Positions 1-59,006 of a stretch of DNA of 59,006 nucleotides are shown here, one piece after another. The stretch spans positions 1 through 59,006 of IMG/VR virus record IMGVR_UViG_3300032770_001058. The stretch is one strand, 5' to 3'. The notes under the pieces were generated by a model. The model searched no databases and was not told the DNA's origin. It worked only from the letters and a program-made list of their open reading frames with translations. The first letter of the stretch is position 1. Each line of letters opens with the position of its first letter. Source of the stretch: a virus. The position numbers were made by a program, and so were the translations under genes.

Positions 1-1050
1 CTAATTGGTTTCTTCCGGCAACCAACCTTCTCGTTGAAGCCTTTTCCACGCCATTCTGATTTGCTTTTCTGAAAAGAGCCGCTTGCGATCATTCCAGTTA
101 TAGGTGAGCTTGACAGCTTCATCGGAAGAACGCGCCCCTTCTTGGACTGCGACCCAGTGAACGGTAGCGAGTAACTCCATACCATGGGGTGTTTCGAAGC
201 CGTGTATCAGCCGAGAGACACGGCCGACGCGTTCATGTGTAGTTTCGTGCCCCTGTAGAAACTCATCAGCAAGTTCAGCAGCTTCGGGCAACAACTCAAT
301 TGGACGCCCCGGCTTATCATCAGCGTCGCCATAGCCTTTGATCAGGTAGCCCTCCATTATTGAAAGCACATGACGCAAGTTTTGAGCGTAGGGCCCATAA
401 ACGCCCTTTTGGTATTTGAGCCTCAGCGGTTCTCCGGCAGCCTGCATGAAATACATGAGCTTATGAATCTCAAGCAAAGTAACGAAAGGATCCATCAACA
501 CAGCCAAGTATCGCTGAATGAGCTTTAGGAGAACTGCTCGCCCCGCCGTCATATTCGGTTTTCGAAGGTCCTTCGCCATTATTGAGGGCTCAGGCGCACC
601 GATGGGTTCGTACAGCATCACGCGAACGTTCGGCACCTGGTCGAAGGCGGCCATGATTCGAGGTCTTACGTCATTCCAACGCAAGCCGCCGAGACCCGAA
701 CCTAGCGGCGGAATCGCGATGGACCGTATTCTCCTGTGTCTGACCTCGTCTATCAGAGCAGTTAGCCCAGCATCGATATCCTCGATCCGGCTTTTGCCTT
801 TCCAATGCCGTTTCGTCGGAAAATTTATGACATAACGAGGATTTGTCAGGCGTCCCGTCTCATATACCAGCATTCTCCCTGGGCGCAACTCATGATGTTC
901 GCAAACTCTTTTGTAAAATTTGTAATTATCGGGGAACGCCTTACGGAACTGAAGAGCTACTCCTCTGCCCATTATTCCGACGCAGTTCACAGTGTTCACT
1001 AAGGCCTCTGCGTCTGCATGCAGAATGTCTCCCTGCATTAACTCAACCAT
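1..1050 (-). CDS. darG: DarG-like macrodomain antitoxin (DNA ADP-ribosyl glycohydrolase)
   Basis: Antitoxin partner of the DarT gene just upstream. The N-terminal ~155 residues are a macrodomain: the start MVELMQGDILHADAEALVN, then NCVGIMGRGVALQF and a later IPPLGSGLGGL loop, are the ADP-ribose-binding segments of DarG/TARG1-type enzymes that remove ADP-ribose from thymidine. The C-terminal half (KLMYFMQAAGE... KGVYGPYAQNLRHVL) matches the second DarG domain, known in the family to bind and block DarT. I chose ATG 1050 because GAGGAA lies 8 nt before it, right after the darT stop; a TTG at 1074 is also in frame. Translation is probably coupled to darT. The call is secure; whether the pair belongs to the phage or to the host flank is open. 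Confidence 0.93.
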   Translation of the reverse strand: MVELMQGDILHADAEALVNTVNCVGIMGRGVALQFRKAFPDNYKFYKRVCEHHELRPGRMLVYETGRLTNPRYVINFPTKRHWKGKSRIEDIDAGLTALIDEVRHRRIRSIAIPPLGSGLGGLRWNDVRPRIMAAFDQVPNVRVMLYEPIGAPEPSIMAKDLRKPNMTAGRAVLLKLIQRYLAVLMDPFVTLLEIHKLMYFMQAAGEPLRLKYQKGVYGPYAQNLRHVLSIMEGYLIKGYGDADDKPGRPIELLPEAAELADEFLQGHETTHERVGRVSRLIHGFETPHGMELLATVHWVAVQEGARSSDEAVKLTYNWNDRKRLFSEKQIRMAWKRLQREGWLPEETN

Positions 1051-1061
1051 GTCCGCGTTCC

Positions 1062-1706
1062 TCAGTAGTACCAACCTGGTTTGATGTCCACATGCGGCCT
1101 GTGTTTCGCCGTGCTCAACAACGTCTTCACTCTGCGGGCGATATCCTGGTCCTTGACACCGATCATCTCAAATAAGTGCCACGGAAACGAGTGTTCAACC
1201 AGGAACTCCGCTTGCTTGCCTTCTTTCACATCGGGATTGCGCCAGTCGTTCGCTGCCACGGAATCCCAATCAACCTTGTCCAACTTCGATGCTCTATCGT
1301 AGAACTCAGCGAAATACGCTCCCGCGTTGCCGGTGCTAAAAGCCCACCGCTTCTTCTTCGTGTTAGCCCACTGAATCACGGCAGCAAGATCAGCTCGTAG
1401 GTGAACGATCGGTTTTTGGCCGCCGGTGTACGTTAGACCAGGGCTGTTACCCATATGCAGGATGTACAGCATCACTGATCGCGGGCAGAAATAGAAGGGT
1501 ACGTACTCTCCCACGCGAGTACCCGGATGACAATCGACTTCGAGTTCTTCCAACCGCCGACGCTTTATTTCAGACATGCCGATTAGGGTGCAGTTCAAAT
1601 TACGTCTGACACGCTCAGCGTCCGACCAGATTTTCCCATCAATGATGTTTGGTAGATTGTCCACGTGGGTGATGTGGTAAATCTTTGGATCACTCGGTAT
1701 CGGCAT
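1062..1706 (-). CDS. darT: DarT-like DNA ADP-ribosyltransferase toxin (DUF4433)
   Basis: Family role: transfers ADP-ribose from NAD to thymidine in single-stranded DNA, blocking replication; DarTG pairs act as toxin-antitoxin and anti-phage modules. Seen here: KIYHITHVDNLPNII at the N terminus, YVPFYFCPRSVMLYILHMGN in the middle, FLVEHSFPWHLFE and the C-terminal GWYY, in the order and spacing of the family (about 210 residues). Start ATG 1706 gives the family-length protein. An in-frame ATG at 1799 with an AGAGAG upstream would add 31 residues, so the start is uncertain. The gene lies beyond the late-operon terminator, so it needs its own promoter. It ends 11 nt before the darG start. Confidence 0.92.
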   Translation of the reverse strand: MPIPSDPKIYHITHVDNLPNIIDGKIWSDAERVRRNLNCTLIGMSEIKRRRLEELEVDCHPGTRVGEYVPFYFCPRSVMLYILHMGNSPGLTYTGGQKPIVHLRADLAAVIQWANTKKKRWAFSTGNAGAYFAEFYDRASKLDKVDWDSVAANDWRNPDVKEGKQAEFLVEHSFPWHLFEMIGVKDQDIARRVKTLLSTAKHRPHVDIKPGWYY

Positions 1707-1857
1707 GCGGTTGCGGTAAATGGTACCTGAGCGTTCGGACACGACATTGGAGCATATACGACCGGGCTCAGCAACTTTTTTACGAGAGGCGGAAGACATG
1801 CTGCCCGCGCTCTCTTGAGGACCAAAACTCCGAGGAACGCGAGGGAGCGAGGCGCAA

Positions 1858-1894
1858 GAAAAAAGGGCCGCGAAGCATGAATGCTTCGCGGCCA
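1858..1894 (-). terminator. Intrinsic terminator of the late operon
   Basis: A perfect 13-bp inverted repeat (GGCCGCGAAGCAT, 2-nt loop, ATGCTTCGCGGCC, 1866-1893) is followed on the minus strand by C and a run of six T. It lies 55 nt past the last lysis-type gene and before darT, so it closes the minus-strand late operon. Confidence 0.9.
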
Positions 1895-1910
1895 AAAGGT
1901 TCGAGGGTGG

Positions 1911-1927
1911 GATATCGCGCGGATATC
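1911..1927. promoter_or_regulatory. GATATC-N5-GATATC site, left copy
   Basis: GATATCGCGCGGATATC is two GATATC half sites with a GC spacer. Its closest relative in the window is at 51231-51247 (reverse complement GATATCACGCGGATATC), just before parA. It sits inside the end of the late operon between the last stop codon and the terminator. Possible binding site of a shared regulator or partition protein; function unknown. Confidence 0.35.
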
Positions 1928-1947
1928 GAGCCGAACTCAGCCCGGCA

Positions 1948-2169
1948 TCAGGAAGGCTGCTGTCCTCCACTCGGAATCTTGCCCAGCCCGTAGAGAGTGG
2001 TGATGACACCCAGATGGGTCAGTACAGTCGCGTTCTCGACCATGTGACCGGTCAAATGCCAGAACCAGGCGTGCTGCCCCATGTAGAACAGCGCCCAGAG
2101 TCCGGCAAAGACGCGACCGAAAGATACGTCTCCGCTGGTCGAAACCATCTTGTTGAGAAATGATTTCAT
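1948..2169 (-). CDS. Small holin-like membrane protein
   Basis: Seventy-three residues starting MKSFLNKMVSTSGDVSFGRV. Two hydrophobic stretches (about residues 19-40, FAGLWALFYMGQHAWFWHL, and 47-63, ATVLTHLGVITTLYGLG) suggest a two-helix membrane protein. It is the last gene of the late operon, next to other small membrane proteins and downstream of an endolysin, which is where phage holins usually sit. The start ATG 2169 is 2 nt after the stop of the upstream gene, implying coupled translation. A holin or anti-holin role is inferred from size, topology and place; there is no family match I can name. Confidence 0.6.
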   Translation of the reverse strand: MKSFLNKMVSTSGDVSFGRVFAGLWALFYMGQHAWFWHLTGHMVENATVLTHLGVITTLYGLGKIPSGGQQPS

Positions 2170-2171
2170 GA

Positions 2172-2330
2172 TTAGAGCTTGGCCTCCGCTTCCTTGGCGC
2201 CGTCGCGGACCGTCGCGCGGATCGTGGCCAACTCCGCCTCCGCCCTCGCTTCGATCTTGCGTCCCCAGATGACACCGGCGACCAGAGCGACGATGACGGA
2301 CACGAACCAAAAGCTGAAATAACCGACCAT
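2172..2330 (-). CDS. 52-residue one-helix membrane protein, lysis cluster
   Basis: A short gene: MVGYFSFWFVSVIVALVAGVIWGRK followed by a charged helix rich in E, A and R. An almost ideal Shine-Dalgarno (AGGAGGAAAGC) precedes ATG 2330. The N-terminal membrane helix and charged C-terminal tail resemble holin partners or small spanin-like proteins, but the family is not recognised. It is sandwiched tightly between the spanin-like gene (13 nt) and the holin-like gene (2 nt), so it belongs to the same lysis transcript. Confidence 0.65.
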   Translation of the reverse strand: MVGYFSFWFVSVIVALVAGVIWGRKIEARAEAELATIRATVRDGAKEAEAKL

Positions 2331-2342
2331 GCTTTCCTCCTT

Positions 2343-2960
2343 TCAGTGTTTGGCGATGGCGTAGCCGATCGCCGCGCCTATGGCGACGTGTTCGGCTACC
2401 TTCACCGCGCGCTTGATAGATGAGCCGCCCTTGGCGGCCTTCTTCCATGTCGCGGCTTCCTGCTTATAGGAGTCACGCTGCGTGGTGAGCTCCGCGGCTT
2501 GGGATTTCATGTCGACAACATCGTGCTGGCACACGTCGAGCTGGCCCGCGCTCTGCTCGCAGGTCGCCAGCTTCTTGTACAGCGGCACGACGTCTTCAGA
2601 CGGAATGGTGTAGCTGACTGCGCCAGTCTTCGGATCGGTCGCGGTCTGGACGGGCGCAGGCAGGTTCTTCGCGGCCATGTCGAGGATCAACGGCTGCGCC
2701 TGCGCGGGCGTGCGGATCGATGCAAGTTGTGCCGTAAAGACCTGCTGCTGTCGCTCCATGGCCGCATCGCGCTTGGCGATAGCATCACCGGCAGCGTCGA
2801 TGGTCTTCTGCGCGTTGGCAACGGTCTTCTGCAGTACGTCGGTCGTGGCCTGTGCCGCCGCGTTCCGCATCTCCGAGTTGTGCCACTCAAAGAGCAGGAC
2901 CATGAGAAACACGGCGAGGACGGCGCCGGCGATGATTTCAATTCGGGTGCGGGTATTCAT
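2343..2960 (-). CDS. Membrane-anchored coiled-coil protein, spanin-like
   Basis: 205 residues. Residues 8-26 (EIIAGAVLAVFLMVLLFEW) are a membrane helix. Residues 30-90 form a long Ala/Gln-rich helix with heptad character, and a second helical segment (about 145-180) precedes a C-terminal Gly/Ala stretch (IGAAIGYAIAKH) that could be a second membrane segment. Inner-membrane spanins have an N-terminal anchor and periplasmic coiled coils, and this gene lies in the lysis cluster, so that role is likely but not proven. No embedded outer-membrane lipoprotein gene was seen. Confidence 0.5.
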   Translation of the reverse strand: MNTRTRIEIIAGAVLAVFLMVLLFEWHNSEMRNAAAQATTDVLQKTVANAQKTIDAAGDAIAKRDAAMERQQQVFTAQLASIRTPAQAQPLILDMAAKNLPAPVQTATDPKTGAVSYTIPSEDVVPLYKKLATCEQSAGQLDVCQHDVVDMKSQAAELTTQRDSYKQEAATWKKAAKGGSSIKRAVKVAEHVAIGAAIGYAIAKH

Positions 2961-3005
2961 AGTTTCACGCGGTGCGGGCGGCTCCGGGAGTCGCCCGCCG
3001 GAAGG

Positions 3006-3296
3006 TTAGGAGAGCTGCTGGTCGAGCGAAGTGGGAACGGTGTCGGGGTTGAACTGGATCGTCTTCGAGTTGGACAGGTTGTAGGCCGTGTCCTTCACCG
3101 TCAGAGTGACAGTACCCGCCGTGAGGCCCACAATGTCGGCCGAGCCGTCTTCGTTCTGGGTGAGCTGGCCGACTTCGGGATCGTCGACCGAATACTGGAC
3201 GTTTGCCGGGACGATGGGAACATTGCCGCCTTCGGCGTTCTTCTCGACCGGCACGGAATGAACTGTGGAACCAACATTCTTGATGATGTCAGCCAT
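3006..3296 (-). CDS. Phage protein with bacterial Ig-like (BIG2-type) fold
   Basis: Ninety-six residues from MADIIKNVGSTVHSV. The segment SVDDPEVGQLTQNEDGSADIVGLTAGTVTLTVKDT reads like a BIG2-type Ig domain (alternating strands ending in G-T-V-T-L-T-V). Such domains often decorate virions or bind cell-surface sugars. ATG 3296 has AAGGAG 11 nt upstream. An in-frame ATG at 3404 with GAGAGGA before it would add a hydrophobic, aromatic N terminus (MWWFFAWFHFFL), so the longer form cannot be excluded. It lies between the endolysin and spanin-like genes; exact role unknown. Confidence 0.6.
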   Translation of the reverse strand: MADIIKNVGSTVHSVPVEKNAEGGNVPIVPANVQYSVDDPEVGQLTQNEDGSADIVGLTAGTVTLTVKDTAYNLSNSKTIQFNPDTVPTSLDQQLS

Positions 3297-3438
3297 TGCG
3301 CTTTGTGCTCCTTGGATCAGTTGAAGTAGGACTACAGGCCGCACGCCGTGCTTCGAGCGCAGCTTGCGGAGGAAGAAGTGAAACCAGGCAAAGAACCACC
3401 ACATCGCGTCCTCTCTGTGTCGCGTTTTCGGGAATAGT

Positions 3439-3921
3439 TCAGGCAGCGGCCCGGGCGAGCCAGCCGTTCAGGAATTTCGCATTGGCGGGATTAGCCGCGA
3501 CGACTTCGCGGTAGTGCGCGGCCGCACCTTGCCGCAGGCCTTCCATCAGACTGAGGGGCAGGCGCGCATTCACCGCAGCTTCCGTCGCCGGTCCCCATTT
3601 GCCATCGACGGCGACGCCGAGAGCGCGCTGGCAGAGTTTGATCGACGTGACCAGGCCCATGTTGACGGCCATATCGAACAGCTTCCAGGCGATATCCTGG
3701 TCCTGGACGCCATCGAACGACCAGTAGCTTTTCAGCACATGCGCTGCGAGCTCCAGGGCGCGCTCGCGCGAGCAGGTAAGCATTTCGGGAAATACTTCGG
3801 GATGGTATTTCGCGGCCACACCAAAGCGCGTCGCACCGCCCGCATCAAAGGTGATCTTGCCGGAGAGAGTCGCGTCTTCGAAGCGCAGCGTGCGCGCTAC
3901 GGCCGATTGCAGATTGGACAT
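3439..3921 (-). CDS. Endolysin, glycoside hydrolase family 108-like
   Basis: 160 residues. The N-terminal half reads VARTLRFEDATLSGKITFDAGGATRFGVAAKYHPE, the GH108 signature (catalytic Glu near residue 15, then D-x-G-G-A-T-x-x-G). This fold cleaves peptidoglycan glycan strands. The C-terminal half (KLCQRALGVAVDGKWGPATEAAVN) is a peptidoglycan-binding-like repeat typical of this family. No signal peptide is seen, so export would depend on a holin, consistent with the holin-like genes downstream. Confidence 0.85.
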   Translation of the reverse strand: MSNLQSAVARTLRFEDATLSGKITFDAGGATRFGVAAKYHPEVFPEMLTCSRERALELAAHVLKSYWSFDGVQDQDIAWKLFDMAVNMGLVTSIKLCQRALGVAVDGKWGPATEAAVNARLPLSLMEGLRQGAAAHYREVVAANPANAKFLNGWLARAAA

Positions 3922-3955
3922 TGGAGTTCCTTAATCCGGCGGAAGGGGATTCAAC

Positions 3956-4402
3956 TCAGGGATGGTGATGGATGGCCAGATCGAGCAGCTTCCACACGAA
4001 GCCGCCGAGTCCGCAGGCGCTGCCGATCGCCATGACCGCGCCTTTGGCCCGTTCGCGTACCGTCATGGTGTCGCGCGCGTCCGTCTTGAGCTGAGAGATC
4101 GAAGTCAGGATCTCCGAGCGGCACTGCTCGCGCGAGTAGCGGCATTCCTCGCGCGGGGTGAGCGCGCGCAGGTCCTCGCCCAGCTTGCGCAACTGCGCGC
4201 CGAGGGACGGTGATCCGTTGCCGCCCAGCACGACGAGCGCCATGGCTTCCGAGCGCGCATTCAGGCGGCTCAACTCGGCGCGGATCGGCGCCAACTGCTC
4301 GTCGGCGAGCCGGCGCAGTGTCAGCTCGCTGGTGAGTTCGGCCGTGTGCTCGGCCATTTTCTGCACGATCGAGATATCAGGTTGGGTGGATTGCATAGAC
4401 AT
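3956..4402 (-). CDS. Coiled-coil phage protein with C-terminal membrane segment
   Basis: 148 residues, largely helical. Long charged helices (about 10-50 and 65-115, including EECRYSREQCRSEILTSISQLKTDARDTMTVRERAK) are followed by a hydrophobic stretch (AVMAIGSACGLGGFVWKLLDLAI). Similar small proteins sit between tail-tip and endolysin genes in many siphophages and often affect lysis or host takeover, but I do not recognise the family. It starts 30 nt after the tail-tip protein stops. Confidence 0.55.
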   Translation of the reverse strand: MSMQSTQPDISIVQKMAEHTAELTSELTLRRLADEQLAPIRAELSRLNARSEAMALVVLGGNGSPSLGAQLRKLGEDLRALTPREECRYSREQCRSEILTSISQLKTDARDTMTVRERAKGAVMAIGSACGLGGFVWKLLDLAIHHHP

Positions 4403-4432
4403 GGTGGCGACCAGGTTCGTGAGATTTCGGCT

Positions 4433-6550
4433 TTAGCCGAGAATGTCAGGCGAGTCCAGCGGCAGCTCCTCCGAGGAACTCCAGGCATAGACCGAGGGAT
4501 CGGTTTCCTGCAGGTCGAGCTCGCAGTAAATCACGGGCGCTTTGGCTTCGTTGTTTTGCTCTTCGCTTTCGCCCAGGTCTAACTCGCTGGTGGGCTCGTA
4601 ATCGACCTTGATGCGAAAGTTCGAGATCTCTATCAGCTTGCCGTGGAACTGCATCGAAGGATGGGTCCAGGAGACGACGTCGAGGGCCTGCGCGCGCAGC
4701 GTCGAAAGCTTGCACTTCAAAGTGCCCGTTCCTTGCTGGCGATTGCGCGTCAGGTAGATTTTCGCGATGCGCTGTGCGGTCGCGCCGGAGATGGTGAAGG
4801 GCAGCCGCAGTTCCTGCCACAGCGTTTCCGACCCATCGGCCAGATAGTTCTGATCCTGCTCATAGCCGTGAATGGGGTCCTGTGAGAACGGCGGGAAATC
4901 GGCCTGCTGCCATTGCGCATCGAAAACGTTGCGCGTGCGCAGATTCAGCGGGAGTCCGGGCCCATCGTGGATGTACGGGAAGGTAGGCGCGATGAAGGTG
5001 CCGCGAACAGCGTTCACCAGGTCGCGGAACTTGCGCGTCGGGACCCATTTGACCGTCCCTAGCAGGTCATCATCGGTGATCGCGATGCCGACGCCGTACC
5101 AGGCGGCGGGATAAATCTTCCAGACGCCGCCAATATACACGATCCGGCCGGCAGCGGCGGTCATCATGTTGGTCAGCACGTCGCCGGGCGTAGTGTCGGT
5201 CTGGAACGTGCCGTTCATGGTGTAGCGCGGCTCGGCGAGATTCGAGTTCGACAAGCCCTTGCATTCCCATTCGACCGCGTACTGCCCGCCCGGTCCGGGA
5301 CCATCCCACACTGTCGCACTGACCCGCTCCGGAAAATTCGGCGGATTGTTGGCGCTCACTCCGGGGCGAACGCACATGTAGGCGTAGCCGTTGCCAGGAG
5401 CGATCACCTGCCCGTAGCTGTACGGCGCATCAGCTTCCCATCCATTTAAATTCGAGTAGCGGACCGGCACCAGCTCATCGCAAATGTTCGCCGCGGCGAT
5501 GAGCTGCTCTTCGTCAATCTCGGTGTCATAGAGGCAGCCCAGGCCGAATTCTTTGTTGCAGAGATAGTCGGCCACGCACAGCGCCCAATTCTCCGTGTAG
5601 CCGCAGGTATAGGCGCGAACATTGGTGACCGGCTGTGAAGCAGGCGGATCGATGGTGCCGCTGCCGTTGCCATCGACAGTGAGGTGGGCCAACAGGAAGG
5701 TCGGCTCGCCATTCTGCGCGACGCCAGGGCCAGCGCCTTCGATGATGATGTTCGCGCCGTTCAGCCGCGGCGGGAATTGCACCCCGGTGACGGCGTTGAG
5801 CGCGTCCTGATTGATGGTGACGATGCCGCGGACGTCCACGCGCGGATCGTAGATGTCGTCTTTGCCGACGATATCGACGCGAATGCCCGGAATGCCGTTG
5901 GAGAAGCGGTTCTGATCCCAAGTCAGGCTGATGTAGCTGTAGCCGCGCCCATCGAGGGTGCAGCTCGGTTTCCAGTTCGGGTCCTGCTGGTTCTGCAGCG
6001 GATAGCAGGCGACCTGTCCGGGCGCGCCCTGGCGCGTCTCCCAATGCACAAACGAGCGACCATCGCCCAAGGGAAATTGGGCATTGTCGAAAGAATATTC
6101 GTTGCCCGACGCATCGGTCAGTTTGCCGCCGCGCGAATCGCCGTGAATGTCGGTCAGCACTTCCTTGCCGTCGAGATACAGCCCTCCAAAGGCCAGGCCA
6201 TTGCGACCGGCATTGCCCACGCGCGCGACGTGATGGCCGGTGTGGGCCACGATCAGGTCGAGCCGCGTGTTCTGCGACGAGGACGTGTTGATGTAGGCGA
6301 TGACACCGCCGACCCGCGAGCGGCCGTAGACCACGTTCCAGGGGCTCGCGGGCTGCTTCACCGCAATGCCGATGGCGGGTGAATACTGCCCCTGCAGCTT
6401 CTGCGCGATGCCTCCCAGCACCATCGAGAAGCCGGTCGAGGCAATCGCACCGTAGAGCGCCATCATGGCGGCGGCCCCCATTGGGCCGCAATAGATCATG
6501 AGCGCGATGCCAGCGACCAGCATCGCGGCGCCTACGATGATTTTTGCCAT
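4433..6550 (-). CDS. Tail-tip (host-specificity) protein, J/TipJ-like
   Basis: 705 residues. The N terminus has hydrophobic Gly/Ala-rich segments (AKIIVGAAMLVAGIALMIYCG...) followed by PWNVVYGRSRVGGVIAYIN, the start of the tail-tip attachment domain (Phage-tail_3/J family). Later segments (YLCNKEFGLG, NSNLAEPRYTMNGTFQTDTTPGDVLTNMMTAAAGRIVYIGGVWKIYPA) are typical of the central J domains that form the baseplate hub. It is short compared with lambda J because receptor binding is probably done by the separate large fibre. It follows the tail assembly genes, as expected, but a plus-strand cargo gene separates it from the DUF6950 gene. Confidence 0.88.
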   Translation of the reverse strand: MAKIIVGAAMLVAGIALMIYCGPMGAAAMMALYGAIASTGFSMVLGGIAQKLQGQYSPAIGIAVKQPASPWNVVYGRSRVGGVIAYINTSSSQNTRLDLIVAHTGHHVARVGNAGRNGLAFGGLYLDGKEVLTDIHGDSRGGKLTDASGNEYSFDNAQFPLGDGRSFVHWETRQGAPGQVACYPLQNQQDPNWKPSCTLDGRGYSYISLTWDQNRFSNGIPGIRVDIVGKDDIYDPRVDVRGIVTINQDALNAVTGVQFPPRLNGANIIIEGAGPGVAQNGEPTFLLAHLTVDGNGSGTIDPPASQPVTNVRAYTCGYTENWALCVADYLCNKEFGLGCLYDTEIDEEQLIAAANICDELVPVRYSNLNGWEADAPYSYGQVIAPGNGYAYMCVRPGVSANNPPNFPERVSATVWDGPGPGGQYAVEWECKGLSNSNLAEPRYTMNGTFQTDTTPGDVLTNMMTAAAGRIVYIGGVWKIYPAAWYGVGIAITDDDLLGTVKWVPTRKFRDLVNAVRGTFIAPTFPYIHDGPGLPLNLRTRNVFDAQWQQADFPPFSQDPIHGYEQDQNYLADGSETLWQELRLPFTISGATAQRIAKIYLTRNRQQGTGTLKCKLSTLRAQALDVVSWTHPSMQFHGKLIEISNFRIKVDYEPTSELDLGESEEQNNEAKAPVIYCELDLQETDPSVYAWSSSEELPLDSPDILG

Positions 6551-6677
6551 GTTAGGCGAAGGCGGTATCGCGGAGATATCCGACGAAGACAGAACGCGCG
6601 ACTGATCTGGCGGCCCTAGGGCTTACCAGTCAGCATCACGCATTGAAAACGGCTGAAGGCTGAGGTGAAATACCAAG

Positions 6678-7553
6678 ATGGCCAGCTCGAAGGCGGTTCC
6701 TGCACGATGTGCCGTAGCCTACCCAAACTTGATCCACTTCATTCAGCAGGGTGAACTTGACCGGCTGTTTGACATGGCGACCTCAGTATTGCTCCAACGA
6801 CGAGACGAGTGTGAGCGATCTGCGAAGCGGGCGTGGGATGAGTACGCGCACCGCCGAGATGAATTGAAAGCGCTCGGCGCGAGACTTGCAGAATTGGACG
6901 CCGGACTGCAAATCGAACCAGCCATTGAGGAAAGCACGTTCGATCCAAAGGAAGCAATGCGGTCTGTCGCTCACTCCGAATGCTCCGTCAAGGATCTTTA
7001 CATTCTTAAATCACTTATGGACGAACTTCGGATATTGGGCGTACACAAAGAAATTGAGATTGAGAGAAGCAACATTTTACGAGCGACTTTCCCCACCATC
7101 GATCCCAACCGGATGCACGCCGTCGCCTATATCGAGAAAGAGATACCATGGCTTCGGCTGGTATTCGGTTATCCTGCTATCGACGAATTACGCCTTATCG
7201 CGAATTGCATTAAACACTCTGGCCGAGTAAGCGGCCGGCTCGCGAAATGCCACCCAACTTGGCACTTCGGAACTGAGCTCAACGATGCCTACACTCGAGA
7301 ACATTGGACGACTGAGAGCGGTCCCGTGTGGGATTTCTCGACACGATTGGGAAGTGCGTACAAGCGACTCGCGCCTTTCGTGGGTGCCTACTTCGCGGAC
7401 CTCAGAGAGAAGTGTACGCGTCTTCGTGCCCTGCCGAACCACGCTTCGCAGTGCCGGTTTCTGTCCACATTCGCGTCAACATTAGCCGAAAACAACGCTG
7501 TGTACTCGAGATTCGTTACGGCGAGAACCACCAAGCCTGGAAATCAGGAGTGA
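6678..7553 (+). CDS. Cargo protein of unknown function, possible HEPN-like
   Basis: 291 residues, opposite in strand to the surrounding tail genes and clearly lower in GC, so probably acquired. The N-terminal third is a long helix (LLQRRDECERSAKRAWDEYAHRRDELKALGARLAELDAG). The middle contains FGYPAIDELRLIANCIKHSGRVSGRLA; an R..N..KH pattern like this occurs in several HEPN-type families, but the spacing is not the classic R-x4-6-H, so the match is weak. A GAGGTGAAA about 11 nt before ATG 6678 could be the ribosome-binding site. Its place among known defence genes suggests a phage-exclusion or abortive-infection role, which is inference only. Confidence 0.7.
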   Translation: MASSKAVPARCAVAYPNLIHFIQQGELDRLFDMATSVLLQRRDECERSAKRAWDEYAHRRDELKALGARLAELDAGLQIEPAIEESTFDPKEAMRSVAHSECSVKDLYILKSLMDELRILGVHKEIEIERSNILRATFPTIDPNRMHAVAYIEKEIPWLRLVFGYPAIDELRLIANCIKHSGRVSGRLAKCHPTWHFGTELNDAYTREHWTTESGPVWDFSTRLGSAYKRLAPFVGAYFADLREKCTRLRALPNHASQCRFLSTFASTLAENNAVYSRFVTARTTKPGNQE

Positions 7554-7678
7554 AGTGAAAGTTACTCCGAACTCCTAGCCAATAGAGCTTCCTATCCCTA
7601 AGCGGATCATCGGCAAAACGGAAAATGCGGCTTGGCTAAATTGCCTTGCGGCGCCAAACCCAAGAGATTGATTACAAA

Positions 7679-8224
7679 TTAGCTTTGCGAGGGCGGTTGC
7701 GGGGCCCGGGTCAGCGGGGCGAAGCGAGGCCGTCCGTCGTCGTCTTCGATGTGAGCGCCCGCTGTGAGCGGGCCGATGCGCCACGCGCGGCGCACATGCG
7801 CCAGTCGCAACAGGCGCAGCCCATCCGGACCAGTCACTATGACGTGACGGCCGTTCAGATGCACGATGCCGAGGGCCTGGCGGTTGAGACCGGTGGACGG
7901 CGAGGGATTGTCGAGCAAGACCACATCGCCGCGCTGTGCGTGCAGGGGTTTGATCTCCGGAATGCCGTGCTGGGCGGCGAGCTGTTCGGCCACATGCTCC
8001 AGCGTTGTCGCATCTCGGCAAATCCGCCCCATGGCCGCCAGCGCCGCGTCTTCACTCTCATACTGGCCGCGAAACGCGGCCGCGAGATCGATCCCGGTCA
8101 TCGCCTGGACGTGATTGCACACCGAAAGAGCGCAATCATGCTCGCCCCAGGCAAACGGCTTTGCCTTGTGCGCTTCGATGGAATGGTGAAGCTTGGCTTC
8201 CCACTGTTCGTGCCGGGTCAACAT
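7679..8224 (-). CDS. Tail assembly protein, DUF6950/NlpC-like
   Basis: 181 residues. KPFAWGEHDCALSVCNHVQAMTGIDLAAAFRGQY is the hallmark of the DUF6950 family (W-x-H-D-C near the N terminus and FRGQY). Later, AQRGDVVLLDN and ALGIVHLNGRHVIV fit the NlpC/P60-like papain fold, with Cys in HDC and a possible His in GIVH. Such proteins sit between the hub and tail-tip genes in siphophages and may act as a tail peptidase or assembly factor. The neighbouring tail gene lies 12 nt upstream. Confidence 0.75.
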   Translation of the reverse strand: MLTRHEQWEAKLHHSIEAHKAKPFAWGEHDCALSVCNHVQAMTGIDLAAAFRGQYESEDAALAAMGRICRDATTLEHVAEQLAAQHGIPEIKPLHAQRGDVVLLDNPSPSTGLNRQALGIVHLNGRHVIVTGPDGLRLLRLAHVRRAWRIGPLTAGAHIEDDDGRPRFAPLTRAPQPPSQS

Positions 8225-8236
8225 GGCGGCGTCTTC

Positions 8237-8800
8237 CTACTTACTGGTCGTACCCCAGGCGCCGTTCCAGTCCATGGTCCAGGCGATATAAGCCAAGCCG
8301 GTGTCGGCGGGATATTCGAGGCGCTGGTCGCGGTCGGTGAATCGGCGCTCGATGCGGCGCTGCAGGTCGGCGAGCCGGTTTTCGACGGAAATGGAGATGG
8401 TGGAGGTGTCCGTACCTTCGAGGATCGTCGGCTGGTCCATTCGGCCCGCGTAGCAGAGAATCGGCGCGTCCACGATATTGCCGGCGCTGTCAAAGAACGC
8501 CAGCCAGAATTTCACCGGTAGACCCTGCCGTACCTCCCTTAGCGCCTCCGAGAGCAGCCGATTGTCGACGCCGGAAAGCGAAATCGTGAAGGTCTGCGCG
8601 TTGAGCTGCGTATCCTCGGTGATCATCGAGACCTGGCCGAGCGTGCCGAGTCCCAGCCAGTTAAATCCGTTCCAGGCCAGCGGGCCGTAGCCGCTCCACA
8701 CGCGCTCGATGGAACTGAGGAAGTGGAGCTCGGCAAAGAGCGCACAGCGAATCTGGCACGCGACGGTCTGCGCCGCCGCCGCATCGGTCATATTGCGCAT
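8237..8800 (-). CDS. Minor tail / hub protein
   Basis: 187 residues. The pattern WNGFNWLGLGTLGQVSMITEDTQLNAQTFTISLSGVDNRLLSEALR, then GRMDQPTILEGTDTSTISISVENRLADLQR and RFTDRDQRLEYPADTG, is typical of a tail protein that precedes the DUF6950 gene in siphophages. In-frame ATGs are at 8800 and 8791, neither with a clear Shine-Dalgarno. The frame stays open a further 17 codons upstream (reading ...GSAASEPKTF) without a start codon before a stop. The original 5' end may therefore have been altered when the plus-strand cassette at 9042 was inserted. Confidence 0.75.
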   Translation of the reverse strand: MRNMTDAAAAQTVACQIRCALFAELHFLSSIERVWSGYGPLAWNGFNWLGLGTLGQVSMITEDTQLNAQTFTISLSGVDNRLLSEALREVRQGLPVKFWLAFFDSAGNIVDAPILCYAGRMDQPTILEGTDTSTISISVENRLADLQRRIERRFTDRDQRLEYPADTGLAYIAWTMDWNGAWGTTSK

Positions 8801-9041
8801 GAAAGTCTTGGGCTCGCTGGCGGCGGATCCAGCAGCAGTCGTGCCGACCGCCTAACTACTACGGGACATCGGCAAAGCACAAGCACCGAATGGCAATGAA
8901 CAAGCCTCGATTCTTGCCGCTGTTTTTGGGGGACGTTCACCTTTATACTGTTCTGCCCAGACGAGTGTCACCGGGAAAACAAATCCAACCGCGCGCGAAG
9001 TTCAGTTCGAGCACTGCCTTTGGAAAGGCTGAAAGTGGCAA

Positions 9042-11525
9042 ATGGAACCGAGAGCCATAGTTGAACAAATTCAGCGCGAGATTCTGAATTCGCGGCAAGC
9101 GGCGATATCAACAGACTTCGTCAATGCGTTGAACTTGATATCTGAAGTAGTTTTCTCCCGTAGCTCTGGATTCATTCTTGAGTTCCTGCAAAATGCCGAA
9201 GATTCCGGACTCGACCTCGCGAGCTCGGGGTGCTTCAACATTGCTATTAACAAGAAGAGAATCAAGCTAGTTCACAATGGGAGCCCGTTTATCGAAAAGG
9301 ACGTTCGGGCTGTCTGTGGTATTCGCTCTTCCAAAAAGCCGGAACGAGGAACTCTTGGGTACCTCGGAATTGGATTCAAGTCTGTATTCAAGGTGAGCGA
9401 TGCGCCTGAAATTCATTCGGGTGAATTTCATTTCAAATTCGACAAGGGCCATTGGTCCCCATCAGACAATGTGCCTTGGCAGGTAGTGCCCGTGTGGATC
9501 GAAGGCAGTCTGCCGCGTGTCCCGGACGATGCCACTAAATTCATTGTCCCTTTTAAGGATGCTGACTACTATCACACGCTTCGTTCTGAACTGGAACACC
9601 TAGGGACGGAACTCTACCTATTCTTGAAATGGCTTCGCAAAATTGAGATTACCGATGAAGTTACGAACGAGAAATGGACATTGCAGAACTTCGGAGAGAG
9701 GGACGACGTAACGACGCTGGGCCGAGACAGCACGCAGCAACGGTTTCGTTTTTTCCGCAAGGTCGTCACAGTGCCTGACGCGGTGAGGCGCGATCCGCTT
9801 ACACAACATTACCGCCGTAATGTCGTGGAGCGCGAGATTGCGATTGCGTTCGCCCTCGATGACAATAACAATCTGGCGCCTTCCGAAGCGGGTGCGATGT
9901 ACGGCGGGGTGTACTCATTTCTGCCGCTCGGCGAAGCACGCAGCGGAGCAAAATTCCCAATCCAGGCCGATTTTCTCGTTCAACCCGGACGTGACGCCAT
10001 CAATTACGAGGCGAAGTGGAATCACTGGCTTGTCGAGGAAGTCGCTGGCCTGTGCAAGACCGCAATTCACTATTTTAAGAAGCACCCAAGCTGGAAATAT
10101 CAGTTCTTGAGGGCATTTGACTTTACCAAATCGGCAGGTCTTGAATCTTACGACAAGTTGTTTGGTCCCAAGCTGATTGAGCCCATTACTAGGTTGCTGG
10201 AAGCGAGCTGCATTCCGACGAGCGACGACAAATGGGTTGCGGCGGCTGATGTGGTAAGGGTCAAGCCGGAGGAGCGCGATGCAATCGCGGCATTAGTCTC
10301 GTCAGGATTGCTGACCGACGAGAGCGAGATTGCCTCGGTGCTTGGCAACAGGAGCGGTCTCCATCTCGTACATCCGGATGCCGATGCTGGAGGCGTGCAC
10401 GTCAAGGATGTTGACCGATGGGACTTGCTGAAAAACGCCGACTACTTAAACAAACAAGCCAAGCGGGGCGATGCGGCGAAGTGGTTCCGTTCACTGTATC
10501 TCTGGCTCCGTGATTACCCCGCGCTGGAGAAGTACTTTTATCGCACCTGGCGCAGCAAGGCCAAAACATATCATCAATATGAGATAGTTCTGACGGGCGA
10601 TTCTGCTCTACTTAAAGGGGGCGCAGTGTCGTTCTTCGATGTTCCTGCTTCGGACGCGGTGAGCAAAGCGGTCGCGGTAGAGTTTGGGAAATCAAAAAAG
10701 CTCTTGCATCGTGACATCCTTGATGGCGCTCGTGATGACGTCCAGAGAGACGAGCTTCGAGCGTTTCTGACCGGCTACGCGGGCGTGCAGGTGCTTGACT
10801 CTGAAGTAGTATGTCGTGAAGCAATTCTTCCGAAGATTCTTGTCTCTGCAACGAAACCAAAGAGAGACGAGCTGTTGAGGCACACGCAGTATTGCTTTGA
10901 GAAGCTCGGAGCAGCTCTCCCCAGCGGAATCGAGTTCTGGGTTATCGGCAAACAAGGCGGCGTACGACCTGCGAAGGAGATGTTCTTCGCGACCGAGTTT
11001 AATCCGGAGCAAAACTGGGAGGCTAATAGCCAATTCGTTCCGGGGTTACACTTCCTCAGCCCCGACTATCTGCCAGCCCAAATCGACAGTGCTCAACAGA
11101 AGCTGTGGCGCGAGTTCTTCGTTCGCGGGGGAGTGCGGTCATCGGCCCCAGGTAGCATGGTTGAACAGTTTGCGATGAACTATGCTCAACAGGCATTGAC
11201 AATAAGGTGCAAGAAAATCACACCCGTAAACAAAGCGAATTACGGCTATGACTTGGAGGCCGTACTAACTACGACCGGAAAAACGCATCACGCAGGAATC
11301 CGAATCGAGGTGAAAGGTCAAACATCCGACAGTGATGTCGAATTGACTCCTGAGGAGACAATCGCTGCTGATAAACACAAAGGAAATTACTACGTGTCCG
11401 TCGTAAGCTCAATTCCCGAGAGCCCTGTTATGCATATGGTTCAGAATCCCGCTGCGCCGGGTGTCGGGAAGAAAGACAAGCTTACAATTCCTGTAAAGGT
11501 GTGGAAGCGTGCTCGGTGGCCATAA
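9042..11525 (+). CDS. NO VEIN/sacsin-like GHKL ATPase with DUF3883 domain
   Basis: 827 residues, opposite strand to the late operon. Residues about 25-125 are a sacsin/Hsp90-type (GHKL) ATP-binding domain: the N box EFLQNAEDSG (about 47-56), then IKLVHNGSPF and LGYLGIGFKSVFKVS (the Gly box and lid). The C terminus (about 725-800, NKANYGYDLEAVLT... AGIRIEVKGQTSD... LTPEETIAADKHKGNYYVSVV) is DUF3883, a PD-(D/E)xK-like fold with the E-V-K motif. The ATPase plus C-terminal DUF3883 layout is that of the plant NO VEIN protein and bacterial homologues that often lie in defence islands. AAAGGCTGAAAG stands 10-20 nt before the start. A single-gene anti-phage system is likely, but the mechanism is unknown. 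Confidence 0.85.
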   Translation: MEPRAIVEQIQREILNSRQAAISTDFVNALNLISEVVFSRSSGFILEFLQNAEDSGLDLASSGCFNIAINKKRIKLVHNGSPFIEKDVRAVCGIRSSKKPERGTLGYLGIGFKSVFKVSDAPEIHSGEFHFKFDKGHWSPSDNVPWQVVPVWIEGSLPRVPDDATKFIVPFKDADYYHTLRSELEHLGTELYLFLKWLRKIEITDEVTNEKWTLQNFGERDDVTTLGRDSTQQRFRFFRKVVTVPDAVRRDPLTQHYRRNVVEREIAIAFALDDNNNLAPSEAGAMYGGVYSFLPLGEARSGAKFPIQADFLVQPGRDAINYEAKWNHWLVEEVAGLCKTAIHYFKKHPSWKYQFLRAFDFTKSAGLESYDKLFGPKLIEPITRLLEASCIPTSDDKWVAAADVVRVKPEERDAIAALVSSGLLTDESEIASVLGNRSGLHLVHPDADAGGVHVKDVDRWDLLKNADYLNKQAKRGDAAKWFRSLYLWLRDYPALEKYFYRTWRSKAKTYHQYEIVLTGDSALLKGGAVSFFDVPASDAVSKAVAVEFGKSKKLLHRDILDGARDDVQRDELRAFLTGYAGVQVLDSEVVCREAILPKILVSATKPKRDELLRHTQYCFEKLGAALPSGIEFWVIGKQGGVRPAKEMFFATEFNPEQNWEANSQFVPGLHFLSPDYLPAQIDSAQQKLWREFFVRGGVRSSAPGSMVEQFAMNYAQQALTIRCKKITPVNKANYGYDLEAVLTTTGKTHHAGIRIEVKGQTSDSDVELTPEETIAADKHKGNYYVSVVSSIPESPVMHMVQNPAAPGVGKKDKLTIPVKVWKRARWP

Positions 11526-11616
11526 CAGAAAAAACCGATTCACTTAGAGTCCCGCACTCCCCCTCTTGCCGATTGAGAAGTTATCCTCAATGCGCTTTAC
11601 TCCCCTTAAGGTGTAA

Positions 11617-12246
11617 TTACAGCGCTTCTTTGATTTCGTAGGAAACGGAGAACAAGCGGTTGGGGCCGACCGTCCAGGAGCGCTTGTTGCTCTTCAGGCG
11701 GAACAGGCCGGCGGGATTATTCAGGATGATGGGGTCGCCTTCGTTTGGCCCTTCCCGGACCGACGGCCAAATGTTGATGGTCGCGTCGCCCTGTTCGTCA
11801 GAATCTACGTCCTGGCCGATTACCATGTGCAGGCGCTTGCCAATTTGCAGATAGTCGCCCACCTTCAACTGCGCCTGAATGCTGGGTGCCCAACCTTTGG
11901 TATTCAGCACCCGCGCGCGCGAGAGATTCTGGCCAGCACAGAGCGGTTCACCGTTCGCCGCTCCGCTGGGAGTGAGGCCGTAAGGGTCGGAGAGCGGAAA
12001 GACGTTCAGTTTGCCGCGTAACTCGGCAAGAAATCCGCGCCAACGGCCTGCCTGGTCCGCCGACATCGGCGGCAGGGTCATCATGCCCTGCCAGAAGTCG
12101 GTCATCCAGTCCTGCTGCTGCGCTGCACCGCTGTATGGGCTGGCGACTTCGCCGATCAAATCGGTCAGGTCCCATTGCACCTGACGAATGCCAGGGGAAT
12201 CGGGCATGCCGATGATGTTCCAGCCATTGAAGGTTCCGATGATCAT
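11617..12246 (-). CDS. Minor tail protein
   Basis: 209 residues. GEVASPYSGAAQQQDW... the aromatic-rich FWQGMMTLPPM, then NGEPLCAGQNLSRARVLNTKGW, LKVGDYLQIGKRLHMVIGQDVDSDEQGDATINIWPSVRE and a C-terminal FSVSYEIKEAL are the recurrent pattern of a siphophage tail protein found just before the hub genes. Its start overlaps the stop of the sigma-factor gene (ATGA-type, 12243-12246), so the two are translationally coupled. A 2.8-kb plus-strand cassette separates it from the next tail gene. Confidence 0.75.
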   Translation of the reverse strand: MIIGTFNGWNIIGMPDSPGIRQVQWDLTDLIGEVASPYSGAAQQQDWMTDFWQGMMTLPPMSADQAGRWRGFLAELRGKLNVFPLSDPYGLTPSGAANGEPLCAGQNLSRARVLNTKGWAPSIQAQLKVGDYLQIGKRLHMVIGQDVDSDEQGDATINIWPSVREGPNEGDPIILNNPAGLFRLKSNKRSWTVGPNRLFSVSYEIKEAL

Positions 12247-12803
12247 TGGGATAAAGCCCGCCGCAGTTCGCCGAGCGCCTTTGTGCGGATTTGCGAGATG
12301 CGCGATTCGCTGACGCCGAGCGCGCGCGCGACCGTGGACTGATAGGGCACTTCGTTGCCATCGAAATACAGCCGGCGTATCACTTGGCGCTCACGTTCAC
12401 ACAGGGAATCGACGGCGGAGGCGAGCTGGCGCGACCGCTCGGCCTCGATCGCATCACGCTCAGGATCATCGGCGGAAGTCAGGGTTTCGCCAATGGTCAG
12501 CTCGTCGCCGTCGTTGTCGCCGAAAACCGGCGTTTCCAGGCCCAGGATGTCCGGAACGCGAAGCTGATAACGCCCGCCGGGAATCTGCGCCCGCACGAAG
12601 TCATACATCGCACCCTTGATGCGGCGACGGGCAAACTTCGCCAAACTCGGGACCTTGCCGGGAACGTACCGCTGCTGGGCTTCCAGCAAGCCGATGACGC
12701 CTTCCTGCATGAGGTCCTCCAGCGCCACATGCCGAAACACGCGGAAGTGGATCCGGCGGGCGTAGAGGCGCACCAGGACCATCGCATCTTCAAATTCGGT
12801 CAC
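12243..12803 (-). CDS. Phage-encoded sigma-70 family factor, FliA/WhiG-like
   Basis: 186 residues. Region 2 is clear (ALEDLMQEGVIGLLEAQQRY, about 26-46, then LAKFARRRIKGAMYDFVRAQIPGG), as is region 4 (SLCERERQVIRRLYFDGNEVPYQSTVARALGVSESRISQIRTKALGELRRAL, about 132-184). An acidic linker replaces region 3. The RRIKGAMYDFVR segment is characteristic of FliA/WhiG/SigB-type factors. It should direct host RNA polymerase to particular promoters. It lies in the tail module between the fibre and a minor tail gene, so it is made late unless it has its own promoter. Its target promoters were not identified. Confidence 0.92.
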   Translation of the reverse strand: MTEFEDAMVLVRLYARRIHFRVFRHVALEDLMQEGVIGLLEAQQRYVPGKVPSLAKFARRRIKGAMYDFVRAQIPGGRYQLRVPDILGLETPVFGDNDGDELTIGETLTSADDPERDAIEAERSRQLASAVDSLCERERQVIRRLYFDGNEVPYQSTVARALGVSESRISQIRTKALGELRRALSQ

Positions 12804-12813
12804 TGGGCGCCGG

Positions 12814-15800
12814 TTATTGAATCGTCGAGCACCAGAACATGTCGCCAGTCACCTTGTCGGTAGCGGCGACATTGAACTGCAGGTAGATGGTGGCCGGGTT
12901 GTTCAGGTTCTCCGACCAGGCTAGGCCGGTGTAGGGCGATTCGGTCGTGCCGCCGAACGCGGCCCAAGGGATGTTCACGACTTGAGCCGTGAGTGACGCC
13001 GGCGTGAAGATTTCGATTGAGACATCACCGCCATTGTTGCCCGTCGTGAAGGTCGTCGGGTAAGAGTAGGTCGTCGCTCCCAACTTCCAGTACATCGTCA
13101 CCGCCGCACTGCCTGTGGTATGGCGCAGTCGCCCGAAGCATTTCACTCCGATGCCTACCGAGAACGTGCCCGATGGAATGCTATAGCTGTAGAGCGTCGC
13201 GGCCGAGCCGGTCCCACTGGTCGCCGCCGTGGGCCCTTGCATCGAGCCGCTGAGAACGTGCGGGAAGCTGGGCTTATTCGCCAGATCGTTGTAGCTGCCC
13301 GAAGTCGCGACGGTTGCGGGCGTCTGACCGTTGATCTGGTTGGCATTCCACTGTGCGGTCGCGTTGCCCACATCAGCCGGTGTCACCGTAACGTCGCTGG
13401 AGAGCGGATGCCCGTTCACTTGGCGCGTCGGCGGCACGCCGCAGCCAGCGCCGATGCAGCTTCCGATGTGCGCGGTCGTCGCGTCCACGTCGGCGGCATA
13501 GATTTCCGGCCAGCGCTGATTCGGGTCGCCGAGCCAGCGCGTGCTCGAATCACCCGTCGCCCAGATGGGAACGAAGGTCCAAGTGGTCTGATCGTAACCG
13601 GGATTGGTCCAGCGCCAGCCCATGCGCGCCTGATATTCCGGCGTCTGGCCGAACATGGAGCGGTTGAAAGTCCCGAACTTCACTCCGCCGTTGAAGTATT
13701 TCGAGTTGTCGCCGTTGCCGATCGCGGCGATATCGGTCGAGGCGTCGCTGCCCGCGCCGAACATCTCTGTCGGCACGCCGTTGGGATTGCCCTGCATGAA
13801 GGTATCGGGCAGGAAGGTGAAAGCTTGATTGCCGAACACCACGCCGTTGCTGAGATAGTTCACCGGCTGCTTCGTCGTCTGCGCTACATTCACGATCAGC
13901 TTGCTACGGGTAGTGTCATTCAGGATGTTGGTGTACCCGTTTAGGTAGAAGTTGGCTTCGGTGAGCTGGATCGAACCAGGGCCGGCATTCTTGATGAAGT
14001 TGACCTGACTGGTGCCGAAGGCATAGCCGCCGGAAATATTCAGGCTCGCGAGGATCGTGTCATCGGTGCTAGAGACCAGGATCGCCGGGTCCTGCACCTG
14101 GGCGGGGCAGATCGAGGCCTCTGCTTCCGCCTTCAGGCCGTGAATGTCGAGCGTGCCAGCCGCATTGTAGTTCGCATTGATGAGCGCGGTTTGGTTGCAA
14201 TCGCCGCTGATGCCGTTCAGCACGCCGACTCCCGATAGGTTGGTAAAGGCCACGCCGGAGCCGTGCACAGCGCGGTTCGACGTGATGTTGTTAACCGCCG
14301 ACTGCGAAGCGGAATAGCCGATGAATTCCAGGTTGTTCGCGTAACAGGCCGAGAGCTCGACGTCGTGAACTCGCGCCGTCTCGCCCAGGTTCTCGATCTT
14401 CAGGCACTCTCCGGCCGTTTGGTTCGCGCCGTTGCCGACCAGGCGTATGTTTCCGATCTCGCCCCAATGCCACCATTGCGGAGTCGCCGTTCCCGTGCCG
14501 ACCGTCGAAGTCGCGATCAGGTCCGCATTCAGGCCGTTCGCGGGCTGAACGATGGTGCCGTGATTGGTGGACGCGCCTGCGCCCACCAGGTGCGCGCCAG
14601 GCTGCAGGATGATGCCGGCCGTGACGTTGTTATTGCCGTTGTTGTAGGTGACGGTGGAAGAGATGGTGTAGACGACAGGCGCGAGCTGGACCGTAACCGA
14701 GTCCGGAATGTTGAAGCCCGGGCCACTGTAGTTCGTGGCGCGGTCATCGATCACAGCGCCCGTGACCTGGCCGCTGCCCACAGCGGCATTGATAGCCGCT
14801 TGGATCGAGCTGTAGTGGCTGACCAGATAGGCGACGCCGACCAAGTTGTTGTAGGTAATTGTGCCGTTGAAAGTCTGCTCGGCCGTCCAGGTATAGGGAT
14901 TGCTCGTGTTGACGCCGCTGCCCGAATTCTCCCAATCGTAATCGTAGTTATTGTTGCTCTTTTTCGTGAGCGACTGGCCCAGCAGCCCACCCGGAGGAAC
15001 GATGCCGTACAGCAACGGAAATTGCGGCGGCGGAGGCAGGTAGTTATCGAGCAGGAAGATCGGGCCGGTGATGTAAACGCCGGCATAGTCGAGAACCGGC
15101 TTCCCTGAAGTCTTGTCGGTTACCGTGACGTGGTAGACGACGTTGGCGGGCGCGGTCTGCGAGGAATCCGGAACCCAAAGCGAGCGGTCCGGGATACTGC
15201 CGCGCGTGACGATCGTGCACAGCGGACGCGTGATGACCTGCCCGCCGTTTCCGGCCCTGAAATTCAGCGGCGCATTCTGCGGAGTCGTGCCTTGGATGCA
15301 GAGCTGGCCGCTCTGCAGCAGATTGCCACCTGCGTCGAACAGGTTGTGCGCCTGGAACTGGGAGCGGTCATTCACCCCGATGCCACCCACCGGTACTGTG
15401 ACCGTGGGAGTGCTCGGGTCATTGGAGGTTATCACCAGCGTGGTTGAGTAGGCCTGCTGGTTCGGCGGCTGAAAGGTTAGAGAGACCGTGCAGCTCTGAT
15501 TGGGAGGCAGAACATCGGCGAACTGGTCGCAGTTCGTCGTCGAAAGGCTGAAATCCGTCCTGTCGTTCAGCACGAACGAGGTCAGCGACAGCGGCGCCGA
15601 TCCTGAGTTCTGAATGGTGACGACGCTCGCTGGGCTGGTCATCCCAATTTGCACGTTGCCAAAACTGACCGAGCTCGGTGTTACCGTGATCTTCGGCACG
15701 TAGGAGACACCGGTACCGGTGAGCGTGACATCCACCGGAGTTCCAACGCTGCTGGCTACGTGAATCGATGTCGTGTACGGCTGCGCGTCTGTGGGCCGAA

Positions 15801-16479
15801 AATCGATTGAACTCTGACACCAGTAACCGGGCTGCAAGGGCTGGGTCACGATGCAATGCGTGCCCTTCTGAGGATCCAGGCCGAGTCCCGCAGGCGGTGT
15901 GCCCGGGTCCATATCGTTGTCGTCCCAATGGCTGCCGTCGCCCAGCGTCATATCGCTCAGCGTCCATGCTGAGGGAGAGACATTGGCGATGGTCAGAATT
16001 TGATTGGGACTCCTCTGTCCGACCGGCCCCGTACCGAAATCCATGCTCGACGGTACGACTAACATGGGGCCGGAATACGAGATTGTGGCCGTGAGCGGGA
16101 AGGCGCCATCGACGCAGCCCACACCCGCTGTGTTGACCTGCGCCATCACTTGCGGTTGCAGCCCGGTAAGCACTTCATACGGGAAATCGTTCGCTGGCAG
16201 CGACCACTGCAGCGCGCCGTTGGTCAGCGTCAAGGTATAGATCAGGTTCTGGTTGAGATAGAGCCCGATCACCGGCGCTGTAGTGCAGCCCTGTAACTGC
16301 TGAGCGGCGCGGATTGTGAAAGAGAGAACCACCTGCGGCTGATTCGTCTGCAGCAGTTGGACGTTCGTCCACTGCATGTCATAGGCGAGCAGACCGCTGG
16401 CCTGCGATTGCGCGAACGCGGGCCCGGAGGCCAGCGCAAAGAGAATGGCGAGCGAAGCGAGAGTGTGCTTAATGTTCAT
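12814..16479 (-). CDS. Very large tail fibre/spike protein with signal peptide
   Basis: 1221 residues. Residues 1-23 (MNIKHTLASLAILFALASGPAFA, likely cut before QS) are a classic Sec signal peptide, odd for a virion protein. Two ASPM/HYDIN-type (choice-of-anchor D) beta domains follow (about 140-258 and 262-370; each with SFGxxxxG and a TGTG or VGGIG ending). Residues about 550-830 form a right-handed beta-helix of pectate-lyase type (SIQAAINAAVGSG... IGNIRLVGNG... VHDVELSACYANNLEF). Then a phage-fibre stalk repeat (VNGHPLSSDVTVTPADVGNATAQWNANQINGQTPATVATSG) and a C-terminal beta domain with SYNDLANKPSFP before it. The stalk repeat and position after the tape measure gene fix it as a fibre; the N-terminal half looks like a captured host exported protein. 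Confidence 0.85.
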   Translation of the reverse strand: MNIKHTLASLAILFALASGPAFAQSQASGLLAYDMQWTNVQLLQTNQPQVVLSFTIRAAQQLQGCTTAPVIGLYLNQNLIYTLTLTNGALQWSLPANDFPYEVLTGLQPQVMAQVNTAGVGCVDGAFPLTATISYSGPMLVVPSSMDFGTGPVGQRSPNQILTIANVSPSAWTLSDMTLGDGSHWDDNDMDPGTPPAGLGLDPQKGTHCIVTQPLQPGYWCQSSIDFRPTDAQPYTTSIHVASSVGTPVDVTLTGTGVSYVPKITVTPSSVSFGNVQIGMTSPASVVTIQNSGSAPLSLTSFVLNDRTDFSLSTTNCDQFADVLPPNQSCTVSLTFQPPNQQAYSTTLVITSNDPSTPTVTVPVGGIGVNDRSQFQAHNLFDAGGNLLQSGQLCIQGTTPQNAPLNFRAGNGGQVITRPLCTIVTRGSIPDRSLWVPDSSQTAPANVVYHVTVTDKTSGKPVLDYAGVYITGPIFLLDNYLPPPPQFPLLYGIVPPGGLLGQSLTKKSNNNYDYDWENSGSGVNTSNPYTWTAEQTFNGTITYNNLVGVAYLVSHYSSIQAAINAAVGSGQVTGAVIDDRATNYSGPGFNIPDSVTVQLAPVVYTISSTVTYNNGNNNVTAGIILQPGAHLVGAGASTNHGTIVQPANGLNADLIATSTVGTGTATPQWWHWGEIGNIRLVGNGANQTAGECLKIENLGETARVHDVELSACYANNLEFIGYSASQSAVNNITSNRAVHGSGVAFTNLSGVGVLNGISGDCNQTALINANYNAAGTLDIHGLKAEAEASICPAQVQDPAILVSSTDDTILASLNISGGYAFGTSQVNFIKNAGPGSIQLTEANFYLNGYTNILNDTTRSKLIVNVAQTTKQPVNYLSNGVVFGNQAFTFLPDTFMQGNPNGVPTEMFGAGSDASTDIAAIGNGDNSKYFNGGVKFGTFNRSMFGQTPEYQARMGWRWTNPGYDQTTWTFVPIWATGDSSTRWLGDPNQRWPEIYAADVDATTAHIGSCIGAGCGVPPTRQVNGHPLSSDVTVTPADVGNATAQWNANQINGQTPATVATSGSYNDLANKPSFPHVLSGSMQGPTAATSGTGSAATLYSYSIPSGTFSVGIGVKCFGRLRHTTGSAAVTMYWKLGATTYSYPTTFTTGNNGGDVSIEIFTPASLTAQVVNIPWAAFGGTTESPYTGLAWSENLNNPATIYLQFNVAATDKVTGDMFWCSTIQ

Positions 16480-16530
16480 AAGAGATTTCGAAATGACATC
16501 ACCGCGATTCGGGTGACAAGTTGGGCCGGA

Positions 16531-19038
16531 TTAGGCGGGTTGCGAGAGTGGACGACGGCGGGCCATTTCGGCAACCGCCGCGTATGCGGTATTGATGGCC
16601 GAGCCATGCGCCGCCACCAGCGCGCGATGCACGCGCGCCTCGACATCGGCGGCATTAGCGCCGCGCGCGTCGATGTAGTACATGGCGCCCGTGCCGATTT
16701 TGCTGTTGGGCGTGATGTGCCCGCTCACCATCGGAGTGAAGGTTTCGCGGCCCATCTCGCCGACATCGTAGGTCAGGCCGGCTTGCACGTCACCGCCTCC
16801 GGCTAAGTGGCCGGTCACTCCACCGATCAGGCTCGAAAAGAAGCCGCCGCCCAAATTGCCGATCGAGGAGAAGATCGAAGTAAGAATCGAACCCAATTTT
16901 CCGAACACGCTGCTCAGAGTCGAGCCGATCTCCGACATGATCTGGTTCAGACCTTGAAGCTGAGAGCCGCCCGTTTTGTCGGGTACTGTGCCCGGCACGC
17001 CAGCGTCGTTCGTGGGAGGAATATCGGTGGGCTGAGCTCCTGGAAACGGCACGCGCTGTCCGCCCGGAGCCGTGCCTCCCCTGGGCATGTTGTCGACCCA
17101 GACGTGATAACCGTCTTTCTTCGCCGGTTGCTTGCCCGTGATCTTACCGATCACGGCGGCTTCCAGCTTCTCCAGGCCGAGTTTCGCAAACTGCATGGCG
17201 ATGCTTCGGAAGAATTCCGACCAGCTCGCGCGCGACCCGGTCAACAATCGCGCCAGTTGCTCATTGAGGCTCTGAATGGCCTCTCCGAAGATGCGCTTCA
17301 GCTCCGCCGCTGCGTTCGCGGCATCGCGCGTGATCTGGTAGAACACCGCTGACCAGGTGTTGGCGAGGGCCTGGCCCTGCAGTTCGCCCATCGTCTTTTC
17401 GAATTCGGCTTTCAGCTTCTCGATCTCGTCCTTGAGCCGCTGCACTTCGGCGAGAGCGTCGGGATTAATGATCGAGAGCGTTTCTGCCGACTTAAGCTGC
17501 TCGGAGAGGCGCTTCATCAGCGCGTCGAATTCGACGGTCGCGACGTCCATCTTCTCCTGCACCGCTGCCGCGGCCGACAGCTGCCCGGTGAATACTTGCC
17601 AATTGATACGGCCGTTTTCAAGCGCGGCATTCTGCTTCGCCTGGGCGAGTGCCGCTTTATCTGCGATATCGAGTGCCTTTTGCTGGCCCTTGAGTTGTTC
17701 CGGGTTGTAGACGCCGATCGGAGTCGGCTGCGGCGCGGGTGGGACGCTGCCGGCGGGCATCTGATAGAGCCGCCCGGTCAGTGTCGCTGAGCCTCCGACA
17801 CCGACCGGCTTCATTTTGCTCAGGCCGGAGAAGAAGCCATCGTTCGCTTTGCGCGCGTCTTCCTGCAGCTTCAGCCACTCCTGGTTAAGCTGCCTCTGGA
17901 GCTCACTGACGCGCTCATGCACTTCGCGCCATGCATCGCTGCCTTTGGCGAACGTGTCGAGGTACTGCAGCCAGAAGTTGCGCTCTTCCATGACGAGCGC
18001 TTCGTGGCCGTTCTTCGACTCTGCGAGTTGCTGCTTGAGCTGGTCCTGCAGGTCTTTGAGGCGCGCGGCGGCGGCGGTTTTCGCCTGCTCCTGTCTGTCC
18101 TTCTTGTCCTGGTCGGCTTGCTGCTGCTTCGACAGGTCCGCATTCTGCTGCTCGAAGTTATTGAGGTCCTGCCGCGCGCGTAGCACTTCGGCGTAATCGC
18201 GATAGTCCTGCTGAATCTGGTCCGTGCCAGCGGAGTAATGTTGCGGCGCCTCTTTCGCCAGGCGCTCCGAGTCTGCTTCGCGCTGCGTGAAGAACTTGTC
18301 CAAAGCAGCGTGCATGTCGCGGTTCGCGTCTTCCGTCTCTTTCGGCGTTTTCGCGGCGCGGACTTTGGCGGCGCCCTGGCGAACGATGTCCTGATACTGC
18401 CTCTCCATGGCGTTGATGTTGAATTCGGCGTCGCTGGTCCCAGCTTGGCCCGTCAATGCACCGCCCATGACGCTCAGATGATGCTGCGCGAGCAGGTCTT
18501 GCGTCGCGCGGGCCGCACGAATAGAAGCCTCGGTGAGTTTGTCGGCCGCAACCCGTGCCTCGTCGAGCGACAGCTTCAGCCGGTTGCTGGGCTTGTTCTC
18601 CAGCTTGGCGATCGTGATCGCGAGTTTGTCGTTGGCTACGGCGAGCTCGTCGGCTGCCAGGCGCGTGGAGTCCTGGATCGACACAAAGGCTTCGTGTGAT
18701 TTGTCCTTCGCCTCCTGCGCCTTCTTGATGAACTCGTAGACCTTGATCCCAGCATCGATCAGCACTTTGCCCAGCGCTACGACTGCAACGGTCGAGAACG
18801 CCGACGAGAGCAAGGGCGAGACACCAGGCAGGCCTGCTAAGAAGCGCTGTAGATGGCGCGGCATATGCACGCCGATCTCTTCGCCGAGCAGCATGATCGA
18901 GCCGCGCGCCTCCAACATCGACGACGACATTTGCCGCGCGGCCGCGCGCGTCTCCTTGGCCGCGTCCTGCATTTGCGCGCGGAAACGCGCGAACTCGGCG
19001 CGGAGTTGGATTTCCAGTTGTGCGACGGTCTTTGCCAT
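16531..19038 (-). CDS. Tape measure protein
   Basis: 835 residues, the usual tail-length ruler. It is rich in long helices and coiled coils: MAKTVAQLEIQLRAEFARFRAQMQDAAKETRAAARQM at the N terminus, many A/K/Q/E repeats between 170 and 420 and around 520-600. Hydrophobic Gly/Ser-rich segments near 700-760 (GQLTSIFSSIGNLGGGFFSSLIGGVTG-type sequence) may insert in the host membrane. The C terminus (GEMGRETFTPMVSGHI) carries a short motif common at the end of tape measure proteins. It starts at the stop codon of the gp10-like gene (1-nt overlap). By the usual relation of ruler length to tail length the tail would be fairly short to medium. Confidence 0.93.
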   Translation of the reverse strand: MAKTVAQLEIQLRAEFARFRAQMQDAAKETRAAARQMSSSMLEARGSIMLLGEEIGVHMPRHLQRFLAGLPGVSPLLSSAFSTVAVVALGKVLIDAGIKVYEFIKKAQEAKDKSHEAFVSIQDSTRLAADELAVANDKLAITIAKLENKPSNRLKLSLDEARVAADKLTEASIRAARATQDLLAQHHLSVMGGALTGQAGTSDAEFNINAMERQYQDIVRQGAAKVRAAKTPKETEDANRDMHAALDKFFTQREADSERLAKEAPQHYSAGTDQIQQDYRDYAEVLRARQDLNNFEQQNADLSKQQQADQDKKDRQEQAKTAAAARLKDLQDQLKQQLAESKNGHEALVMEERNFWLQYLDTFAKGSDAWREVHERVSELQRQLNQEWLKLQEDARKANDGFFSGLSKMKPVGVGGSATLTGRLYQMPAGSVPPAPQPTPIGVYNPEQLKGQQKALDIADKAALAQAKQNAALENGRINWQVFTGQLSAAAAVQEKMDVATVEFDALMKRLSEQLKSAETLSIINPDALAEVQRLKDEIEKLKAEFEKTMGELQGQALANTWSAVFYQITRDAANAAAELKRIFGEAIQSLNEQLARLLTGSRASWSEFFRSIAMQFAKLGLEKLEAAVIGKITGKQPAKKDGYHVWVDNMPRGGTAPGGQRVPFPGAQPTDIPPTNDAGVPGTVPDKTGGSQLQGLNQIMSEIGSTLSSVFGKLGSILTSIFSSIGNLGGGFFSSLIGGVTGHLAGGGDVQAGLTYDVGEMGRETFTPMVSGHITPNSKIGTGAMYYIDARGANAADVEARVHRALVAAHGSAINTAYAAVAEMARRRPLSQPA

Positions 19039-19511
19039 TACAGCTCTTCCAACGCTTTACGCAGCTCGGCTTCGAACGCTTCGAGCGCGGCTTGTTTGGC
19101 GATATCGAAGGCGGGACGCAGGAAGGGATGCGGGGCAACATGGCCGACCACTTGCCCGCCCACATTGCCCCATTTCTTGCCTTTGCGGGCACGCTTGCCA
19201 CCGCGTATCAGTTTGTGGCCGTCTTCCAGCCAGCGCGCGACGTGTCCGGTTTTTTCGCCCGGACCGATGGAAGCGCCGGTCACGCTCACATCGCGGTGAA
19301 TGTCGCCCTTCAATTCACCGGGTGCGAGACTATTGCTCCCGGGCATGTCGTCGGGCTTCATCGGCGCGAGCGTAATCGCCGCATCCTGGAAGACCTTGGC
19401 GGCTGCGTCGTTGGCGCGCAGCGCGGCCTCGGTCGCCAGCTTCTCGGATACCTTGCTCAACTTGCGGTCGAGCTCGGCGAGTCCCCGTACCTCAACTGTG
19501 ATTCCGTCCAT
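19038..19511 (-). CDS. HK97 gp10-like neck/tail-completion protein
   Basis: 157 residues. VEVRGLAELDRKLSKVSEKL... AAKVFQDAAITLAP... ELKGDI... HVARWLEDGH... HVAPHPFLRPAFDIAKQAALEAFEAELRKALEEL follows the HK97 gp10 pattern of a protein that joins head and tail. Its position is unusual: gp10 genes normally come before the tail terminator and tube genes, whereas here it is between the tail chaperones and the tape measure gene. It starts 2 nt after the second chaperone frame stops. Confidence 0.85.
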   Translation of the reverse strand: MDGITVEVRGLAELDRKLSKVSEKLATEAALRANDAAAKVFQDAAITLAPMKPDDMPGSNSLAPGELKGDIHRDVSVTGASIGPGEKTGHVARWLEDGHKLIRGGKRARKGKKWGNVGGQVVGHVAPHPFLRPAFDIAKQAALEAFEAELRKALEEL

Positions 19512-19513
19512 GA

Positions 19514-19849
19514 TTACGCGGCGGGTGTCGAGAAGGGCAGCAGCGCCGCGCGCACGTTGCGGGCGAAGCGCTGATGGTTCATGCGCTTGGGCGCAGGCGG
19601 GCGATCTCGCCAGCGCGAAGGCATGAAATCAAGCGGCGACTTCGGTTCTTTCGGCGCGCCGATCGACGTGTTGACAGTAGCGGCCGTATTCAGCCCCATC
19701 ACCAGCTCGAAGTGTTCGCGCGCAGTACGCCGGCGGCTACAGAGCGCGTGAAACTGGCGCGGGGTCAGAGAAAAGAAAACGGCCGGAGCAAGACGCAGGT
19801 CGTAGACCGCAATCGACCAGAGTTCAAGCCAGAGTTCGGCTGGACTCAG
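19514..19849 (-). CDS. Second tail assembly chaperone frame (-1 frame, start unclear)
   Basis: Reading in the -1 frame relative to the upstream chaperone gives LSPAELWLELWSIAVYDL, then RLAPAVFFSLTPRQFHALCSRR, EHFELVMGLNTAATV and on to a stop at 19514. The L-x-P-x-x-F-x-x-L-T-P-R-x-x motif is that of the small tail assembly chaperone of siphophages and GTA-like elements (DUF2376-type). The frame stays open well upstream, inside the first chaperone gene, but has no ATG, GTG or TTG near the overlap; the only ATG (19702) lies after the conserved part. The end 19849 is a CTG at the overlap, chosen only as a boundary. A -1 ribosomal frameshift making a G-GT type fusion is the likeliest explanation, though no perfect slippery heptamer was found. 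Confidence 0.7.
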   Translation of the reverse strand: MSPAELWLELWSIAVYDLRLAPAVFFSLTPRQFHALCSRRRTAREHFELVMGLNTAATVNTSIGAPKEPKSPLDFMPSRWRDRPPAPKRMNHQRFARNVRAALLPFSTPAA

Positions 19850-20265
19850 CTCTCGCTCAGGCCCTCGGTAGGGCGTTCCGCATCCCCTGAGCTCCTCGCG
19901 GGTTGTGATTGCATCCAGCAGGCGGCGATGGTGCCGTAGATATCGGTCAGCGTATCCATCCGGATCAGGGCGGAGACTTCCTTCAACGTCACCTTCGGGT
20001 GTGCCGTCATGAGCGCCGCATACAAGAGTCCCCGCAGTTGCTCCGCTGTGGCTTCTTCGAGATTGAAGCCGCGAAGCAGGTTGATGGGCACGAACGGCAC
20101 ACCTTTAGGTGTTGCGGCCGCTGCAGCAGCGTTGAGCGCTCGCTCAGCTCGCGCGATCGCGTCGTAGTTGTAGACGAGGTGCCAGGTCTTGCCGTCGATG
20201 ACCAGCGTGACATCAGGCAGAGTGGGATCAGCGCCGGCCGTGCCGGCGACAGTCTTGCGAGCCAT
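19846..20265 (-). CDS. Tail assembly chaperone (G-like)
   Basis: 139 residues. LPDVTLVIDGKTWHLVYNYDAIARAERALN followed by INLLRGFNLEEATAEQLRGLLYAALMTAHPKVTLKEVSALIRMDTLTDIY is the pattern of the chaperone that coats the tape measure protein during tail assembly (lambda gpG / GTA gp10 type). GAGGGA lies 5 nt before ATG 20265. The last ~50 codons overlap an open -1 frame encoding a second chaperone domain, so some ribosomes probably shift frame before the stop at 19846-19848. Confidence 0.85.
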   Translation of the reverse strand: MARKTVAGTAGADPTLPDVTLVIDGKTWHLVYNYDAIARAERALNAAAAAATPKGVPFVPINLLRGFNLEEATAEQLRGLLYAALMTAHPKVTLKEVSALIRMDTLTDIYGTIAACWMQSQPARSSGDAERPTEGLSES

Positions 20266-20303
20266 AGGATTCCCTCAGATTGGTGTTGGGAAGGAAAAGA
20301 GAT

Positions 20304-20732
20304 TTAAGCGCCGGCAGTGAAGGTGATGACGCCGGAGATCTTCAGCGAACCGCTCCAGGTAATGGCCTTGTCGTACTGCACGTCGATGTTCGACTCTTCC
20401 ACCACCGCGGAGAAGGCGAACTTGTCGCCGCTGGTCTGCTGCGCAGCCGTTTTCGGCAGGACCAGGCCAAAGTCGGTCAGCGCGCCGCTCTTGAACGCAT
20501 CGCGGAGCGCCAACTGGCCGGCATCGCTGCCGACATAATTGCCGCCGCACTTGAGCTGGCCGGAGTCGAGCAGGGTCACGATGAATTCCTTCGCGCGGCC
20601 CGTGCTATCGCTGTTGGTGACATCTTCGGTGTCGTTCTTGCCGCCCGAAAACTGGAAGGTTTTGACTTCGACAATGGGATTCTCCCCAATGGAGAGAACT
20701 GTCCCTTTGCCGGACATTGCTTTGCTTGCCAT
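20304..20732 (-). CDS. Major tail tube protein
   Basis: 142 residues. SGKGTVLSIGENPIVEVKTFQFSGGKNDTEDVTNSDSTGRAKEFIVTLLDSGQLKCGGNY is the start pattern of siphophage tube proteins (TIGR02126-like; K-x-E-D-V-T-N-x-D). The rest is beta-rich and ends SGSLKISGVITFTAGA. GAGGTAAGCAC before ATG 20732 is a good ribosome-binding site. Position between the tail terminator and chaperone genes is as expected. It should be among the most abundant virion proteins. Confidence 0.92.
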   Translation of the reverse strand: MASKAMSGKGTVLSIGENPIVEVKTFQFSGGKNDTEDVTNSDSTGRAKEFIVTLLDSGQLKCGGNYVGSDAGQLALRDAFKSGALTDFGLVLPKTAAQQTSGDKFAFSAVVEESNIDVQYDKAITWSGSLKISGVITFTAGA

Positions 20733-20761
20733 GTGCTTACCTCGTGAGGAAGTGCCTCCGC

Positions 20762-21166
20762 TTACTGCTGCAGGAAGGTGATCATGTAGTCGCCGGACCG
20801 TCGGTAAATGCGGGCTGCGGAGTCGCAGTCGTCGCGGATCGTCACGCGCGAAATGGCCATGACGAAGGTGTGATCGCTGTCGGGCAGCGCGCCGGTGAAG
20901 GCTTCGAGGACCTGAGCGATGCGCTCCTGGATGTTGCGGACGGCTTTATAGGAGCGTCCCCAGGCGTCGATCTGCACGCGGCGATCAACGTACCCGCTGG
21001 GGCCATCGGCAGTGTGATCCGAGACTTCGGAGATGTTCAGCAGGCTCACGCAGGGATACGTGGGATCCACCGGGACCAGCAGCAGCGTGATGCGGCCGCC
21101 GAGTTCGAGATCATCGTTCAACGGCCCATCGGCCTGCAGGAGCTGGCAAACACCTTCTTCTAGCAT
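20762..21166 (-). CDS. Tail terminator/completion protein (DUF3168)
   Basis: 134 residues. TYPCVSLLNISEVSDHTADGPSGYVDRRVQIDAWGRSYKAVRNIQERIAQVLEAFTG is the DUF3168 signature (R-x-Q-I-D-x-W and an amphipathic helix after it). The family caps the growing tail tube and docks it to the head. The stop lies 29 nt before the tube gene start. Confidence 0.88.
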   Translation of the reverse strand: MLEEGVCQLLQADGPLNDDLELGGRITLLLVPVDPTYPCVSLLNISEVSDHTADGPSGYVDRRVQIDAWGRSYKAVRNIQERIAQVLEAFTGALPDSDHTFVMAISRVTIRDDCDSAARIYRRSGDYMITFLQQ

Positions 21167-21177
21167 CGGAGATATCG

Positions 21178-21339
21178 CTAAGATTTCGCGCCGATATTAG
21201 GCGCGATGGTGAGGGTGAACAGCAGAAGGCGAGTGCCGGCGCGGGTGCACAGCTTCGAGAGAAAGAAGAATCCCAGCGAAAGCCGGAGCAGGCCGTGCGC
21301 CACGCTCACCGGCCAGCGAAAGGTTAGGACTTCCCGCAT
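21178..21339 (-). CDS. Possible 53-residue membrane protein
   Basis: MREVLTFRWPVSVAHGLLRLSLGFFFLSKLCTR, then a second hydrophobic stretch RLLLFTLTIAPNIG. It is in the operon direction and ends 11 nt before the DUF3168 start; GGTGAATCG before ATG 21339 is only a weak ribosome-binding site. An alternative in another frame (21197-21388) looks like a shadow. Unrecognised; could be chance. Confidence 0.4.
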   Translation of the reverse strand: MREVLTFRWPVSVAHGLLRLSLGFFFLSKLCTRAGTRLLLFTLTIAPNIGAKS

Positions 21340-21444
21340 GACGATTCACCGCGCGGGCCGACCCCGCGATGGACAGCCCCTTTTCCATCCACCGCAGAAG
21401 CCCGGCCCGCCGGAAGTCAATTCCACTTCGAATCGCAGAGGCAG

Positions 21445-22314
21445 ATGAGGACGTCGAGCAGGTGCCGCTTTACGGATGACTATCTATTCGCTTCGTGTCA
21501 TCATATGCGGTCAACCCTTCCAATGGCCGTTTCTCAGGGCACGGAAACATACACCATCGACATCGCACCAGTACGCGTGCGCGGCCTGTCTTATTCCGAC
21601 GGCGAGCTCGACAGCGCATTGACGGCCGAGGTTGCCGATCTCGTCTACGACAGCTCTGGAAAAGCGGCGGTGATAGAACTTCTCGATTCGGTCGCAACGA
21701 CTGAGTTCGAAGCTGCCGAATTGAAAAAGATACTCGAAACGACACCGGTTCCAGAGGATTGGCGTGTTGGAGAAGCATTGGCTCAGGTCTTCCTAACTCA
21801 GCATCGGAGCTCGGAGTTCCCTTGGCCAGCGAGCCGGGACCTGCGCAACCCAGTTTCCAGCCCGGCAGGCACAGACCTCGTGGGGTTCAGTGAGATTGGG
21901 GGACTGCTGCGCTTTGCGTTCGGCGAGGTAAAAACGTCGGCCCAGAAGCAATGGCCACCATCCCTGATTTACGGAAGGCATGGTTTCAAGAAACAGATGG
22001 AGGAGCTGCGCGATTCGTACGAGGTACGGGATGCGCTGTTCAGATATTTGTCTCATCACGCGAGAGGCACCGGATGGGAGCACAAGTTTAAGAAAGCGGC
22101 GATCACGTACCTAAAGAGCAAGACGAATGTCGTGCTTTTTGGCGTGCTTATCAGAGACGTGGACCCGCTGCCGGACGATCTGAATGCGCGAGCGAAAGGC
22201 TTGGCTGACGCATGTCCATCGGACATGGTGATCGAGCTTTACGGCCTCTACATACCTGCCGGATCTATTCAGACGTTGCCGAAGCGTTGCAAAAAACAGG
22301 ACAAAGTCCAATGA
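21445..22314 (+). CDS. hamA: Hachiman nuclease subunit (HamA, DUF1837)
   Basis: 289 residues, opposite strand to the late genes. GTDLVGFSEIGGLLRFAFGEVKTSAQKQWP (about 139-168) carries the D...E-x-K core of a PD-(D/E)xK nuclease as in DUF1837. In Hachiman, HamA is held inactive by the helicase HamB and degrades DNA when released by phage activity. The N terminus is uncertain: ATG 21445 follows AGAGGCAG, while ATG 21505 and ATG 21523 (MAVSQGTETYTIDIAPVRVRGL) would give shorter, equally plausible proteins. The last bases overlap the hamB start (ATGA, 22311-22314). The place in the tail module and lower GC mark it as acquired cargo. Confidence 0.87.
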   Translation: MRTSSRCRFTDDYLFASCHHMRSTLPMAVSQGTETYTIDIAPVRVRGLSYSDGELDSALTAEVADLVYDSSGKAAVIELLDSVATTEFEAAELKKILETTPVPEDWRVGEALAQVFLTQHRSSEFPWPASRDLRNPVSSPAGTDLVGFSEIGGLLRFAFGEVKTSAQKQWPPSLIYGRHGFKKQMEELRDSYEVRDALFRYLSHHARGTGWEHKFKKAAITYLKSKTNVVLFGVLIRDVDPLPDDLNARAKGLADACPSDMVIELYGLYIPAGSIQTLPKRCKKQDKVQ

Positions 22315-25300
22315 CGATACCTCGTGAAGCAATTGTAGCGGTGGATGTTCATTGGGCGGTCGCCGCTCTGAAAGCTGAGGAACGCACGCGGGCGTTTGAA
22401 GTCGCAAATGCCCGACTGGTGCGGAAGTCCGTGGGTAGTCAGATAACGCTGGATTTCGAAGACCGCGATGAAGACAGTGATCTCCTCGGTAGAGCCGCAC
22501 TCGCGTATGAGGTTGCCGCTGTCGAAGGAGTCAATGCACTTCTATACCCGGCTTCCGATGGCCAAAGTAGGAGTCTCCGAGACCAGGCCCAGGCAGCGGC
22601 CCATCAGTGCTATCAACTTAGGCAGGTGCTTCCGATCCCGACCGAAACGGAGAAGTACATTTTTCACGTCCTTCATCTTGGTGGTATCGCGTACTGCGGT
22701 GATCGTTGGTCTGACTTCAGAAGATGGATCAAGGAGGAGTATGAGCACATACAGATTCCATCTGTCGCCGAGGCTGCATGGGACAAGAGACTCCTATTTC
22801 GCTTGTACGACTGCTGGATTCGTCTCCTGCGTAAGAAGAACTGGGATGACCTGGACGCAATACGCGAAATCATCGCGGGTTTGCGTCGCGATCAAAAGGA
22901 ATTCGAAGCGAGGCTCCTAGGATCAGAAGCCGATGCAAAGCAAGCGGTCGCTTTCCGGCTGTTGGCACTGTATCACTTGGCTAAAGCCAGCGAATTGCTC
23001 GCCGTGTACATGCTGCAGGGGGAGCCAGCGGCTATTTCGCCCGAATTGGACCAACACTTCGATGTCGCTCGCAAGGCGGCGATAACAGCACAGGATCCTG
23101 CATTTGACGTTCTGCTCAGCTGGTTACACGTTACCTCGCGACGCATGGTTGCCGGCTCTGTATGGTGGGTTGCCAGAGCCGTAAATTCCCGAGTTACAAA
23201 GTTCGTCTCGAATTCCACGAGGGCTCAGTCTCTTTTTGAGCTACTGCCGCCTCAGCGAGCCGCTCTTCAAGAGCAAGGCCTGCTCGACCAGGCAAGCCGA
23301 GGCGTGGTCATAGATCTCCCGACCTCCGGTGGAAAAACTGTCTTGGCGGAATTCCGCATCCTCCAAGCTCTTAACCAGTTTGACGCTGACGAGGGTTGGG
23401 TTGCATATGTCGCCCCGACTCGTGCTCTGGTCGCGCAGCTCTGCAGGCGTCTTAGGAGGGACTTTGGTCCGATCGGGATTAATGTGGAGCAGCTCAGCTC
23501 AGCGGTGGAAATCGATTCATTTGAGCAAACGATTTTCGGTGACCGCTCAGAGGCAACCCGGTTTCACGTTCTCGTAACGACGCCGGAAAAGTTGAACCTA
23601 ATCATCCGAAACAAGGCTATCGTCAGGCCACTTGCTCTCATCGTCATGGACGAAGCACACAATATCGAGGACGAGGAGCGCGGACTCCGAATTGAACTCC
23701 TTCTTGCGACAATTAAGCGAGAGTCGCCTACAGCCAATTTTCTGTTACTCATGCCAAACGTGCCAAATGCGTCCGAGCTCGCTAGTTGGCTGGCCCCCGA
23801 AGCAGGAAGAACGATTAGTTTAGGTACCGGCATTTGGCAACCGAACGAGCGAATTGTGGGAATTTTTGGTACTGAAAAAGACCTGAGTGGCGGACCGCGG
23901 GATTGGTCCCTGCGCTTAGAAACCATAAGTACGACACCACGAGCTCTCGCATTGAGCGGCGTGCATCGCGTAGGTAAGACGACACCACTCGACCTGCCAT
24001 TCGGCAAGATGAAGGGGTTGAGCACACAGGCTGCAGCTATGGCTAGAGTCTTTTCATCACGAGGCACGAGCATCGCTGTGGCTCGAACGATCCCAGATGC
24101 CTGGGAAATGGCTCGCAAAACTTCTGCTGCACTCGATGAGCTCGATCCACTACCCTCTGAAATATCCTTAGTGCAACGATTCCTTCAAACGGAGATCAGC
24201 CCAGAATTTGAGCTGATCGGGATGCTTCAAAAGGGTGTCGGCGTTCATCATGCGGGTTTGTCGGACGAAGCTCGATCACTCATCGAATGGTTGGCGGAAA
24301 TCGGGGTGCTCCGAGTTCTTTGTGCGACGACTACGATCGCACAAGGGCTGAATTTTCCCGTGTCATCCGTTTTTCTTGCGAGCCTACAACTCCCGATTAG
24401 AGGGTCGAAGTTGATGAGTCCTCGCGCATTCTGGAATCTTGCTGGTCGGGCAGGGCGCATCGGTCAAGACAGTGTCGGAGTTGTCGGGATCGCTGGAGGT
24501 GACGACGCCAACAAAGTCAGGCAGTACATCAGTGCCGCGACGGGCGACTTGGTATCACGTCTTGTTTATATGCTTGATCAACTAGAAATCGCCGGAGAAC
24601 TGGCTTCACTAACAACAGTCATTCAGCAAGACCAATGGACTGACTTCCGCATATATATCGCGCACCTTCTTAACGAGAAACAAAATATTGATGTCGTTCT
24701 TAGCGAAACGGAAAACCTGCTGCGCAGTACTTTTGGGTTCGGCACTCTTCAAGCCCGTTCGGAAGTTACGAAGACAAATGCTCTCCTAGAAGCGACCAAG
24801 CAATATGCACGGTCTGTTGCGGCCCACATGGAGAATGTCGTTTTGGCGGACGCGACAGGCTTCTCGCCAGAAGGCGTCCGGACTGCCTTATTGAATCTGG
24901 CCGGACTTGAAACCAAGCTCACGGAGGATGACTGGCGCCCTTCTAGTATGTTTGGGGACAACTCTTCACTGCCTGCTTTAGTCGGAGTGATGATGAAAAT
25001 ACCCGAGGTTAGAGGTCCTTTGAAGGAGCTCGGTTCGCATGGGACAGATCGAAGACGAGTTGCCGAGATTGCTTCTGCATGGGTAAATGGCGAGTCGGTC
25101 GAGGATATCGCCAAGAAATTCTTCAGCGGTGACGAAAAAAGCCCGATTCCACTAACAAATGCACTAACCGATGCCTGCAAGGGAATCTACAGAGCTCTAG
25201 CTTATGCTGGCACTTGGGGCATCTCTGCGCTAAGCAAGATGCCCACGTCCGGAATTGACTTCGACAGCCTTTCAGAGGATCAAAAACAGCTTATCAATTC

Positions 25301-25562
25301 GCTGCCGGCAATGCTCTATCACGGCGTCAAGACAGCAGAAGCCGTCCTGATGCGAATGAATTCAGTACCCAGAACGATCGCAGAAGCTGTAGGGAAGTCA
25401 TTTCACGACAACATTGGGTCAATAGACCCAGCTTCCGCCCGAGAGTTCCTGAGAAATATGAGCGACGCAGATTGGGCGGCGGCGAGGCCATCGAATGCAA
25501 CCATGTCAGGCGCAGACTACCGTTCCGTATGGTCTACCCTCTCAGGGGAACGAGCGATATAG
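22311..25562 (+). CDS. hamB: Hachiman helicase subunit (HamB)
   Basis: 1083 residues. Superfamily 2 helicase core: Walker A LPTSGGKT (about 336-343), DEAH box MDEAHNIED (about 445), a conserved VGVHHAGLSDEARSLIEWLAEIGVLRVLCATTTIAQGLNFP (motifs IV-V) and NLAGRAGRIGQ (motif VI, about 709-719). The 330-residue N-terminal helical part and the long C-terminal part match the size of HamB (about 1000 residues). HamB is thought to sense DNA damage or phage DNA and release HamA. The start is set by the ATGA overlap with hamA; a longer in-frame reading from 22212 would run through hamA and is unlikely. Confidence 0.9.
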   Translation: MTIPREAIVAVDVHWAVAALKAEERTRAFEVANARLVRKSVGSQITLDFEDRDEDSDLLGRAALAYEVAAVEGVNALLYPASDGQSRSLRDQAQAAAHQCYQLRQVLPIPTETEKYIFHVLHLGGIAYCGDRWSDFRRWIKEEYEHIQIPSVAEAAWDKRLLFRLYDCWIRLLRKKNWDDLDAIREIIAGLRRDQKEFEARLLGSEADAKQAVAFRLLALYHLAKASELLAVYMLQGEPAAISPELDQHFDVARKAAITAQDPAFDVLLSWLHVTSRRMVAGSVWWVARAVNSRVTKFVSNSTRAQSLFELLPPQRAALQEQGLLDQASRGVVIDLPTSGGKTVLAEFRILQALNQFDADEGWVAYVAPTRALVAQLCRRLRRDFGPIGINVEQLSSAVEIDSFEQTIFGDRSEATRFHVLVTTPEKLNLIIRNKAIVRPLALIVMDEAHNIEDEERGLRIELLLATIKRESPTANFLLLMPNVPNASELASWLAPEAGRTISLGTGIWQPNERIVGIFGTEKDLSGGPRDWSLRLETISTTPRALALSGVHRVGKTTPLDLPFGKMKGLSTQAAAMARVFSSRGTSIAVARTIPDAWEMARKTSAALDELDPLPSEISLVQRFLQTEISPEFELIGMLQKGVGVHHAGLSDEARSLIEWLAEIGVLRVLCATTTIAQGLNFPVSSVFLASLQLPIRGSKLMSPRAFWNLAGRAGRIGQDSVGVVGIAGGDDANKVRQYISAATGDLVSRLVYMLDQLEIAGELASLTTVIQQDQWTDFRIYIAHLLNEKQNIDVVLSETENLLRSTFGFGTLQARSEVTKTNALLEATKQYARSVAAHMENVVLADATGFSPEGVRTALLNLAGLETKLTEDDWRPSSMFGDNSSLPALVGVMMKIPEVRGPLKELGSHGTDRRRVAEIASAWVNGESVEDIAKKFFSGDEKSPIPLTNALTDACKGIYRALAYAGTWGISALSKMPTSGIDFDSLSEDQKQLINSLPAMLYHGVKTAEAVLMRMNSVPRTIAEAVGKSFHDNIGSIDPASAREFLRNMSDADWAAARPSNATMSGADYRSVWSTLSGERAI

Positions 25563-25701
25563 CGGATCGTGACTCGATTCTGAATTGGGACTAGGATGAC
25601 AGCTGGATGTCTGCGCGATGTGAATGCCGGGCGCTTCGATGGCTTCATTGGTAGATTGCAGCGAGCGCGACCCTCAGTGGCCGCGCGGGAACGTGCATAC
25701 T

Positions 25702-26049
25702 CTAAACTCCGGTCGGGGCGCCTTCGGCCAGTTCCAGGCACAGCAGGTCGATCTCGACGTTGCGTTCGTCCTGGTTGACCACGGCTTTAATGTCGAAGGT
25801 GCGCGCGCCAAAGAGGACGCGGTGGTTTGCCTTGATGGTCACGCCCGGCAGGTAGCGGATATTCACGCGGTGCGTGGCCTCGGCCAGGAATTGATTGTCG
25901 GCGTAGGTTTCATCCGCCCGCAGCGTCTCGATCTTCGCGTACACGGTCTGGTAGGTCGTGTACGTGATCTCGCCGCCGAGCGGCTGCGGGTCGGGGCTTT
26001 GGAGCTGTATCTGGCGGCGGCGATCGCCAGCAGGAGTCGGTTTGAACAT
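25702..26049 (-). CDS. Head closure protein (phage head-tail joining, SPP1 gp16-like)
   Basis: 115 residues. GDRRRQIQLQSPDPQPLGGEITYTTYQTVYAKIETLRADETYADNQFLAEATHRVNIRYLPGVTIKANHRVLFGARTFDIKAVVNQDERNVEIDLLCLE is a textbook Phage_H_T_join sequence: R-x-Q at the N terminus, W/Y-A-x-I/V, H-x-V-x-I-R-Y, and F-x-I-x-x-V. It closes the packaged head. The next expected genes (tail terminator onwards) are displaced 4.5 kb away by the Hachiman cassette. Confidence 0.9.
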   Translation of the reverse strand: MFKPTPAGDRRRQIQLQSPDPQPLGGEITYTTYQTVYAKIETLRADETYADNQFLAEATHRVNIRYLPGVTIKANHRVLFGARTFDIKAVVNQDERNVEIDLLCLELAEGAPTGV

Positions 26050-26127
26050 AATCGGAAGTGCTGCGGGCGCGGAGTCGCAACGCCCGCAGCCAGCCGCACC
26101 TTTAAGGACGCGAACAGGTGCGGGGGT

Positions 26128-26982
26128 TTAGACGATGTGGCAGACCAGCGGCGACAGCAGGGCCTCGAAAGCCGGAGGATATTCGCTGCTGTTGGGCAGC
26201 ACGGCATCATCGCCGCGCCGCGCGTACAGGAAGCCGACGTATTGCTTCATCGCCTGGATGATCTCGGCCGGCACTTCGCCGCCCACGAAGGCGAGAGCAT
26301 TGTTCACGCCGGAGGACGCCGCCGGCGTGATCGTGCCGCTCCCGTTCCCATCGACGGCAAGCTTTGCGACCAGACGCGTGCCCGCTGGGCCCGCGCCCGG
26401 AATGTAGATCATTTTGCCGCTGGCCGACTGCGGGAATACGAAGCCCACGATCACACCGAGCGAGCCGTTCGCGATCGACACGTAATCGGCATCGCAGTAC
26501 CCGGCTATGAAGTCGAGCTGCACGCAGCCCGCGGCCAGGCGGCACGGAGGCCAGGGACGCGCCCACGGCGGCAGCAGCCGCGCGGGCTGGGTCTCGCTCC
26601 CCGGCATGAGCTGATAGCCATACATTGCCAGCCAGTCGCGGCCGTAATCGGTCTGCTGCGGCAAATCTTGCAGGTCGCCCGCCGTGTCGACGTACTGGAA
26701 CGAGACGATGGATTGCAGCGGCGGCTTGGGCACGAGGATCTGCGGAAAGCCGCGCCGCATATAGAGCGGATGAAGCGGCGGAAACGAGTCCATCTCGTAC
26801 ATCCATTCCTGGGTGACGAGCGCGCGGTGTGTGTAACTCTCGACTGCCTGGCGCGCGACAACGATCAGAGACGTAATCAGGTCGTCGTCGTAGCTGTAAT
26901 CGACGCGCAGCGATTTCTTGGCATCGACGAGCGCCAGCGGCTCCGCCGCAGGCGGCGTGATCAGGCTAAGTTGCGCTTTCAT
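26128..26982 (-). CDS. Head-tail connector (gp6-like adaptor)
   Basis: 284 residues. LITPPAAEPLALVDAKKSLRVDYSYDDDLITSLIVVARQAVESYTHRALVTQEWMYEMDSFP is the gp6-like connector motif (P-x-s-L-x-x-A-K-x-x-L-R-x-D). The C-terminal AEIIQAMKQYVGFLYARRGDDAVLPNSSEYPPAFEALLSPLV is the other family hallmark. A Gly/Pro-rich segment (about 190-235) enlarges the central part relative to the ~100-residue minimal family, as in many long versions. It follows the small 66-residue gene by 5 nt. Confidence 0.88.
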   Translation of the reverse strand: MKAQLSLITPPAAEPLALVDAKKSLRVDYSYDDDLITSLIVVARQAVESYTHRALVTQEWMYEMDSFPPLHPLYMRRGFPQILVPKPPLQSIVSFQYVDTAGDLQDLPQQTDYGRDWLAMYGYQLMPGSETQPARLLPPWARPWPPCRLAAGCVQLDFIAGYCDADYVSIANGSLGVIVGFVFPQSASGKMIYIPGAGPAGTRLVAKLAVDGNGSGTITPAASSGVNNALAFVGGEVPAEIIQAMKQYVGFLYARRGDDAVLPNSSEYPPAFEALLSPLVCHIV

Positions 26983-26987
26983 GACTT

Positions 26988-27188
26988 CTAGTTCGAGCGG
27001 AACAGGCGGCGCTTACGGCTGGAACTCGCACTCGGATTGGCGGGAACCGGAGCTTCGGCCGCGATAGGCCGCTCCTTTTCAAGTCGCGGATCGACCGCGC
27101 GTCCTGCTTTCAGCAGCTCGCGGGCCTCTTCCGGGCGCATGTCGATGATCTTGCCGGCGTTGATGCCGAACTTCACACGTACGAACAT
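26988..27188 (-). CDS. Small head-module protein
   Basis: 66 residues from MFVRVKFGINAGKIIDMRPEEARELLKAGRAVDPR, ending in a basic Ser/Arg tail. AAAGGAACAACC precedes ATG 27188. Short proteins with this G-x-x-x-D-x-x-P-x-x-A-x-x-L-L-x-x-G-x-A pattern are common between capsid and connector genes of siphophages; the function is unknown. A longer in-frame extension to 27305 is a coding shadow of the upstream intergenic sequence. Confidence 0.7.
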   Translation of the reverse strand: MFVRVKFGINAGKIIDMRPEEARELLKAGRAVDPRLEKERPIAAEAPVPANPSASSSRKRRLFRSN

Positions 27189-27246
27189 GGTTGTTCCTTT
27201 TGCCACGAAGGGCGGGCAAGTTCTCCCGCCCTTCGCGGACTGGCGA

Positions 27247-27729
27247 TTAGGCCGTGACCGTCTCGCTGGAATCGTTAGCGAAGCGCGAACCGGAGAGAAT
27301 CGCAACCGCGCTGGCGATCACCGAATTGACGCCATTGGTGAGCTGCAACTGCACGTAGGGCAGACCCGCGGGCAGGTTGTCGGCATCGACCTCGATGACG
27401 TAGAAGATGTTGTCGTTGCCGGACGGCGTGTAGCCTGCCGCCGTGACCGAGGTACGCGCTCCGAGCACGTCTTTATCGGCACCGGCAGTTTCCTGCTTGA
27501 AGATGTCGAACGGCTGGGCGACGGCGCCATCGCCGGCGGCGTCGGAGCAGGCGTTGAGCAGGACCTTCGTAAATGCGGCTGCGCTGACGCCGACCTGCAG
27601 GATGATGGACGCATGACCGTGCTTCGCCATCTTGAAGCACTGGCCGGCTTTCCCTCCGGAGATATCGATCGGAGGGAGCACGTTCACAACGTGCCCTTCT
27701 TGTGCGGTGTAAAACCCTTTCACTCCCAT
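27247..27729 (-). CDS. Phage structural protein, possible head decoration protein
   Basis: 160 residues. MGVKGFYTAQEGHVVNVLPPIDISGGKAGQCFKMAKHGHASIILQVGVSAAAFTKVLLNAC... then NIFYVIEVDADNLPAGLPYVQLQLTNGVNSVIASAVAILSGSRF. The first and last parts look like beta strands of a virion protein, and the gene directly follows the major capsid gene. A decoration or minor capsid role fits, but I do not recognise the family. Confidence 0.6.
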   Translation of the reverse strand: MGVKGFYTAQEGHVVNVLPPIDISGGKAGQCFKMAKHGHASIILQVGVSAAAFTKVLLNACSDAAGDGAVAQPFDIFKQETAGADKDVLGARTSVTAAGYTPSGNDNIFYVIEVDADNLPAGLPYVQLQLTNGVNSVIASAVAILSGSRFANDSSETVTA

Positions 27730-27797
27730 GGGAGGTTTCCTTTCAAATCAGGGCCGCGTGAAGCGGCCCAGGAATAGAGCAGGTTGAATCCGGGCGA

Positions 27798-29084
27798 TTA
27801 GCCGCGGGCGTCGAGCACGATGAACGGCGACAGCGTGTTGGCGCCATTCTTCGGAGTGAGGGGCTTCTTCCACATCGGCTGCCCATCGGTGCGCAGCATG
27901 AAGCGGAATGCCATCTCGCCCGTCAAGAAGGCGACGTGGATCGAGGAGTCGGCGCGCAGGCCGCCCTTCTTGCCTAGGATGTACTGGGCGCAGTCGGCCA
28001 GCACGATATCGCCCTGTGTGCCGAGTGTGGCGCACTGCTCGATAGGGATGACGGGCTTGTTCATCAGCAGCCCGTACTCGTTCCCTCGCGTGCCCGGCGG
28101 GACATAGAGGGGACCGGTGTACAGGATGGCGCCGCTCGGATTCTGCAGTGCCAAAGGATAGAGCTGCGGTTCCACATCCTGGTTGATGAACCAGGCGGCG
28201 GTCGCGCGGCTGCGCGCGAACATCCGGCTGTACATGTTGAGGATGTTCGTAGTGGATACCGTCTTGGCCGCTTGGTTGTTGTCCTTCGCGATGCTCAGGA
28301 CCGCGCCGGAATTCAGGATGCCCAGAGGCATGCCGGCACCGGAGCCGTTCAGGATGGCATCGTCCACTTTGAAGGAGAACTCATCGGGGAACGCCTTCTG
28401 GATGTAGGCTTCCAGCGCCGGACCATCTTCGAGTTGTTCCTCGGTCGCGTAGCACATGCCGATCAGCTTGTGCGCGATGATCTCCATGTTGCGGAACTTC
28501 GGTTTGGTGCCGACATAGTTCTGCGCCTCGGCCTCCCAATAGGCCTGGATGCCGCCCCAGCGCTGCCCGTCCGCACGGCTGTCTTCATCGACCGCATTCA
28601 TCAGAAGGCGATTCGAAGTCATCGGCTGCTGGTAGCAACGCGATGCCAGGGCGCCCACGTCGTAAGTGCGCTGGATGATGTCGGCTGAGAATTCGGGAGC
28701 GACTAGGAATCCGCCCTCAGCGGGTACGGACTCATTCGCGCCTAACGCGGCCAGCAGGCGCGGATCGGTCATACGGCCCTGAGTGCGGTAGTGCGCTGCA
28801 ACCGCCGTCAGTTGCTCGCCGAGCGAGGCCCACGGTTTCTTGCCCGCTTCCGGGAGATCGGCGCTCGCAGTGGACGCGGCGGGAGCCTTGCGCTCCTGCT
28901 CTTCGAGGAACTCGCTGTTGGCGATGTCCTGGTTGAGCTGTTCGACTTCGACGCGGAGCGCCTGAAACGTAGTGCGCTCCTCGTCCGTCAGAGGCCGCCT
29001 GCCGTTGGCGCTGGCTGCCGTCTGAATGGCTTTCATGGCGTCAAGCTTGGTAGCTTTCGCCTGGAGTAACTGCTTCTTGTTCAT
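27798..29084 (-). CDS. Major capsid protein, HK97 family
   Basis: 428 residues. The first ~100 residues form the helical delta-like scaffold (MNKKQLLQAKATKLDAMKAIQ... ERTTFQALRVEVEQLNQDIANSEFLEEQER), which the neighbouring S49 protease should remove. VPAEGGFLVAPEFSADIIQRTYDVGALASRC starts the mature HK97 fold. Later, AKFRNMEIIAHKLIGMCYATEEQLEDGPALEAYIQKAFPDEFSFKVDDAILNGSGAGMPLGIL is the family's central motif. A signal for a mature capsid of about 320 residues. Confidence 0.95.
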   Translation of the reverse strand: MNKKQLLQAKATKLDAMKAIQTAASANGRRPLTDEERTTFQALRVEVEQLNQDIANSEFLEEQERKAPAASTASADLPEAGKKPWASLGEQLTAVAAHYRTQGRMTDPRLLAALGANESVPAEGGFLVAPEFSADIIQRTYDVGALASRCYQQPMTSNRLLMNAVDEDSRADGQRWGGIQAYWEAEAQNYVGTKPKFRNMEIIAHKLIGMCYATEEQLEDGPALEAYIQKAFPDEFSFKVDDAILNGSGAGMPLGILNSGAVLSIAKDNNQAAKTVSTTNILNMYSRMFARSRATAAWFINQDVEPQLYPLALQNPSGAILYTGPLYVPPGTRGNEYGLLMNKPVIPIEQCATLGTQGDIVLADCAQYILGKKGGLRADSSIHVAFLTGEMAFRFMLRTDGQPMWKKPLTPKNGANTLSPFIVLDARG

Positions 29085-29192
29085 GGATGAAGTTCCTTTT
29101 GCGATAAGGGCGAGAGGGTGGATGTGATAAAGCGAAGGCGTTAGTGCAGGTCTCGACGGAGCTGCTTCACGCCGGGGCGATGGGCTTCGGCC

Positions 29193-29507
29193 CTAAACTT
29201 TGTGCTTGCGCCGGAAATCGGCGGCTGCTAGTGGACAGCGGGGACAAACCTCTTCCAGCGAGCGCGGCTCGATCTGGAGAATCCCACGCTGATAGCAGAT
29301 GGCGACCGCATGGGCGCGATTGGACGCGCCCAGAAAGTCATACAGGTTGCGGACCGCGTTCTTGATCACCTGGTTGCTGGTCGCGAATTCCTTCGCGATA
29401 TCACCGTTTTCGAAGCCTTCGGCGATGCGCGTCAGGATCCGCACCGCGTCAGCGGACAAAGTCAGCCGCTGCGGGTTCACGCGACCCGATTCGAGCCAGA
29501 GTTTCAT
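29193..29507 (-). CDS. LuxR-type HTH DNA-binding protein in the head module
   Basis: 104 residues. RLTLSADAVRILTRIAEGFENGDIAKEFATSNQVIKNAVRNLYDFLGASNRAHAVAICYQRGIL (about 15-78) is a LuxR/GerE helix-turn-helix: L-T at the start, I-A...S-x-x-V-K-x-x-x-x-x-x-x-x-L-G-A-x-x-R. There is no receiver or sensor domain. The C terminus has a Cys pair (EVCPRCPLA). It lies between the protease and capsid genes with 6 nt to the protease stop, so it is made with the structural genes. It may control late transcription or a host pathway; the target is unknown. Confidence 0.85.
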   Translation of the reverse strand: MKLWLESGRVNPQRLTLSADAVRILTRIAEGFENGDIAKEFATSNQVIKNAVRNLYDFLGASNRAHAVAICYQRGILQIEPRSLEEVCPRCPLAAADFRRKHKV

Positions 29508-29513
29508 AGGAAT

Positions 29514-30584
29514 TTAGGAAAGCTGTGCGATGATGAGCTCGCGGTTCAGCGACTCGGCTTCTTCGGCCCCCTGGTTCACGTCGTGTACCAGGTCTTCGCT
29601 TTCTTCAGTGTCGATGGGCGCTGCCGGGACATCGATGGCGTCCGGCTCCGGCTGCTGACCTTGCGGATCACCCATGAATCGTTCAGCGACCGGCGTAGCA
29701 AGCTGGGCTTCCGCCTGAGCCGAAGTCGAGCGGGAGACGCCGAAGCCGGCCAGCACTTCATCCAGAGTCGCAATGCGGTCCACCATGCCGAGCTTTACCG
29801 CCTGCTGCGCGGTAACGGCACGGCCTTCACCAAACCCGTTCCGCACATCTTCGACCTTCGCATTGCGGCCGCGCGCGACCGCGCGGGTGAACATGGAGTA
29901 ATACTCATTGACCCTGTTCTGCATTGCCTGGCGCGCTTCCTCACTCAGCGGCTCGGCGGGATTGCGCTCGACCTTGTATTTCCCGGCCGCGATGAAAGTC
30001 ATCTTCTCGCCCGCCATCTCCAGCGCCTTCGAAAGGTCCTGATGGACGTCGTAGATGCCGATGGAGCCGACCATGCCGGAAGGCGTACACACAAACTCGG
30101 TTGCCGAGCAGCCAATCCAGTACGCAGCCGAAGCGCACAGCGTATCGGCAATCGCGGTGATGGGCTTCTTCCCGCGTGCTCTGTAGATTTCGTCGGCCAG
30201 CTCCGCAACGCCATCGACGGGCCCTCCCGGACTATCGATGTCCAGGACGATCGCGCTGACGGCGGGATTGGCTAGCGCCGCGCGCAGTTGCTTGGCGATC
30301 GACTCGCAGGAAGTTCCGCCCGAATACTCGCTGAACAGGTCGGCGCGATGGCAAACTGTGCCGTAGATCGGGATGACGGTGACGGCTCCAGTCCCGCCCG
30401 TCACCGATTTCGCACGCGCCTGCATCGCCGCGTTCTGGGCGCGCAACTCGGCGAGGACTTCCGCCGAGGTAAAGCCGCCCGAGGCTTTCACCTCCAGGAA
30501 GGCGAGAATGGCGTCCAGCTTTTCAAGCTGGATGGCCCACGGCTGGGCGTAGACGGCGCGCAGAATGCGCTCATAGATTTTCAT
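29514..30584 (-). CDS. Head maturation protease, S49/SppA-like
   Basis: 356 residues. VTVIPIYGTV... SIAKQLRAALANPAVSAIVLDIDSPGGPVDGVAELADEIYRARGKKPITAIADTLCASAAYWIGCSATEFVCTPSGMVGSIGIYDVHQDLSKALEMAGEKMTFIAAGKYK is the S49 protease domain, with the catalytic Ser in CASAAYW and the Lys in the GKYK segment. The C-terminal 100 residues are acidic and Gln-rich and may act as scaffold. It should cut the delta-like region of the capsid protein and itself. Position between portal and capsid is standard. Confidence 0.93.
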   Translation of the reverse strand: MKIYERILRAVYAQPWAIQLEKLDAILAFLEVKASGGFTSAEVLAELRAQNAAMQARAKSVTGGTGAVTVIPIYGTVCHRADLFSEYSGGTSCESIAKQLRAALANPAVSAIVLDIDSPGGPVDGVAELADEIYRARGKKPITAIADTLCASAAYWIGCSATEFVCTPSGMVGSIGIYDVHQDLSKALEMAGEKMTFIAAGKYKVERNPAEPLSEEARQAMQNRVNEYYSMFTRAVARGRNAKVEDVRNGFGEGRAVTAQQAVKLGMVDRIATLDEVLAGFGVSRSTSAQAEAQLATPVAERFMGDPQGQQPEPDAIDVPAAPIDTEESEDLVHDVNQGAEEAESLNRELIIAQLS

Positions 30585-30612
30585 TGTGAGACCCGCTGTC
30601 AGTTGTCAGTTG

Positions 30613-32238
30613 TCAGTTAGTGGTTGAGGAGGGCAGGGCATGGAGCGCTGCCATGGCCGCGAGTTCCCGGGCACCAGCGTCGGCCCACTTTTGCGCGACC
30701 AGATTGCGGTCAGCGACAGTGGCGAGTTCCAGCAGGCGCTCGGTGCAGAATTGCCGCGCGCGGCCGGGCGAGATGCGGAGCACGGCGGCGAGGAAGCCAG
30801 CATGCTTCTCGTAAAAGGCTTCGTAGTCCTGGGGCGGAGCCTGGCGCTGCGCCAGCTTGCGAACCGCTTCCAGCTCTTTGCGGAGACAGCGCTCGGCGTT
30901 TGACAGCAACAGCAGGCGATAGCGCTTGTTTGCATCCGCTGCCAGCGCCTGCTCGCCGGCACTGTTGCCGGGATCGCTCTGGGTCGGGTCAACTTCGTTT
31001 TCGCCCGGTAGCAGCGGCTGAACCGTCGCGCCCAGCTCGGCCCAATTCGCGGGACGCCAATACTTGTCGCCGTCGGCAATCGGGTTCAGGCCTTCCATTA
31101 CGCGCACATCGTTCTGACTCAGCCAGCCGTTCTGGATCGCGATCTGGTAGGCGCCATAGCGCGCGGCCGTATCGCCGCGCATCAACGCCGCCATCGAGAA
31201 TTTCGCGATGTAGCGGTCATCCTGGATGAGGTCACGGTGCAGCGTCTGCTCCCAATTCACGAGCCGCGGCCACAGGCACTCGGTGGCGAACATGATGTTG
31301 AACTGCTCCACGGACGCATAGGTTGCGGTCTTCTCGGTTTCGCCGATAAGGTGGGGCGGCACGCCGAACATGGAGCAGATTTCTATACGGCTGAACTTGC
31401 GCGCGTCGAGCAGTTGCGCGTCGCTGGGCTTGATGCCGATCTCCTTGTAGGTCAGCCCATGCGGCAGGACCGCAATCTTGTGACGATTGCGGCCCGACTG
31501 CGATTCCTGCCAGTCATCGCGGAAGGCGTTCTTATCGATCTTGTTTTTAAAGTTGGCGCCTTCGATGATGCCGCCCGGGCGCGCATCGTTGGCGAAGAAT
31601 CGCGCGGAGTATTCCTGCGCGGCCAGGGCCACGCCGAACACATCGGCACCCAGCGATACCGTGCTTTGACCGACATAGCTGTCATCCGACCAGTTGCGCA
31701 AGTGAAAGACTTCTTCCTGCAACAGCACGCGCATTTGGTTGGTGAGCGGGTCGTTGTACCTGTAGCGCAGTCGGCCGTCGCGCATGATCTCAACCGTTAC
31801 CTTGTCGGGATGGAGTGGAAGCAGTTGAATGGGCCAGCCTCGGCCGTCGAGGATGATCTCGGAATAGGCGTTGCCGCGCAGTTCGAGATGGCCCTGCATC
31901 ATCTGGCGCCACTCGAAGGAAGTCTGCTTTGAGTTGGGCCGGGTGGCGATGAGCTGGTGGATGGGATGTTTGGGCGCAAGATCCTTGCCGCCGTCGTCGA
32001 ACTCGCGATAAATGCCGAGCGGGAACGAAGCGACCAGCTTTCCGATGACGCTGACGCAGGCATACACGCAGGCGATGCGTTTGACCGTCTCCGCAGTGAT
32101 GCGGATGCCCGTCGATGAGCCTGCGCCCACCGTGTAGTACCAATAGTCATCCCAGGGCGCGGGCGCTCCGGACGATCCGCCTTCAGCGTCGGCACGCAGG
32201 CGGGACATGCCCTCAAGAACAGACTGAACTAGGCCCAT
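30613..32238 (-). CDS. Portal protein, HK97 family
   Basis: 541 residues. ITAETVKRIACVYACVSVIGKLVASFPLGIYR, LRGNAYSEIILDGRGWPIQLLPLHPDKVTVE, GIKPSDAQLLDARKFSRIEICSMFGVPPHLIGETEKTATYASVEQFNIMFATECLWPRLVNWEQTLHRDL are the successive hallmarks of HK97-type portals. The C-terminal ~130 residues are helical and Ala/Arg-rich and longer than in HK97; they may form an internal barrel extension. It forms the dodecameric DNA gate. Confidence 0.95.
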   Translation of the reverse strand: MGLVQSVLEGMSRLRADAEGGSSGAPAPWDDYWYYTVGAGSSTGIRITAETVKRIACVYACVSVIGKLVASFPLGIYREFDDGGKDLAPKHPIHQLIATRPNSKQTSFEWRQMMQGHLELRGNAYSEIILDGRGWPIQLLPLHPDKVTVEIMRDGRLRYRYNDPLTNQMRVLLQEEVFHLRNWSDDSYVGQSTVSLGADVFGVALAAQEYSARFFANDARPGGIIEGANFKNKIDKNAFRDDWQESQSGRNRHKIAVLPHGLTYKEIGIKPSDAQLLDARKFSRIEICSMFGVPPHLIGETEKTATYASVEQFNIMFATECLWPRLVNWEQTLHRDLIQDDRYIAKFSMAALMRGDTAARYGAYQIAIQNGWLSQNDVRVMEGLNPIADGDKYWRPANWAELGATVQPLLPGENEVDPTQSDPGNSAGEQALAADANKRYRLLLLSNAERCLRKELEAVRKLAQRQAPPQDYEAFYEKHAGFLAAVLRISPGRARQFCTERLLELATVADRNLVAQKWADAGARELAAMAALHALPSSTTN

Positions 32239-32394
32239 ATGGACTAATCTCTTTAACAGCCAAGACTTGAAGTCTCCGATGAGGTTTTGGTACCGTCAGG
32301 CAGGCTCGGCAGGGGTTTTGAGTGTAATCGCCTGACTACGCCAATCATCTCAATGTCACCGACAAATGGAGCATCCTACGGTTATCGTAGTGTC

Positions 32395-33063
32395 ATGAAA
32401 TTGATGAGGCTCTGCGCAACACTTCTCGTAGGCACGGCCATGCTCTCCCTGGCATCGACAGCCCAGACAAGAAACGGGGCCACGTCTCCCGAACTCCAAC
32501 CAAAGGAAAGCAAATCGCCCAGACCGGGAGCTTTCATCGTCGAGTACTGTGTCGCCGAGGCCGCTACGAACTCGGGTTACGAAAGTGGTCCGCTTCAGAT
32601 TGTTTACAGCGACGAAAGCCGATTTGTTGAAGCGCTTCCGCCTAAGAAGGAAGGTGCAAGGAATCAGGAAGGAATCTCCTACCCTCAACTAGCCGAGGAT
32701 CGGCAAACGATTGGTTGGCTCGAAGATTACGACAACTGTTGTACTTCGTATGCAATTTCCCTCTCTCTTGTGGTGTTTCGGTCTGGATCGATCATCCAAC
32801 GGATCTGGCCGGGACAAATGATCTGGCAATGGATGTTTTTCGACGACGGCAAGTACGTAGGCGTAATATCAGGACCGACGCACGGAACGGACATAGGCGA
32901 ATACAAACTTTACAGCGTTAAAACGGGCCGCCTTGTCGCGGAGGCTAACACCAATGCACAACTGCCAGCGCTGAAAGCCGATGCGCCAGCATGGGCGAAG
33001 AAATTAGACCAGAAGTTAGATCAGCCATCTCGAGCAGACGTAACCCCGCCATGCAAGAACTAG
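32395..33063 (+). CDS. Exported protein of unknown function (cargo)
   Basis: 222 residues on the strand opposite the late genes. MKLMRLCATLLVGTAMLSLASTAQT is a Sec signal peptide, probably cleaved after STA. The mature part has PGAFIVEYCVAEAATNSGYESGPLQIVYSDES, a Cys pair DNCCTSY and PGQMIWQWMFFDDGKYVGVISGPTHGTDIGEYKLYSVKTGRLVAE, which reads like a small beta-propeller or lipocalin-like sheet but matches no family I know. ATG 32395 is chosen because the longer in-frame start at 32287 would bury the signal peptide. It might alter the host envelope after lysogeny. Confidence 0.65.
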   Translation: MKLMRLCATLLVGTAMLSLASTAQTRNGATSPELQPKESKSPRPGAFIVEYCVAEAATNSGYESGPLQIVYSDESRFVEALPPKKEGARNQEGISYPQLAEDRQTIGWLEDYDNCCTSYAISLSLVVFRSGSIIQRIWPGQMIWQWMFFDDGKYVGVISGPTHGTDIGEYKLYSVKTGRLVAEANTNAQLPALKADAPAWAKKLDQKLDQPSRADVTPPCKN

Positions 33064-33153
33064 CTGTCTCGAAATCGCCAAAGCGCTCATTGAGTCTGTA
33101 GCCGACAAAAGGGGCCTTGTTCACAACAGCCCGCAGGATTCCAACTCAAGCTA

Positions 33154-33354
33154 TTACGATAAATCGCTGGGCGGCGTCGGAGGATTTCGCCGTGCTGCAC
33201 CCAACAGTAGCGCAAGCCGAATCAGGCCCGCGCCCGCGACAATCGACGCGACGGCGTGGGAGAAGTGGGCGACGCCGGTGACGATGGAAATGCCGCCGAT
33301 GACGAGCAGAATGTCGGGAACCTCTGGCAGCAGGAGGTTCAGTAATTTCTTCAT
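33154..33354 (-). CDS. Small two-helix membrane protein
   Basis: 66 residues: MKKLLNLLLPEVPDILLVIGGISIVTGVAHFSHAVASIVAGAGLIRLALLLGAARR, two membrane helices and a basic, Pro-rich tail. Its ATG overlaps the terminase stop (ATGA at 33351-33354), so it is translated with the terminase. Function unknown; similar small membrane proteins occur between terminase and portal genes of some siphophages. Confidence 0.7.
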   Translation of the reverse strand: MKKLLNLLLPEVPDILLVIGGISIVTGVAHFSHAVASIVAGAGLIRLALLLGAARRNPPTPPSDLS

Positions 33355-35015
33355 ACCGTGATGACTTCCGGAGTGGTGTAAGGGTCGGCGGGCGTTGCGA
33401 TGAGACGGCTGTTGGCAATGACGGCCGCTACTATGCCGTCGATTTTCTTGAGCCGGTCTTTCGGTTTTATGGGCCGAATGTTGCCGTTGTTATCGCGCAG
33501 AATCGCGACGTTTTCCATCATCCACCGCGCGACCTTATCGCCGTTGTGCCGGAGCTGGATTCCCAGCACCTTGGCTTCTAAGTCTTTCGCCGCTTCGCTC
33601 AGATGACGGAAGTTCTGCGGGACCTCGACCATGGTGATACCCGCTTCGGCGAGTTGAGTCGCCAAATGCAGCGCGTTCCACGGGTCGAAGCCGATTTGCA
33701 GGATGTTGAACCGCTGCGCGAGCTCCTTGATGTCGTCCCGAATGATGGCGTAATTCGAGACGTTGCCGGGCGTGGCTTCCAGCAGCTCGGCCTTCACCCA
33801 GGCGTCGTACTTGTGATCACCGGCCTCGCGGCGCTTCTCGACCGTATCTTCGGGCAGCCAGAAGCGGAACAGGACCGTCATCGGCTCGCCTTCGAAGGGC
33901 GGGAAGATCAGGGCAAAAGCATTCAGGTCGCTCTTTTCCGAAACGTCCAGGCCGCCGACGCAATCGCGGCCCTCCAGCTTGACTACATCGAACTCGGATC
34001 GGCAGGCGTCCCAATCTTCAATCGGGATCCAGCGTTCGGCCTGCTGCGTCCAGCGGTTGAGATGCTTGCAGAGAAAATTGTTGAGCGCAGCGGCATTGCG
34101 GCGCGCGCGCTTCGCCTTGTCGCGCAGGTCATCGAGGAAGCAGGAAACGCCCAGGTTCGGATTCGCCTTGATCCACACCGATTCGTCTTGCCAGTCATCC
34201 TGGTCATCGAGCGCTGCGATGAAGGCGAACCAGGCATCGTCCTCGATGTCGATATCAGGGTCGAGAACGTCGATGCAGTAGCCGCGCAGCTCGTAGCAGA
34301 TGCCCTCGGTATTGAAACCGGCCGTCGTAATCGCGGCGATCAGCGGCTGAGTGCGTGCGCCGGTCGCGGTGTCGATCACGTCCCACACCGCGCGCGTCGG
34401 GTGCGCATGCAGCTCATCGACGCCGGCAGCGTGAATGTTCAGCCCGTCCAGCGACTTCTCATCGCGGCTTAACGGCTCGAACTTCGAATCGCTCGACGGA
34501 ATGTGTAGGTTGCTGCGATAGCTCTGAACGAAGGCACGCAGCTCCGGCGAGCTGTGGACCATCCGCTTGGCTTCGTTGAAGACAATCCGGGCCTGATCTT
34601 TCTTGGTCGCCGCGGAATAGACTTCCGCGCCACGCTCGCCGTCGAGCGCGAACAGGATAATGAGGATGGCGGCGAGGAACGTGGATTTCCCGTTCTTGCG
34701 TGCGATCTCGATGTATGCGCGGCGAAAGCGGCGCGTGCCGTCCTCTCGCTTCCAACCGAACAGGCACCAGACGATGAATTGCTGCCAGGGCGATAGTTCG
34801 AAGACCTGCCCGGCCCATTTGCCCTTCGAATGGTGGAAGAACTGGAAACAGTCGATGGCGAACTGCGCATCGGCATCGTCGAACCATAGCCCACGCTCGG
34901 CTCCAGTCTCGAGATCACGGATGTGGCGCTGGACCGCGCGCCGTACGTGCTTACCGACGAGGACACTGCCGGCCAGGACATCAGCAACATATTGTTCGGC
35001 GGGATGCGGCGACAC
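33351..35015 (-). CDS. terL: Terminase large subunit
   Basis: 554 residues. ATPase: FELSPWQQFIVWCLFGW (adenine motif), IEIARKNGKSTFLAAI (Walker A, about 105-113), NIHAAGVDELHAH (Walker B, about 194-203). Nuclease: CVGGLDVSEKSDLNAFALIF, with further acidic residues downstream (IGFDPWNA). This is the HK97-type Terminase_1 family that usually pairs with P27-like small subunits, as here. It starts at GTG 35015, only 3 nt from the small-subunit stop. Packaging is probably cos-type given the P27 partner and the HNH gene, but this is inference. Confidence 0.95.
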   Translation of the reverse strand: MSPHPAEQYVADVLAGSVLVGKHVRRAVQRHIRDLETGAERGLWFDDADAQFAIDCFQFFHHSKGKWAGQVFELSPWQQFIVWCLFGWKREDGTRRFRRAYIEIARKNGKSTFLAAILIILFALDGERGAEVYSAATKKDQARIVFNEAKRMVHSSPELRAFVQSYRSNLHIPSSDSKFEPLSRDEKSLDGLNIHAAGVDELHAHPTRAVWDVIDTATGARTQPLIAAITTAGFNTEGICYELRGYCIDVLDPDIDIEDDAWFAFIAALDDQDDWQDESVWIKANPNLGVSCFLDDLRDKAKRARRNAAALNNFLCKHLNRWTQQAERWIPIEDWDACRSEFDVVKLEGRDCVGGLDVSEKSDLNAFALIFPPFEGEPMTVLFRFWLPEDTVEKRREAGDHKYDAWVKAELLEATPGNVSNYAIIRDDIKELAQRFNILQIGFDPWNALHLATQLAEAGITMVEVPQNFRHLSEAAKDLEAKVLGIQLRHNGDKVARWMMENVAILRDNNGNIRPIKPKDRLKKIDGIVAAVIANSRLIATPADPYTTPEVITV

Positions 35016-35018
35016 ACG

Positions 35019-35537
35019 TTAGTTGACACTCGAAGGCTGCGGGTGGTCGGCTAGGCGCCGCTGCTCGCGCGCCCGCAACATCTTCTGCAGTGGCGACGAT
35101 CCGCCGCCTTCGGGATCAGAGCCCTTGATGCGGGAGCGCGAGCTTGGCGTCATGCCGAACTCGACCAGGAATTTGCGCATCTGGTCGATGGCTCGCTCGG
35201 CGATGCGCAGGTACGGATTCACCAGGGGCAGGCCTTTCGGGGTCTTAATCACCGCTCCGAAACGCTGGATGTTGGCCTCGGCTTCGACCCAGCGACCCCA
35301 GGCCTGACAGTACGCGGCCAACGCCGCACGATCGACGATCGTGAGCAGGTTCAGCCGGTGCAGTTCCAGTGAGATGCGGCGCCACTCTTTCCGCGCATTC
35401 TCGTCCAGGTGCTTCGGACATTTGGGGATGATCTTGGGCGGTTGCGGCTCATCCAGATTCAGCGGTCGCTTGCCAGGATTACCAGTGAGTTCCTTGATCG
35501 CCGTCGGTAAGGGTCTACGGCCGCGCATATTTGGCAC
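35019..35537 (-). CDS. terS: Terminase small subunit, P27 family
   Basis: 172 residues. RGRRPLPTAIKELTGNPGKRPLNLDEPQPPKIIPKCPKHLDENARKEWRRISLELHRLNLLTIVDRAALAAYCQAWGRWVEAE is the P27 signature, followed by PYLRIAERAIDQMRKFLVEFGMTPSSRSRI. It recognises the packaging site. It is the first gene of the late operon apart from the HEPN-type gene upstream. Confidence 0.95.
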   Translation of the reverse strand: MPNMRGRRPLPTAIKELTGNPGKRPLNLDEPQPPKIIPKCPKHLDENARKEWRRISLELHRLNLLTIVDRAALAAYCQAWGRWVEAEANIQRFGAVIKTPKGLPLVNPYLRIAERAIDQMRKFLVEFGMTPSSRSRIKGSDPEGGGSSPLQKMLRAREQRRLADHPQPSSVN

Positions 35538-35564
35538 GTCAAATCAATGTCAGCGCGATATCGC

Positions 35565-36440
35565 CTAGAGAGATGCAGGATTGGCATCCGACCATGTCCT
35601 CAGTTTCTCTGTCGTGCTCAGCGCGTATGGGAATGAGTGCAAAAGCAACCGTACCGACGAGGCAGATACGTTTGCATTCATCGGGTGAACTGCATCATTG
35701 CGTTGCGTACGGATTGCTTCAAAGAGTGACACCAGGTGAAGGGTAGCGCCTTCTGAGGCCGAGTAGGGAATCGGTGCGGGGTTACCGGAGGAAAAGTCTT
35801 CAATCGTCTTCTTCACACAATCCAAAAGTGAGAAGAGTTGCCGCTTGTTCAGCGCCGCTTCCAGTGTGGAGCGTCGGCGTGACGGTCTTAGCGCGTTCAC
35901 CAGAGATGCTGCGAGCAAATAGATCGCCTTCTCTGAGGCAGCTCCCACCATCACCGCCGCCGCAAAATATGCCTCACGGTTGAACGCCGTTAGAGCTTCC
36001 AAAATGTATTGCTCGATGACACCGTCTAGTGTGGGAACATGTTCTCTCAGAAACTTCATGTAACCTGTCACCTCTTCAGGGATAGGTTCGGCCCCTTTAA
36101 TCCATTGCAAGCCACGTTCCGTCCAGCAGTACCATTCCGAGCGCGAGAAATTTAAATAGTCACCGGTCGGTTTTGGGTAAACATACCCGGCATTTAATAA
36201 ATAGAAGAGCCCTTCGTGGGCAGCTTTCTGCAGATCTTCTGGGGCCTGTTCGTACAAATATTGTCGACCTGGATAGTGCTGGTGTGGCGAGGGCTTGATA
36301 ACGCCCGGATCATTGATGGCTTCCAACTTTCGCCAGAGACGTTGGAAAAATATCTTAGAGCTAAGTTCGCCCATCTGTTCACTGAATGATGCGCGGACTA
36401 ATTGAAGGACCCGTTCCACACTGTAGTCTGCTTTGCTCAT
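35565..36440 (-). CDS. HEPN-type protein, possible RNase/abortive infection factor
   Basis: 291 residues from MSKADYSVERVLQLVRASFSE. The C-terminal half has YFAAAVMVGAASEKAIYLLAASLVNAL, a helical HEPN/DUF4145-like pattern, and IRTQRNDAVHP, where R-N-D-A-V-H fits the R-x4-H motif of HEPN ribonucleases. The N-terminal half (YLYEQAPEDLQKAAHEGLFYLLNAGYV... WYCWTERGLQWI) resembles a winged-helix-like module. ATG 36440 gives the conserved protein; the longer reading to 36944 would cross the SOS-box-like sites. Lower GC than the phage genes. It lies just upstream of terS on the same strand and may be a lysogeny-time defence gene. Confidence 0.7.
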   Translation of the reverse strand: MSKADYSVERVLQLVRASFSEQMGELSSKIFFQRLWRKLEAINDPGVIKPSPHQHYPGRQYLYEQAPEDLQKAAHEGLFYLLNAGYVYPKPTGDYLNFSRSEWYCWTERGLQWIKGAEPIPEEVTGYMKFLREHVPTLDGVIEQYILEALTAFNREAYFAAAVMVGAASEKAIYLLAASLVNALRPSRRRSTLEAALNKRQLFSLLDCVKKTIEDFSSGNPAPIPYSASEGATLHLVSLFEAIRTQRNDAVHPMNANVSASSVRLLLHSFPYALSTTEKLRTWSDANPASL

Positions 36441-36512
36441 GACGCTATTTCTTTCGTTCGGTTCCGCCCAGTTTAGCTCCCATGTTCGCGTTGCAGCCAC
36501 CATGACCGCCAC

Positions 36513-36546
36513 CGAACAGGCGTTCGGCCCAGCGAACAGGCGTTCG
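36513..36546. promoter_or_regulatory. Two SOS-box-like palindromes
   Basis: CGAACAGGCGTTCG occurs twice (36513-36526 and 36533-36546), centres exactly 20 bp apart. Each is a palindrome of the form CGAAC-N4-GTTCG, which fits the LexA/DinR box known from Gram-positive bacteria. They lie between the HEPN-type gene (minus) and the early non-coding region (plus), where a repressor could control both. Whether the host LexA uses this motif is not known to me. Confidence 0.55.
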
Positions 36547-36587
36547 AAAACGTCTCCCGAAAACCCGCGCCGCGCGTGGATTGTCTT

Positions 36588-36616
36588 TTGGGACAACAGC
36601 CGAAAACGCATACAAA
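36588..36616 (+). promoter_or_regulatory. Candidate early promoter
   Basis: TTGGGA (36588-36593) and TACAAA (36611-36616) are 17 bp apart, each 4 of 6 to the sigma-70 consensus. The -35 lies inside a TTGTC...GACAA inverted repeat (36581-36595) and 41 bp downstream of the SOS-box-like sites. It would start the early transcript with a leader of about 700 nt. Motif match only. Confidence 0.3.
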
Positions 36617-36690
36617 CGCTGAGAAAAAAGGGATTGCGCGGCCTGCCGCCGGAGTCCCAGAATTCCCGCAGTTGTTTGGCTGTTTGGCAA

Positions 36691-36710
36691 GCGGCAACCA
36701 ACCGCAGGAG
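36691..36710 (+). repeat. Shine-Dalgarno hairpin, copy 1 (no gene after it)
   Basis: GCGG-CAACCAA-CCGC followed by AGGAG. The same fold precedes most early genes, but here no start codon with a real gene follows, so it may be a relic. Confidence 0.6.
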
Positions 36711-36743
36711 AACGGGAAGTGCGGCAGACGCGACGAAACCGAA

Positions 36744-36763
36744 GCGGCAACCAACCGCAGGAG
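36744..36763 (+). repeat. Shine-Dalgarno hairpin, copy 2 (sequestered)
   Basis: Identical to copy 1 (GCGG-CAACCAA-CCGC-AGGAG) but lies inside the 12-bp inverted repeat 36714-36725/36765-36776, which would place the AGGAG in a larger loop. No gene follows. Confidence 0.55.
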
Positions 36764-37236
36764 AGCCGCACTTCCCACCTACCTTGTGCCGCTGGCCACG
36801 GCGACCGTTCGAATCCCACAAACGGCGAAAGCACAGTTGCAACGCGCATCCTGTTCCGCTGGCCTTCGGGCCGGAACGGTAGCGATGCCTGCGCTGCGCC
36901 CTCGCCGCGCGTGTTCTGGCGAACGGTCGGGCTAAGGCTTTCACCAGTCGCTCTCGTCGCGGCGAATGCGGGCTGCGGCCATATCCGGCAGGCTGTACCT
37001 TCCCAAATCGCGTAGCAGGTGCCGATAACCCTGCGAACCCTAGCCTGAGGAACGGCTAGTCGGGACAACTCGAATCCCGGAAATCTCGGAGCGCGGCAAT
37101 CGCCACGATACGGCGCAGTTCAAGAGTTCCGCCCATGGCGGAATCGCCTACAAGGTCGCGGCGCAGTCAAAGAAGCGGCGCGCTAACGGTCATACCGACG
37201 AGACTAAGTGAGAAGAGCGCAAGCGACAAAAAACCT

Positions 37237-37302
37237 TCCCGATACTGCCTGATGAGAACGGGACGAAACCGGCCCACATGACAGTGTGGGCACGGTCGCA
37301 GT
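37237..37302 (+). ncRNA. Hammerhead ribozyme-like element A
   Basis: In order: TCCCG (37237-37241), stem I 5' ACTGC (37244-37248), core CTGATGA (37249-37255), G, AA, CGGGA (37259-37263), C, GAAA (37265-37268). Stem III pairs ACCG with CGGT, then GCCCACA with TGTGGGC, with one bulged A and a TGACAG loop. Then C17 (37297) and stem I 3' GCAGT (37298-37302). Every invariant hammerhead core base is present. CGGGA cannot form a local helix II but pairs with the upstream TCCCG. Predicted cut between 37297 and 37298, leaving a short 5'-OH leader for the first early gene. Needs an in vitro test. Confidence 0.8.
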
Positions 37303-37305
37303 TAA

Positions 37306-37325
37306 GCCGCAACCAGCGGCAGGAG
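37306..37325 (+). repeat. Shine-Dalgarno hairpin, copy 3
   Basis: GCCGC-AACCA-GCGGC directly joined to AGGAG, 9 nt before ATG 37335. After cutting by element A the mRNA would begin eight bases before this hairpin. Confidence 0.75.
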
Positions 37326-37334
37326 AATTCCGCG

Positions 37335-37856
37335 ATGACAAATAGTAGAGGTTCGCTCCGCTCGGTTTACACGGTGAAGCCGAAGTCGAATTCGAAGAAA
37401 TCCGCTTTCCGTCGCCAGATGGCCGCGCGGCACAGGGCACAGGATGCCGTGCCGACCAGCAAACCCGCAACCAGCCTGAAGCCGAAGAGCGCCGCGAATG
37501 GCTGGGATGACCCTGAAATCCGCGCAAAGCGGATTGCGGCCATTCGCGCCGCGCGCGCTGGTGTCACCGGCCAGCAGCCGACCGAAGAAAAGAAGATGCC
37601 GACTCCTCCGCCGCGTGACCCTGAGCTAGCTGCTGCTCAGGACGCGATCGCCAAGCATCAGTTCGCGATTCTGTCGAAGCTGCCTGCTGAAAGCGTGGTC
37701 AGGTATTACGACCTGGGCTGGCGTCATGCCCACCTGATGGAAGCGAAACCCGACCGCTGCCGACTCCGCTCGATTCCTGCCTACAGCCGCAAACCCGTCA
37801 CCTTCACTGTGCCGACTTCCGAAGTCGAGGCCTACAGCGCTCCCGCGACTGCCTGA
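37335..37856 (+). CDS. First early protein, WDDPEIR motif, function unknown
   Basis: 173 residues. The basic N-terminal third (VYTVKPKSNSKKSAFRRQMAARHRAQ) is followed by NGWDDPEIRAKRIAAIRAARAG (about 55-76), a motif shared with two other proteins in this operon. A C-terminal part (AAQDAIAKHQFAILSKLPAESVVRYYDLGWRHAHLMEA) is helical. The motif resembles short DNA-binding repeats (NUMOD3-like) in charge pattern, so nucleic-acid binding is a guess. ATG 37335 is fixed by AGGAG of the leader hairpin. Its stop TGA is part of the core of hammerhead element B, and the last residues PATA are encoded by the ribozyme's upstream strands. Confidence 0.8.
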   Translation: MTNSRGSLRSVYTVKPKSNSKKSAFRRQMAARHRAQDAVPTSKPATSLKPKSAANGWDDPEIRAKRIAAIRAARAGVTGQQPTEEKKMPTPPPRDPELAAAQDAIAKHQFAILSKLPAESVVRYYDLGWRHAHLMEAKPDRCRLRSIPAYSRKPVTFTVPTSEVEAYSAPATA

Positions 37857-37895
37857 TGAGATCGGGACGAAACCGGCAACTCGCCGGTCGCAGTC
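37841..37895 (+). ncRNA. Hammerhead ribozyme-like element B
   Basis: TCCCG (37841-37845), stem I GACTGC (37847-37852), CTGATGA (37853-37859), G, AT, CGGGA (37863-37867), C, GAAA (37869-37872), stem III ACCGGC/GCCGGT with an AACTC loop, C17 at 37889, stem I 3' GCAGTC (37890-37895). The GACTGC/GCAGTC pair differs from the AACTGC/GCAGTT of element D at the last pair on both sides. Predicted cut 37889/37890. It overlaps the end of the upstream gene. Confidence 0.83.
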
Positions 37896-37902
37896 ATTTC
37901 AA

Positions 37903-37922
37903 GCCGCAACCAGCGGCAGGAG
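37903..37922 (+). repeat. Shine-Dalgarno hairpin, copy 4
   Basis: GCCGC-AACCA-GCGGC-AGGAG, 7 nt before GTG 37930. Confidence 0.75.
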
Positions 37923-37929
37923 AACGATC

Positions 37930-38520
37930 GTGATTAAGAGGAACAAACCCGAAGAGCAGTTAATCCCCGCTGATCTGGACGCCATCGCGAAGAACGCCAT
38001 GTACTGGCAGATTGCCTCGCAGCATGCCGAGGAAATCTACAAAGAAGTGAAGGCTGACTTCTTCCAGCGCGTCGAGACTCACCCGCAAATTGAGATGGTC
38101 GTGGGCAAGAGCCTGAAAGTCTCCACCGGCAAGGTGCGCTGGCAGTCGCGCGAAAACTTCGACGTGCTCCAGGATGAGATCGAGAAGGCGCTGGAGTCGG
38201 GCCGCATCACCGTGCCTGTGCTGTTAGGAATGGTGAAGTCGTACGACACCGACGCGGTGCGCCAGTTCGTACCCGCTGCGGTCGTACCGAACGCGGAGAA
38301 GCCGGTCACCGAGTATGGCGTGATGGTCGCTTCGGCGGACTATAAGGCCGAAGTTCATGCCCAGGTCGATGAGCTGCTGAATCAGTCGCCCGCGCCTGCT
38401 GTGCTCCCGCCCAATGTCGCCGTGATGAAGCCTGCGGCCAGTGTGCCACTCACCGAGCAACTGGAAGCCTCGCTCGCCGATGCGAAGAAGAAACGCTCCC
38501 GCAAGCCCGCGACTGCCTGA
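37930..38520 (+). CDS. Early phage protein of unknown function
   Basis: 196 residues starting at GTG 37930, fixed by the leader AGGAG. LIPADLDAIAKNAMYWQIASQHAEEIYKEVKADFFQRVETHPQIEMVVGKSLKVSTGKVRWQSRENFDVLQDEIEKALESG is mixed helical and strand, then a flexible Pro/Ala-rich linker and a basic tail KKKRSRKPATA. The early-gene place and basic tail would suit a DNA-linked role, but no family is recognised. The stop codon lies inside hammerhead element C. Confidence 0.78.
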   Translation: MIKRNKPEEQLIPADLDAIAKNAMYWQIASQHAEEIYKEVKADFFQRVETHPQIEMVVGKSLKVSTGKVRWQSRENFDVLQDEIEKALESGRITVPVLLGMVKSYDTDAVRQFVPAAVVPNAEKPVTEYGVMVASADYKAEVHAQVDELLNQSPAPAVLPPNVAVMKPAASVPLTEQLEASLADAKKKRSRKPATA

Positions 38521-38563
38521 TGAGAACGGACCGAAACCGGCGACCCACTCGCCGGTCGCAGTC
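38505..38563 (+). ncRNA. Hammerhead ribozyme-like element C
   Basis: GCCCG (38505-38509), stem I GACTGC (38511-38516), CTGATGA (38517-38523), G, AA, CGGAC (38527-38531), C, GAAA (38533-38536), stem III ACCGGCGA/TCGCCGGT (8 bp, CCCAC loop), C17 at 38557, stem I 3' GCAGTC (38558-38563). In the proposed distal helix II, the U-A pair of A, B and D becomes G-C here (TCCCG/CGGGA versus GCCCG/CGGAC), with one C-A mismatch. Predicted cut 38557/38558. Confidence 0.82.
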
Positions 38564-38570
38564 AATTCAA

Positions 38571-38590
38571 GCCGCAACCAGCGGCAGGAG
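38571..38590 (+). repeat. Shine-Dalgarno hairpin, copy 5
   Basis: GCCGC-AACCA-GCGGC-AGGAG, 7 nt before GTG 38598. Confidence 0.75.
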
Positions 38591-38597
38591 AACGCAA

Positions 38598-39464
38598 GTG
38601 CAAGACACAAGCACCAATTACCGCTACTACACCGCCGAACCGCTCACCAATGACCAGCTTCGCCGCGTCGCGCCGTCCATCTTCGCCGAGCGGCCATGGG
38701 CGGAAATGTCTGACCGCTACACCTTCATTCCCACCATCCGCATTGTCGAGGAGATGCGTAAGGAAGGGCTGGTGCCCTATTTCGCCAAGCAGACGATCTC
38801 GCCTGTCGAAGGGCGGACCCCCTTTGCCATGCACATGATTCGCTTCCGCGATACGTCGCAACGCGGCCAGAAGCTGGTCGTCGGCGACTTGTATCCGGAA
38901 GTGACTCTCATCAACTCACACGATGGCGGCGCCAGCTACCGGCTGATGGCTGCTCTGCTGCGCGCGGCTTGCATGAACGGCCTGATGGTCAGCGATTCCG
39001 AGTTCGCGGCCATTCACGTCATGCATCGCGGCAACGTCACTCCCGTGCTTGAGGCCAGCTTCCAGGTCATCGAGCAGTTCCCGAAGATCATGGGCGAAGT
39101 GGGCGAGTTCCAGCGCATCGAGCTCAAGCGCGACCAACAACTGGCGCTGGCCGAATCGGCGCTGGAATTGAAGTACGACGAGCGGGACGATGGTTCGCTC
39201 GCCTGCCCGATCACCGCCGACGCCGTACTGATGCCGCGCCGCTCCGACGACTCGAAGCCCACGCTATGGAACACATACAACGTGGTACAGGAAAACCTGA
39301 TGAAGGGCGGCCAGCGCGGCGTCATCATCGGCGCGAATCACCGCACTCGCCGCGTCAAGACGCGTCCGGTGAAGGCGATTGCCACGGATGTCAAGTTAAA
39401 CAAGGCGCTGTGGACATTGACGGCGAGGATGGCCGAGTTGGTCGGCGCTCCCGCAGCCGCGTAA
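38598..39464 (+). CDS. DUF932 phage/plasmid-like protein
   Basis: 288 residues. LTNDQLRRVAPSIFAERPWAEMSDRYTFIPTIRIVEEMRKEGLVPYFAKQT... GRTPFAMHMIRFRD... LVVGDLYPEVTLINSHDGGASYRLMAALLRAACMNGLMVSD is the DUF932 (TIGR03299-like) pattern. These proteins are common in phage and plasmid early regions and are thought to be linked to DNA replication or recombination; the biochemistry is not known to me. GTG 38598 is chosen from the AGGAG; an in-frame ATG at 38520 would lie inside the ribozyme. It is followed by a plain hairpin rather than a ribozyme. Confidence 0.9.
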   Translation: MQDTSTNYRYYTAEPLTNDQLRRVAPSIFAERPWAEMSDRYTFIPTIRIVEEMRKEGLVPYFAKQTISPVEGRTPFAMHMIRFRDTSQRGQKLVVGDLYPEVTLINSHDGGASYRLMAALLRAACMNGLMVSDSEFAAIHVMHRGNVTPVLEASFQVIEQFPKIMGEVGEFQRIELKRDQQLALAESALELKYDERDDGSLACPITADAVLMPRRSDDSKPTLWNTYNVVQENLMKGGQRGVIIGANHRTRRVKTRPVKAIATDVKLNKALWTLTARMAELVGAPAAA

Positions 39465-39477
39465 TCATTTCGTCATG

Positions 39478-39503
39478 GCTGGCCCGCTCGCTCGCGGGCC
39501 AGC
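39478..39503 (+). repeat. 10-bp intergenic hairpin
   Basis: GCTGGCCCGC-TCGCTC-GCGGGCCAGC, perfect 10-bp stem with a 6-nt loop, between DUF932 and the next gene. No T run follows, so it is probably an mRNA stabiliser or processing site rather than a terminator. It occupies the place a ribozyme has at other junctions. Confidence 0.7.
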
Positions 39504-39542
39504 GCGACTCAAACCGCTGTACTACCGAATAGGAGAACGGTC

Positions 39543-39836
39543 ATGGCAAAGAAAAACGCAAACGGCTGGGACGACCCTGAAATCCGGCAGCGCCGCATCG
39601 ACGCAATCCGCGCGGCGCTGGCGAAGAAACCCGCAACGAAGAAGGCGAAGAAGGCCAGCAAGAGCAGCCCGAAGGCGAAGGCCAGCAAACCCGCGAAGAA
39701 GGCGAAGAAAGCCAGCCCGAAGCCTGCGGCGACTCAGGCGAAGCAGCAGCCCGACACCAAACTGGCGAAAGCGCTGCACACGCTCGAATCGCGCGTGAAG
39801 GTCACGCCCATCAACTCACTTCCCGCAACTGCCTGA
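39543..39836 (+). CDS. Lys/Ala-rich histone-like protein with WDDPEIR motif
   Basis: 97 residues. Residues 6-26 (NGWDDPEIRQRRIDAIRAALA) carry the motif shared by three early proteins. Residues 27-80 are a Lys/Ala/Pro-rich tail (KKPATKKAKKASKSS...) like histone H1 or bacterial nucleoid proteins, so it probably binds DNA or RNA. AGGAG lies 8 nt before ATG 39543, here without the usual hairpin. The end LPATA-stop is encoded within hammerhead element D. Confidence 0.8.
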   Translation: MAKKNANGWDDPEIRQRRIDAIRAALAKKPATKKAKKASKSSPKAKASKPAKKAKKASPKPAATQAKQQPDTKLAKALHTLESRVKVTPINSLPATA

Positions 39837-39876
39837 TGAGAGCGGGACGAAACCGGCCATCCGGCCGGTCGCAGTT
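39821..39876 (+). ncRNA. Hammerhead ribozyme-like element D
   Basis: TCCCG (39821-39825), stem I AACTGC (39827-39832), CTGATGA (39833-39839), G, AG, CGGGA (39843-39847), C, GAAA (39849-39852), stem III ACCGGCC/GGCCGGT (7 bp, ATCC loop), C17 at 39870, stem I 3' GCAGTT (39871-39876). Predicted cut 39870/39871. Confidence 0.84.
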
Positions 39877-39878
39877 AA

Positions 39879-39898
39879 GCCGCAACCAGCGGCAGGAG
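39879..39898 (+). repeat. Shine-Dalgarno hairpin, copy 6
   Basis: GCCGC-AACCA-GCGGC-AGGAG, 7 nt before ATG 39906. Confidence 0.75.
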
Positions 39899-39905
39899 AA
39901 CACCG

Positions 39906-41078
39906 ATGTTGGAACAACCGCTATCAGCCAGTCTCATCCTCACCAACGCCAAACACGATAAGGTCTTTCGCGCCTGGCTCATGCCGCAAGGCACGGGATG
40001 GGTGGTCAGAACCGAATGGGGCGCGCGCTCTGCCGGTAAACTCAGCTCGCAGGTGAAGCCCGACTCTCCGACGACCTATGAGGCCGCGAAGAAGATCTAC
40101 GACAAGAAAATCCGCGAGAAAACCGAGTTGCCGTGCTCCTGCGGCTGCGGCGACCGCTACCTGCAAACCCGCGTCGAAGCGGGCGAGCCGAAGCTGCAGC
40201 CGATCGATTGCACGGCGGCGCAGGCGGAGCAGGAACAGAAAGCCGAAGCTGTCGCTGGTCCGACAAGCTGGGCACCGCAACTGCTCGAACCCATCGAAGG
40301 AGAGCGCGGCAAGCTGCTGCTGGTCGGTGATGACCGCTACGGCGCGCAGGAGAAGTACGACGGTGTCTGTATTTCCCTATGGTGGGCGGAAGAGCAGCGC
40401 GCGCGCTGCTTCAACAAACTCGGCCAACTCCGCGACGTGCCCACCTACGTTGCCGACTCGCTGATCGCGCGCGCTCGTGAAGCCGAAGCGAAGTCATTTT
40501 GGGTTCACGGCGAGCTGCTTCCGAACGGCGGGCCGCTGGTCGTGCACGACCTGATGGAATGGAACGGCGACGATCAGCGCGGCGAAACCTATCGCGCACG
40601 CTTTGGGCTGGTCGCGACGTTCCTCGGCAACTGCCTGCATATCGCGATTCCGGAATTGATCACCGGAACGCATGCGAAGAGCGCGTTCGTCGCCGCACTC
40701 GCCGCGAAGCGGGCCGAAGGTGTCGTATTCAAGCGGCTCAATGCGCCGTACCTGCCCGGTCGTACGCAGCACTTCAAATTCAAATTCTGGCAGTCGGCCA
40801 CTTGCAAGGTCACTCCGAAGCGGAAGATCGACGGCAAGAATTCCCACGCCATCTCGGTGTTGCGCAAGGGGAAGCTGGTCGAAGTCGGCACCGTCACCGG
40901 CAAGAGCAGCGTACCGGCCCAGGTCGGCTCGCTGGTCGAAGTGAAATACCTTTATGTGGGTCATGGCGATCGCTTCGTGCAGCCCGAATTGCTGGGCCTG
41001 CGCGACGATCAGGCCCGGCCCGACGATTGGTCCACCCTCAAGCTGAAAGACACTCACCGGGAGGCGCGGTCATGCTAG
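39906..41078 (+). CDS. WGR domain - ATP-dependent DNA ligase fusion
   Basis: 390 residues. The first ~75 residues (ASLILTNAKHDKVFRAWLMPQGTGWVVRTEWGARSAGKLSSQ... TYEAAKKIYDKKIREKTELP) form a WGR domain, known to bind nucleic acid ends in PARPs and some ligases. A Cys-rich linker (CSCGCGDRY, about 77-84) follows. The ligase part has motif I QEKYDG (nucleophile Lys about 150), VHGELL (motif III region), EGVVFKRLNAPYLPGR (motif IV), and HFKFKFW (motif V). An OB-like C terminus follows (VGTVTGKSSVPAQVGSLVEVKYLYVG). It should seal nicks during phage DNA replication or repair. It overlaps the next small gene by 7 nt. Confidence 0.88.
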   Translation: MLEQPLSASLILTNAKHDKVFRAWLMPQGTGWVVRTEWGARSAGKLSSQVKPDSPTTYEAAKKIYDKKIREKTELPCSCGCGDRYLQTRVEAGEPKLQPIDCTAAQAEQEQKAEAVAGPTSWAPQLLEPIEGERGKLLLVGDDRYGAQEKYDGVCISLWWAEEQRARCFNKLGQLRDVPTYVADSLIARAREAEAKSFWVHGELLPNGGPLVVHDLMEWNGDDQRGETYRARFGLVATFLGNCLHIAIPELITGTHAKSAFVAALAAKRAEGVVFKRLNAPYLPGRTQHFKFKFWQSATCKVTPKRKIDGKNSHAISVLRKGKLVEVGTVTGKSSVPAQVGSLVEVKYLYVGHGDRFVQPELLGLRDDQARPDDWSTLKLKDTHREARSC

Positions 41079-41296
41079 TCCACGTCTTCCGCTTCCCCTC
41101 ACCCGAGCTTGACGAATGCGCGACGACCATAAGAGCAGCTATCCGCGCTCACTGGCGCCGGGAGATCACCTTCGCCGAATACCTGGCGGTGAGAGATGCT
41201 GCACATGCGAAGTGCGAGCATGTATTGCTCCGCATCTTTGCCGCCCTGGACCGCTCGGACGACCGGCCCGAGGTCTCCGAACGGCTGGCGGCATGA
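41072..41296 (+). CDS. Small early protein, unknown
   Basis: 74 residues (MLVHVFRFPSPELDECATTIRAAIRAHWRREITFAEYLAVRDAAHAKCEHVLLRIFAALDRSDDRPEVSERLAA), mostly helical. GGGAGG lies 7 nt before ATG 41072, and the gene overlaps the end of the ligase gene, implying coupling. Family not recognised. Confidence 0.65.
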   Translation: MLVHVFRFPSPELDECATTIRAAIRAHWRREITFAEYLAVRDAAHAKCEHVLLRIFAALDRSDDRPEVSERLAA

Positions 41297-41299
41297 CCT

Positions 41300-41357
41300 T
41301 CCCGCAACTGCCTGAGAGAACGGGACGAAACCGGCGACTCGTTCGCCGGTCGCAGTT
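41300..41357 (+). ncRNA. Hammerhead ribozyme-like element E, one core base missing
   Basis: TCCCG (41300-41304), stem I AACTGC (41306-41311), then CTGAGA (41312-41317) instead of CTGATGA, G, AA, CGGGA (41321-41325), C, GAAA (41327-41330), stem III ACCGGCGA/TCGCCGGT with a CTCGT loop, C17 at 41351, stem I 3' GCAGTT (41352-41357). Everything is kept except core position 7, which is deleted. It does not overlap a coding end. It is likely slow or dead and is a natural control for A-D. Predicted cut, if active, 41351/41352. Confidence 0.72.
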
Positions 41358-41359
41358 AA

Positions 41360-41379
41360 GCCGCAACCAGCGGCAGGAG
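41360..41379 (+). repeat. Shine-Dalgarno hairpin, copy 7
   Basis: GCCGC-AACCA-GCGGC-AGGAG, 6 nt before ATG 41386. Confidence 0.75.
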
Positions 41380-41385
41380 AACGCT

Positions 41386-41547
41386 ATGAGATGCCCGTTT
41401 TGCCACGGTGAGATCGACGAGCAATACAGCCTGCTCGATCAATGCCAGCGGTTAGAGCAGGAACGCTGGCAGCGCGAATTCGACGCCGGACTCCGGCGAT
41501 TGGTCGAAACCGTCGATAAAGTCATGGCCAAAGTCGGCCACGCATAG
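41386..41547 (+). CDS. Small protein with CPFCH zinc-finger-like start
   Basis: 53 residues: MRCPFCHGEIDEQYSLLDQCQRLEQERWQREFDAGLRRLVETVDKVMAKVGHA. One C-x-x-C pair and nearby H could bind zinc, perhaps as a dimer; the rest is one helix. Start fixed by the leader hairpin. Unknown function. Confidence 0.65.
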   Translation: MRCPFCHGEIDEQYSLLDQCQRLEQERWQREFDAGLRRLVETVDKVMAKVGHA

Positions 41548-41593
41548 GCGCTGTGCTGTATCTCGGCCAGCAATAACTTCCACCTTCAACAAA

Positions 41594-41614
41594 GCTGCTT
41601 ACTCGCAGCAGGAG
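41594..41614 (+). repeat. Shine-Dalgarno hairpin, copy 8 (stem changed)
   Basis: GCTGC-TTACTC-GCAGC-AGGAG, 7 nt before ATG 41622. The C-G pair of other copies is T-A here, so pairing is kept while sequence changes. No ribozyme precedes it. Confidence 0.7.
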
Positions 41615-41621
41615 AATTCAT

Positions 41622-43349
41622 ATGTCTACGACAACAGTTGCAGTCCTGCCTGTAAACCGAAAGAAAGCCGACGCGCTGGACGTTCAGATGCTGCCGATCG
41701 GCGTCCTCACCCTCTCCGAAACCAATCCGCGCTCCGGGATGGACGCAACCGAGCTCGACGAGCTGGCCAAATCTATTCTCGACCACGGAATCCTGCAGCC
41801 GCTGGTCGTGCGGCCACATCCAGGCGTCGTCGTGGTGGAGTCCAGCGTCCCGGGCCGCTGGTATGCCGCTTATGAGAACGGCACCGACCATCCCAATCTG
41901 ATCGGCACCGGCCACGAAAAGAAGGCAGAGGCTGAGGCCGAAGCGGCTGGCATTCGCCGCTGGGAGATCATCGCCGGCGCGCGGCGCTATAAGGCCGCGA
42001 AGCTGGCGAAGCTGCGCGAGGTTCCATGCCGCATCGTGCGCGTTAGCAATCAGGAAGCGCGCGACATTCAGATCATCGAAAACCTGCAGCGCACCGACAT
42101 TCACCCGCTGGATGAAGCCGAAGCTTTCGTGCAACTGCTCGGCTCAAGCGGCGACATCAAGGCTCTGGCGAAGCGCGTTGCCAAGCCTGAACTCTATGTG
42201 CGGCGCCGTCTCTCCCTGCACGAGTTGATCGAGCCTGCGAAGAAGGCGTTCCGGGAGCATCGCATCTTCCCGGGCCACGCCTATCAACTCAGCCGATTCC
42301 CGACGAACGCGCAGAAGGCAGTCTGGAAGCAGTTAGAGGGCAAAGACGTCACCCCCAATCAACTGCGCAAGGCCATCGCCGACAATTTCACCCTGAAACT
42401 GTCGGGCGCGCCATTCGATACCGGCGATGCGAAGCTGCTCGAAGCGGCGGGAAGCTGCACCGACTGCCCGAAGCGCACCGGCAACAATCCGCTGCTGTTC
42501 TCCGACATCAAGGCGGCCGACACCTGCACCGACCGCGACTGCTACAGCCGTAAGGTGGAAGCCCATCTCGTGCAGATCGCAACGAAGCTGGAAAAGGCCA
42601 GCGGGAAGCCGGTCCTGCGTCTGTCGGAGAAGTTCCAACCAACCATCAAGGGCGCGCTCTCCAGCGGCCAGTGGCATCGCTGCGACCGCGCGTCAGAATG
42701 TGCTCATGCGCAGCAAGGCATCATCGTGGAGACCGATTATTACGGCTCCGGCCCGAAGAAGCTGGGCCAGACGATCACCGTCTGTGCGACGAAGGAGTGC
42801 AAGTTTCACTTCGGCTCGCACACTGGGGAGTCGGCTGAGTCGATGCAGGAGCGGGAGCGCACGAAGCGCCGCGTGGTGAAGCAGAAGGTCGGGGTCAATA
42901 AGGCCGTCTTTACCGCCGTGCAGGAGAAGATGCCCGGAGTCCTGGGCGCCGAAGAGCTGCGCCTGATCGGGCGCGAACTGTTCCAGCGCGTTTACGGGCC
43001 TTATCGCAATCGCATCGCCCGCGACGTGTACCAGCTCGAACCCAAGATCGTGAAGAGCCACTACGTCACGACCGGCGGCACGACGAAGGATTACGCCGCT
43101 GCGCTGCTGGCGAAGCTGCCGGAGATGAACGCGAAGGAACTGACCCGCTTCTGCCTGATCTCGCTTACCGCGGGTAACGCCTACACTCCGCCGCTGTACA
43201 CCAATTCCAGCGCCGAGCCGGAGAATCCGCTCTACACCCTCGCCAAACTCTACAAGGTGGACGCTCGTTCCATCCGCGAGAAGATCGTCACCACTGATCG
43301 CGAGAAGGCGAAAGCAAAGAAGGCGACGAGAGCCGCGAAAGCCGCTTAA
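41622..43349 (+). CDS. ParB/RepB/Spo0J-like protein, long phage form
   Basis: 575 residues. The ParB N-terminal domain is clear: LPIGVLTLSETNPRSGMDATELDELAKSILDHGILQPLVVRPHPG, WEIIAGARRYKAAKLAKLREVPCRIVRVSNQEARDIQIIENLQRTDIHPLDEAEAF, then an HTH-like AKRVAKPELYVRRRLSLHELIEPAKKAF. The C-terminal 350 residues contain a Cys cluster (CTDCPKR... CTDRDCYSRK, about 283-308; more Cys near 349 and 389) that may bind metal, and a helical end. Such long ParB-like proteins are common in phage early regions and may act in DNA replication or as nucleases rather than in partition. Confidence 0.88.
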   Translation: MSTTTVAVLPVNRKKADALDVQMLPIGVLTLSETNPRSGMDATELDELAKSILDHGILQPLVVRPHPGVVVVESSVPGRWYAAYENGTDHPNLIGTGHEKKAEAEAEAAGIRRWEIIAGARRYKAAKLAKLREVPCRIVRVSNQEARDIQIIENLQRTDIHPLDEAEAFVQLLGSSGDIKALAKRVAKPELYVRRRLSLHELIEPAKKAFREHRIFPGHAYQLSRFPTNAQKAVWKQLEGKDVTPNQLRKAIADNFTLKLSGAPFDTGDAKLLEAAGSCTDCPKRTGNNPLLFSDIKAADTCTDRDCYSRKVEAHLVQIATKLEKASGKPVLRLSEKFQPTIKGALSSGQWHRCDRASECAHAQQGIIVETDYYGSGPKKLGQTITVCATKECKFHFGSHTGESAESMQERERTKRRVVKQKVGVNKAVFTAVQEKMPGVLGAEELRLIGRELFQRVYGPYRNRIARDVYQLEPKIVKSHYVTTGGTTKDYAAALLAKLPEMNAKELTRFCLISLTAGNAYTPPLYTNSSAEPENPLYTLAKLYKVDARSIREKIVTTDREKAKAKKATRAAKAA

Positions 43350-43477
43350 TCGCCGCGCGGGCCTGCCCCGCGCGCTCTGCTTCTCCTCTTCGAGCCCGAT
43401 GCCTCCGCAGTAGCGAGAGCCAGTGCCGCAATGAGAAGCAGGGCGCGGACGGCAGGACCGCCGTACGCAACTAACGG

Positions 43478-44032
43478 TTATTCGTTCGGGAACCTGAAAC
43501 GTCCCAATTGTTCAGACACAGAACTGAATGACTTTCCGCCACTGACTGTTTCCCGCGCTAACAACGCGGTCTTTTCACCGCAGTCAATCCAGACCCTCTG
43601 CCAAACCACATCAACGTCGGTGTTAGTGTGGGTGTCAGTCCGTACAGTACATTTCGCAAACCCCTCGTCGTTCAAGTGGGTGATTAGGCCGTAAAGAGCT
43701 TCAGCCGTGTCATCATTAGGGGTGGTCCATCGACGCTCCGCAAAGGTAAGCAATCCGCGCGTAAATTGCATGGTGGGCAAGTCTCGTCCTGCCTTAATAT
43801 CGTCCACGGTTCCCAACCACAACTCGTCATCATCCGGTTTCATTAGCTGCTGTCCGGCCAACTTCTCCGCGACCTGGGCCTTTGTCATTCCTAAACGTAA
43901 CTTCACTCCGCCTATTTCGATCGCGGTTCTGCTTAACTGCTGGGAGGGCTGCTTTTGTGCGTGTAGAAGCGGCGGACATATACAGCAGAGCACGATTGCG
44001 GTCGTCGAAATTGCGCGTTTCATGTTGTTCAC
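43478..44032 (-). CDS. Exported protein of unknown function (cargo)
   Basis: 184 residues. MNNMKRAISTTAIVLCCICPPLLHAQ is a signal peptide, likely cut after HA. The mature part (SRTAIEIGGVKLRLGMTKAQVAEKLAGQQLMKPDDDELWLGTV) resembles small envelope proteins with an SmpA/BamE-like start (G-M-T-x-x-Q-V), then LTFAERRW and two Cys. Opposite strand within the early region and lower GC, so acquired. Confidence 0.65.
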   Translation of the reverse strand: MNNMKRAISTTAIVLCCICPPLLHAQKQPSQQLSRTAIEIGGVKLRLGMTKAQVAEKLAGQQLMKPDDDELWLGTVDDIKAGRDLPTMQFTRGLLTFAERRWTTPNDDTAEALYGLITHLNDEGFAKCTVRTDTHTNTDVDVVWQRVWIDCGEKTALLARETVSGGKSFSSVSEQLGRFRFPNE

Positions 44033-44087
44033 CTTATTTTGACGGAAGCGGACACATGCTACACCTCGCTTTCGGCAATGAGAACAC

Positions 44088-44735
44088 CTATGTCTGCGGC
44101 TGGAGATCGTCTACCTGCCGCTCATAAACCGTGTCTAATCTCAAGGTGAGGGCGAAGATATGCACTGCGATGCTTAGCGCGTCGTTGGGCGCAAGCGGCT
44201 GGTGAAGCAACGGCACGACGAAGTTGATGTTTTGTCCCGCTGCTTGGAGCCGACCTAAGGCGGATTCGATCTGGTTAGCCAGTTCCACTTGAAAGGCCGC
44301 AGTAAAACGGCGTTTCCAGTCGGCCTCGTTCTTGTCCATCTCGATTTTCTTGGTCGGATTGGCTGTTCGCCCCGAAATTGGAATCGGCCCGTTCTTAGCT
44401 ACGAAATCAACGGTACACTCGCGTATCGTTGCGCACATCATTACTGCTTCCCGCTTTACCGTTCCATCCCGCCCAATCAACCGTTCTGCGTTCTGAAAGC
44501 GCCGATAAATAACGTCTGCCATTCGCCACCCCAAAAAGCCAACGAAAAGCGCAGTTCCCCACCACGGCGACAGAAGGTGCAAGTGGCTCATGAGCACCCT
44601 CTGTGCGCCGCTGACTAGCCCCAATACAGCCCAGGCTGCTCCGCTGAGGATGCCAACCAAGAAAATTGTGTCTCGGTAATCTTGGCGAGAATGTCTAAAT
44701 GCTTCGGTGAATACCGACCAGTAGAATCGCAGCAT
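44088..44735 (-). CDS. Two-helix membrane protein (cargo)
   Basis: 215 residues from MLRFYWSVFTEAFRHSRQDYRDTIFLVGILSGAAWAVLGLVSG. Two membrane helices (about 22-40 and 55-72), then a cytoplasmic part with CATIRECTVDFVAKNGPIP and a long C-terminal helix. ATG 44735 is chosen over 44864 because the extra part would overlap a phage leader hairpin on the other strand. Family not recognised; lies back to back with the exported protein and may be a pair with it. Confidence 0.6.
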   Translation of the reverse strand: MLRFYWSVFTEAFRHSRQDYRDTIFLVGILSGAAWAVLGLVSGAQRVLMSHLHLLSPWWGTALFVGFLGWRMADVIYRRFQNAERLIGRDGTVKREAVMMCATIRECTVDFVAKNGPIPISGRTANPTKKIEMDKNEADWKRRFTAAFQVELANQIESALGRLQAAGQNINFVVPLLHQPLAPNDALSIAVHIFALTLRLDTVYERQVDDLQPQT

Positions 44736-44840
44736 ATCTGGCGATTGTAATGCGCCAGTGGAAAACGAGAATGGCCCACACCCAGTAAGCCTCTTCAGTT
44801 TCTCGACTGAGGCGGCGGCACTATAATCGAGATTCCACAA

Positions 44841-44861
44841 AGCGGCAACCAGCCGCTGGAG
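44841..44861 (+). repeat. Shine-Dalgarno hairpin, copy 9, with a six-codon ORF
   Basis: AGCGGC-AACCA-GCCGCT followed by GGAG and, 10 nt later, ATG CCA GCC GCT AAA GCT TGA (44871-44891), a six-residue ORF (MPAAKA). It is either the leader of a deleted gene or a leader peptide. Stem bases differ from other copies but pairing is kept. Confidence 0.55.
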
Positions 44862-44889
44862 CATCCCTAATGCCAGCCGCTAAAGCTTG

Positions 44890-45000
44890 ATCTCCGTCCG
44901 TGCGACTCCGCGCGTGCGGAGCGTGAACGGGGGTGGTACCCTGCCAAGCCCGCTACGTCAAGGCGGGAAGCCGTAGGCCGCGTTCGCGCGGCCTGCGCAC
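44890..45000 (+). ncRNA. Structured RNA candidate upstream of the AAA ATPase
   Basis: Hairpins in sequence: CTCCGC-GCGT-GCGGAG (about 44909-44924), GGGT-GGT-ACCC (about 44932-44942), CCCGC...GCGGG (about 44949-44968), whose loop base run CTACG can pair with CGTAG about 25 nt on (a pseudoknot), and AGGCCGCG-TTCG-CGCGGCCT (about 44977-44996). The run GGGAAGCC followed by a strong UUCG hairpin recalls the 3' end of TnpB/OrfB-linked RNAs, but no tnpB is present. It could also be another processing element, as it takes the ribozyme's place. Class unknown. Confidence 0.4.
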
Positions 45001-45006
45001 TTTTAA

Positions 45007-45026
45007 GCGGTCACCAACCGCAGGAG
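45007..45026 (+). repeat. Shine-Dalgarno hairpin, copy 10 (stem changed)
   Basis: GCGGT-CACCA-ACCGC-AGGAG, 6 nt before ATG 45033. Stem differs from GCCGC/GCGGC but stays fully paired. Confidence 0.72.
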
Positions 45027-45032
45027 AACGAG

Positions 45033-45926
45033 ATGCGTCATCAGGAGATATTTGACTCCGACCCTCAGTCCGAGATGGACCTGGGCCAACCCAAACAGAA
45101 TGCCATCCAGTTTCCCGTCACTCTTGCCGAACGCTACCAGCCGCGCCACATCGCCGAATTCATCGGCTTAGAACATCCCAAGCGGCTGCTCACCAACCTG
45201 ATCGCCAAGCCTCGACCATGCCCTCTGCTCTTCATCGGCCCGCCTGGAGCTGGGAAGACCGCGATGGGCGTGACCTTCGCGGTCGAACTACCCGGCGCGC
45301 TGCACCATGTCAGCGCGCAAAAGTGCGATGTCGCGGCACTGGACGCGCTGGGCGAGAAATTCTCCTACATCCCGCCCAGGGGCCGATTCTGGATTTCGCT
45401 GATTGACGAAGCCGACCAAATGACCGAGAAGGCGCAACTGCAACTGCTATCCCGCTTGGATGGGACAGCCGCACTGCGGCCGGTATTCGGTGGCGGATTT
45501 GAACGCGGCGAGCCGTTGCCGATCATCTGGATTTTCACGGCTAACGGTCGAGGGTCAAAGCAGATAGAGCCGCCATACAGTTTCGCGTCCCGCTTCCTCT
45601 CGCGCTGTATGATCGTGCCCTTCGAACTCCCGACTCAGGCTGAACTCGCCGCGTATCTGCGCAAACTGTGGGAATTGGAAGGCGGTGGGCCGACGCCCGC
45701 CGACTATTTCGACTACATCGCCGACGACTGCGCTGTCCGCGATGCCCTGATGAAACTCGAAGTCGATCTGCTGGCCGGCCCGCGCGCGCGACCTGTGCCG
45801 GAGATCACCGACCAGCCTCAACCGAAACCGGTAACTTGTGACCGAGGAGCAAACCAATGGGACGACCCGGAAATTCGCAAACGCCGAATCGAAGGAATCC
45901 GCGCGGCTATGGCGAAAAGAAAGTAA
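45033..45926 (+). CDS. AAA+ ATPase (clamp-loader/RuvB-like) with WDDPEIR tail
   Basis: 297 residues. AERYQPRHIAEFIGLEHPKRLLTNLIAKPRPCPLLFIGPPGAGKTAMGVTFA: N-linker, then Walker A GPPGAGKT (about 69-76). LIDEADQM (Walker B, about 124-131), IFTANGRG (sensor 1), SRFLSRCMIVPFELP (arginine finger region). It resembles RFC/RuvB-type motors that load or remodel proteins on DNA. The last 25 residues (NQWDDPEIRKRRIEGIRAAMAKRK) repeat the motif of two upstream proteins, which suggests a shared partner. It overlaps the DUF523 gene by 70 nt. Confidence 0.88.
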   Translation: MRHQEIFDSDPQSEMDLGQPKQNAIQFPVTLAERYQPRHIAEFIGLEHPKRLLTNLIAKPRPCPLLFIGPPGAGKTAMGVTFAVELPGALHHVSAQKCDVAALDALGEKFSYIPPRGRFWISLIDEADQMTEKAQLQLLSRLDGTAALRPVFGGGFERGEPLPIIWIFTANGRGSKQIEPPYSFASRFLSRCMIVPFELPTQAELAAYLRKLWELEGGGPTPADYFDYIADDCAVRDALMKLEVDLLAGPRARPVPEITDQPQPKPVTCDRGANQWDDPEIRKRRIEGIRAAMAKRK

Positions 45927-46330
45927 TTCTCGTCGCCGCTTGCCGCATGGGCGAATGCTGCCGGTTTCACGGGCGTGTCGTCGAGTCCCCTGCGGTCGAG
46001 AGCGCCCTGCGAGTCTTACCGAATGTGCCAGTCTGCCCCGAAATGGCCGCTGGCCTGGGCTGCCCGCGCGCAGCCACGCACAAGCGCAAAGGCCGCCACT
46101 TCTGCGGCGACGTCGATGTCACCGAGCTGCTGCAGCGGACCTGCGCTAAGCTGGCCGCAAAGTACGCCGAGTCGGCCGCGTACTACATCGGCGTTCGAGG
46201 CTCACCGACTTGCGACCCGCAGCACGGCATCTTTACTGCTGCTCTGCGTCGGCTTGGGGTGCCGTCGCGCCTGAGCGTGCGGCCTGGTGATCGCGAAAGC
46301 GCTGCTCACCCGAATTTGCCATTCGGGTAA
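45857..46330 (+). CDS. DUF523 family protein (TudS-like)
   Basis: 157 residues. VAACRMGECCRFHGRVVESPAVESALRVLPNVPVCPEMAAGLGCPR, then GDVDVTELLQ and YYIGVRGSPTCDPQHGIFTAALRRLGV match DUF523: Cys near 29, CPEM (60-63), D-V-T, and S-P-T-C (116-119) in place of SPSCG. The family includes thiouracil desulfurases with an iron-sulfur cluster bound by three Cys. Here those would be C29, C60 and C119. GAGGAG lies 7 nt before ATG 45857, inside the end of the AAA gene. The 3' end overlaps the convergent PP-loop gene by 98 nt. A role in sulfur-modified nucleotides is possible. Confidence 0.8.
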   Translation: MGRPGNSQTPNRRNPRGYGEKKVILVAACRMGECCRFHGRVVESPAVESALRVLPNVPVCPEMAAGLGCPRAATHKRKGRHFCGDVDVTELLQRTCAKLAAKYAESAAYYIGVRGSPTCDPQHGIFTAALRRLGVPSRLSVRPGDRESAAHPNLPFG

Positions 46331-47642
46331 AGTCCTTCTTCTCGCTGCCCGAAGGCCCGCCACTTTGCCAAGTGCCCGGGCCCAGCCGGTTCTCCCACCA
46401 AACCAGCTCACTCCAGGTATCAGGAAAGTTCGCGCGCGTTGCGGCATACGCTTCTGTTCGCTGGCCGGGACAGATGCGGCAGGCCGTGCGGCAGAGCCCG
46501 CGGCCGTAGCCTTCCCACAGCGGCATCTGGACGTCCGCAATCAGCTTTTCGCAGATCTCCTTCTGCGAGAAGTAAAGCGGCTGGAAGAATTTGTAATCCT
46601 TCATGCGCTCGACGACCAGGAAGCGCGATTCCTGCACCTTCCCATGCAGCCGGGACCGCTCCGACGCGCGCCCACCACGCACGATCACCACTTCCTCAGC
46701 CTTAAAGCCGGCGACGAAGTTGTCCAGTGTCTCGTGCAGAATCTCGTGACACCAGGGGAAGTGCGGCGACGGCCAGCCCTGCTTGTCGAGCTCCTCGTAA
46801 ATCGTCACCTTCGAGCGGAGGATCTTCAAGATGAAGCGGCTGCCGAAGAAATCGCGACTGGCGATCAGGTGCTGCGGCATCGTCGGGAACTCGGAACCCA
46901 GGTCAGCGTACATCAGGATCACTTCGGCTTCGGGCAGGAAGTGATGCACCCATAGCGTAGCCGCGCTGGAATCCTTCCCCCCGGAGAACTCGACCAGGAC
47001 CTTGCGCCCTTTCAGGACAGCCATCTCTTCTTCGGTGGGCGCAAATTCCGCCAGACTCTCGGCCACACTGAATCGTGCCTTATCAGCCTCACTTAGTCCA
47101 CCGCCGCCGCCGGCATGCTCGCGCCCGAACATCGCGCGCTGTTCCTGCTCAGAGAAGAACGGCTTTAGATCGAGCTCGGCGGACAGATCATGAAGCACCT
47201 TCGGATCCCACTCCAGGCCCAGCTCGGCCGCGCGATTGTCGGCCAGGGCGAGCTCGCGCGCCTTTGGGTCATTGAGATCGAGATCGGTACGTTGCACGGC
47301 GACCAGCTTCGTGCCGTCGCAGGGCACGATCACGACGTCCTGGAGGCCAGCCGCGCCCGCCTGCTCGACCGTCTTGTTTCCGGCGATGATGCGGCCCTTG
47401 CGGTCCAGCAGGATCGAGCGGCCCGCGCCGTATTCTTTCAACGAACGCGCGACGAATTCGCGCCCGCGCTTCGTGCCTTTGTTGGCATTGCGGTCGTCTT
47501 GCACAAGGTCACTGATCTTCGCGAGCTGCTGTTCGCTCGGCTTCGGCGCTGGCATCGGCTCAGGCTGCGGCTGCTCAGGCTTCGATTGTTCAGGCTGGGC
47601 TTTCGACACTGGTTTAGCGGCTTTGGCCTTCTTCTCAGGCAT
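46233..47642 (-). CDS. ParB-like - PP-loop (PAPS reductase-like) fusion
   Basis: 469 residues. After a Pro/Gln-rich start, about 37-145 is a ParB-like domain (LAKISDLVQDDRNANKGTKRGREFVARSLKEYGAGRSILLDRKGRIIAGNKT). Residues 213-400 are a PP-loop ATPase of the PAPS reductase/DndC type: VLVEFSGGKDSSAATL (loop at 220-225), MYADLGSEFP, ASERSRLHGK and LCRTACRICPG (Cys 384, 388, 391). Such proteins activate or transfer sulfur. ParB/PP-loop fusions are seen in phages and may modify DNA or free nucleotides. AAGGAG is 6 nt from ATG 47642. It is the last gene of the minus-strand integrase-side cluster. Confidence 0.85.
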   Translation of the reverse strand: MPEKKAKAAKPVSKAQPEQSKPEQPQPEPMPAPKPSEQQLAKISDLVQDDRNANKGTKRGREFVARSLKEYGAGRSILLDRKGRIIAGNKTVEQAGAAGLQDVVIVPCDGTKLVAVQRTDLDLNDPKARELALADNRAAELGLEWDPKVLHDLSAELDLKPFFSEQEQRAMFGREHAGGGGGLSEADKARFSVAESLAEFAPTEEEMAVLKGRKVLVEFSGGKDSSAATLWVHHFLPEAEVILMYADLGSEFPTMPQHLIASRDFFGSRFILKILRSKVTIYEELDKQGWPSPHFPWCHEILHETLDNFVAGFKAEEVVIVRGGRASERSRLHGKVQESRFLVVERMKDYKFFQPLYFSQKEICEKLIADVQMPLWEGYGRGLCRTACRICPGQRTEAYAATRANFPDTWSELVWWENRLGPGTWQSGGPSGSEKKDFTRMANSGEQRFRDHQAARSGATAPQADAEQQ

Positions 47643-47998
47643 GGTGACTCCTTGACGTTGGAAAAAATCGAAAAACTTTATTTCGCGGCTGCGCGTGCGG
47701 CACTGGCGTGCGGTCTACGCGCTCGGCTCTCCGAAGTTTTTTACCCACCATATAAAAGGCGAAAGAGGCAAAAACATGGTGGTGAAAGTCGAGCGAAGGT
47801 CATCGATCGCTACTTTCGCCGCGTTTTCACTGTCTCTTTTCAAGGTCGAGTGAGGAGCAGAGGAGACGAGGGAGCGGTAGTTTCCCTGCGCGGGTCGATA
47901 GAACCGGGCCGCAGGAGAACGGCAGATCGAAGCGAAGAGTGACTAAGGAGCGGGCGAAATGACGCTGAATTCGCGCCATTTCGGTCACAATCCCTCTA
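47643..47998. other. 356-bp intergenic region with a long inverted repeat
   Basis: No gene was found on either strand. It holds an imperfect inverted repeat 47956-47982 (GAAATG and CATTTC arms, one mismatch, TGAATTC centre), 17 nt past the HNH stop, and an AT-rich segment (about 47740-47765) that could contain a promoter for the PP-loop gene. A CCGCAGGAGAAC at about 47910 resembles the early-gene ribosome-binding site but no gene follows on that strand. Confidence 0.45.
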
Positions 47999-48328
47999 CT
48001 AAACGCGCCCACCTTTGCCACCCAAGCTGTCGTGATGAGGGCCACAGAGTGCCTGCACATTGTCCTCATCGAACAGAGCGCCGCCATCTTCCAGTCTGAT
48101 GACGTGGTGCAGCTCGGTTGCTGGTCGCTCACAACCGCAACTAGCCTCACACAATGGACGGCTAAATAGAACAGCGGAGCGGAACTTGCGCCATCGTCGG
48201 TCGTATTGACGCTGGGTGGAACTGCCGCGCTGGACTTCGATCTTGCGCTGATGAGCAGGGCAGTAACCCGACGGGACGAGCGCGCCGCAGTGAGGCTGGG
48301 CGCAGGGCCTGAGCGGAGCAACGGGCAT
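47999..48328 (-). CDS. HNH endonuclease
   Basis: 109 residues. Zinc-binding Cys in PCAQPHCGALVPSGYCPAHQ and later LCEASCGCERPATELHHVIRLEDGGALFDEDNVQALCGPHHDSL, with H-H and the N...H of the HNH fold. Phage HNH proteins often help the terminase cut the packaging site. Unusually, it lies 13 kb from terL in a minus-strand cluster. Its start is next to the stop of the upstream gene. Confidence 0.9.
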   Translation of the reverse strand: MPVAPLRPCAQPHCGALVPSGYCPAHQRKIEVQRGSSTQRQYDRRWRKFRSAVLFSRPLCEASCGCERPATELHHVIRLEDGGALFDEDNVQALCGPHHDSLGGKGGRV

Positions 48329-48655
48329 CTACGACGCTGCTGAGACTTCCACTTCGAAGCGTGCGATGCCGTGCGAGCGAAAGACCTTATCTTCCCCGGC
48401 GAACACATCGACGACAGTCGCCTGCTTCTTCTCGCCGAGCCGATGGAATTTCTTCTCACCAAGCAGCTTGAGCAGAACCTGGTCGAACTCCGAGCCCAGC
48501 TCGACCGCTTCGCCGGGTTCGACCATCGCGCGCAGCGCGCGCAAATAGTCGTCTGACCGGCCATAGTGACGCGCTCCGAGAGCGCGCGCCTTCAGGTGCT
48601 TAATGACCAGTTCAGCGGGTGTCACTGGCTTGGCTGGTTTCTTCCTCACTGACAT
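48329..48655 (-). CDS. Small phage protein, unknown
   Basis: 108 residues from MSVRKKPAKPVTPAELVIKHLKARALGARHYGRSDDYLRALRAMVEPGEAVELGSEFDQVLLKLLGEKKFHRLGEKKQATVVDVFAGEDKVFRSHGIARFEVEVSAAS. AAGGAG stands 7 nt before ATG 48655. A basic start, helical middle and beta end. No family recognised. Overlaps the upstream membrane protein gene by 44 nt. Confidence 0.68.
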   Translation of the reverse strand: MSVRKKPAKPVTPAELVIKHLKARALGARHYGRSDDYLRALRAMVEPGEAVELGSEFDQVLLKLLGEKKFHRLGEKKQATVVDVFAGEDKVFRSHGIARFEVEVSAAS

Positions 48656-48872
48656 TCGAAACTCCTTCGACAACTAGGTTTTGCCGTTGGCCGACCAGCA
48701 CGTGATCGGTCATCTCTTCGATCTTGTCGATGGCGCTGGGCCGCTTCGGAATGAATTCGCCCCAGGGCGTTTCGTTCGCGGGTTTCCGGAGTTGGAAAAG
48801 CAGGGCGACCATAAGCGCGATCAGAATGCAGTCGAGCGCGACGGCGACTGCGAAAGCGATGAGGGTCAACAT
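48612..48872 (-). CDS. Small membrane protein
   Basis: 86 residues: MLTLIAFAVAVALDCILIALMVALLFQLRKPANETPWGEF then a charged tail. One long or two short membrane helices at the N terminus. ATG 48872 overlaps the stop of the upstream gene. The larger reading frame to 49133 is a shadow. Function unknown. Confidence 0.65.
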   Translation of the reverse strand: MLTLIAFAVAVALDCILIALMVALLFQLRKPANETPWGEFIPKRPSAIDKIEEMTDHVLVGQRQNLVVEGVSNVSEEETSQASDTR

Positions 48873-49195
48873 AGGACAAACGCCGTCTCTCTGCCCAGGC
48901 GTTTCGCCGCAGCCGCATCTGGGATTCGGTCGGCGATGACGACGTTCTTTCGATCTGGGACGAAGAGGCCACGGGCAGCGAAGGCCAGCTTCACGTCGTC
49001 GGTGCGGATCTCGGTAATGAAGTTGTGAGCGCCCAGTTCGCGCAGCTTGTCGGCTACGACGATCAGGCCTCCCAAGTACCACATGATTGCTTCTCGGTTG
49101 CGGTCGCGTTCGCGCTGCAGCAGCTCGACGCACAGTGCCGCGCCAAGGCTGGTTAGAGCGCGGACCGCCCGTTTACGTTCGGATTTCGTGCTCAT
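48866..49195 (-). CDS. Small phage protein, unknown
   Basis: 109 residues: MSTKSERKRAVRALTSLGAALCVELLQRERDRNREAIMWYLGGLIVVADKLRELGAHNFITEIRTDDVKLAFAARGLFVPDRKNVVIADRIPDAAAAKRLGRETAFVLC. Helical start with basic residues. First gene of the minus-strand operon 49195 to 46233; three small inverted repeats lie just upstream and could be its operators. Confidence 0.65.
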   Translation of the reverse strand: MSTKSERKRAVRALTSLGAALCVELLQRERDRNREAIMWYLGGLIVVADKLRELGAHNFITEIRTDDVKLAFAARGLFVPDRKNVVIADRIPDAAAAKRLGRETAFVLC

Positions 49196-49224
49196 TTTTC
49201 CGGTTCGCTTCGTGGACTTGATAA

Positions 49225-49267
49225 CGGTTTTCTAAACCGCTGCTATCGGCGCGATAGTTCGCCGAAC
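49225..49267. promoter_or_regulatory. Three adjacent inverted repeats after the integrase gene
   Basis: CGGTTT-TCT-AAACCG (49225-49239), CTATCG-GCG-CGATAG (49243-49257) and GTTCG-C-CGAAC (49257-49267). They sit between the integrase stop and the next minus-strand operon. Either operators for that operon or arm/core sites for the integrase. The site of recombination was not identified. Confidence 0.45.
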
Positions 49268-49333
49268 TCTCTAAAAATTTGAGGTTTGCTAATCAGCCGC
49301 ACCGGGTGTGGGCTTTTGGTGGGCTTTTTTGTT

Positions 49334-50437
49334 TTAACTTTCCAGCTTGCGCATGGCAGCAACGACATCCGGATCGAGCGTCTTGATGTAACACTTCTGC
49401 GTGACGCTCACATTCGAGTGGCGCAAGATGCGCTGAATGACGTTATCTGAGACGCCGAGATGATGAAGAACAGTCGCCAGGCCCCGCCGGAAAGCGTGCC
49501 AGCCGTGCCAAGCCAGACCGTGGCCGGCCAGAGTCGGTGCAATCACCTTGCGCGCCAGCACATCGAGGTTGATGGGCGCGCCGCTGGCGCTTTGGAAAAT
49601 CAACCCGCTCGGCTGTTGAAGCCGATTGAGCCGGTCCGCGAGCTGGGCAATTACCGGGATCGGCGCTTTGCTCGTCTTAGTCTTGGGTTCGAGCTGATGA
49701 CTGCGCCAGAAGGTCCGCTGCACCTTTAGTTGCTCGCCATCGTAATCTTCCCAGCGAAACCCGCGAATCTCGCTCTTGCGAGCTCCCGTAAACGCTGCGA
49801 CTGTTACGATCGTCGCGGCGGGATCGTCGAGAACCGCGATCATCTGCTGAATTTCGGCCAGGCTGTAGGCGTAGGTTTCGGCGGCGGGTTTTGCCTTCGG
49901 CAGCTCGACATCATGCATCGGGTTCGGCGTGTTGATGATGCCGAGCCGCTTTGCCGCGTGGAAGGCCCCGCTGAGAAATGCCTTGATGTGGCGCAACGTT
50001 GTGATACTCAGATCACGCGCGCGCTGCAGCTCGGCCAGAATGCGCTCTCCGGTCGCAATGTCGAAGTCGCGCAGCACAATTGCCGCGTGCGGCTTCAAGT
50101 ACAACAGCCACATGTTGCGGTAGCCGCGAAACGTGCTGATGCGCTTCTGCGACTCGACTGCCGGAAGGTAGATTTCTTCGACAAACTGTCCGAGAGTTGT
50201 GTTCGCTAGTGGCGCCCGGGCTTCATTCTTCGGCGCAATAAATTCGTCGGCCAGAGTCCGGGCCGCGCCCTTCGTCTTATAGTCGCCGATCGCGGCAGCG
50301 AGCCGATGCGTAACTCGCCTGCGCTGGAGGCTGCCATCAGGAAGCCTCACCGTCTCGCGGTAACGCAGGAACCATGTATTGCCTTTCTTGAAGAGAAAAC
50401 CGCGCTGATGGCGCGTACGCTGCCTACTCACATACAT
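49334..50437 (-). CDS. int: Tyrosine recombinase (phage integrase)
   Basis: 367 residues from MYVSRQRTRHQRGFLFKKGNTWFLRYRE. A core-binding domain (LGQFVEEIYLPAVESQKRISTFRGYRNMWLLYLKPH) and catalytic domain: AFTGARKSEIRGFRW (Arg I), HAFRRGLATVLHHLGVSDNVIQRILRHSNVSVTQKCYIKTL (H-x-x-R and Tyr in CYIKT). It should integrate and excise the phage. ATG 50437 is chosen for the family-like N terminus; the frame is open to 50605. Minus strand, at the right end of the phage-like region. No excisionase was recognised. Confidence 0.92.
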   Translation of the reverse strand: MYVSRQRTRHQRGFLFKKGNTWFLRYRETVRLPDGSLQRRRVTHRLAAAIGDYKTKGAARTLADEFIAPKNEARAPLANTTLGQFVEEIYLPAVESQKRISTFRGYRNMWLLYLKPHAAIVLRDFDIATGERILAELQRARDLSITTLRHIKAFLSGAFHAAKRLGIINTPNPMHDVELPKAKPAAETYAYSLAEIQQMIAVLDDPAATIVTVAAFTGARKSEIRGFRWEDYDGEQLKVQRTFWRSHQLEPKTKTSKAPIPVIAQLADRLNRLQQPSGLIFQSASGAPINLDVLARKVIAPTLAGHGLAWHGWHAFRRGLATVLHHLGVSDNVIQRILRHSNVSVTQKCYIKTLDPDVVAAMRKLES

Positions 50438-50831
50438 GCGGAGTTTGTGAGACGATTCGATCCGCCCAGCTCGCGCGGCCCTGTAGCGGGTCCCATTCCT
50501 CAACTTTGTCCTGGGCGGCCCGGACGCGGCCGGCACTGATGTAAGACTCGTGACTGCCGCGCTCCCAATCATCGAAGATCGTGCACGGCAGTCCGACATT
50601 GGCAAGAACGTCCGCGAGCGTTATCGAGGCAGGATTGTTTGCGGATTTGCTAGGCGGAGGAGGAACAGGGAGGAGCGCGATCGCGCGGACTCGCTGCGCG
50701 ACCGCGCCTGCGTAGCGGAGAATGCGGGCCTTGCCTTGGGCCAGAAGCTGCACCGCTCGATCTGCCGGAATGTAGCGAACGAACTGCTCGAATTCATCGT
50801 GAAGTCCAACATTGAACCGATTGTTTCGCAT
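50424..50831 (-). CDS. Small protein upstream of the integrase
   Basis: 135 residues from MRNNRFNVGLHDEFEQFVRYIPADRAVQLLAQGKARILRYAGAVAQRVRAIALLPVPPPPSKSANNPASITLADVLANVGLPCTIFDDWERGS. AGGGGC precedes ATG 50831. Its 3' end overlaps the integrase start by 14 nt, so the two are co-translated. Possibly a recombination directionality factor by place, but the sequence does not look like a known excisionase. Confidence 0.6.
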   Translation of the reverse strand: MRNNRFNVGLHDEFEQFVRYIPADRAVQLLAQGKARILRYAGAVAQRVRAIALLPVPPPPSKSANNPASITLADVLANVGLPCTIFDDWERGSHESYISAGRVRAAQDKVEEWDPLQGRASWADRIVSQTPHVCE

Positions 50832-51272
50832 GTGCGCCCCTAAAAGTAACGGCCCGTCGCCGATGACGGGCCTCAATTGACTCATGCAGACCGAACAGGT
50901 ACACGTCGGCCGTAGCTCAACTCCCGCTGCGCGTGGCGAGGCCTTCTAAGGGCGCGCTCGACCTTCTGTGGCCGAAGGAAACGTGCTAACAGCTCGTTGC
51001 AGACCTTTTAGGCTAGCGGCGGGCCTCGCTGAGAAGCAACGCCCAGAGAGTTTGATTTCGCTTACCTAAGTACCTGCCCGACTTCCGTTTCGGGAATTCT
51101 TCAAAGTATGCCGTTTCTGATGACGCTGTGTCGTGATGCAGGGCACGTCGCCGCGTGACCTGGTTAACGTCGTGGACCAGGCACGCCCGTGACCTGCCTG
51201 GTGCCTCCGACTTCTATTTGGTATCGAGCGGATATCCGCGTGATATCTTCACCCTGAGCACGCGGAACTGAC
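50832..51272. promoter_or_regulatory. Intergenic region with dyad repeats upstream of parA
   Basis: 441 bases with no gene found. 51151-51212 contains overlapping dyads (CGTG-A-CCTGG...CCAGG-CACG and CAGGCACG-CC-CGTG...TGCCTG). A GATATC-N5-GATATC site is at 51231-51247. Both lie just before parA, where a centromere or autoregulatory operator is expected. The right phage boundary may lie here, but no direct repeat with the left side was found. Confidence 0.45.
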
Positions 51273-51992
51273 ATGATCATCACCGTAGGCGGAATCAAGG
51301 GCGGCAGTGGCAAGACGACGATCGCGACCAACCTGGCCGTGATGCGCGCGCGGGAGCGATTCTGGACGCCACAGGTGCACAAGCGGATCCCGGACGAACA
51401 TTTTCAGGTATTGCTCATCGACGCCGATGACCAGCAGACCGCCGCCGATTTCACCGCGCGCCGCGCTCTGGAAGGGCACGATTCGACCTTCACCTGCATT
51501 CAGCTCGCCGGGACCGCCGTAAGAACTGAAACCTTGAAGCTGAAAGGGAAGTACGACGACATCATCATCGACGTGGGCGGTCACGATACTACTAGCCAGC
51601 GCGCGGCGCTTTCCATCGCCGACCTGCTACTCGTGCCCTTCGTGCCGCGCAGCTTCGACGTGTGGACGTTGGAGAAGATTGCCGAGCTGGTCGACGAAAT
51701 GCGGCAGGCGAATCCTCACCTGATGGCCTGGACCTTCCTCAATCGCGCCGACCCGCGCGGCCAAGACAACGAACAGGCGGCGGCGCTACTGCGGGAAAAC
51801 GCATTTCTGCGCTTCGTCGATGCGCCGCTGGGCTCGCGCAAGGCTTTTGCGAATGCAGCGGCAGAGGGCCTGGGTGTGGTCGAAATGAACGGCTGTGGTG
51901 ATGAGAAGGCCGTTGCGGAAATGCGCGCACTTTACGCGATCGTGTTCGAGACCTTCGATAAGAGGGGAGACAAGCATGGCAGTCACGCCTAA
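51273..51992 (+). CDS. parA: ParA-like partition ATPase
   Basis: 239 residues. MIITVGGIKGGSGKTTIATNLA carries the deviant Walker A (KGGSGKTT, 9-16), LLIDADDQQT the A' motif and DDIIIDVGGHD the Walker B. It lacks an N-terminal HTH, so it is the small type that pairs with a short DNA-binding partner. The gene downstream overlaps by 17 nt and fits that role. Dyads upstream could be the centromere. This raises the possibility of a plasmid stage, although a tyrosine integrase is also present. Confidence 0.9.
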   Translation: MIITVGGIKGGSGKTTIATNLAVMRARERFWTPQVHKRIPDEHFQVLLIDADDQQTAADFTARRALEGHDSTFTCIQLAGTAVRTETLKLKGKYDDIIIDVGGHDTTSQRAALSIADLLLVPFVPRSFDVWTLEKIAELVDEMRQANPHLMAWTFLNRADPRGQDNEQAAALLRENAFLRFVDAPLGSRKAFANAAAEGLGVVEMNGCGDEKAVAEMRALYAIVFETFDKRGDKHGSHA

Positions 51993-52224
51993 GCCAGCAG
52001 CGAAGAGTAAGGTCGATGTGGACGCGCTCATTCGCAAAGGCGGTTCACCGGCTGCGAACGGCGATATTCGGTCGACCGTCCCACTGAAATTGCGCGTGCC
52101 AGCACCGATGCTGCGCCAAGTGGATGAGATTGTGGCCGCGCGCAAGGTCCCCACGCCGCGCCATTCCTGGCTGCTGGAAGCCATTCACGAGAAGATCGTG
52201 CGCGACTCGCGGCGCCCGACGTGA
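51976..52224 (+). CDS. Small ParA partner, probable RHH DNA-binding protein
   Basis: 82 residues: MAVTPKPAAKSKVDVDALIRKGGSPAANGDIRSTVPLKLRVPAPMLRQVDEIVAARKVPTPRHSWLLEAIHEKIVRDSRR. The strand VPLKLRVP followed by two helices fits a ribbon-helix-helix fold, as in ParG-type partition proteins. Overlaps the parA 3' end; start chosen from the AGGGGAGACAAGC upstream. Confidence 0.72.
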   Translation: MAVTPKPAAKSKVDVDALIRKGGSPAANGDIRSTVPLKLRVPAPMLRQVDEIVAARKVPTPRHSWLLEAIHEKIVRDSRRPT

Positions 52225-52274
52225 AAAATAATTCGGCATTTCCGCAAGCCAGATACTGGGAGAGGTGAAACTCG

Positions 52275-54974
52275 ATGCCCCGAGGCAAAGCGAGCGGTCG
52301 GAAACCGTCCAAGCGCCCCATCGAACGATACGAGCACACGGACAAGAAACGGATCAATAACCCGCCGGTAGGTCTGGTGAACCCGGAGACGGAACCGCCT
52401 CTGCCAACGCATAAAACCTACCAGTACCCCCACCCGGTCCCAACAGTAAAGCCCGGCAAGGACCTGGACTACGATCCGCACCTCGATCCGCAGCTCGTGT
52501 GGGCCGGCAAGAAGGAGCATACGTCATTCGAGGTGCCGACCGTCTCCCTGCATGTCCACGAACGAATAGACCCGCGGACAATCATGGAGGCGGTGCGCAA
52601 GCGCAATGGCAACGGAGCCGCTGCACAGCCGTCGTTGTTCGAGCGGCGGGAGGAGAATCCACCGTTCCGCGAAGCGATTGACTTCTACCGCCACGCGCAC
52701 GGCTGGTCAAACCGGTTGATTGCCGGCGACTCGCTGCTGGTCATGAACTCGCTTTTGGAGAAAGAAGGCATGGCCGGGCAGGTGCAGATGGTCTATGTCG
52801 ACCCGCCGTATGGAATCAAGTACGGCTCGAACTTCCAGCCATTCGTTAACAAGAAAACAGTATCTCCCTCCGATAAAGACGAGGATCTGACGCAAGAACC
52901 CGAAATGCTGCATGCGTTTCGCGATACCTGGGAACTCGGTGTCCATTCGTACCTGACGTACTTGAGGGATAGGCTCCTGGTTGCAAGAGACTTGCTTCAC
53001 AGCTCTGGTTCGTGCTTCCTCCAGATAAGCGACCAGAATCTTCATCTCGTCAGAAGTCTGCTGGACGACATTTTTGGCGCCAACAACTTCATCGCACTGC
53101 TTTCGTTTCAGAAGAAGGGCAGCCAGTCGGGGGACTTCGTTCCCTCTATACACGAGTACATCGTGTGGTACGCCAAAGATAAGTCAGTCGCAAAGTTCCG
53201 GCGCCTGTACAGACCGCGCGATTTGGCGGGCATCGGAGGTTCTGGGTTTGAGTACCTGATGTTAGCCGACGCAACGATTCGTAATCTAACTGAGGACGAG
53301 AAGCTCGGTAATAGTCCTCTACCGGACGGTGCGCGAGCCTTTCGGTACAATCCCTTGTTCAGTGCTAAACCTGGGCCGAATGAACCCGTCGAAATTGATG
53401 GAACACCTTACCCATCCGGCGGTAATTCCTGGAAGGTAAATCCCGCAAAAATTCCACTGCTCTACAAAATCGGCAGAATCGTAAAACAGAAAACGCGCCT
53501 AGTGTATCTGCGATATGCCGATGATTTCGACTACGTACCGCTCACGAACATCTGGGGTGGTATCGGTGGATCTCCGGACAAGGTATATGTTGTCCAGACT
53601 AATCCCGTCATACTGAAGAGATGCATCTTGATGACCACTGACCCAGGCGACTTGGTTCTCGATCCGACCTGCGGCTCGGGCACCACGGCCTATGTCGCCG
53701 AGGAGTGGGGGCGGCGCTGGATCACCTGCGACACCTCGCGCGTGGCGGTCACCCTAGCTAAGCAGCGGCTGATGACCGCCGACTTCGATTATTACGAGTT
53801 GCAGCACCCCGATGAGGGGGTAGGCAGTGGATTCCAATACAAAAAGGTGCCTCACATCACTCTCAAGTCCATTGCAAACAATCCTGAGATTCGCGAGGGC
53901 ATGTCTTCTGAGCAAATCGATGCAGCCATTACTAGGTATGCCGACCGAGAAGACCTGTACGATCAACCGTTCATAGACAAGAAGCGTGTTCGAGTGACTG
54001 GTCCATTTACGGTAGAGGCCGTTCCTGCTCCGACGGTGCAATCACTGGAGGATATCCAGGTCGGCGTGGGCGCCGCCGCGACGGCATCAGGCAGCGCGCA
54101 GCAATCCATCGGCGACTTCCGCCATGCGGCCACGCCCCTGCTGGACACCTCAATCGCTCGTTCCGGCCCGACTCTGCGCCACACCGAGTGGCGCGACGAA
54201 TTGCTAAAGACCGGCCTGCGCGGCAAGGGTGGGCACCACATCGACTTCTCGCGGGTCGAGCCTCTGGCCGGCACGCGCTGGCTCCATGCCGATGCGGAGA
54301 CCAAAGGCATAAAGCCAGAGCGCGTCGTCATCTCCTTCGGTCCTGAGCACAGCCTGCTCGACAGCAATCAAGTCGAACTGGCCTGGAAGGAGGCGCGGAT
54401 GCTGGTGCCGCGCCCTGACATCCTCGTTTTTGCGGCTTTCGAGTTCGATCCCGAAGCGGCGAAAGACATCGATGAGCTAACAAAAGACAAGGCCGGCATG
54501 ACACTGCTCAGTGCGCAGATGAACGCCGACCTGCTCACGGAGGATCTGAAAAAGAAGCGGGCCTCGAACCAGAGCTTCTGGCTGGTGGGACGCCCGGACG
54601 TTGAACTGCGCCAGATCGGCAAGGGCGAGCACAAGGGTAAATGGGAAGTGGAAGTGGGCGGCTTCGACTACTACAACACGCGTACAGGCACCATCGAATC
54701 GGGCGACACGTCGCGCATTGCCATATGGCTGTTTGACCCAGACTACGACGGCCGCAGCCTTTATCCGCGCCAGGTATTCTTCCCAATGGCCGACGAGGAC
54801 GAGGGCTGGACTAGGCTGGCGCGCAACCTGAAGGCGGAGATCGATCCAGACCTGATCGAGGCTTATCGCGGAACGACTTCGCTACCGTTTGACCCTGGCC
54901 CGCACAAGCAAGTTGCGGTGAAGGTCATTGACGATCGAGGCATTGAAAGCCTAAAAGTCGTGGATGTGAAGTGA
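52275..54974 (+). CDS. mod: Type III restriction-modification methyltransferase (Mod)
   Basis: 899 residues. Motif IV MVYVDPPYGIKYGSNFQPF (DPPYG at 176-180) comes before motif I VLDPTCGSGTTAYVAEEWGRRWITCD (about 459-485), the beta-class order of type III Mod enzymes that make N6-methyladenine. The target recognition region lies between them. The C-terminal ~300 residues are long for the family and contain a possible Mod/Res docking region. AGAGGTG lies 8 nt before ATG 52275. The next gene, Res, overlaps or abuts its stop. Confidence 0.9.
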   Translation: MPRGKASGRKPSKRPIERYEHTDKKRINNPPVGLVNPETEPPLPTHKTYQYPHPVPTVKPGKDLDYDPHLDPQLVWAGKKEHTSFEVPTVSLHVHERIDPRTIMEAVRKRNGNGAAAQPSLFERREENPPFREAIDFYRHAHGWSNRLIAGDSLLVMNSLLEKEGMAGQVQMVYVDPPYGIKYGSNFQPFVNKKTVSPSDKDEDLTQEPEMLHAFRDTWELGVHSYLTYLRDRLLVARDLLHSSGSCFLQISDQNLHLVRSLLDDIFGANNFIALLSFQKKGSQSGDFVPSIHEYIVWYAKDKSVAKFRRLYRPRDLAGIGGSGFEYLMLADATIRNLTEDEKLGNSPLPDGARAFRYNPLFSAKPGPNEPVEIDGTPYPSGGNSWKVNPAKIPLLYKIGRIVKQKTRLVYLRYADDFDYVPLTNIWGGIGGSPDKVYVVQTNPVILKRCILMTTDPGDLVLDPTCGSGTTAYVAEEWGRRWITCDTSRVAVTLAKQRLMTADFDYYELQHPDEGVGSGFQYKKVPHITLKSIANNPEIREGMSSEQIDAAITRYADREDLYDQPFIDKKRVRVTGPFTVEAVPAPTVQSLEDIQVGVGAAATASGSAQQSIGDFRHAATPLLDTSIARSGPTLRHTEWRDELLKTGLRGKGGHHIDFSRVEPLAGTRWLHADAETKGIKPERVVISFGPEHSLLDSNQVELAWKEARMLVPRPDILVFAAFEFDPEAAKDIDELTKDKAGMTLLSAQMNADLLTEDLKKKRASNQSFWLVGRPDVELRQIGKGEHKGKWEVEVGGFDYYNTRTGTIESGDTSRIAIWLFDPDYDGRSLYPRQVFFPMADEDEGWTRLARNLKAEIDPDLIEAYRGTTSLPFDPGPHKQVAVKVIDDRGIESLKVVDVK

Positions 54975-54976
54975 CC

Positions 54977-57868
54977 ATGAGCACAGCGCCGCAGCAGGGC
55001 AAGACAACAATTGATCAGCTCATCATCAACTCCCCGTACGAGGAGCCACAGGAGCATTGGCGGTATCACCGGGAAACTCGGCTGTTTACGCGCGAGCAGG
55101 AGCGGAGAAAGGCTGGCTATGTGCGCGCTTCGGAATCATCGCGCTCTTTCGATGACCCAGGAATCTTCGTTGAGCTGCCGTTGGTCAACCAGATCAGGCC
55201 GCGAGTAACCGCGTGGCGTGAAGCTGGGTACGCCGGAGCGAGCGGTATCACACGCAGGCTGTTACAACACTGGCACGATACCGAGCAGCGCGACACGAAT
55301 CGCCGATTCTTCTTCTGCCAACTGGAGGCAATCGAAACTCTGATCTGGCTGACGGAGGCTCCGGCTTCAGAGCGCGTCGGCATTGAGCTTCCCGGAGATG
55401 GAGGGCCGTTCAGCCGGCTCTGCTGCAAGATGGCAACGGGCTCCGGCAAGACGATCCTGATGGCGATGTTGATTGCATGGCAGGTGCTCAACAAAGTCAC
55501 CTATCCACAGGACAAGCGCTTCTCCAAGAACGTTCTGCTGATTGCTCCTGGCCTAACGGTAAAGAAACGGTTGGAAGTGCTGATACCCGGCTCGCCGGGC
55601 AACTATTACGTCGAGTTCCAGATTGTCCCGCCCGGTCTCGAAGACAAGATGCGGCAAGGGGCGAGTTGCCATGTACTCATCCGCAACTGGCACATGCTGG
55701 ATTGGGACACGGACGAGCAGATCAGCAAGAGGCGCACCGTCGACAAGCGCGGAGCTAAGAGCGACGAGGCCTATGTACGAGACGTACTGGAAGATATGGC
55801 CTCGGCGCAGAACATCGTGGTGATCAATGACGAGGCGCACCACGCGTGGCGTGTTCCCCCCAAGTCCCGAGTGGCCGGTGTCTCTAAAGATGAGGTAAAC
55901 GAGGCGACAAAGTGGGTTGGCGGCCTCGACCGCATTCATCGCGCGAGAGGGATTCTCTCCTGCTTCGACTTGACTGCCACTCCTTTCGCGCCGACCGGCA
56001 AGAAGAGCGGCGAGGAGACCCTATTCGGCTGGATTGTGAGCGACTTCGGATTGAACGATGCGATTGAGTCCGGGCTCGTGAAAACCCCCAGGGTGGTAGT
56101 ACGCGACGACGGCAAGCTGGACAGCAAGTACCGCTCGCGTTTCTATCACATCTACAGTGACCCTGAAGTCAAAACAGACGTAAACCGCAAAGCTGAGCCG
56201 GAGGCGCCGCTACCCGATCTGGTGCGGACTGGCTACTACTTCCTCGGCAAGGACTGGCTGGAAACGGCGAAGAAGTGGAAGAAAGAGAGTAGGCAGCCTA
56301 CGCCGCCCGTGATGATCACGGTCGCGAATACCACATACACCGCGGCGCGCGTTGAATATGCGTTCACGCGCAAGCGAATCACCATTGATGAGCTATGCAA
56401 GCCGGAGCGCATCCTTCACATCGATTCCAAAGTCCTCGCGCAGGCTGAAGAGGAAGACGAACCACCCGTGCAGCTCGGGTTAGCACAAACAGACAACGAG
56501 GATGAGAACTCGGAGGAGGGCGGCGGGGAACCTGAAAACGGTCAGCATCGAGCCAAGAAGCTGTCCAAGAAAGAACAGGCGGAGCTACTACGGCGGAAGG
56601 TGGACACAGTCGGGCGCAAAGGCGAGCCGGGGGAGCAAGTTCAAAATGTGATCTCCGTCGGTATGCTCTCAGAAGGCTGGGACGCCAAGACAGTCACGCA
56701 TATTATGGGCCTGCGTGCATTCACGTCCCAGCTCCTCTGCGAACAGGTAGTCGGGCGCGGGCTGCGTCGAACATCGTATGAGGTGAACGAGCAAACTGGA
56801 CTGTTCCAACCGGAGTACGTAAACATTTTCGGCGTGCCGTTTACGTTTCTGCCTCACGAAGGCGGCGGAGATGAACCACCGCCTCCTCCGCCCTCACCAA
56901 AAACAAGGATTGAAGCGTTACCAGAACGGAAATCTTACGAGATCGTCTGGCCCAATGTAATGCGGATCGACCATGATTATCGGCCGACGCTGACGCTCGA
57001 TTTACTGAAAGTGAAACGATTGGTCCTGGATGCGTACGAGAGTCCGCTGCTGGCGGAGTTAGCGCCAACAATCGACGGTAAGCCGGATGTCAGACATATC
57101 TCAGAGATCGATCTCCGGAAGAAGCTCGGGGACGAATACCGGATGCAGAAGGTAATTTTCACCGCGGCCGGCGACATTTATGAGCAGATGAAGAAGACTT
57201 GGAAGGGCAGCAAGGAATATTTGCTATCGCAGGTGATTCGAATAGTCGAGCAGTACATCGAGAGCGACAGGGTTCGCATTGACCCACCGCTGTTTAACCA
57301 GGACCCAGTACGCCGAAGAATCATCATCACGCTGCAGATGGGGAAAGTGGCTGAGGAACTAAAGCAGGCCATCCACTTCGATAACACGCTGGCGCTCGTC
57401 CCCGTTTTCGATTCCGAGAGGCCGGTCCGCGCGACTGGCGACATGCTCCCCTGGTACACCGGGAAGCCTTGCGAGCACACGAGACATTCCCACATTAATA
57501 TGAGCGTGTTCGACAGCCGATGGGAGGCAAGCGAAGCGTTTGAGCTCGATCGCAGCGAGCATGTTGCGGCTTGGGTAAAAAACGACCACTTGGGATTCGA
57601 GATCACTTACTCATTTCGCGGTATCATCCGCAAGTTTCGACCCGACTACCTAGTTCGCTTGATCAATGGAAAAATGCTGGTGCTCGAAGTCAAGGGGCAA
57701 GATAATCACGAGCAGCAGACAAAGCGGGAGTTCTTAGCTGAATGGGTTAGAGCCATCAACGGACACGGCGGATTCGGGCTCTGGGCGGCTGATGTGTCGC
57801 GGAATCCGACCGACATTCACGAGATTTTAGCGAAGCAGAACGCGGACGTCTCTGTGCGAAATTCTTAG
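54977..57868 (+). CDS. res: Type III restriction enzyme (Res)
   Basis: 963 residues. Superfamily 2 motor: CCKMATGSGKTILMAMLIAWQ (Walker A, about 151), VVINDEAHHAWR (DEAH, about 283), FDLTATPF (motif III), VISVGMLSEGWDAKTVTHIMG and EQVVGRGLRR (motif VI, about 591). The C-terminal FRPDYLVRLINGKMLVLEVKGQ is a PD-(D/E)xK nuclease (about 888-905). Start ATG 54977; a GTG at 54971 overlapping the mod stop (GTGA) is also possible. Cuts DNA with unmethylated sites in the head-to-head arrangement, as type III enzymes do. Confidence 0.92.
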   Translation: MSTAPQQGKTTIDQLIINSPYEEPQEHWRYHRETRLFTREQERRKAGYVRASESSRSFDDPGIFVELPLVNQIRPRVTAWREAGYAGASGITRRLLQHWHDTEQRDTNRRFFFCQLEAIETLIWLTEAPASERVGIELPGDGGPFSRLCCKMATGSGKTILMAMLIAWQVLNKVTYPQDKRFSKNVLLIAPGLTVKKRLEVLIPGSPGNYYVEFQIVPPGLEDKMRQGASCHVLIRNWHMLDWDTDEQISKRRTVDKRGAKSDEAYVRDVLEDMASAQNIVVINDEAHHAWRVPPKSRVAGVSKDEVNEATKWVGGLDRIHRARGILSCFDLTATPFAPTGKKSGEETLFGWIVSDFGLNDAIESGLVKTPRVVVRDDGKLDSKYRSRFYHIYSDPEVKTDVNRKAEPEAPLPDLVRTGYYFLGKDWLETAKKWKKESRQPTPPVMITVANTTYTAARVEYAFTRKRITIDELCKPERILHIDSKVLAQAEEEDEPPVQLGLAQTDNEDENSEEGGGEPENGQHRAKKLSKKEQAELLRRKVDTVGRKGEPGEQVQNVISVGMLSEGWDAKTVTHIMGLRAFTSQLLCEQVVGRGLRRTSYEVNEQTGLFQPEYVNIFGVPFTFLPHEGGGDEPPPPPPSPKTRIEALPERKSYEIVWPNVMRIDHDYRPTLTLDLLKVKRLVLDAYESPLLAELAPTIDGKPDVRHISEIDLRKKLGDEYRMQKVIFTAAGDIYEQMKKTWKGSKEYLLSQVIRIVEQYIESDRVRIDPPLFNQDPVRRRIIITLQMGKVAEELKQAIHFDNTLALVPVFDSERPVRATGDMLPWYTGKPCEHTRHSHINMSVFDSRWEASEAFELDRSEHVAAWVKNDHLGFEITYSFRGIIRKFRPDYLVRLINGKMLVLEVKGQDNHEQQTKREFLAEWVRAINGHGGFGLWAADVSRNPTDIHEILAKQNADVSVRNS

Positions 57869-57893
57869 CTAGGCGTATCACTTCAGAGGTATG

Positions 57894-59006
57894 TCACCCG
57901 GCAACTGCTCCGTCGGCAGTCTCAGCAATCAGCTCTTCGGTTTCGACGCTGCTTTGTTTCTCGCGTTTTGTCTTCCATCCAGCTCCGATGATCTGCGCGA
58001 GACCGGCTAGCATTTCTGCGCAATTTAAGGGCAGCTTGTGGCCGTCAACCCAGAATTCACCCCATCCGTTCGGTTTGAGCGCAAAGGCTGAGCCCAGCGC
58101 CTTCGTCATCTCCTGCAGCTTCTCTTCCTTCACGATTTCGATAGCGCGCGCCTGTAGAAGGACCTGAATCCTGCCCTTGCGGTTTTCGGGGGCGAACAGT
58201 CCGATATACGCCCGGTTGGTTGGGCTGCCTGTAGTAGTCATCTCGGGCAGCGAGAACGTGTAACCCGTCGTATTTGGCCATTGGTATGCAGATCCACCAA
58301 GGCCGGACTTGATGCTGGTCACAAGGGCGTCATATCCCTGCTTGATCCCAAGGTCGGTCAGGAGTTTATCGAGTTTGACTTGGTTCCCGAGTTTGGTTGA
58401 CCTAACTTGCGAGTCCTCAGACGCTGACGAGACCTCCACCTGGCGAGCAAGAAGAATTTCGTCCCCCTGCTTGAAACCGTGGAAAGTGATTAGGGAGATA
58501 TCGACTTCACTTTGTGCGAGGAACGCCACAATTCGCTTTGCACGGTCATCAACTCCCAAGCCCACAAGCATAATGCGTGGACGTCCGATGTCGACTACAG
58601 GTCGTTGGAATTGACTTTGGTACCAATTGCTGAAGTCCTCGATGTGTTCTGTGCCGCCCCGGCCAGAGTGCTCATTGATGTGGCGGCAGAGTGCGTCGGG
58701 CTCAAGTCCGGCTAGATATGAGCCATAGTCAAGTGCTTGTGCGACGGCATCGCGCGTGAGGTCACCTCGTTTGAGTTCAAAAATCACAAGCCGCCCGTCC
58801 TCGTCGACACCGAGGAGATCAAGGGGACCACCCGGTGTTTCCGTCTGGCGGCCGATGAGGTGCAGATCCGGCATTAAGAGGTCTGGGGATGCTGTCAGAA
58901 CTTCTTCTAGCAGCTGTTCGGTAGTGGTCTCGGAGATTGCTTCAACTGATACCGCGTTTGGTTTCTCGTTGCCACCGACAATCTTCCAAACCTTGATCTC
59001 TTCCAT
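57894..59006 (-). CDS. DUF91/NucS-like nuclease domain protein
   Basis: 370 residues. LMPDLHLIGRQTETPGGPLDLLGVDEDGRLVIFELKRGDLTRDAVAQALDYGSYL (about 43-96) is the DUF91/NucS-like PD-(D/E)xK nuclease: D in GPLDLLG, E-x-K in FELKRG and the Q/Y helix after it. The C-terminal half is a separate alpha-beta domain of unknown type. It converges on the res gene with only 25 nt between. Similar proteins are common beside restriction systems and in defence islands. The gene runs exactly to the window edge, beginning with ATG 59006. Confidence 0.85.
   Translation of the reverse strand: MEEIKVWKIVGGNEKPNAVSVEAISETTTEQLLEEVLTASPDLLMPDLHLIGRQTETPGGPLDLLGVDEDGRLVIFELKRGDLTRDAVAQALDYGSYLAGLEPDALCRHINEHSGRGGTEHIEDFSNWYQSQFQRPVVDIGRPRIMLVGLGVDDRAKRIVAFLAQSEVDISLITFHGFKQGDEILLARQVEVSSASEDSQVRSTKLGNQVKLDKLLTDLGIKQGYDALVTSIKSGLGGSAYQWPNTTGYTFSLPEMTTTGSPTNRAYIGLFAPENRKGRIQVLLQARAIEIVKEEKLQEMTKALGSAFALKPNGWGEFWVDGHKLPLNCAEMLAGLAQIIGAGWKTKREKQSSVETEELIAETADGAVAG

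What the first reader, a model, noticed from the sequence alone, without database searches (positions are those of the whole stretch)
36691..45026. A family of covarying Shine-Dalgarno hairpins marks the early genes
Ten copies of a short hairpin run straight into AGGAG (one into GGAG), 6-10 nt before a start codon where a gene follows. Stems are GCCGC/GCGGC (five copies), GCGG/CCGC (two), GCTGC/GCAGC, AGCGGC/GCCGCT and GCGGT/ACCGC. The loop is mostly AACCA or CACCA. Pairing persists while bases change, so the fold matters. After ribozyme cutting it would be the first structure of each mRNA. Possible roles: 5' protection, ribosome standby site, or binding site of a phage protein, for instance one with the WDDPEIR motif.
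Basis: partly seen in the sequence, partly recalled or inferred. Interest (0 to 1): 0.7.

Follow-up and report, generated by a model that had tools for sequence, protein, structure and literature searches.

The report
Phage hairpins with covarying kissing-loop partner
Short hairpins placed just before the ribosome-binding sites of a soil phage's genes turn out to be one half of a two-part RNA device: their loop letters match, and change together with, the loop of a second folded RNA further along the same operon, so the phage probably uses RNA-to-RNA contact to control these genes.

Summary
Ten SD hairpins ("A") lie on the + strand at 36691-45021. They are the ten best covariance-model hits in the genome, against about 0.6 comparable hairpins expected by chance. 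Related phages keep the hairpin with different stems and a constant NACCA loop.

The interpretation changes. Every hairpin-bearing relative also carries a second structured RNA ("B"; window 44890-44967) that is absent from Rfam. B sits directly behind a stop codon and shows a hexaloop N-UGGU-A, complementary to the A loop. B was found in 44 non-identical copies. A lies upstream on the same strand in 28 of 34 testable cases, usually at a promoter start. Loop variants are compensated: GCCA/UGGC, ACAA/UUGU, UCCA/UGGA, AUCA/UGAU (permutation p < 1e-5). One was predicted before its partner sequence was fetched, and was then confirmed.

The most likely reading is a kissing-loop riboregulator, in which B pairs with the loop beside the SD of all A-led genes. 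Five window copies also follow hammerhead-like ribozymes, so B would act in trans there. The sign of control (probably repression) is inferred. A protein site, and the WDDPEIR proteins in particular, is unlikely: that motif is absent from the nine relatives searched.

The parts
36691..36710 (+). hairpin A1 GCGG-CAACCAA-CCGC + AGGAG
   Evidence: R1 35 bits
36744..36763 (+). hairpin A2, same sequence + AGGAG; no gene behind it; inside a 12-bp inverted repeat GGGAAGTGCGGC/GCCGCACTTCCC
   Evidence: 32 bits
37306..37325 (+). hairpin A3 GCCGC-AACCA-GCGGC + AGGAG
   Evidence: 43 bits
37903..37922 (+). hairpin A4, same + AGGAG
38571..38590 (+). hairpin A5, same + AGGAG, before DUF932 gene
39879..39898 (+). 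hairpin A6, same + AGGAG
41360..41379 (+). hairpin A7, same + AGGAG
41594..41614 (+). hairpin A8 GCTGC-TTACTC-GCAGC + AGGAG before ParB-like gene; loop lacks ACCA
   Evidence: 22 bits
44841..44861 (+). hairpin A9 AGCGGC-AACCA-GCCGCT + GGAG, 13 nt behind a TATAAT box (44822-44827); followed by 6-codon ORF MPAAKA (44870-44890)
45007..45026 (+). hairpin A10 GCGGT-CACCA-ACCGC + AGGAG before the AAA (clamp-loader-like) gene 45033-45926
44890..44967 (+). element B: P1 44892-44897/44916-44921, P3 44928-44932/44939-44943 with loop GUGGUA (44933-44938), P4 44949-44953/44963-44967
   Evidence: R2 39 bits; fold and covariation in 35 copies
37237..37303 (+). type I hammerhead-like ribozyme 1, predicted cut 37297/37298, 8 nt before A3
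   Evidence: core CUGAUGA...CGAAA...GUC read in sequence and aligned; no Rfam match
37842..37895 (+). hammerhead-like ribozyme 2, predicted cut 37889/37890, before A4
38506..38563 (+). hammerhead-like ribozyme 3, predicted cut 38557/38558, before A5
39821..39876 (+). hammerhead-like ribozyme 4, predicted cut 39870/39871, before A6
41300..41357 (+). hammerhead-like element 5 before A7; core reads CUGAGAG (one U missing), so activity is doubtful

Best explanation
The SD hairpin (A) is the target half of a two-part riboregulator. The other half (B) is a roughly 77-nt RNA of four stems that begins directly behind the stop codon of an A-led gene. The four-letter core of the B P3 loop (N-UGGU-A) pairs with the last four letters of the A loop (N-ACCA), giving a 4-bp kissing complex beside the SD sequence. 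Shown by comparison: both folds, their co-occurrence and order on one transcript strand, and the compensated loop changes. Inferred: that the pairing forms in RNA, and that it controls translation of every A-led gene in the operon. Repression by blocking 30S loading is the likeliest sign. The A loop lies about 20 nt before the start codon, and B is made only after the operon has been transcribed, so the device would be a delayed brake. In the window one B would serve nine ACCA hairpins; because ribozymes are predicted to cut the RNA before five of them, B would act there in trans. Copy 8, whose loop lacks ACCA (ParB-like gene), would be exempt.
For: The A stem covaries while the loop stays. 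B is a covarying four-stem RNA: 35 copies, 90% of cells paired, 17 of 20 pairs with changes on both sides, 0/500 shuffles as high. Searching B alone found A: all five Acidobacteriota genomes hit by R2 carry the ACCA hairpin, and 28 of 34 B copies have A upstream on the same strand, against 6 downstream and 1-4 on the other strand. Compensated loops: L374 and L385 AGCCA/UGGC; L376 AACAA/UUGU; G1086 second module AUCA/UGAU; L361 and L355 wobble-compatible. A prediction recorded before fetching was met: G791 has AUCCA with CUGGAA. Permutation of B among 32 cassettes: 119 of 128 Watson-Crick pairs against a mean of 107.8 and maximum of 117 in 200,000 shuffles. Sliding the register by one drops pairing from 145/160 to about 50/160. 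Two phages hold two modules each: in G1086 both are self-consistent with different loop codes; in L376 the first is, the second has one mismatch. Within a genome all ACCA hairpins agree while the free first loop base varies (A, C, T in G001).
Against: Nothing was measured. Four base pairs is a short kiss. Several pairs are imperfect: L383/L387/L388 UCCA with GGGA, L371 UCCA/UGGU, L352 ACCC/UGGU, L391 ACCA/CGGU, and L376 second module ACCA/UCGU each have 3 of 4. Most cassettes share ACCA/UGGU by descent, so the test rests on about a dozen variant cassettes. G008 has B without a visible A; in G973 the stretch before B carries transposase-like sequence and no A was seen. The sign of regulation, and cis versus trans action, are not shown. 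Hammerheads are seen only in the window and L090.
Confidence: 0.68

Rival explanations
1. A and B do pair, but the purpose is 5'-3' bridging of the mRNA (protection of the 5' end, a site for RNase III, or processing), not control of ribosome loading.
For: B starts right behind the stop codon of the A-led gene at a constant distance (stop 38 nt before P3 in most copies), and A sits at the transcript start in many phages. Ribozyme cuts make the same kind of 5' end in the window.
Against: A abuts the SD in every copy, also where it lies inside an operon far from any 5' end (G001, six copies). One B per many A hairpins does not fit simple bridging of single genes.
Confidence: 0.17
2. A is a passive 5' stabiliser or ribosome standby hairpin; loop conservation is incidental.
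For: Hairpin at transcript starts and behind ribozyme cuts; such hairpins are known to protect mRNA (general knowledge, ompA-type leaders).
Against: Loop letters are kept while stems change, and loop changes are matched in B.
Confidence: 0.06
3. A is the operator of an RNA-binding protein of phage or host, for instance one with the WDDPEIR motif.
For: Hairpins beside SDs are classical protein operators (general knowledge: MS2 coat, T4 gp43). WDDPEIR tails look like basic helices.
Against: WDDPEIR was not found in nine other carriers of A, nor in any of 445 loci except those from the window. Compensated A/B loop changes are not expected for a protein site.
Confidence: 0.05
4. A and B are single-strand DNA sites of a gene-cassette system (as attC sites of integrons), flanking one variable ORF.
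For: The ORF between A and B is small and different in nearly every phage; B follows the stop codon like attC; full-length IS1595-type transposase genes follow B in several phages.
Against: A always abuts SD and start codon behind a promoter; several A hairpins per operon; the IS1595-like gene is absent in most copies; two phages place ribozymes before A.
Confidence: 0.04

Closest known systems
icaR mRNA of Staphylococcus aureus, 5'-UTR/3'-UTR base pairing (PMC3868564)
   Same: An element behind the stop codon pairs with the SD region of the same mRNA; there it blocks the initiation complex.
   Different: icaR uses a linear UCCCC stretch pairing with the SD itself and RNase III; here two hairpin loops with a 4-nt exchangeable code, a conserved B fold, many targets per B, in phages.
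RBS-proximal kissing-loop riboregulators (OxyS-fhlA, RNAIII targets, FinP-traJ; from general knowledge, not tested here)
   Same: Loop-loop contact at or near a ribosome-binding site.
   Different: Those are host or plasmid sRNAs with longer complementarity; B is embedded behind a gene stop in a phage operon and pairs by four bases.
Hammerhead ribozymes in prophage operons (PMC3088659)
   Same: Several hammerheads cutting phage polycistrons, type I and type II forms, very short stem II with a pseudoknot.
   Different: That paper does not describe an SD hairpin behind the cut (word search 'Shine': 0 occurrences); here the ribozyme is one of two ways (with promoters) to put hairpin A near a 5' end.

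Membership tests
Any Rfam 15 family (element B or hairpin A) | match to a covariance model | tested here: not met
   No match over A or B in the window, in L086/L089/L090, or in 16 further loci at E<=1.
Kissing-loop riboregulator (works like) | complementary loops that covary between partners | tested here: met
Kissing-loop riboregulator (works like) | complex forms and changes translation | not testable with these tools
   needs probing, toeprints, reporters
icaR-type 5'-3' UTR control | element behind the stop codon pairs with the region of the SD of the same gene | tested here: met
   B begins at the stop of the ORF that starts at A in most cassettes; pairing by covariation only
icaR-type 5'-3' UTR control | pairing covers the SD and makes an RNase III substrate | tested here: not met
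   A loop lies upstream of the SD; SD letters are not in the pairing. RNase III not testable.
Hammerhead ribozyme (elements before A3-A7) | core CUGAUGA / GAAA / NUH cut site with three stems | tested here: inconclusive
   core and stems I and III present in 1-4, core broken in 5, stem II minimal; window copies are not found by Rfam, whereas L090 type II copies are
Protein operator hairpin of the WDDPEIR proteins | the protein motif occurs wherever the hairpin does | tested here: not met
Integron attC / cassette site | integron-type recombination of the ORF between sites | not tested
   no comparison of near-identical phages with exchanged ORFs was made

The most novel reading that the evidence does not exclude
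Phages of Acidobacteriota carry a previously undescribed class of riboregulator: a conserved four-stem RNA at the end of an early gene array recognises, in cis or in trans, an identical 4-nt loop beside the SD of every gene in the array. The loop code is exchangeable, so that two modules in one phage stay separate, and in some phages hammerhead ribozymes cut the array into single mRNAs that are then all under one RNA switch.
Probability: 0.5. Interest if true: 0.9.

Novelty: new variant of a known kind. Interest (0 to 1): 0.78.

Why it matters
It points to an RNA-only way of controlling a whole phage gene array, with a recognition code of four bases that nature has already swapped several times. 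Element B is a structured RNA without an Rfam entry, present in dozens of soil phage contigs and acidobacterial prophages. The loop code can be tested directly by swap experiments, could be reused as orthogonal translational switches, and gives phage hammerhead ribozymes a concrete context: making mRNAs that begin with a regulatory hairpin.

Tried and rejected
DUF932 relatives as a source of hairpins: about 25 records gave no clear A family. A generic AACCA-N5-AGGAGAA scan of viral contigs: 80 loci held, none with a full stem, so the hairpin is not a general phage feature. R1 over about 700 genomes: E-values too optimistic, most hits are chance. AAA-gene relatives L235 and L237 lack A and B; L236 has B only. 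Complementarity of CCAGCCGCAGG to the 16S 3' end was considered (from memory of the 16S sequence) and dropped because other stems break it while the loop stays. A T-box-like reading (UGGU pairing with tRNA ACCA) was dropped because UUGU/ACAA, UGGA/UCCA and UGAU/AUCA pairs would not bind tRNA. GenBank phage BLAST with B: only short chance matches.
Full report
THE WINDOW. It is a whole IMG/VR virus record of 59,006 bases: a tailed phage with TerL, portal, HK97-type capsid and tape measure on the minus strand and an integrase. The hairpins lie on the plus strand in an array of small genes, DUF932, a ParB-like gene and an AAA clamp-loader-like gene.

Ten hairpins abut AGGAG (one GGAG) at the stated places. 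Comparable ACCA hairpins: 9 found on the plus strand, 0 on the minus strand, 0.61 expected on both. A model made from copies of several phages (R1) ranks the ten first with a gap to the rest. The window alone gives weak covariation, but other carriers make it strong: L086/G001 (six copies), L089/G002, L090/G003 (three copies) and an Acidobacteriaceae prophage L244/G006 (two copies). Stems seen include GCCGC/GCGGC, GCGGC/GCCGC, GCCGA/TCGGC, CTCGC/GCGAG, GCCGT/ACGGC, GAGGC/GCCTC and GTCGT/ACGAC, while the loop stays NACCA. The orthologous AAA gene of G001 (47% identical) also has the hairpin, with another stem.

WHERE THE HAIRPIN SITS. In the window five copies follow type I hammerhead-like ribozymes, 8 or 13 nt behind the predicted cut; these have a very short stem II with an upstream CCCG that can pair to the loop, a form in line with short-stem-II pseudoknotted hammerheads described in PMC3088659. 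In L090 two copies follow Rfam-recognised type II hammerheads. In many other phages the hairpin comes within about 15 nt of a TTGACA/TATAAT-like promoter. In G001 it lies between genes with neither. So it is not only a 5' cap: its constant neighbour is the SD.

THE SECOND ELEMENT. Reading the flanks of the hairpin genes showed another conserved structure, B: P1 enclosing P2, then CGUC, P3 with hexaloop GUGGUA, and P4 with loop UA(C/G)GUAA. In the window it is at 44890-44967, between copies 9 and 10. A model of its P3-P4 core (R2) found it in all six carriers then known and in none of the unrelated control loci at a convincing score. In Acidobacteriota genomes it hit G006, G428, G599, G769 and G776; each of these has the ACCA hairpin, in G428, G769 and G776 0.3-1.4 kb upstream behind a promoter. 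Pattern scans for B in viral contigs, the last three with the P3 loop left free, gave over 40 further loci. In 35 aligned copies 90% of cells pair and 17 of 20 pairs show changes on both sides. Rfam has no match.

A CASSETTE. Across 44 non-identical B copies, 34 start at the stop codon of an upstream ORF, usually 38 nt before P3, and in most of these that ORF's start codon is the one behind hairpin A. The order is promoter, A, SD, small variable ORF, stop, B, next gene. Several phages have two or more A-led genes before one B (L244, L090, L373, G001, the window). In the window A9 has a TATAAT box, a six-codon ORF and then B directly, which looks like a dedicated short RNA.

LOOP-LOOP COVARIATION. 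The A loop ends in ACCA, and the B P3 loop has UGGU at hexaloop positions 2-5. Where one differs the other usually follows: GCCA/UGGC (L374, L385), ACAA/UUGU (L376), UCCA/UGGA (G791), AUCA/UGAU (G1086 second module); GCCA/UGGU (L361) and ACCG/UGGU (L355) remain pairable by wobble. The G791 pair was predicted in the notebook before its A hairpin was fetched. Permuting B loops over 32 cassettes never reached the observed pairing in 200,000 trials, and sliding the register destroys it. Partial cases exist: UCCA/GGGA three times, UCCA/UGGU, ACCC/UGGU, ACCA/CGGU, ACCA/UCGU, each with 3 of 4. In the shorter P3 loops the closing base pairs are open to two readings (5-nt loop or N-core-A hexaloop), but the core letters are the same in both.

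WHAT FOLLOWS AND WHAT DOES NOT. Shown by comparison: A and B are selected folds, on one strand, in fixed order, with covarying complementary loops. This excludes an invariant third partner such as tRNA, rRNA or one protein as the reason for the loop letters. Inferred: a kissing complex in RNA beside the SD, and through it control of translation. I favour repression because the A loop lies about 20 nt before the start codon, within reach of the 30S subunit, and because icaR shows that an element behind the stop codon can block initiation (PMC3868564). Whether B acts in cis or in trans probably differs between phages: with one A per B, cis is simplest; in the window, with nine ACCA hairpins and predicted ribozyme cuts, trans is needed for most. 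Copy 8, before the ParB-like gene, has lost ACCA and would escape.

The structure and its place were seen correctly. The proposed WDDPEIR partner is not supported, since that motif was found only in the window. 5' protection may be an added benefit at ribozyme or promoter ends, but it does not explain the loop code.

LIMITS. No experiment; short calibration makes model E-values rough; most cassettes share ACCA/UGGU by descent; host assignment rests on five genome hits within Acidobacteriota; the collections are incomplete and G008 is an unexplained B without A.

Noticed in passing
window 37237-41357: Five type I hammerhead-like ribozymes with a roughly one-base-pair stem II and an upstream CCCG that can pair with CGGG in the stem II loop; missed by Rfam; the fifth has lost a core U (CUGAGAG).
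   Followed up: partly
window 36711-36774: Hairpin A2 and its SD lie inside a 12-bp perfect inverted repeat (GGGAAGTGCGGC/GCCGCACTTCCC), with a CGACGAAACC stretch like a hammerhead remnant and no gene behind: possible decoy or regulatory RNA.
   Followed up: no
window 37497, 39561, 45852: A short motif W-D-D-P-E-I-R-x-x-R-I-x-x-I-R-A-A occurs in three otherwise different proteins (once as C-terminal tail of the AAA protein); not found in nine related carriers or in other loci held.
   Followed up: partly
window about 25935-25967: 14-bp hairpin with loop TGGTA inside the ORF 25624-26991; a possible second UGGU loop.
   Followed up: no
L347, L351, L356, L367, L383 directly behind B: IS1595 (ISXO2)-type transposase genes (named from their sequence, no family search run), full length in most, start 11-17 nt behind element B in several different phages; other phages have small zinc-finger-like genes (GGRP...CxxC) there.
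   Followed up: partly
L338 about 9555-9645, minus strand (G428, Acidobacteriota): Two type I-E-like CRISPR repeats (CGTTCCCCGC..GCGGGGATG) around one 32-nt spacer between prophage genes: a solitary mini-array.
   Followed up: no
L332 (G599:C2): Small element with a resolvase-type serine recombinase and a repeated TCTGGCCATTCAACG-like end sequence carries A hairpins and B, so the module is not confined to large phages.
   Followed up: partly
L441 (G973): Element B with loop UUGGCC (would need GCCA); the stretch before it carries transposase-like sequence and no A was seen.
   Followed up: partly
L351, L367, L437 just upstream of hairpin A: An extra small hairpin GGGTGGTGACCC (or GGGTGGCGACCG) followed by ACACCAGA or ACGCCAGA precedes hairpin A.
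   Followed up: no

Follow-up and report, generated by a model that had tools for sequence, protein, structure and literature searches.

Candidate compact pseudoknot hammerheads and a shared leader at early gene boundaries of a tailed phage

Among the early genes of a tailed phage there are five hammerhead elements (A–E), all on the plus strand and within 4.1 kb. These are probably (we put the probability at about 0.7) compact type I pseudoknot hammerheads at gene boundaries, which would split the early phage transcript co-transcriptionally into translatable mRNAs. An earlier note on this DNA had called them hammerhead-like, and judging from the sequences this identity is well supported, by the core, the stems, a covarying pseudoknot and relatives in other phages. 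As for the role of the array, the best support is for the splitting of one early transcript. Conservation, together with experiments on other phage arrays (Perreault et al. 2011; PMC3088659), leads us to infer that the elements would cut; the products would presumably be stable and translated, to the benefit of the phage.

The viral record and its genes

The window (the whole stretch of DNA analysed) is a single viral record of 59,006 bases, from a tailed phage as judged by gene content. Left of about 35 kb the genes lie on the minus strand (terminase, portal, head protease, major head protein and tail genes), and those on the right side lie on the plus strand (DUF932, ligase-like, ParB-like, clamp-loader-like, ParA-like, methyltransferase and helicase genes). 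Elements A–E are located at the beginning of this rightward block, between genes or at the operon start, and downstream of each comes the same leader, then a start codon. The genes around them are as follows.

37335..37856, plus strand: gene between A and B; no family match; C-terminal ...PATA*, stop inside the core of B
37930..38520, plus strand: gene between B and C; no family match; C-terminal ...PATA*, stop inside the core of C
38598..39464, plus strand: DUF932 gene, after C (PF06067, phrog_12094)
39543..39836, plus strand: gene for a small Lys/Ala-rich protein; C-terminal ...PATA*, stop inside the core of D
39906..41078, plus strand: gene after D; weak match to ATP-dependent DNA ligase (phrog_114, E 5e-5)
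41386..41547, plus strand: small ORF of 53 codons after E; no family match

Downstream of the DUF932 gene there is an ordinary hairpin (39478–39503) and no ribozyme; thus, cutting would not occur at every gene boundary. No relatives were found for the ligase-like gene or the ParB-like gene, and a distant DNA search of phage records gave no match.

Anatomy of the five elements

37237..37302, plus strand: hammerhead A; pseudoknot strand 37237–37241; stem I 37244–37248/37298–37302; core 37249–37255; loop II 37256–37264; GAAA 37265–37268; stem III 37269–37295; U16.1 37296; C17 37297, predicted cut on its 3′ side
37841..37895, plus strand: hammerhead B; pseudoknot strand 37841–37845; stem I 37847–37852/37890–37895; core 37853–37859; C17 37889
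37854..37856, plus strand: stop codon of the ORF upstream of B
38505..38563, plus strand: hammerhead C; pseudoknot strand 38505–38509; stem I 38511–38516/38558–38563; core 38517–38523; C17 38557
38518..38520, plus strand: stop codon of the ORF upstream of C
39821..39876, plus strand: hammerhead D; pseudoknot strand 39821–39826; stem I 39827–39832/39871–39876; core 39833–39839; C17 39870
39834..39836, plus strand: stop codon of the ORF upstream of D
41300..41357, plus strand: hammerhead-like E; core CTGAGA 41312–41317 without U7, the rest complete; C17 41351

The earlier note had placed five elements here, with core parts in hammerhead order and spacing, and all five were found at its coordinates on the plus strand; the cuts it had proposed, after 37297, 37889, 38557, 39870 and 41351, coincide with the predicted C17 positions. 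In A–D the core is complete, in the correct order and spacing, and matches CTGATGAG-N7-CGAAAC exactly (full pattern CTGATGAGN7CGAAAC); E has CUGA-GA, lacking U7, which leaves four complete copies, as had been claimed. All five elements have C17, the G10.1–C11.1 pair and the A15.1–U16.1 pair, in agreement with the A-U that had been given as the first pair of stem III, and the unpaired catalytic bases are invariant in A–D. Stem II consists of just one G-C pair, which closes a loop of 7 nt. Stem III begins with three invariant pairs, and its distal part differs in length and sequence with pairing kept. Of the six pairs of stem I, five are invariant; the outermost is G-C in B and C, A-U in D and E, and lost in A. 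The suggestion that the stems vary and keep pairing therefore applies to distal stem III but not to stem I, where only the outermost pair changes. Since U7 stacks on C3 in the solved pseudoknot hammerhead (PMC11300833), E is possibly impaired, and would be expected to cut poorly or not at all.

When up to two mismatches were allowed, the core pattern gave one further match in the whole window, and shuffled sequences gave a mean of 0.52 matches (maximum 3); the exact core of A–D with paired stems did not occur in shuffles. A structural search (CTGANGA, GAAA, stem III, UH and stem I) recovers A–E in the window, and its stricter form (minimum lengths of 5 bp for stem I and 3 bp for stem III, G10.1–C11.1 pair required) gave no element in 100 dinucleotide shuffles of the window, both strands included. 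A model built from A–E, against which A scores 68.1 bits, found no extra copy in the window above chance. The Rfam scan of the window gave no family at its gathering score, the best being RAGATH-1 (RF03152), which scored 26.5, 25.9 and 25.8 bits on window elements, below its gathering score of 56.3, in matches spanning only model positions 24 or 26 to 77. An antisense match to anti-hemB (19.8 bits vs 49.5) was discarded as due to chance. Minimum-energy folding of A, D and E under a nested model lets the pseudoknot strands pair and displace stem I; a nested folding model cannot represent the pseudoknot together with stem I, and these folds are therefore ambiguous.

The loop II pseudoknot

Loop II (CGGGA) is complementary to UCCCG, which lies 0–2 nt 5′ of stem I. 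The pseudoknot so formed is 5 bp long in A, B and E, and 6 bp long in D; in C there are four of five pairs, as the strand GCCCG has one C × A mismatch with the loop and a compensatory change of the outer pair from U-A to G-C. In phage relatives the two strands covary (CCGGG/CCCGG, CTTGG/CCAAG, CTAGG/CCTAG, CTGGG/CCCAG and CCTGG/CCAGG). For ten representatives with different loops, taken from the phage relatives matching the core pattern, the summed complementarity was 51, against a permuted mean of 33, and none of 5000 permutations reached as high a value. The pairing, and its covariation in relatives, point to a tertiary contact between the stem I region and loop II. Because this pseudoknot of loop II and the 5′ strand covaries in phage relatives, A–E can be regarded, at the level of sequence, as a form of the pseudoknot (RAGATH-1) hammerhead without helix IV.

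Stop codons in the core and leaders after the cuts

In B, C and D, the upstream gene stops at the UGA within CUGAUGA, and the pseudoknot strand together with the 5′ strand of stem I encodes the ...PATA with which each of the three proteins ends. As the upstream stop codon is inside the core, a cut after C17 would never truncate the ORF. In E the same letters are out of frame with the gene in front, the element lying just past that gene's stop, and there is no long ORF upstream of A.

On the 3′ side of each predicted cut there is a constant leader, in which GCAGU(U/C) is followed by a short spacer, a hairpin (GCCGC-AACCA-GCGGC), AGGAG and the start codon; the hairpin directly adjoins the Shine–Dalgarno AGGAG, and the distance from predicted cut to start codon is 34–40 nt in all five.

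37303..37325, plus strand: leader A; hairpin 37306–37320, AGGAG; start codon 37335
37896..37922, plus strand: leader B; hairpin 37903–37917; AGGAG 37918–37922; start GTG 37930
38564..38590, plus strand: leader C; hairpin 38571–38585; AGGAG 38586–38590; start GTG 38598
39877..39898, plus strand: leader D; hairpin 39879–39893; AGGAG 39894–39898; start ATG 39906
41358..41379, plus strand: leader E; hairpin 41360–41374; AGGAG 41375–41379; start ATG 41386

Four leader-like copies (at 36689, 36742, 44840 and 45005) have no ribozyme, and the hairpin in such copies is re-paired (GCGG...CCGC, GCGGU...ACCGC, GCGGC...GCCGC), which supports the hairpin as such. In front of the ParB-like gene, the equivalent place is taken by an unrelated hairpin (GCTGC-TTACTC-GCAGC-AGGAG, 41594–41614). 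Two viral contigs with the same leader hairpin (L016, L017) contain no hammerhead.

Relatives in other phages

The core pattern was present in 11 viral contigs. The stem search finds full hammerheads in nine of these, and Rfam matches a tenth (L005) to RAGATH-1. L006 alone among the relatives found has the same short layout as the window elements (40.4 bits with the model from A–E). Matches above the Rfam cut-off for RAGATH-1 occur in L005, L007, L010, L011, G015 (two copies) and G016. RAGATH motifs were reportedly described by Weinberg et al. in 2015. A broader core pattern added only a few hammerheads, including a tandem pair in L141, where two RAGATH-1 hammerheads flank a single 74-codon ORF that ends at the first base of one of these hammerheads. 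L011 has two hammerheads within about 120 nt, and L014 has a pistol and a hammerhead about 0.4 kb apart. Two core-pattern matches in bacterial and archaeal genome contigs (L098, L099) had no stems and were rejected as hammerheads.

By the structural search, the DUF932 loci of other viruses have a hammerhead in 4 of 80 cases, always on the strand of the gene: on both sides of it in the nearly identical L048 and L049, upstream in L065, and downstream, in addition to a twister-P5, in L027. In L048 the stop codon of the DUF932 gene is the last three bases of the 5′ strand of stem I, just before the core, and in L027 the twister ribozyme begins directly after the DUF932 stop. L048/L049 and L065 share a leader of their own (CCCTTAAACGCTTAA), i.e., a ribozyme-plus-leader cassette different from that of the window. 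An Rfam scan of 40 further DUF932 loci found no ribozyme; thus, the association of ribozymes with DUF932 is sporadic. The loop II pseudoknot, the core stop codons, the leader with hairpin and Shine–Dalgarno sequence, its ribozyme-free copies and the ribozymes bracketing genes elsewhere all go beyond the content of the earlier note.

Proposed mechanism and alternatives

In the nascent transcript, each intact copy would fold via stem I, the 1-bp stem II, stem III and the pseudoknot; the pseudoknot, formed by loop II and the strand 5′ of stem I, would keep stems I and II side by side, and the folded copy would cleave itself after C17. The upstream mRNA would retain its whole ORF and stop codon and would end in the stem III hairpin with a 2′,3′-cyclic phosphate, the hairpin protecting the message. 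The downstream mRNA would start with a 5′-OH and the constant leader of 34–40 nt, its hairpin abutting the Shine–Dalgarno sequence. Four such cuts would convert the long early transcript into one-gene and two-gene messages.

The stem III hairpins are G+C-rich and lie between genes, and might be taken for transcription terminators or attenuators; however, no U-run follows stem III, none of the five hairpins was listed by a terminator scan, and the conserved CUGAUGA and GAAA would be without a role in termination. This makes a terminator highly improbable and, the U-runs being absent, we have rejected it. It is also quite improbable that the repeats are boundary-associated or start-associated sequences, involved in phage recombination or translation initiation, within which the hammerhead is passive or decaying. 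Such an origin would be in keeping with a leader hairpin and Shine–Dalgarno sequence in up to nine copies (four without ribozyme), with a leader better conserved than the variable parts of the ribozyme, and with the core deletion in E, but it does not accord with catalytic bases which are unpaired and still invariant in A–D, or with changes in stem III and the outer pair of stem I that leave them paired. Furthermore, the presence of other ribozyme classes at similar sites in unrelated phages argues for selection for cutting, not for sequence.

A ribosome finishing the upstream gene would cover the core, and it is conceivable, if unlikely, that active ribozymes serve mainly in translation-linked regulation, cutting only once upstream translation is slow or over, such that splitting is coupled to translation. 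The UGA stops in the cores of B, C and D, the ...PATA encoded by their 5′ strands and the tight boundaries between stop codon and ribozyme in L048 (DUF932), L141 (ORF) and L027 (twister) would agree with this. On the other hand, a UGA is built into CUGA, which provides a stop in one frame at no cost and could reflect no more than a compact boundary; no long ORF precedes A, and E is just past the stop of the preceding gene rather than over it. A rather doubtful proposal is that the elements are minimal pseudoknot hammerheads, lacking helix IV and gated by the ribosome, which with a standard hairpin/Shine–Dalgarno leader per product make up a repeated, protein-free processing cassette; with the upstream stop codon built into the catalytic core, translation termination would then control when the operon is split.

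Co-transcriptional splitting by compact pseudoknot hammerheads is the preferred explanation. Counted against it are the low RAGATH-1 score, the missing helix IV and A-rich linker, the ambiguous nested folds of A, D and E, the absence of U7 from E, the weakened pseudoknot in C, the ordinary hairpin in place of a ribozyme after the DUF932 gene and the sporadic association of DUF932 with ribozymes.

Significance and comparison with known systems

The window contains near-identical ribozyme/leader cassettes, a natural core mutant (E), a weak variant (C) and leader-only controls. Together with the core stop codons, these make the processing hypothesis and the link to translation testable in one operon. 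Twister (RF02684) and pistol (RF02679) ribozymes, in L027 and L014, occupy similar sites, immediately 3′ of a stop codon or in the gaps between small phage genes, although their folds differ from that of the hammerhead and are absent from the window. The window and these relatives suggest that phages select for cutting at boundaries and not for a particular ribozyme.

The fold and catalysis of the pseudoknot hammerhead were solved by Zhan (2024; PMC11300833, PDB 8YDC), and from the layout described there we infer that this ribozyme is RAGATH-1. The window elements resemble RAGATH-1 (RF03152; PMC11300833) in their type I layout, the same core, a 1-bp stem II (G10.1–C11.1) and a 7-nt loop II in a pseudoknot with a strand 5′ of stem I; they differ from it in having neither helix IV nor the A-rich linker, and in the gap between pseudoknot strand and stem I, which is 0–2 nt in the window and about 9–15 in RAGATH-1.

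The earlier note had taken tandem hammerheads not to be established in the processing of phage operons. This does not hold, as the first tandem phage arrays were described in 2011: Perreault et al. (PMC3088659) report prophage single genes or short gene blocks flanked by multiple hammerheads, propose transcript processing as their role, and describe three tandem arrangements that cleaved in vitro, one of which cleaved upon expression in E. coli. A 2017 review still called the biological role of tandem phage hammerheads open. Full-text searches of an open-access collection turned up neither stop codons in the core nor such a cassette form. As in those arrays, several hammerheads on the same strand flank phage genes in the window; unlike them, as far as the available parts of that paper describe them, the five near-copies share a constant hairpin/Shine–Dalgarno leader and have upstream stop codons in the core, and the arrangements tested there had two and three ribozymes, compared with five elements here. 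The array is thus not new in principle; it stands out for its unusual regularity and for a pared-down ribozyme, in whose core the stop codon of the upstream gene often lies.

Hairpins and leader-like copies in the early operon

Across the whole window, a hairpin stands directly ahead of AGGAG at 17 of 63 sites on the + strand, compared with 1 of 44 on the - strand, and many of these hairpin-AGGAG sites fall in the rightward early operon (window 36400-46000), where they adjoin start codons. The region before element A, the first hammerhead-like copy, contains two copies of AAGCGGCAACCAACCGCAGGAGA (window 36689-36764, spacing 53 bp), which resemble the leader that follows each predicted cut. Just ahead of the second copy stands GCGACGAAACCG, and together these two are possibly a decayed ribozyme cassette.

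A 10-bp perfect hairpin without a U-run, GCTGGCCCGC-TCGCTC-GCGGGCCAGC, lies 3' of the DUF932 gene (window 39478-39503), occupying the spot where a ribozyme might be expected.

Three genes share a coding motif, approximately NGWDDPEIR..RI.AIRAA, in the same region (window 37494-37561, 39558-39625 and 45849-45916), which suggests that they encode a small family of paralogous phage proteins; two of these proteins (37335-37853 and 39543-39833) were searched against Pfam and PHROGs, and neither had a match.

Ribozymes in other viral contigs

L027 6817-6874, twister-P5 ribozyme, directly 3' of the DUF932 stop codon
L027 8407, hammerhead, 1.6 kb beyond the twister-P5 ribozyme on the same viral contig
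L014 6890-6952, - strand, pistol ribozyme
L014 6475-6540, - strand, hammerhead like RAGATH-1 (a pseudoknot hammerhead family)

The two L014 ribozymes share a strand and are separated by about 0.4 kb, and in L027 the gene boundaries carry mixed ribozyme classes, i.e., twister-P5 and hammerhead.
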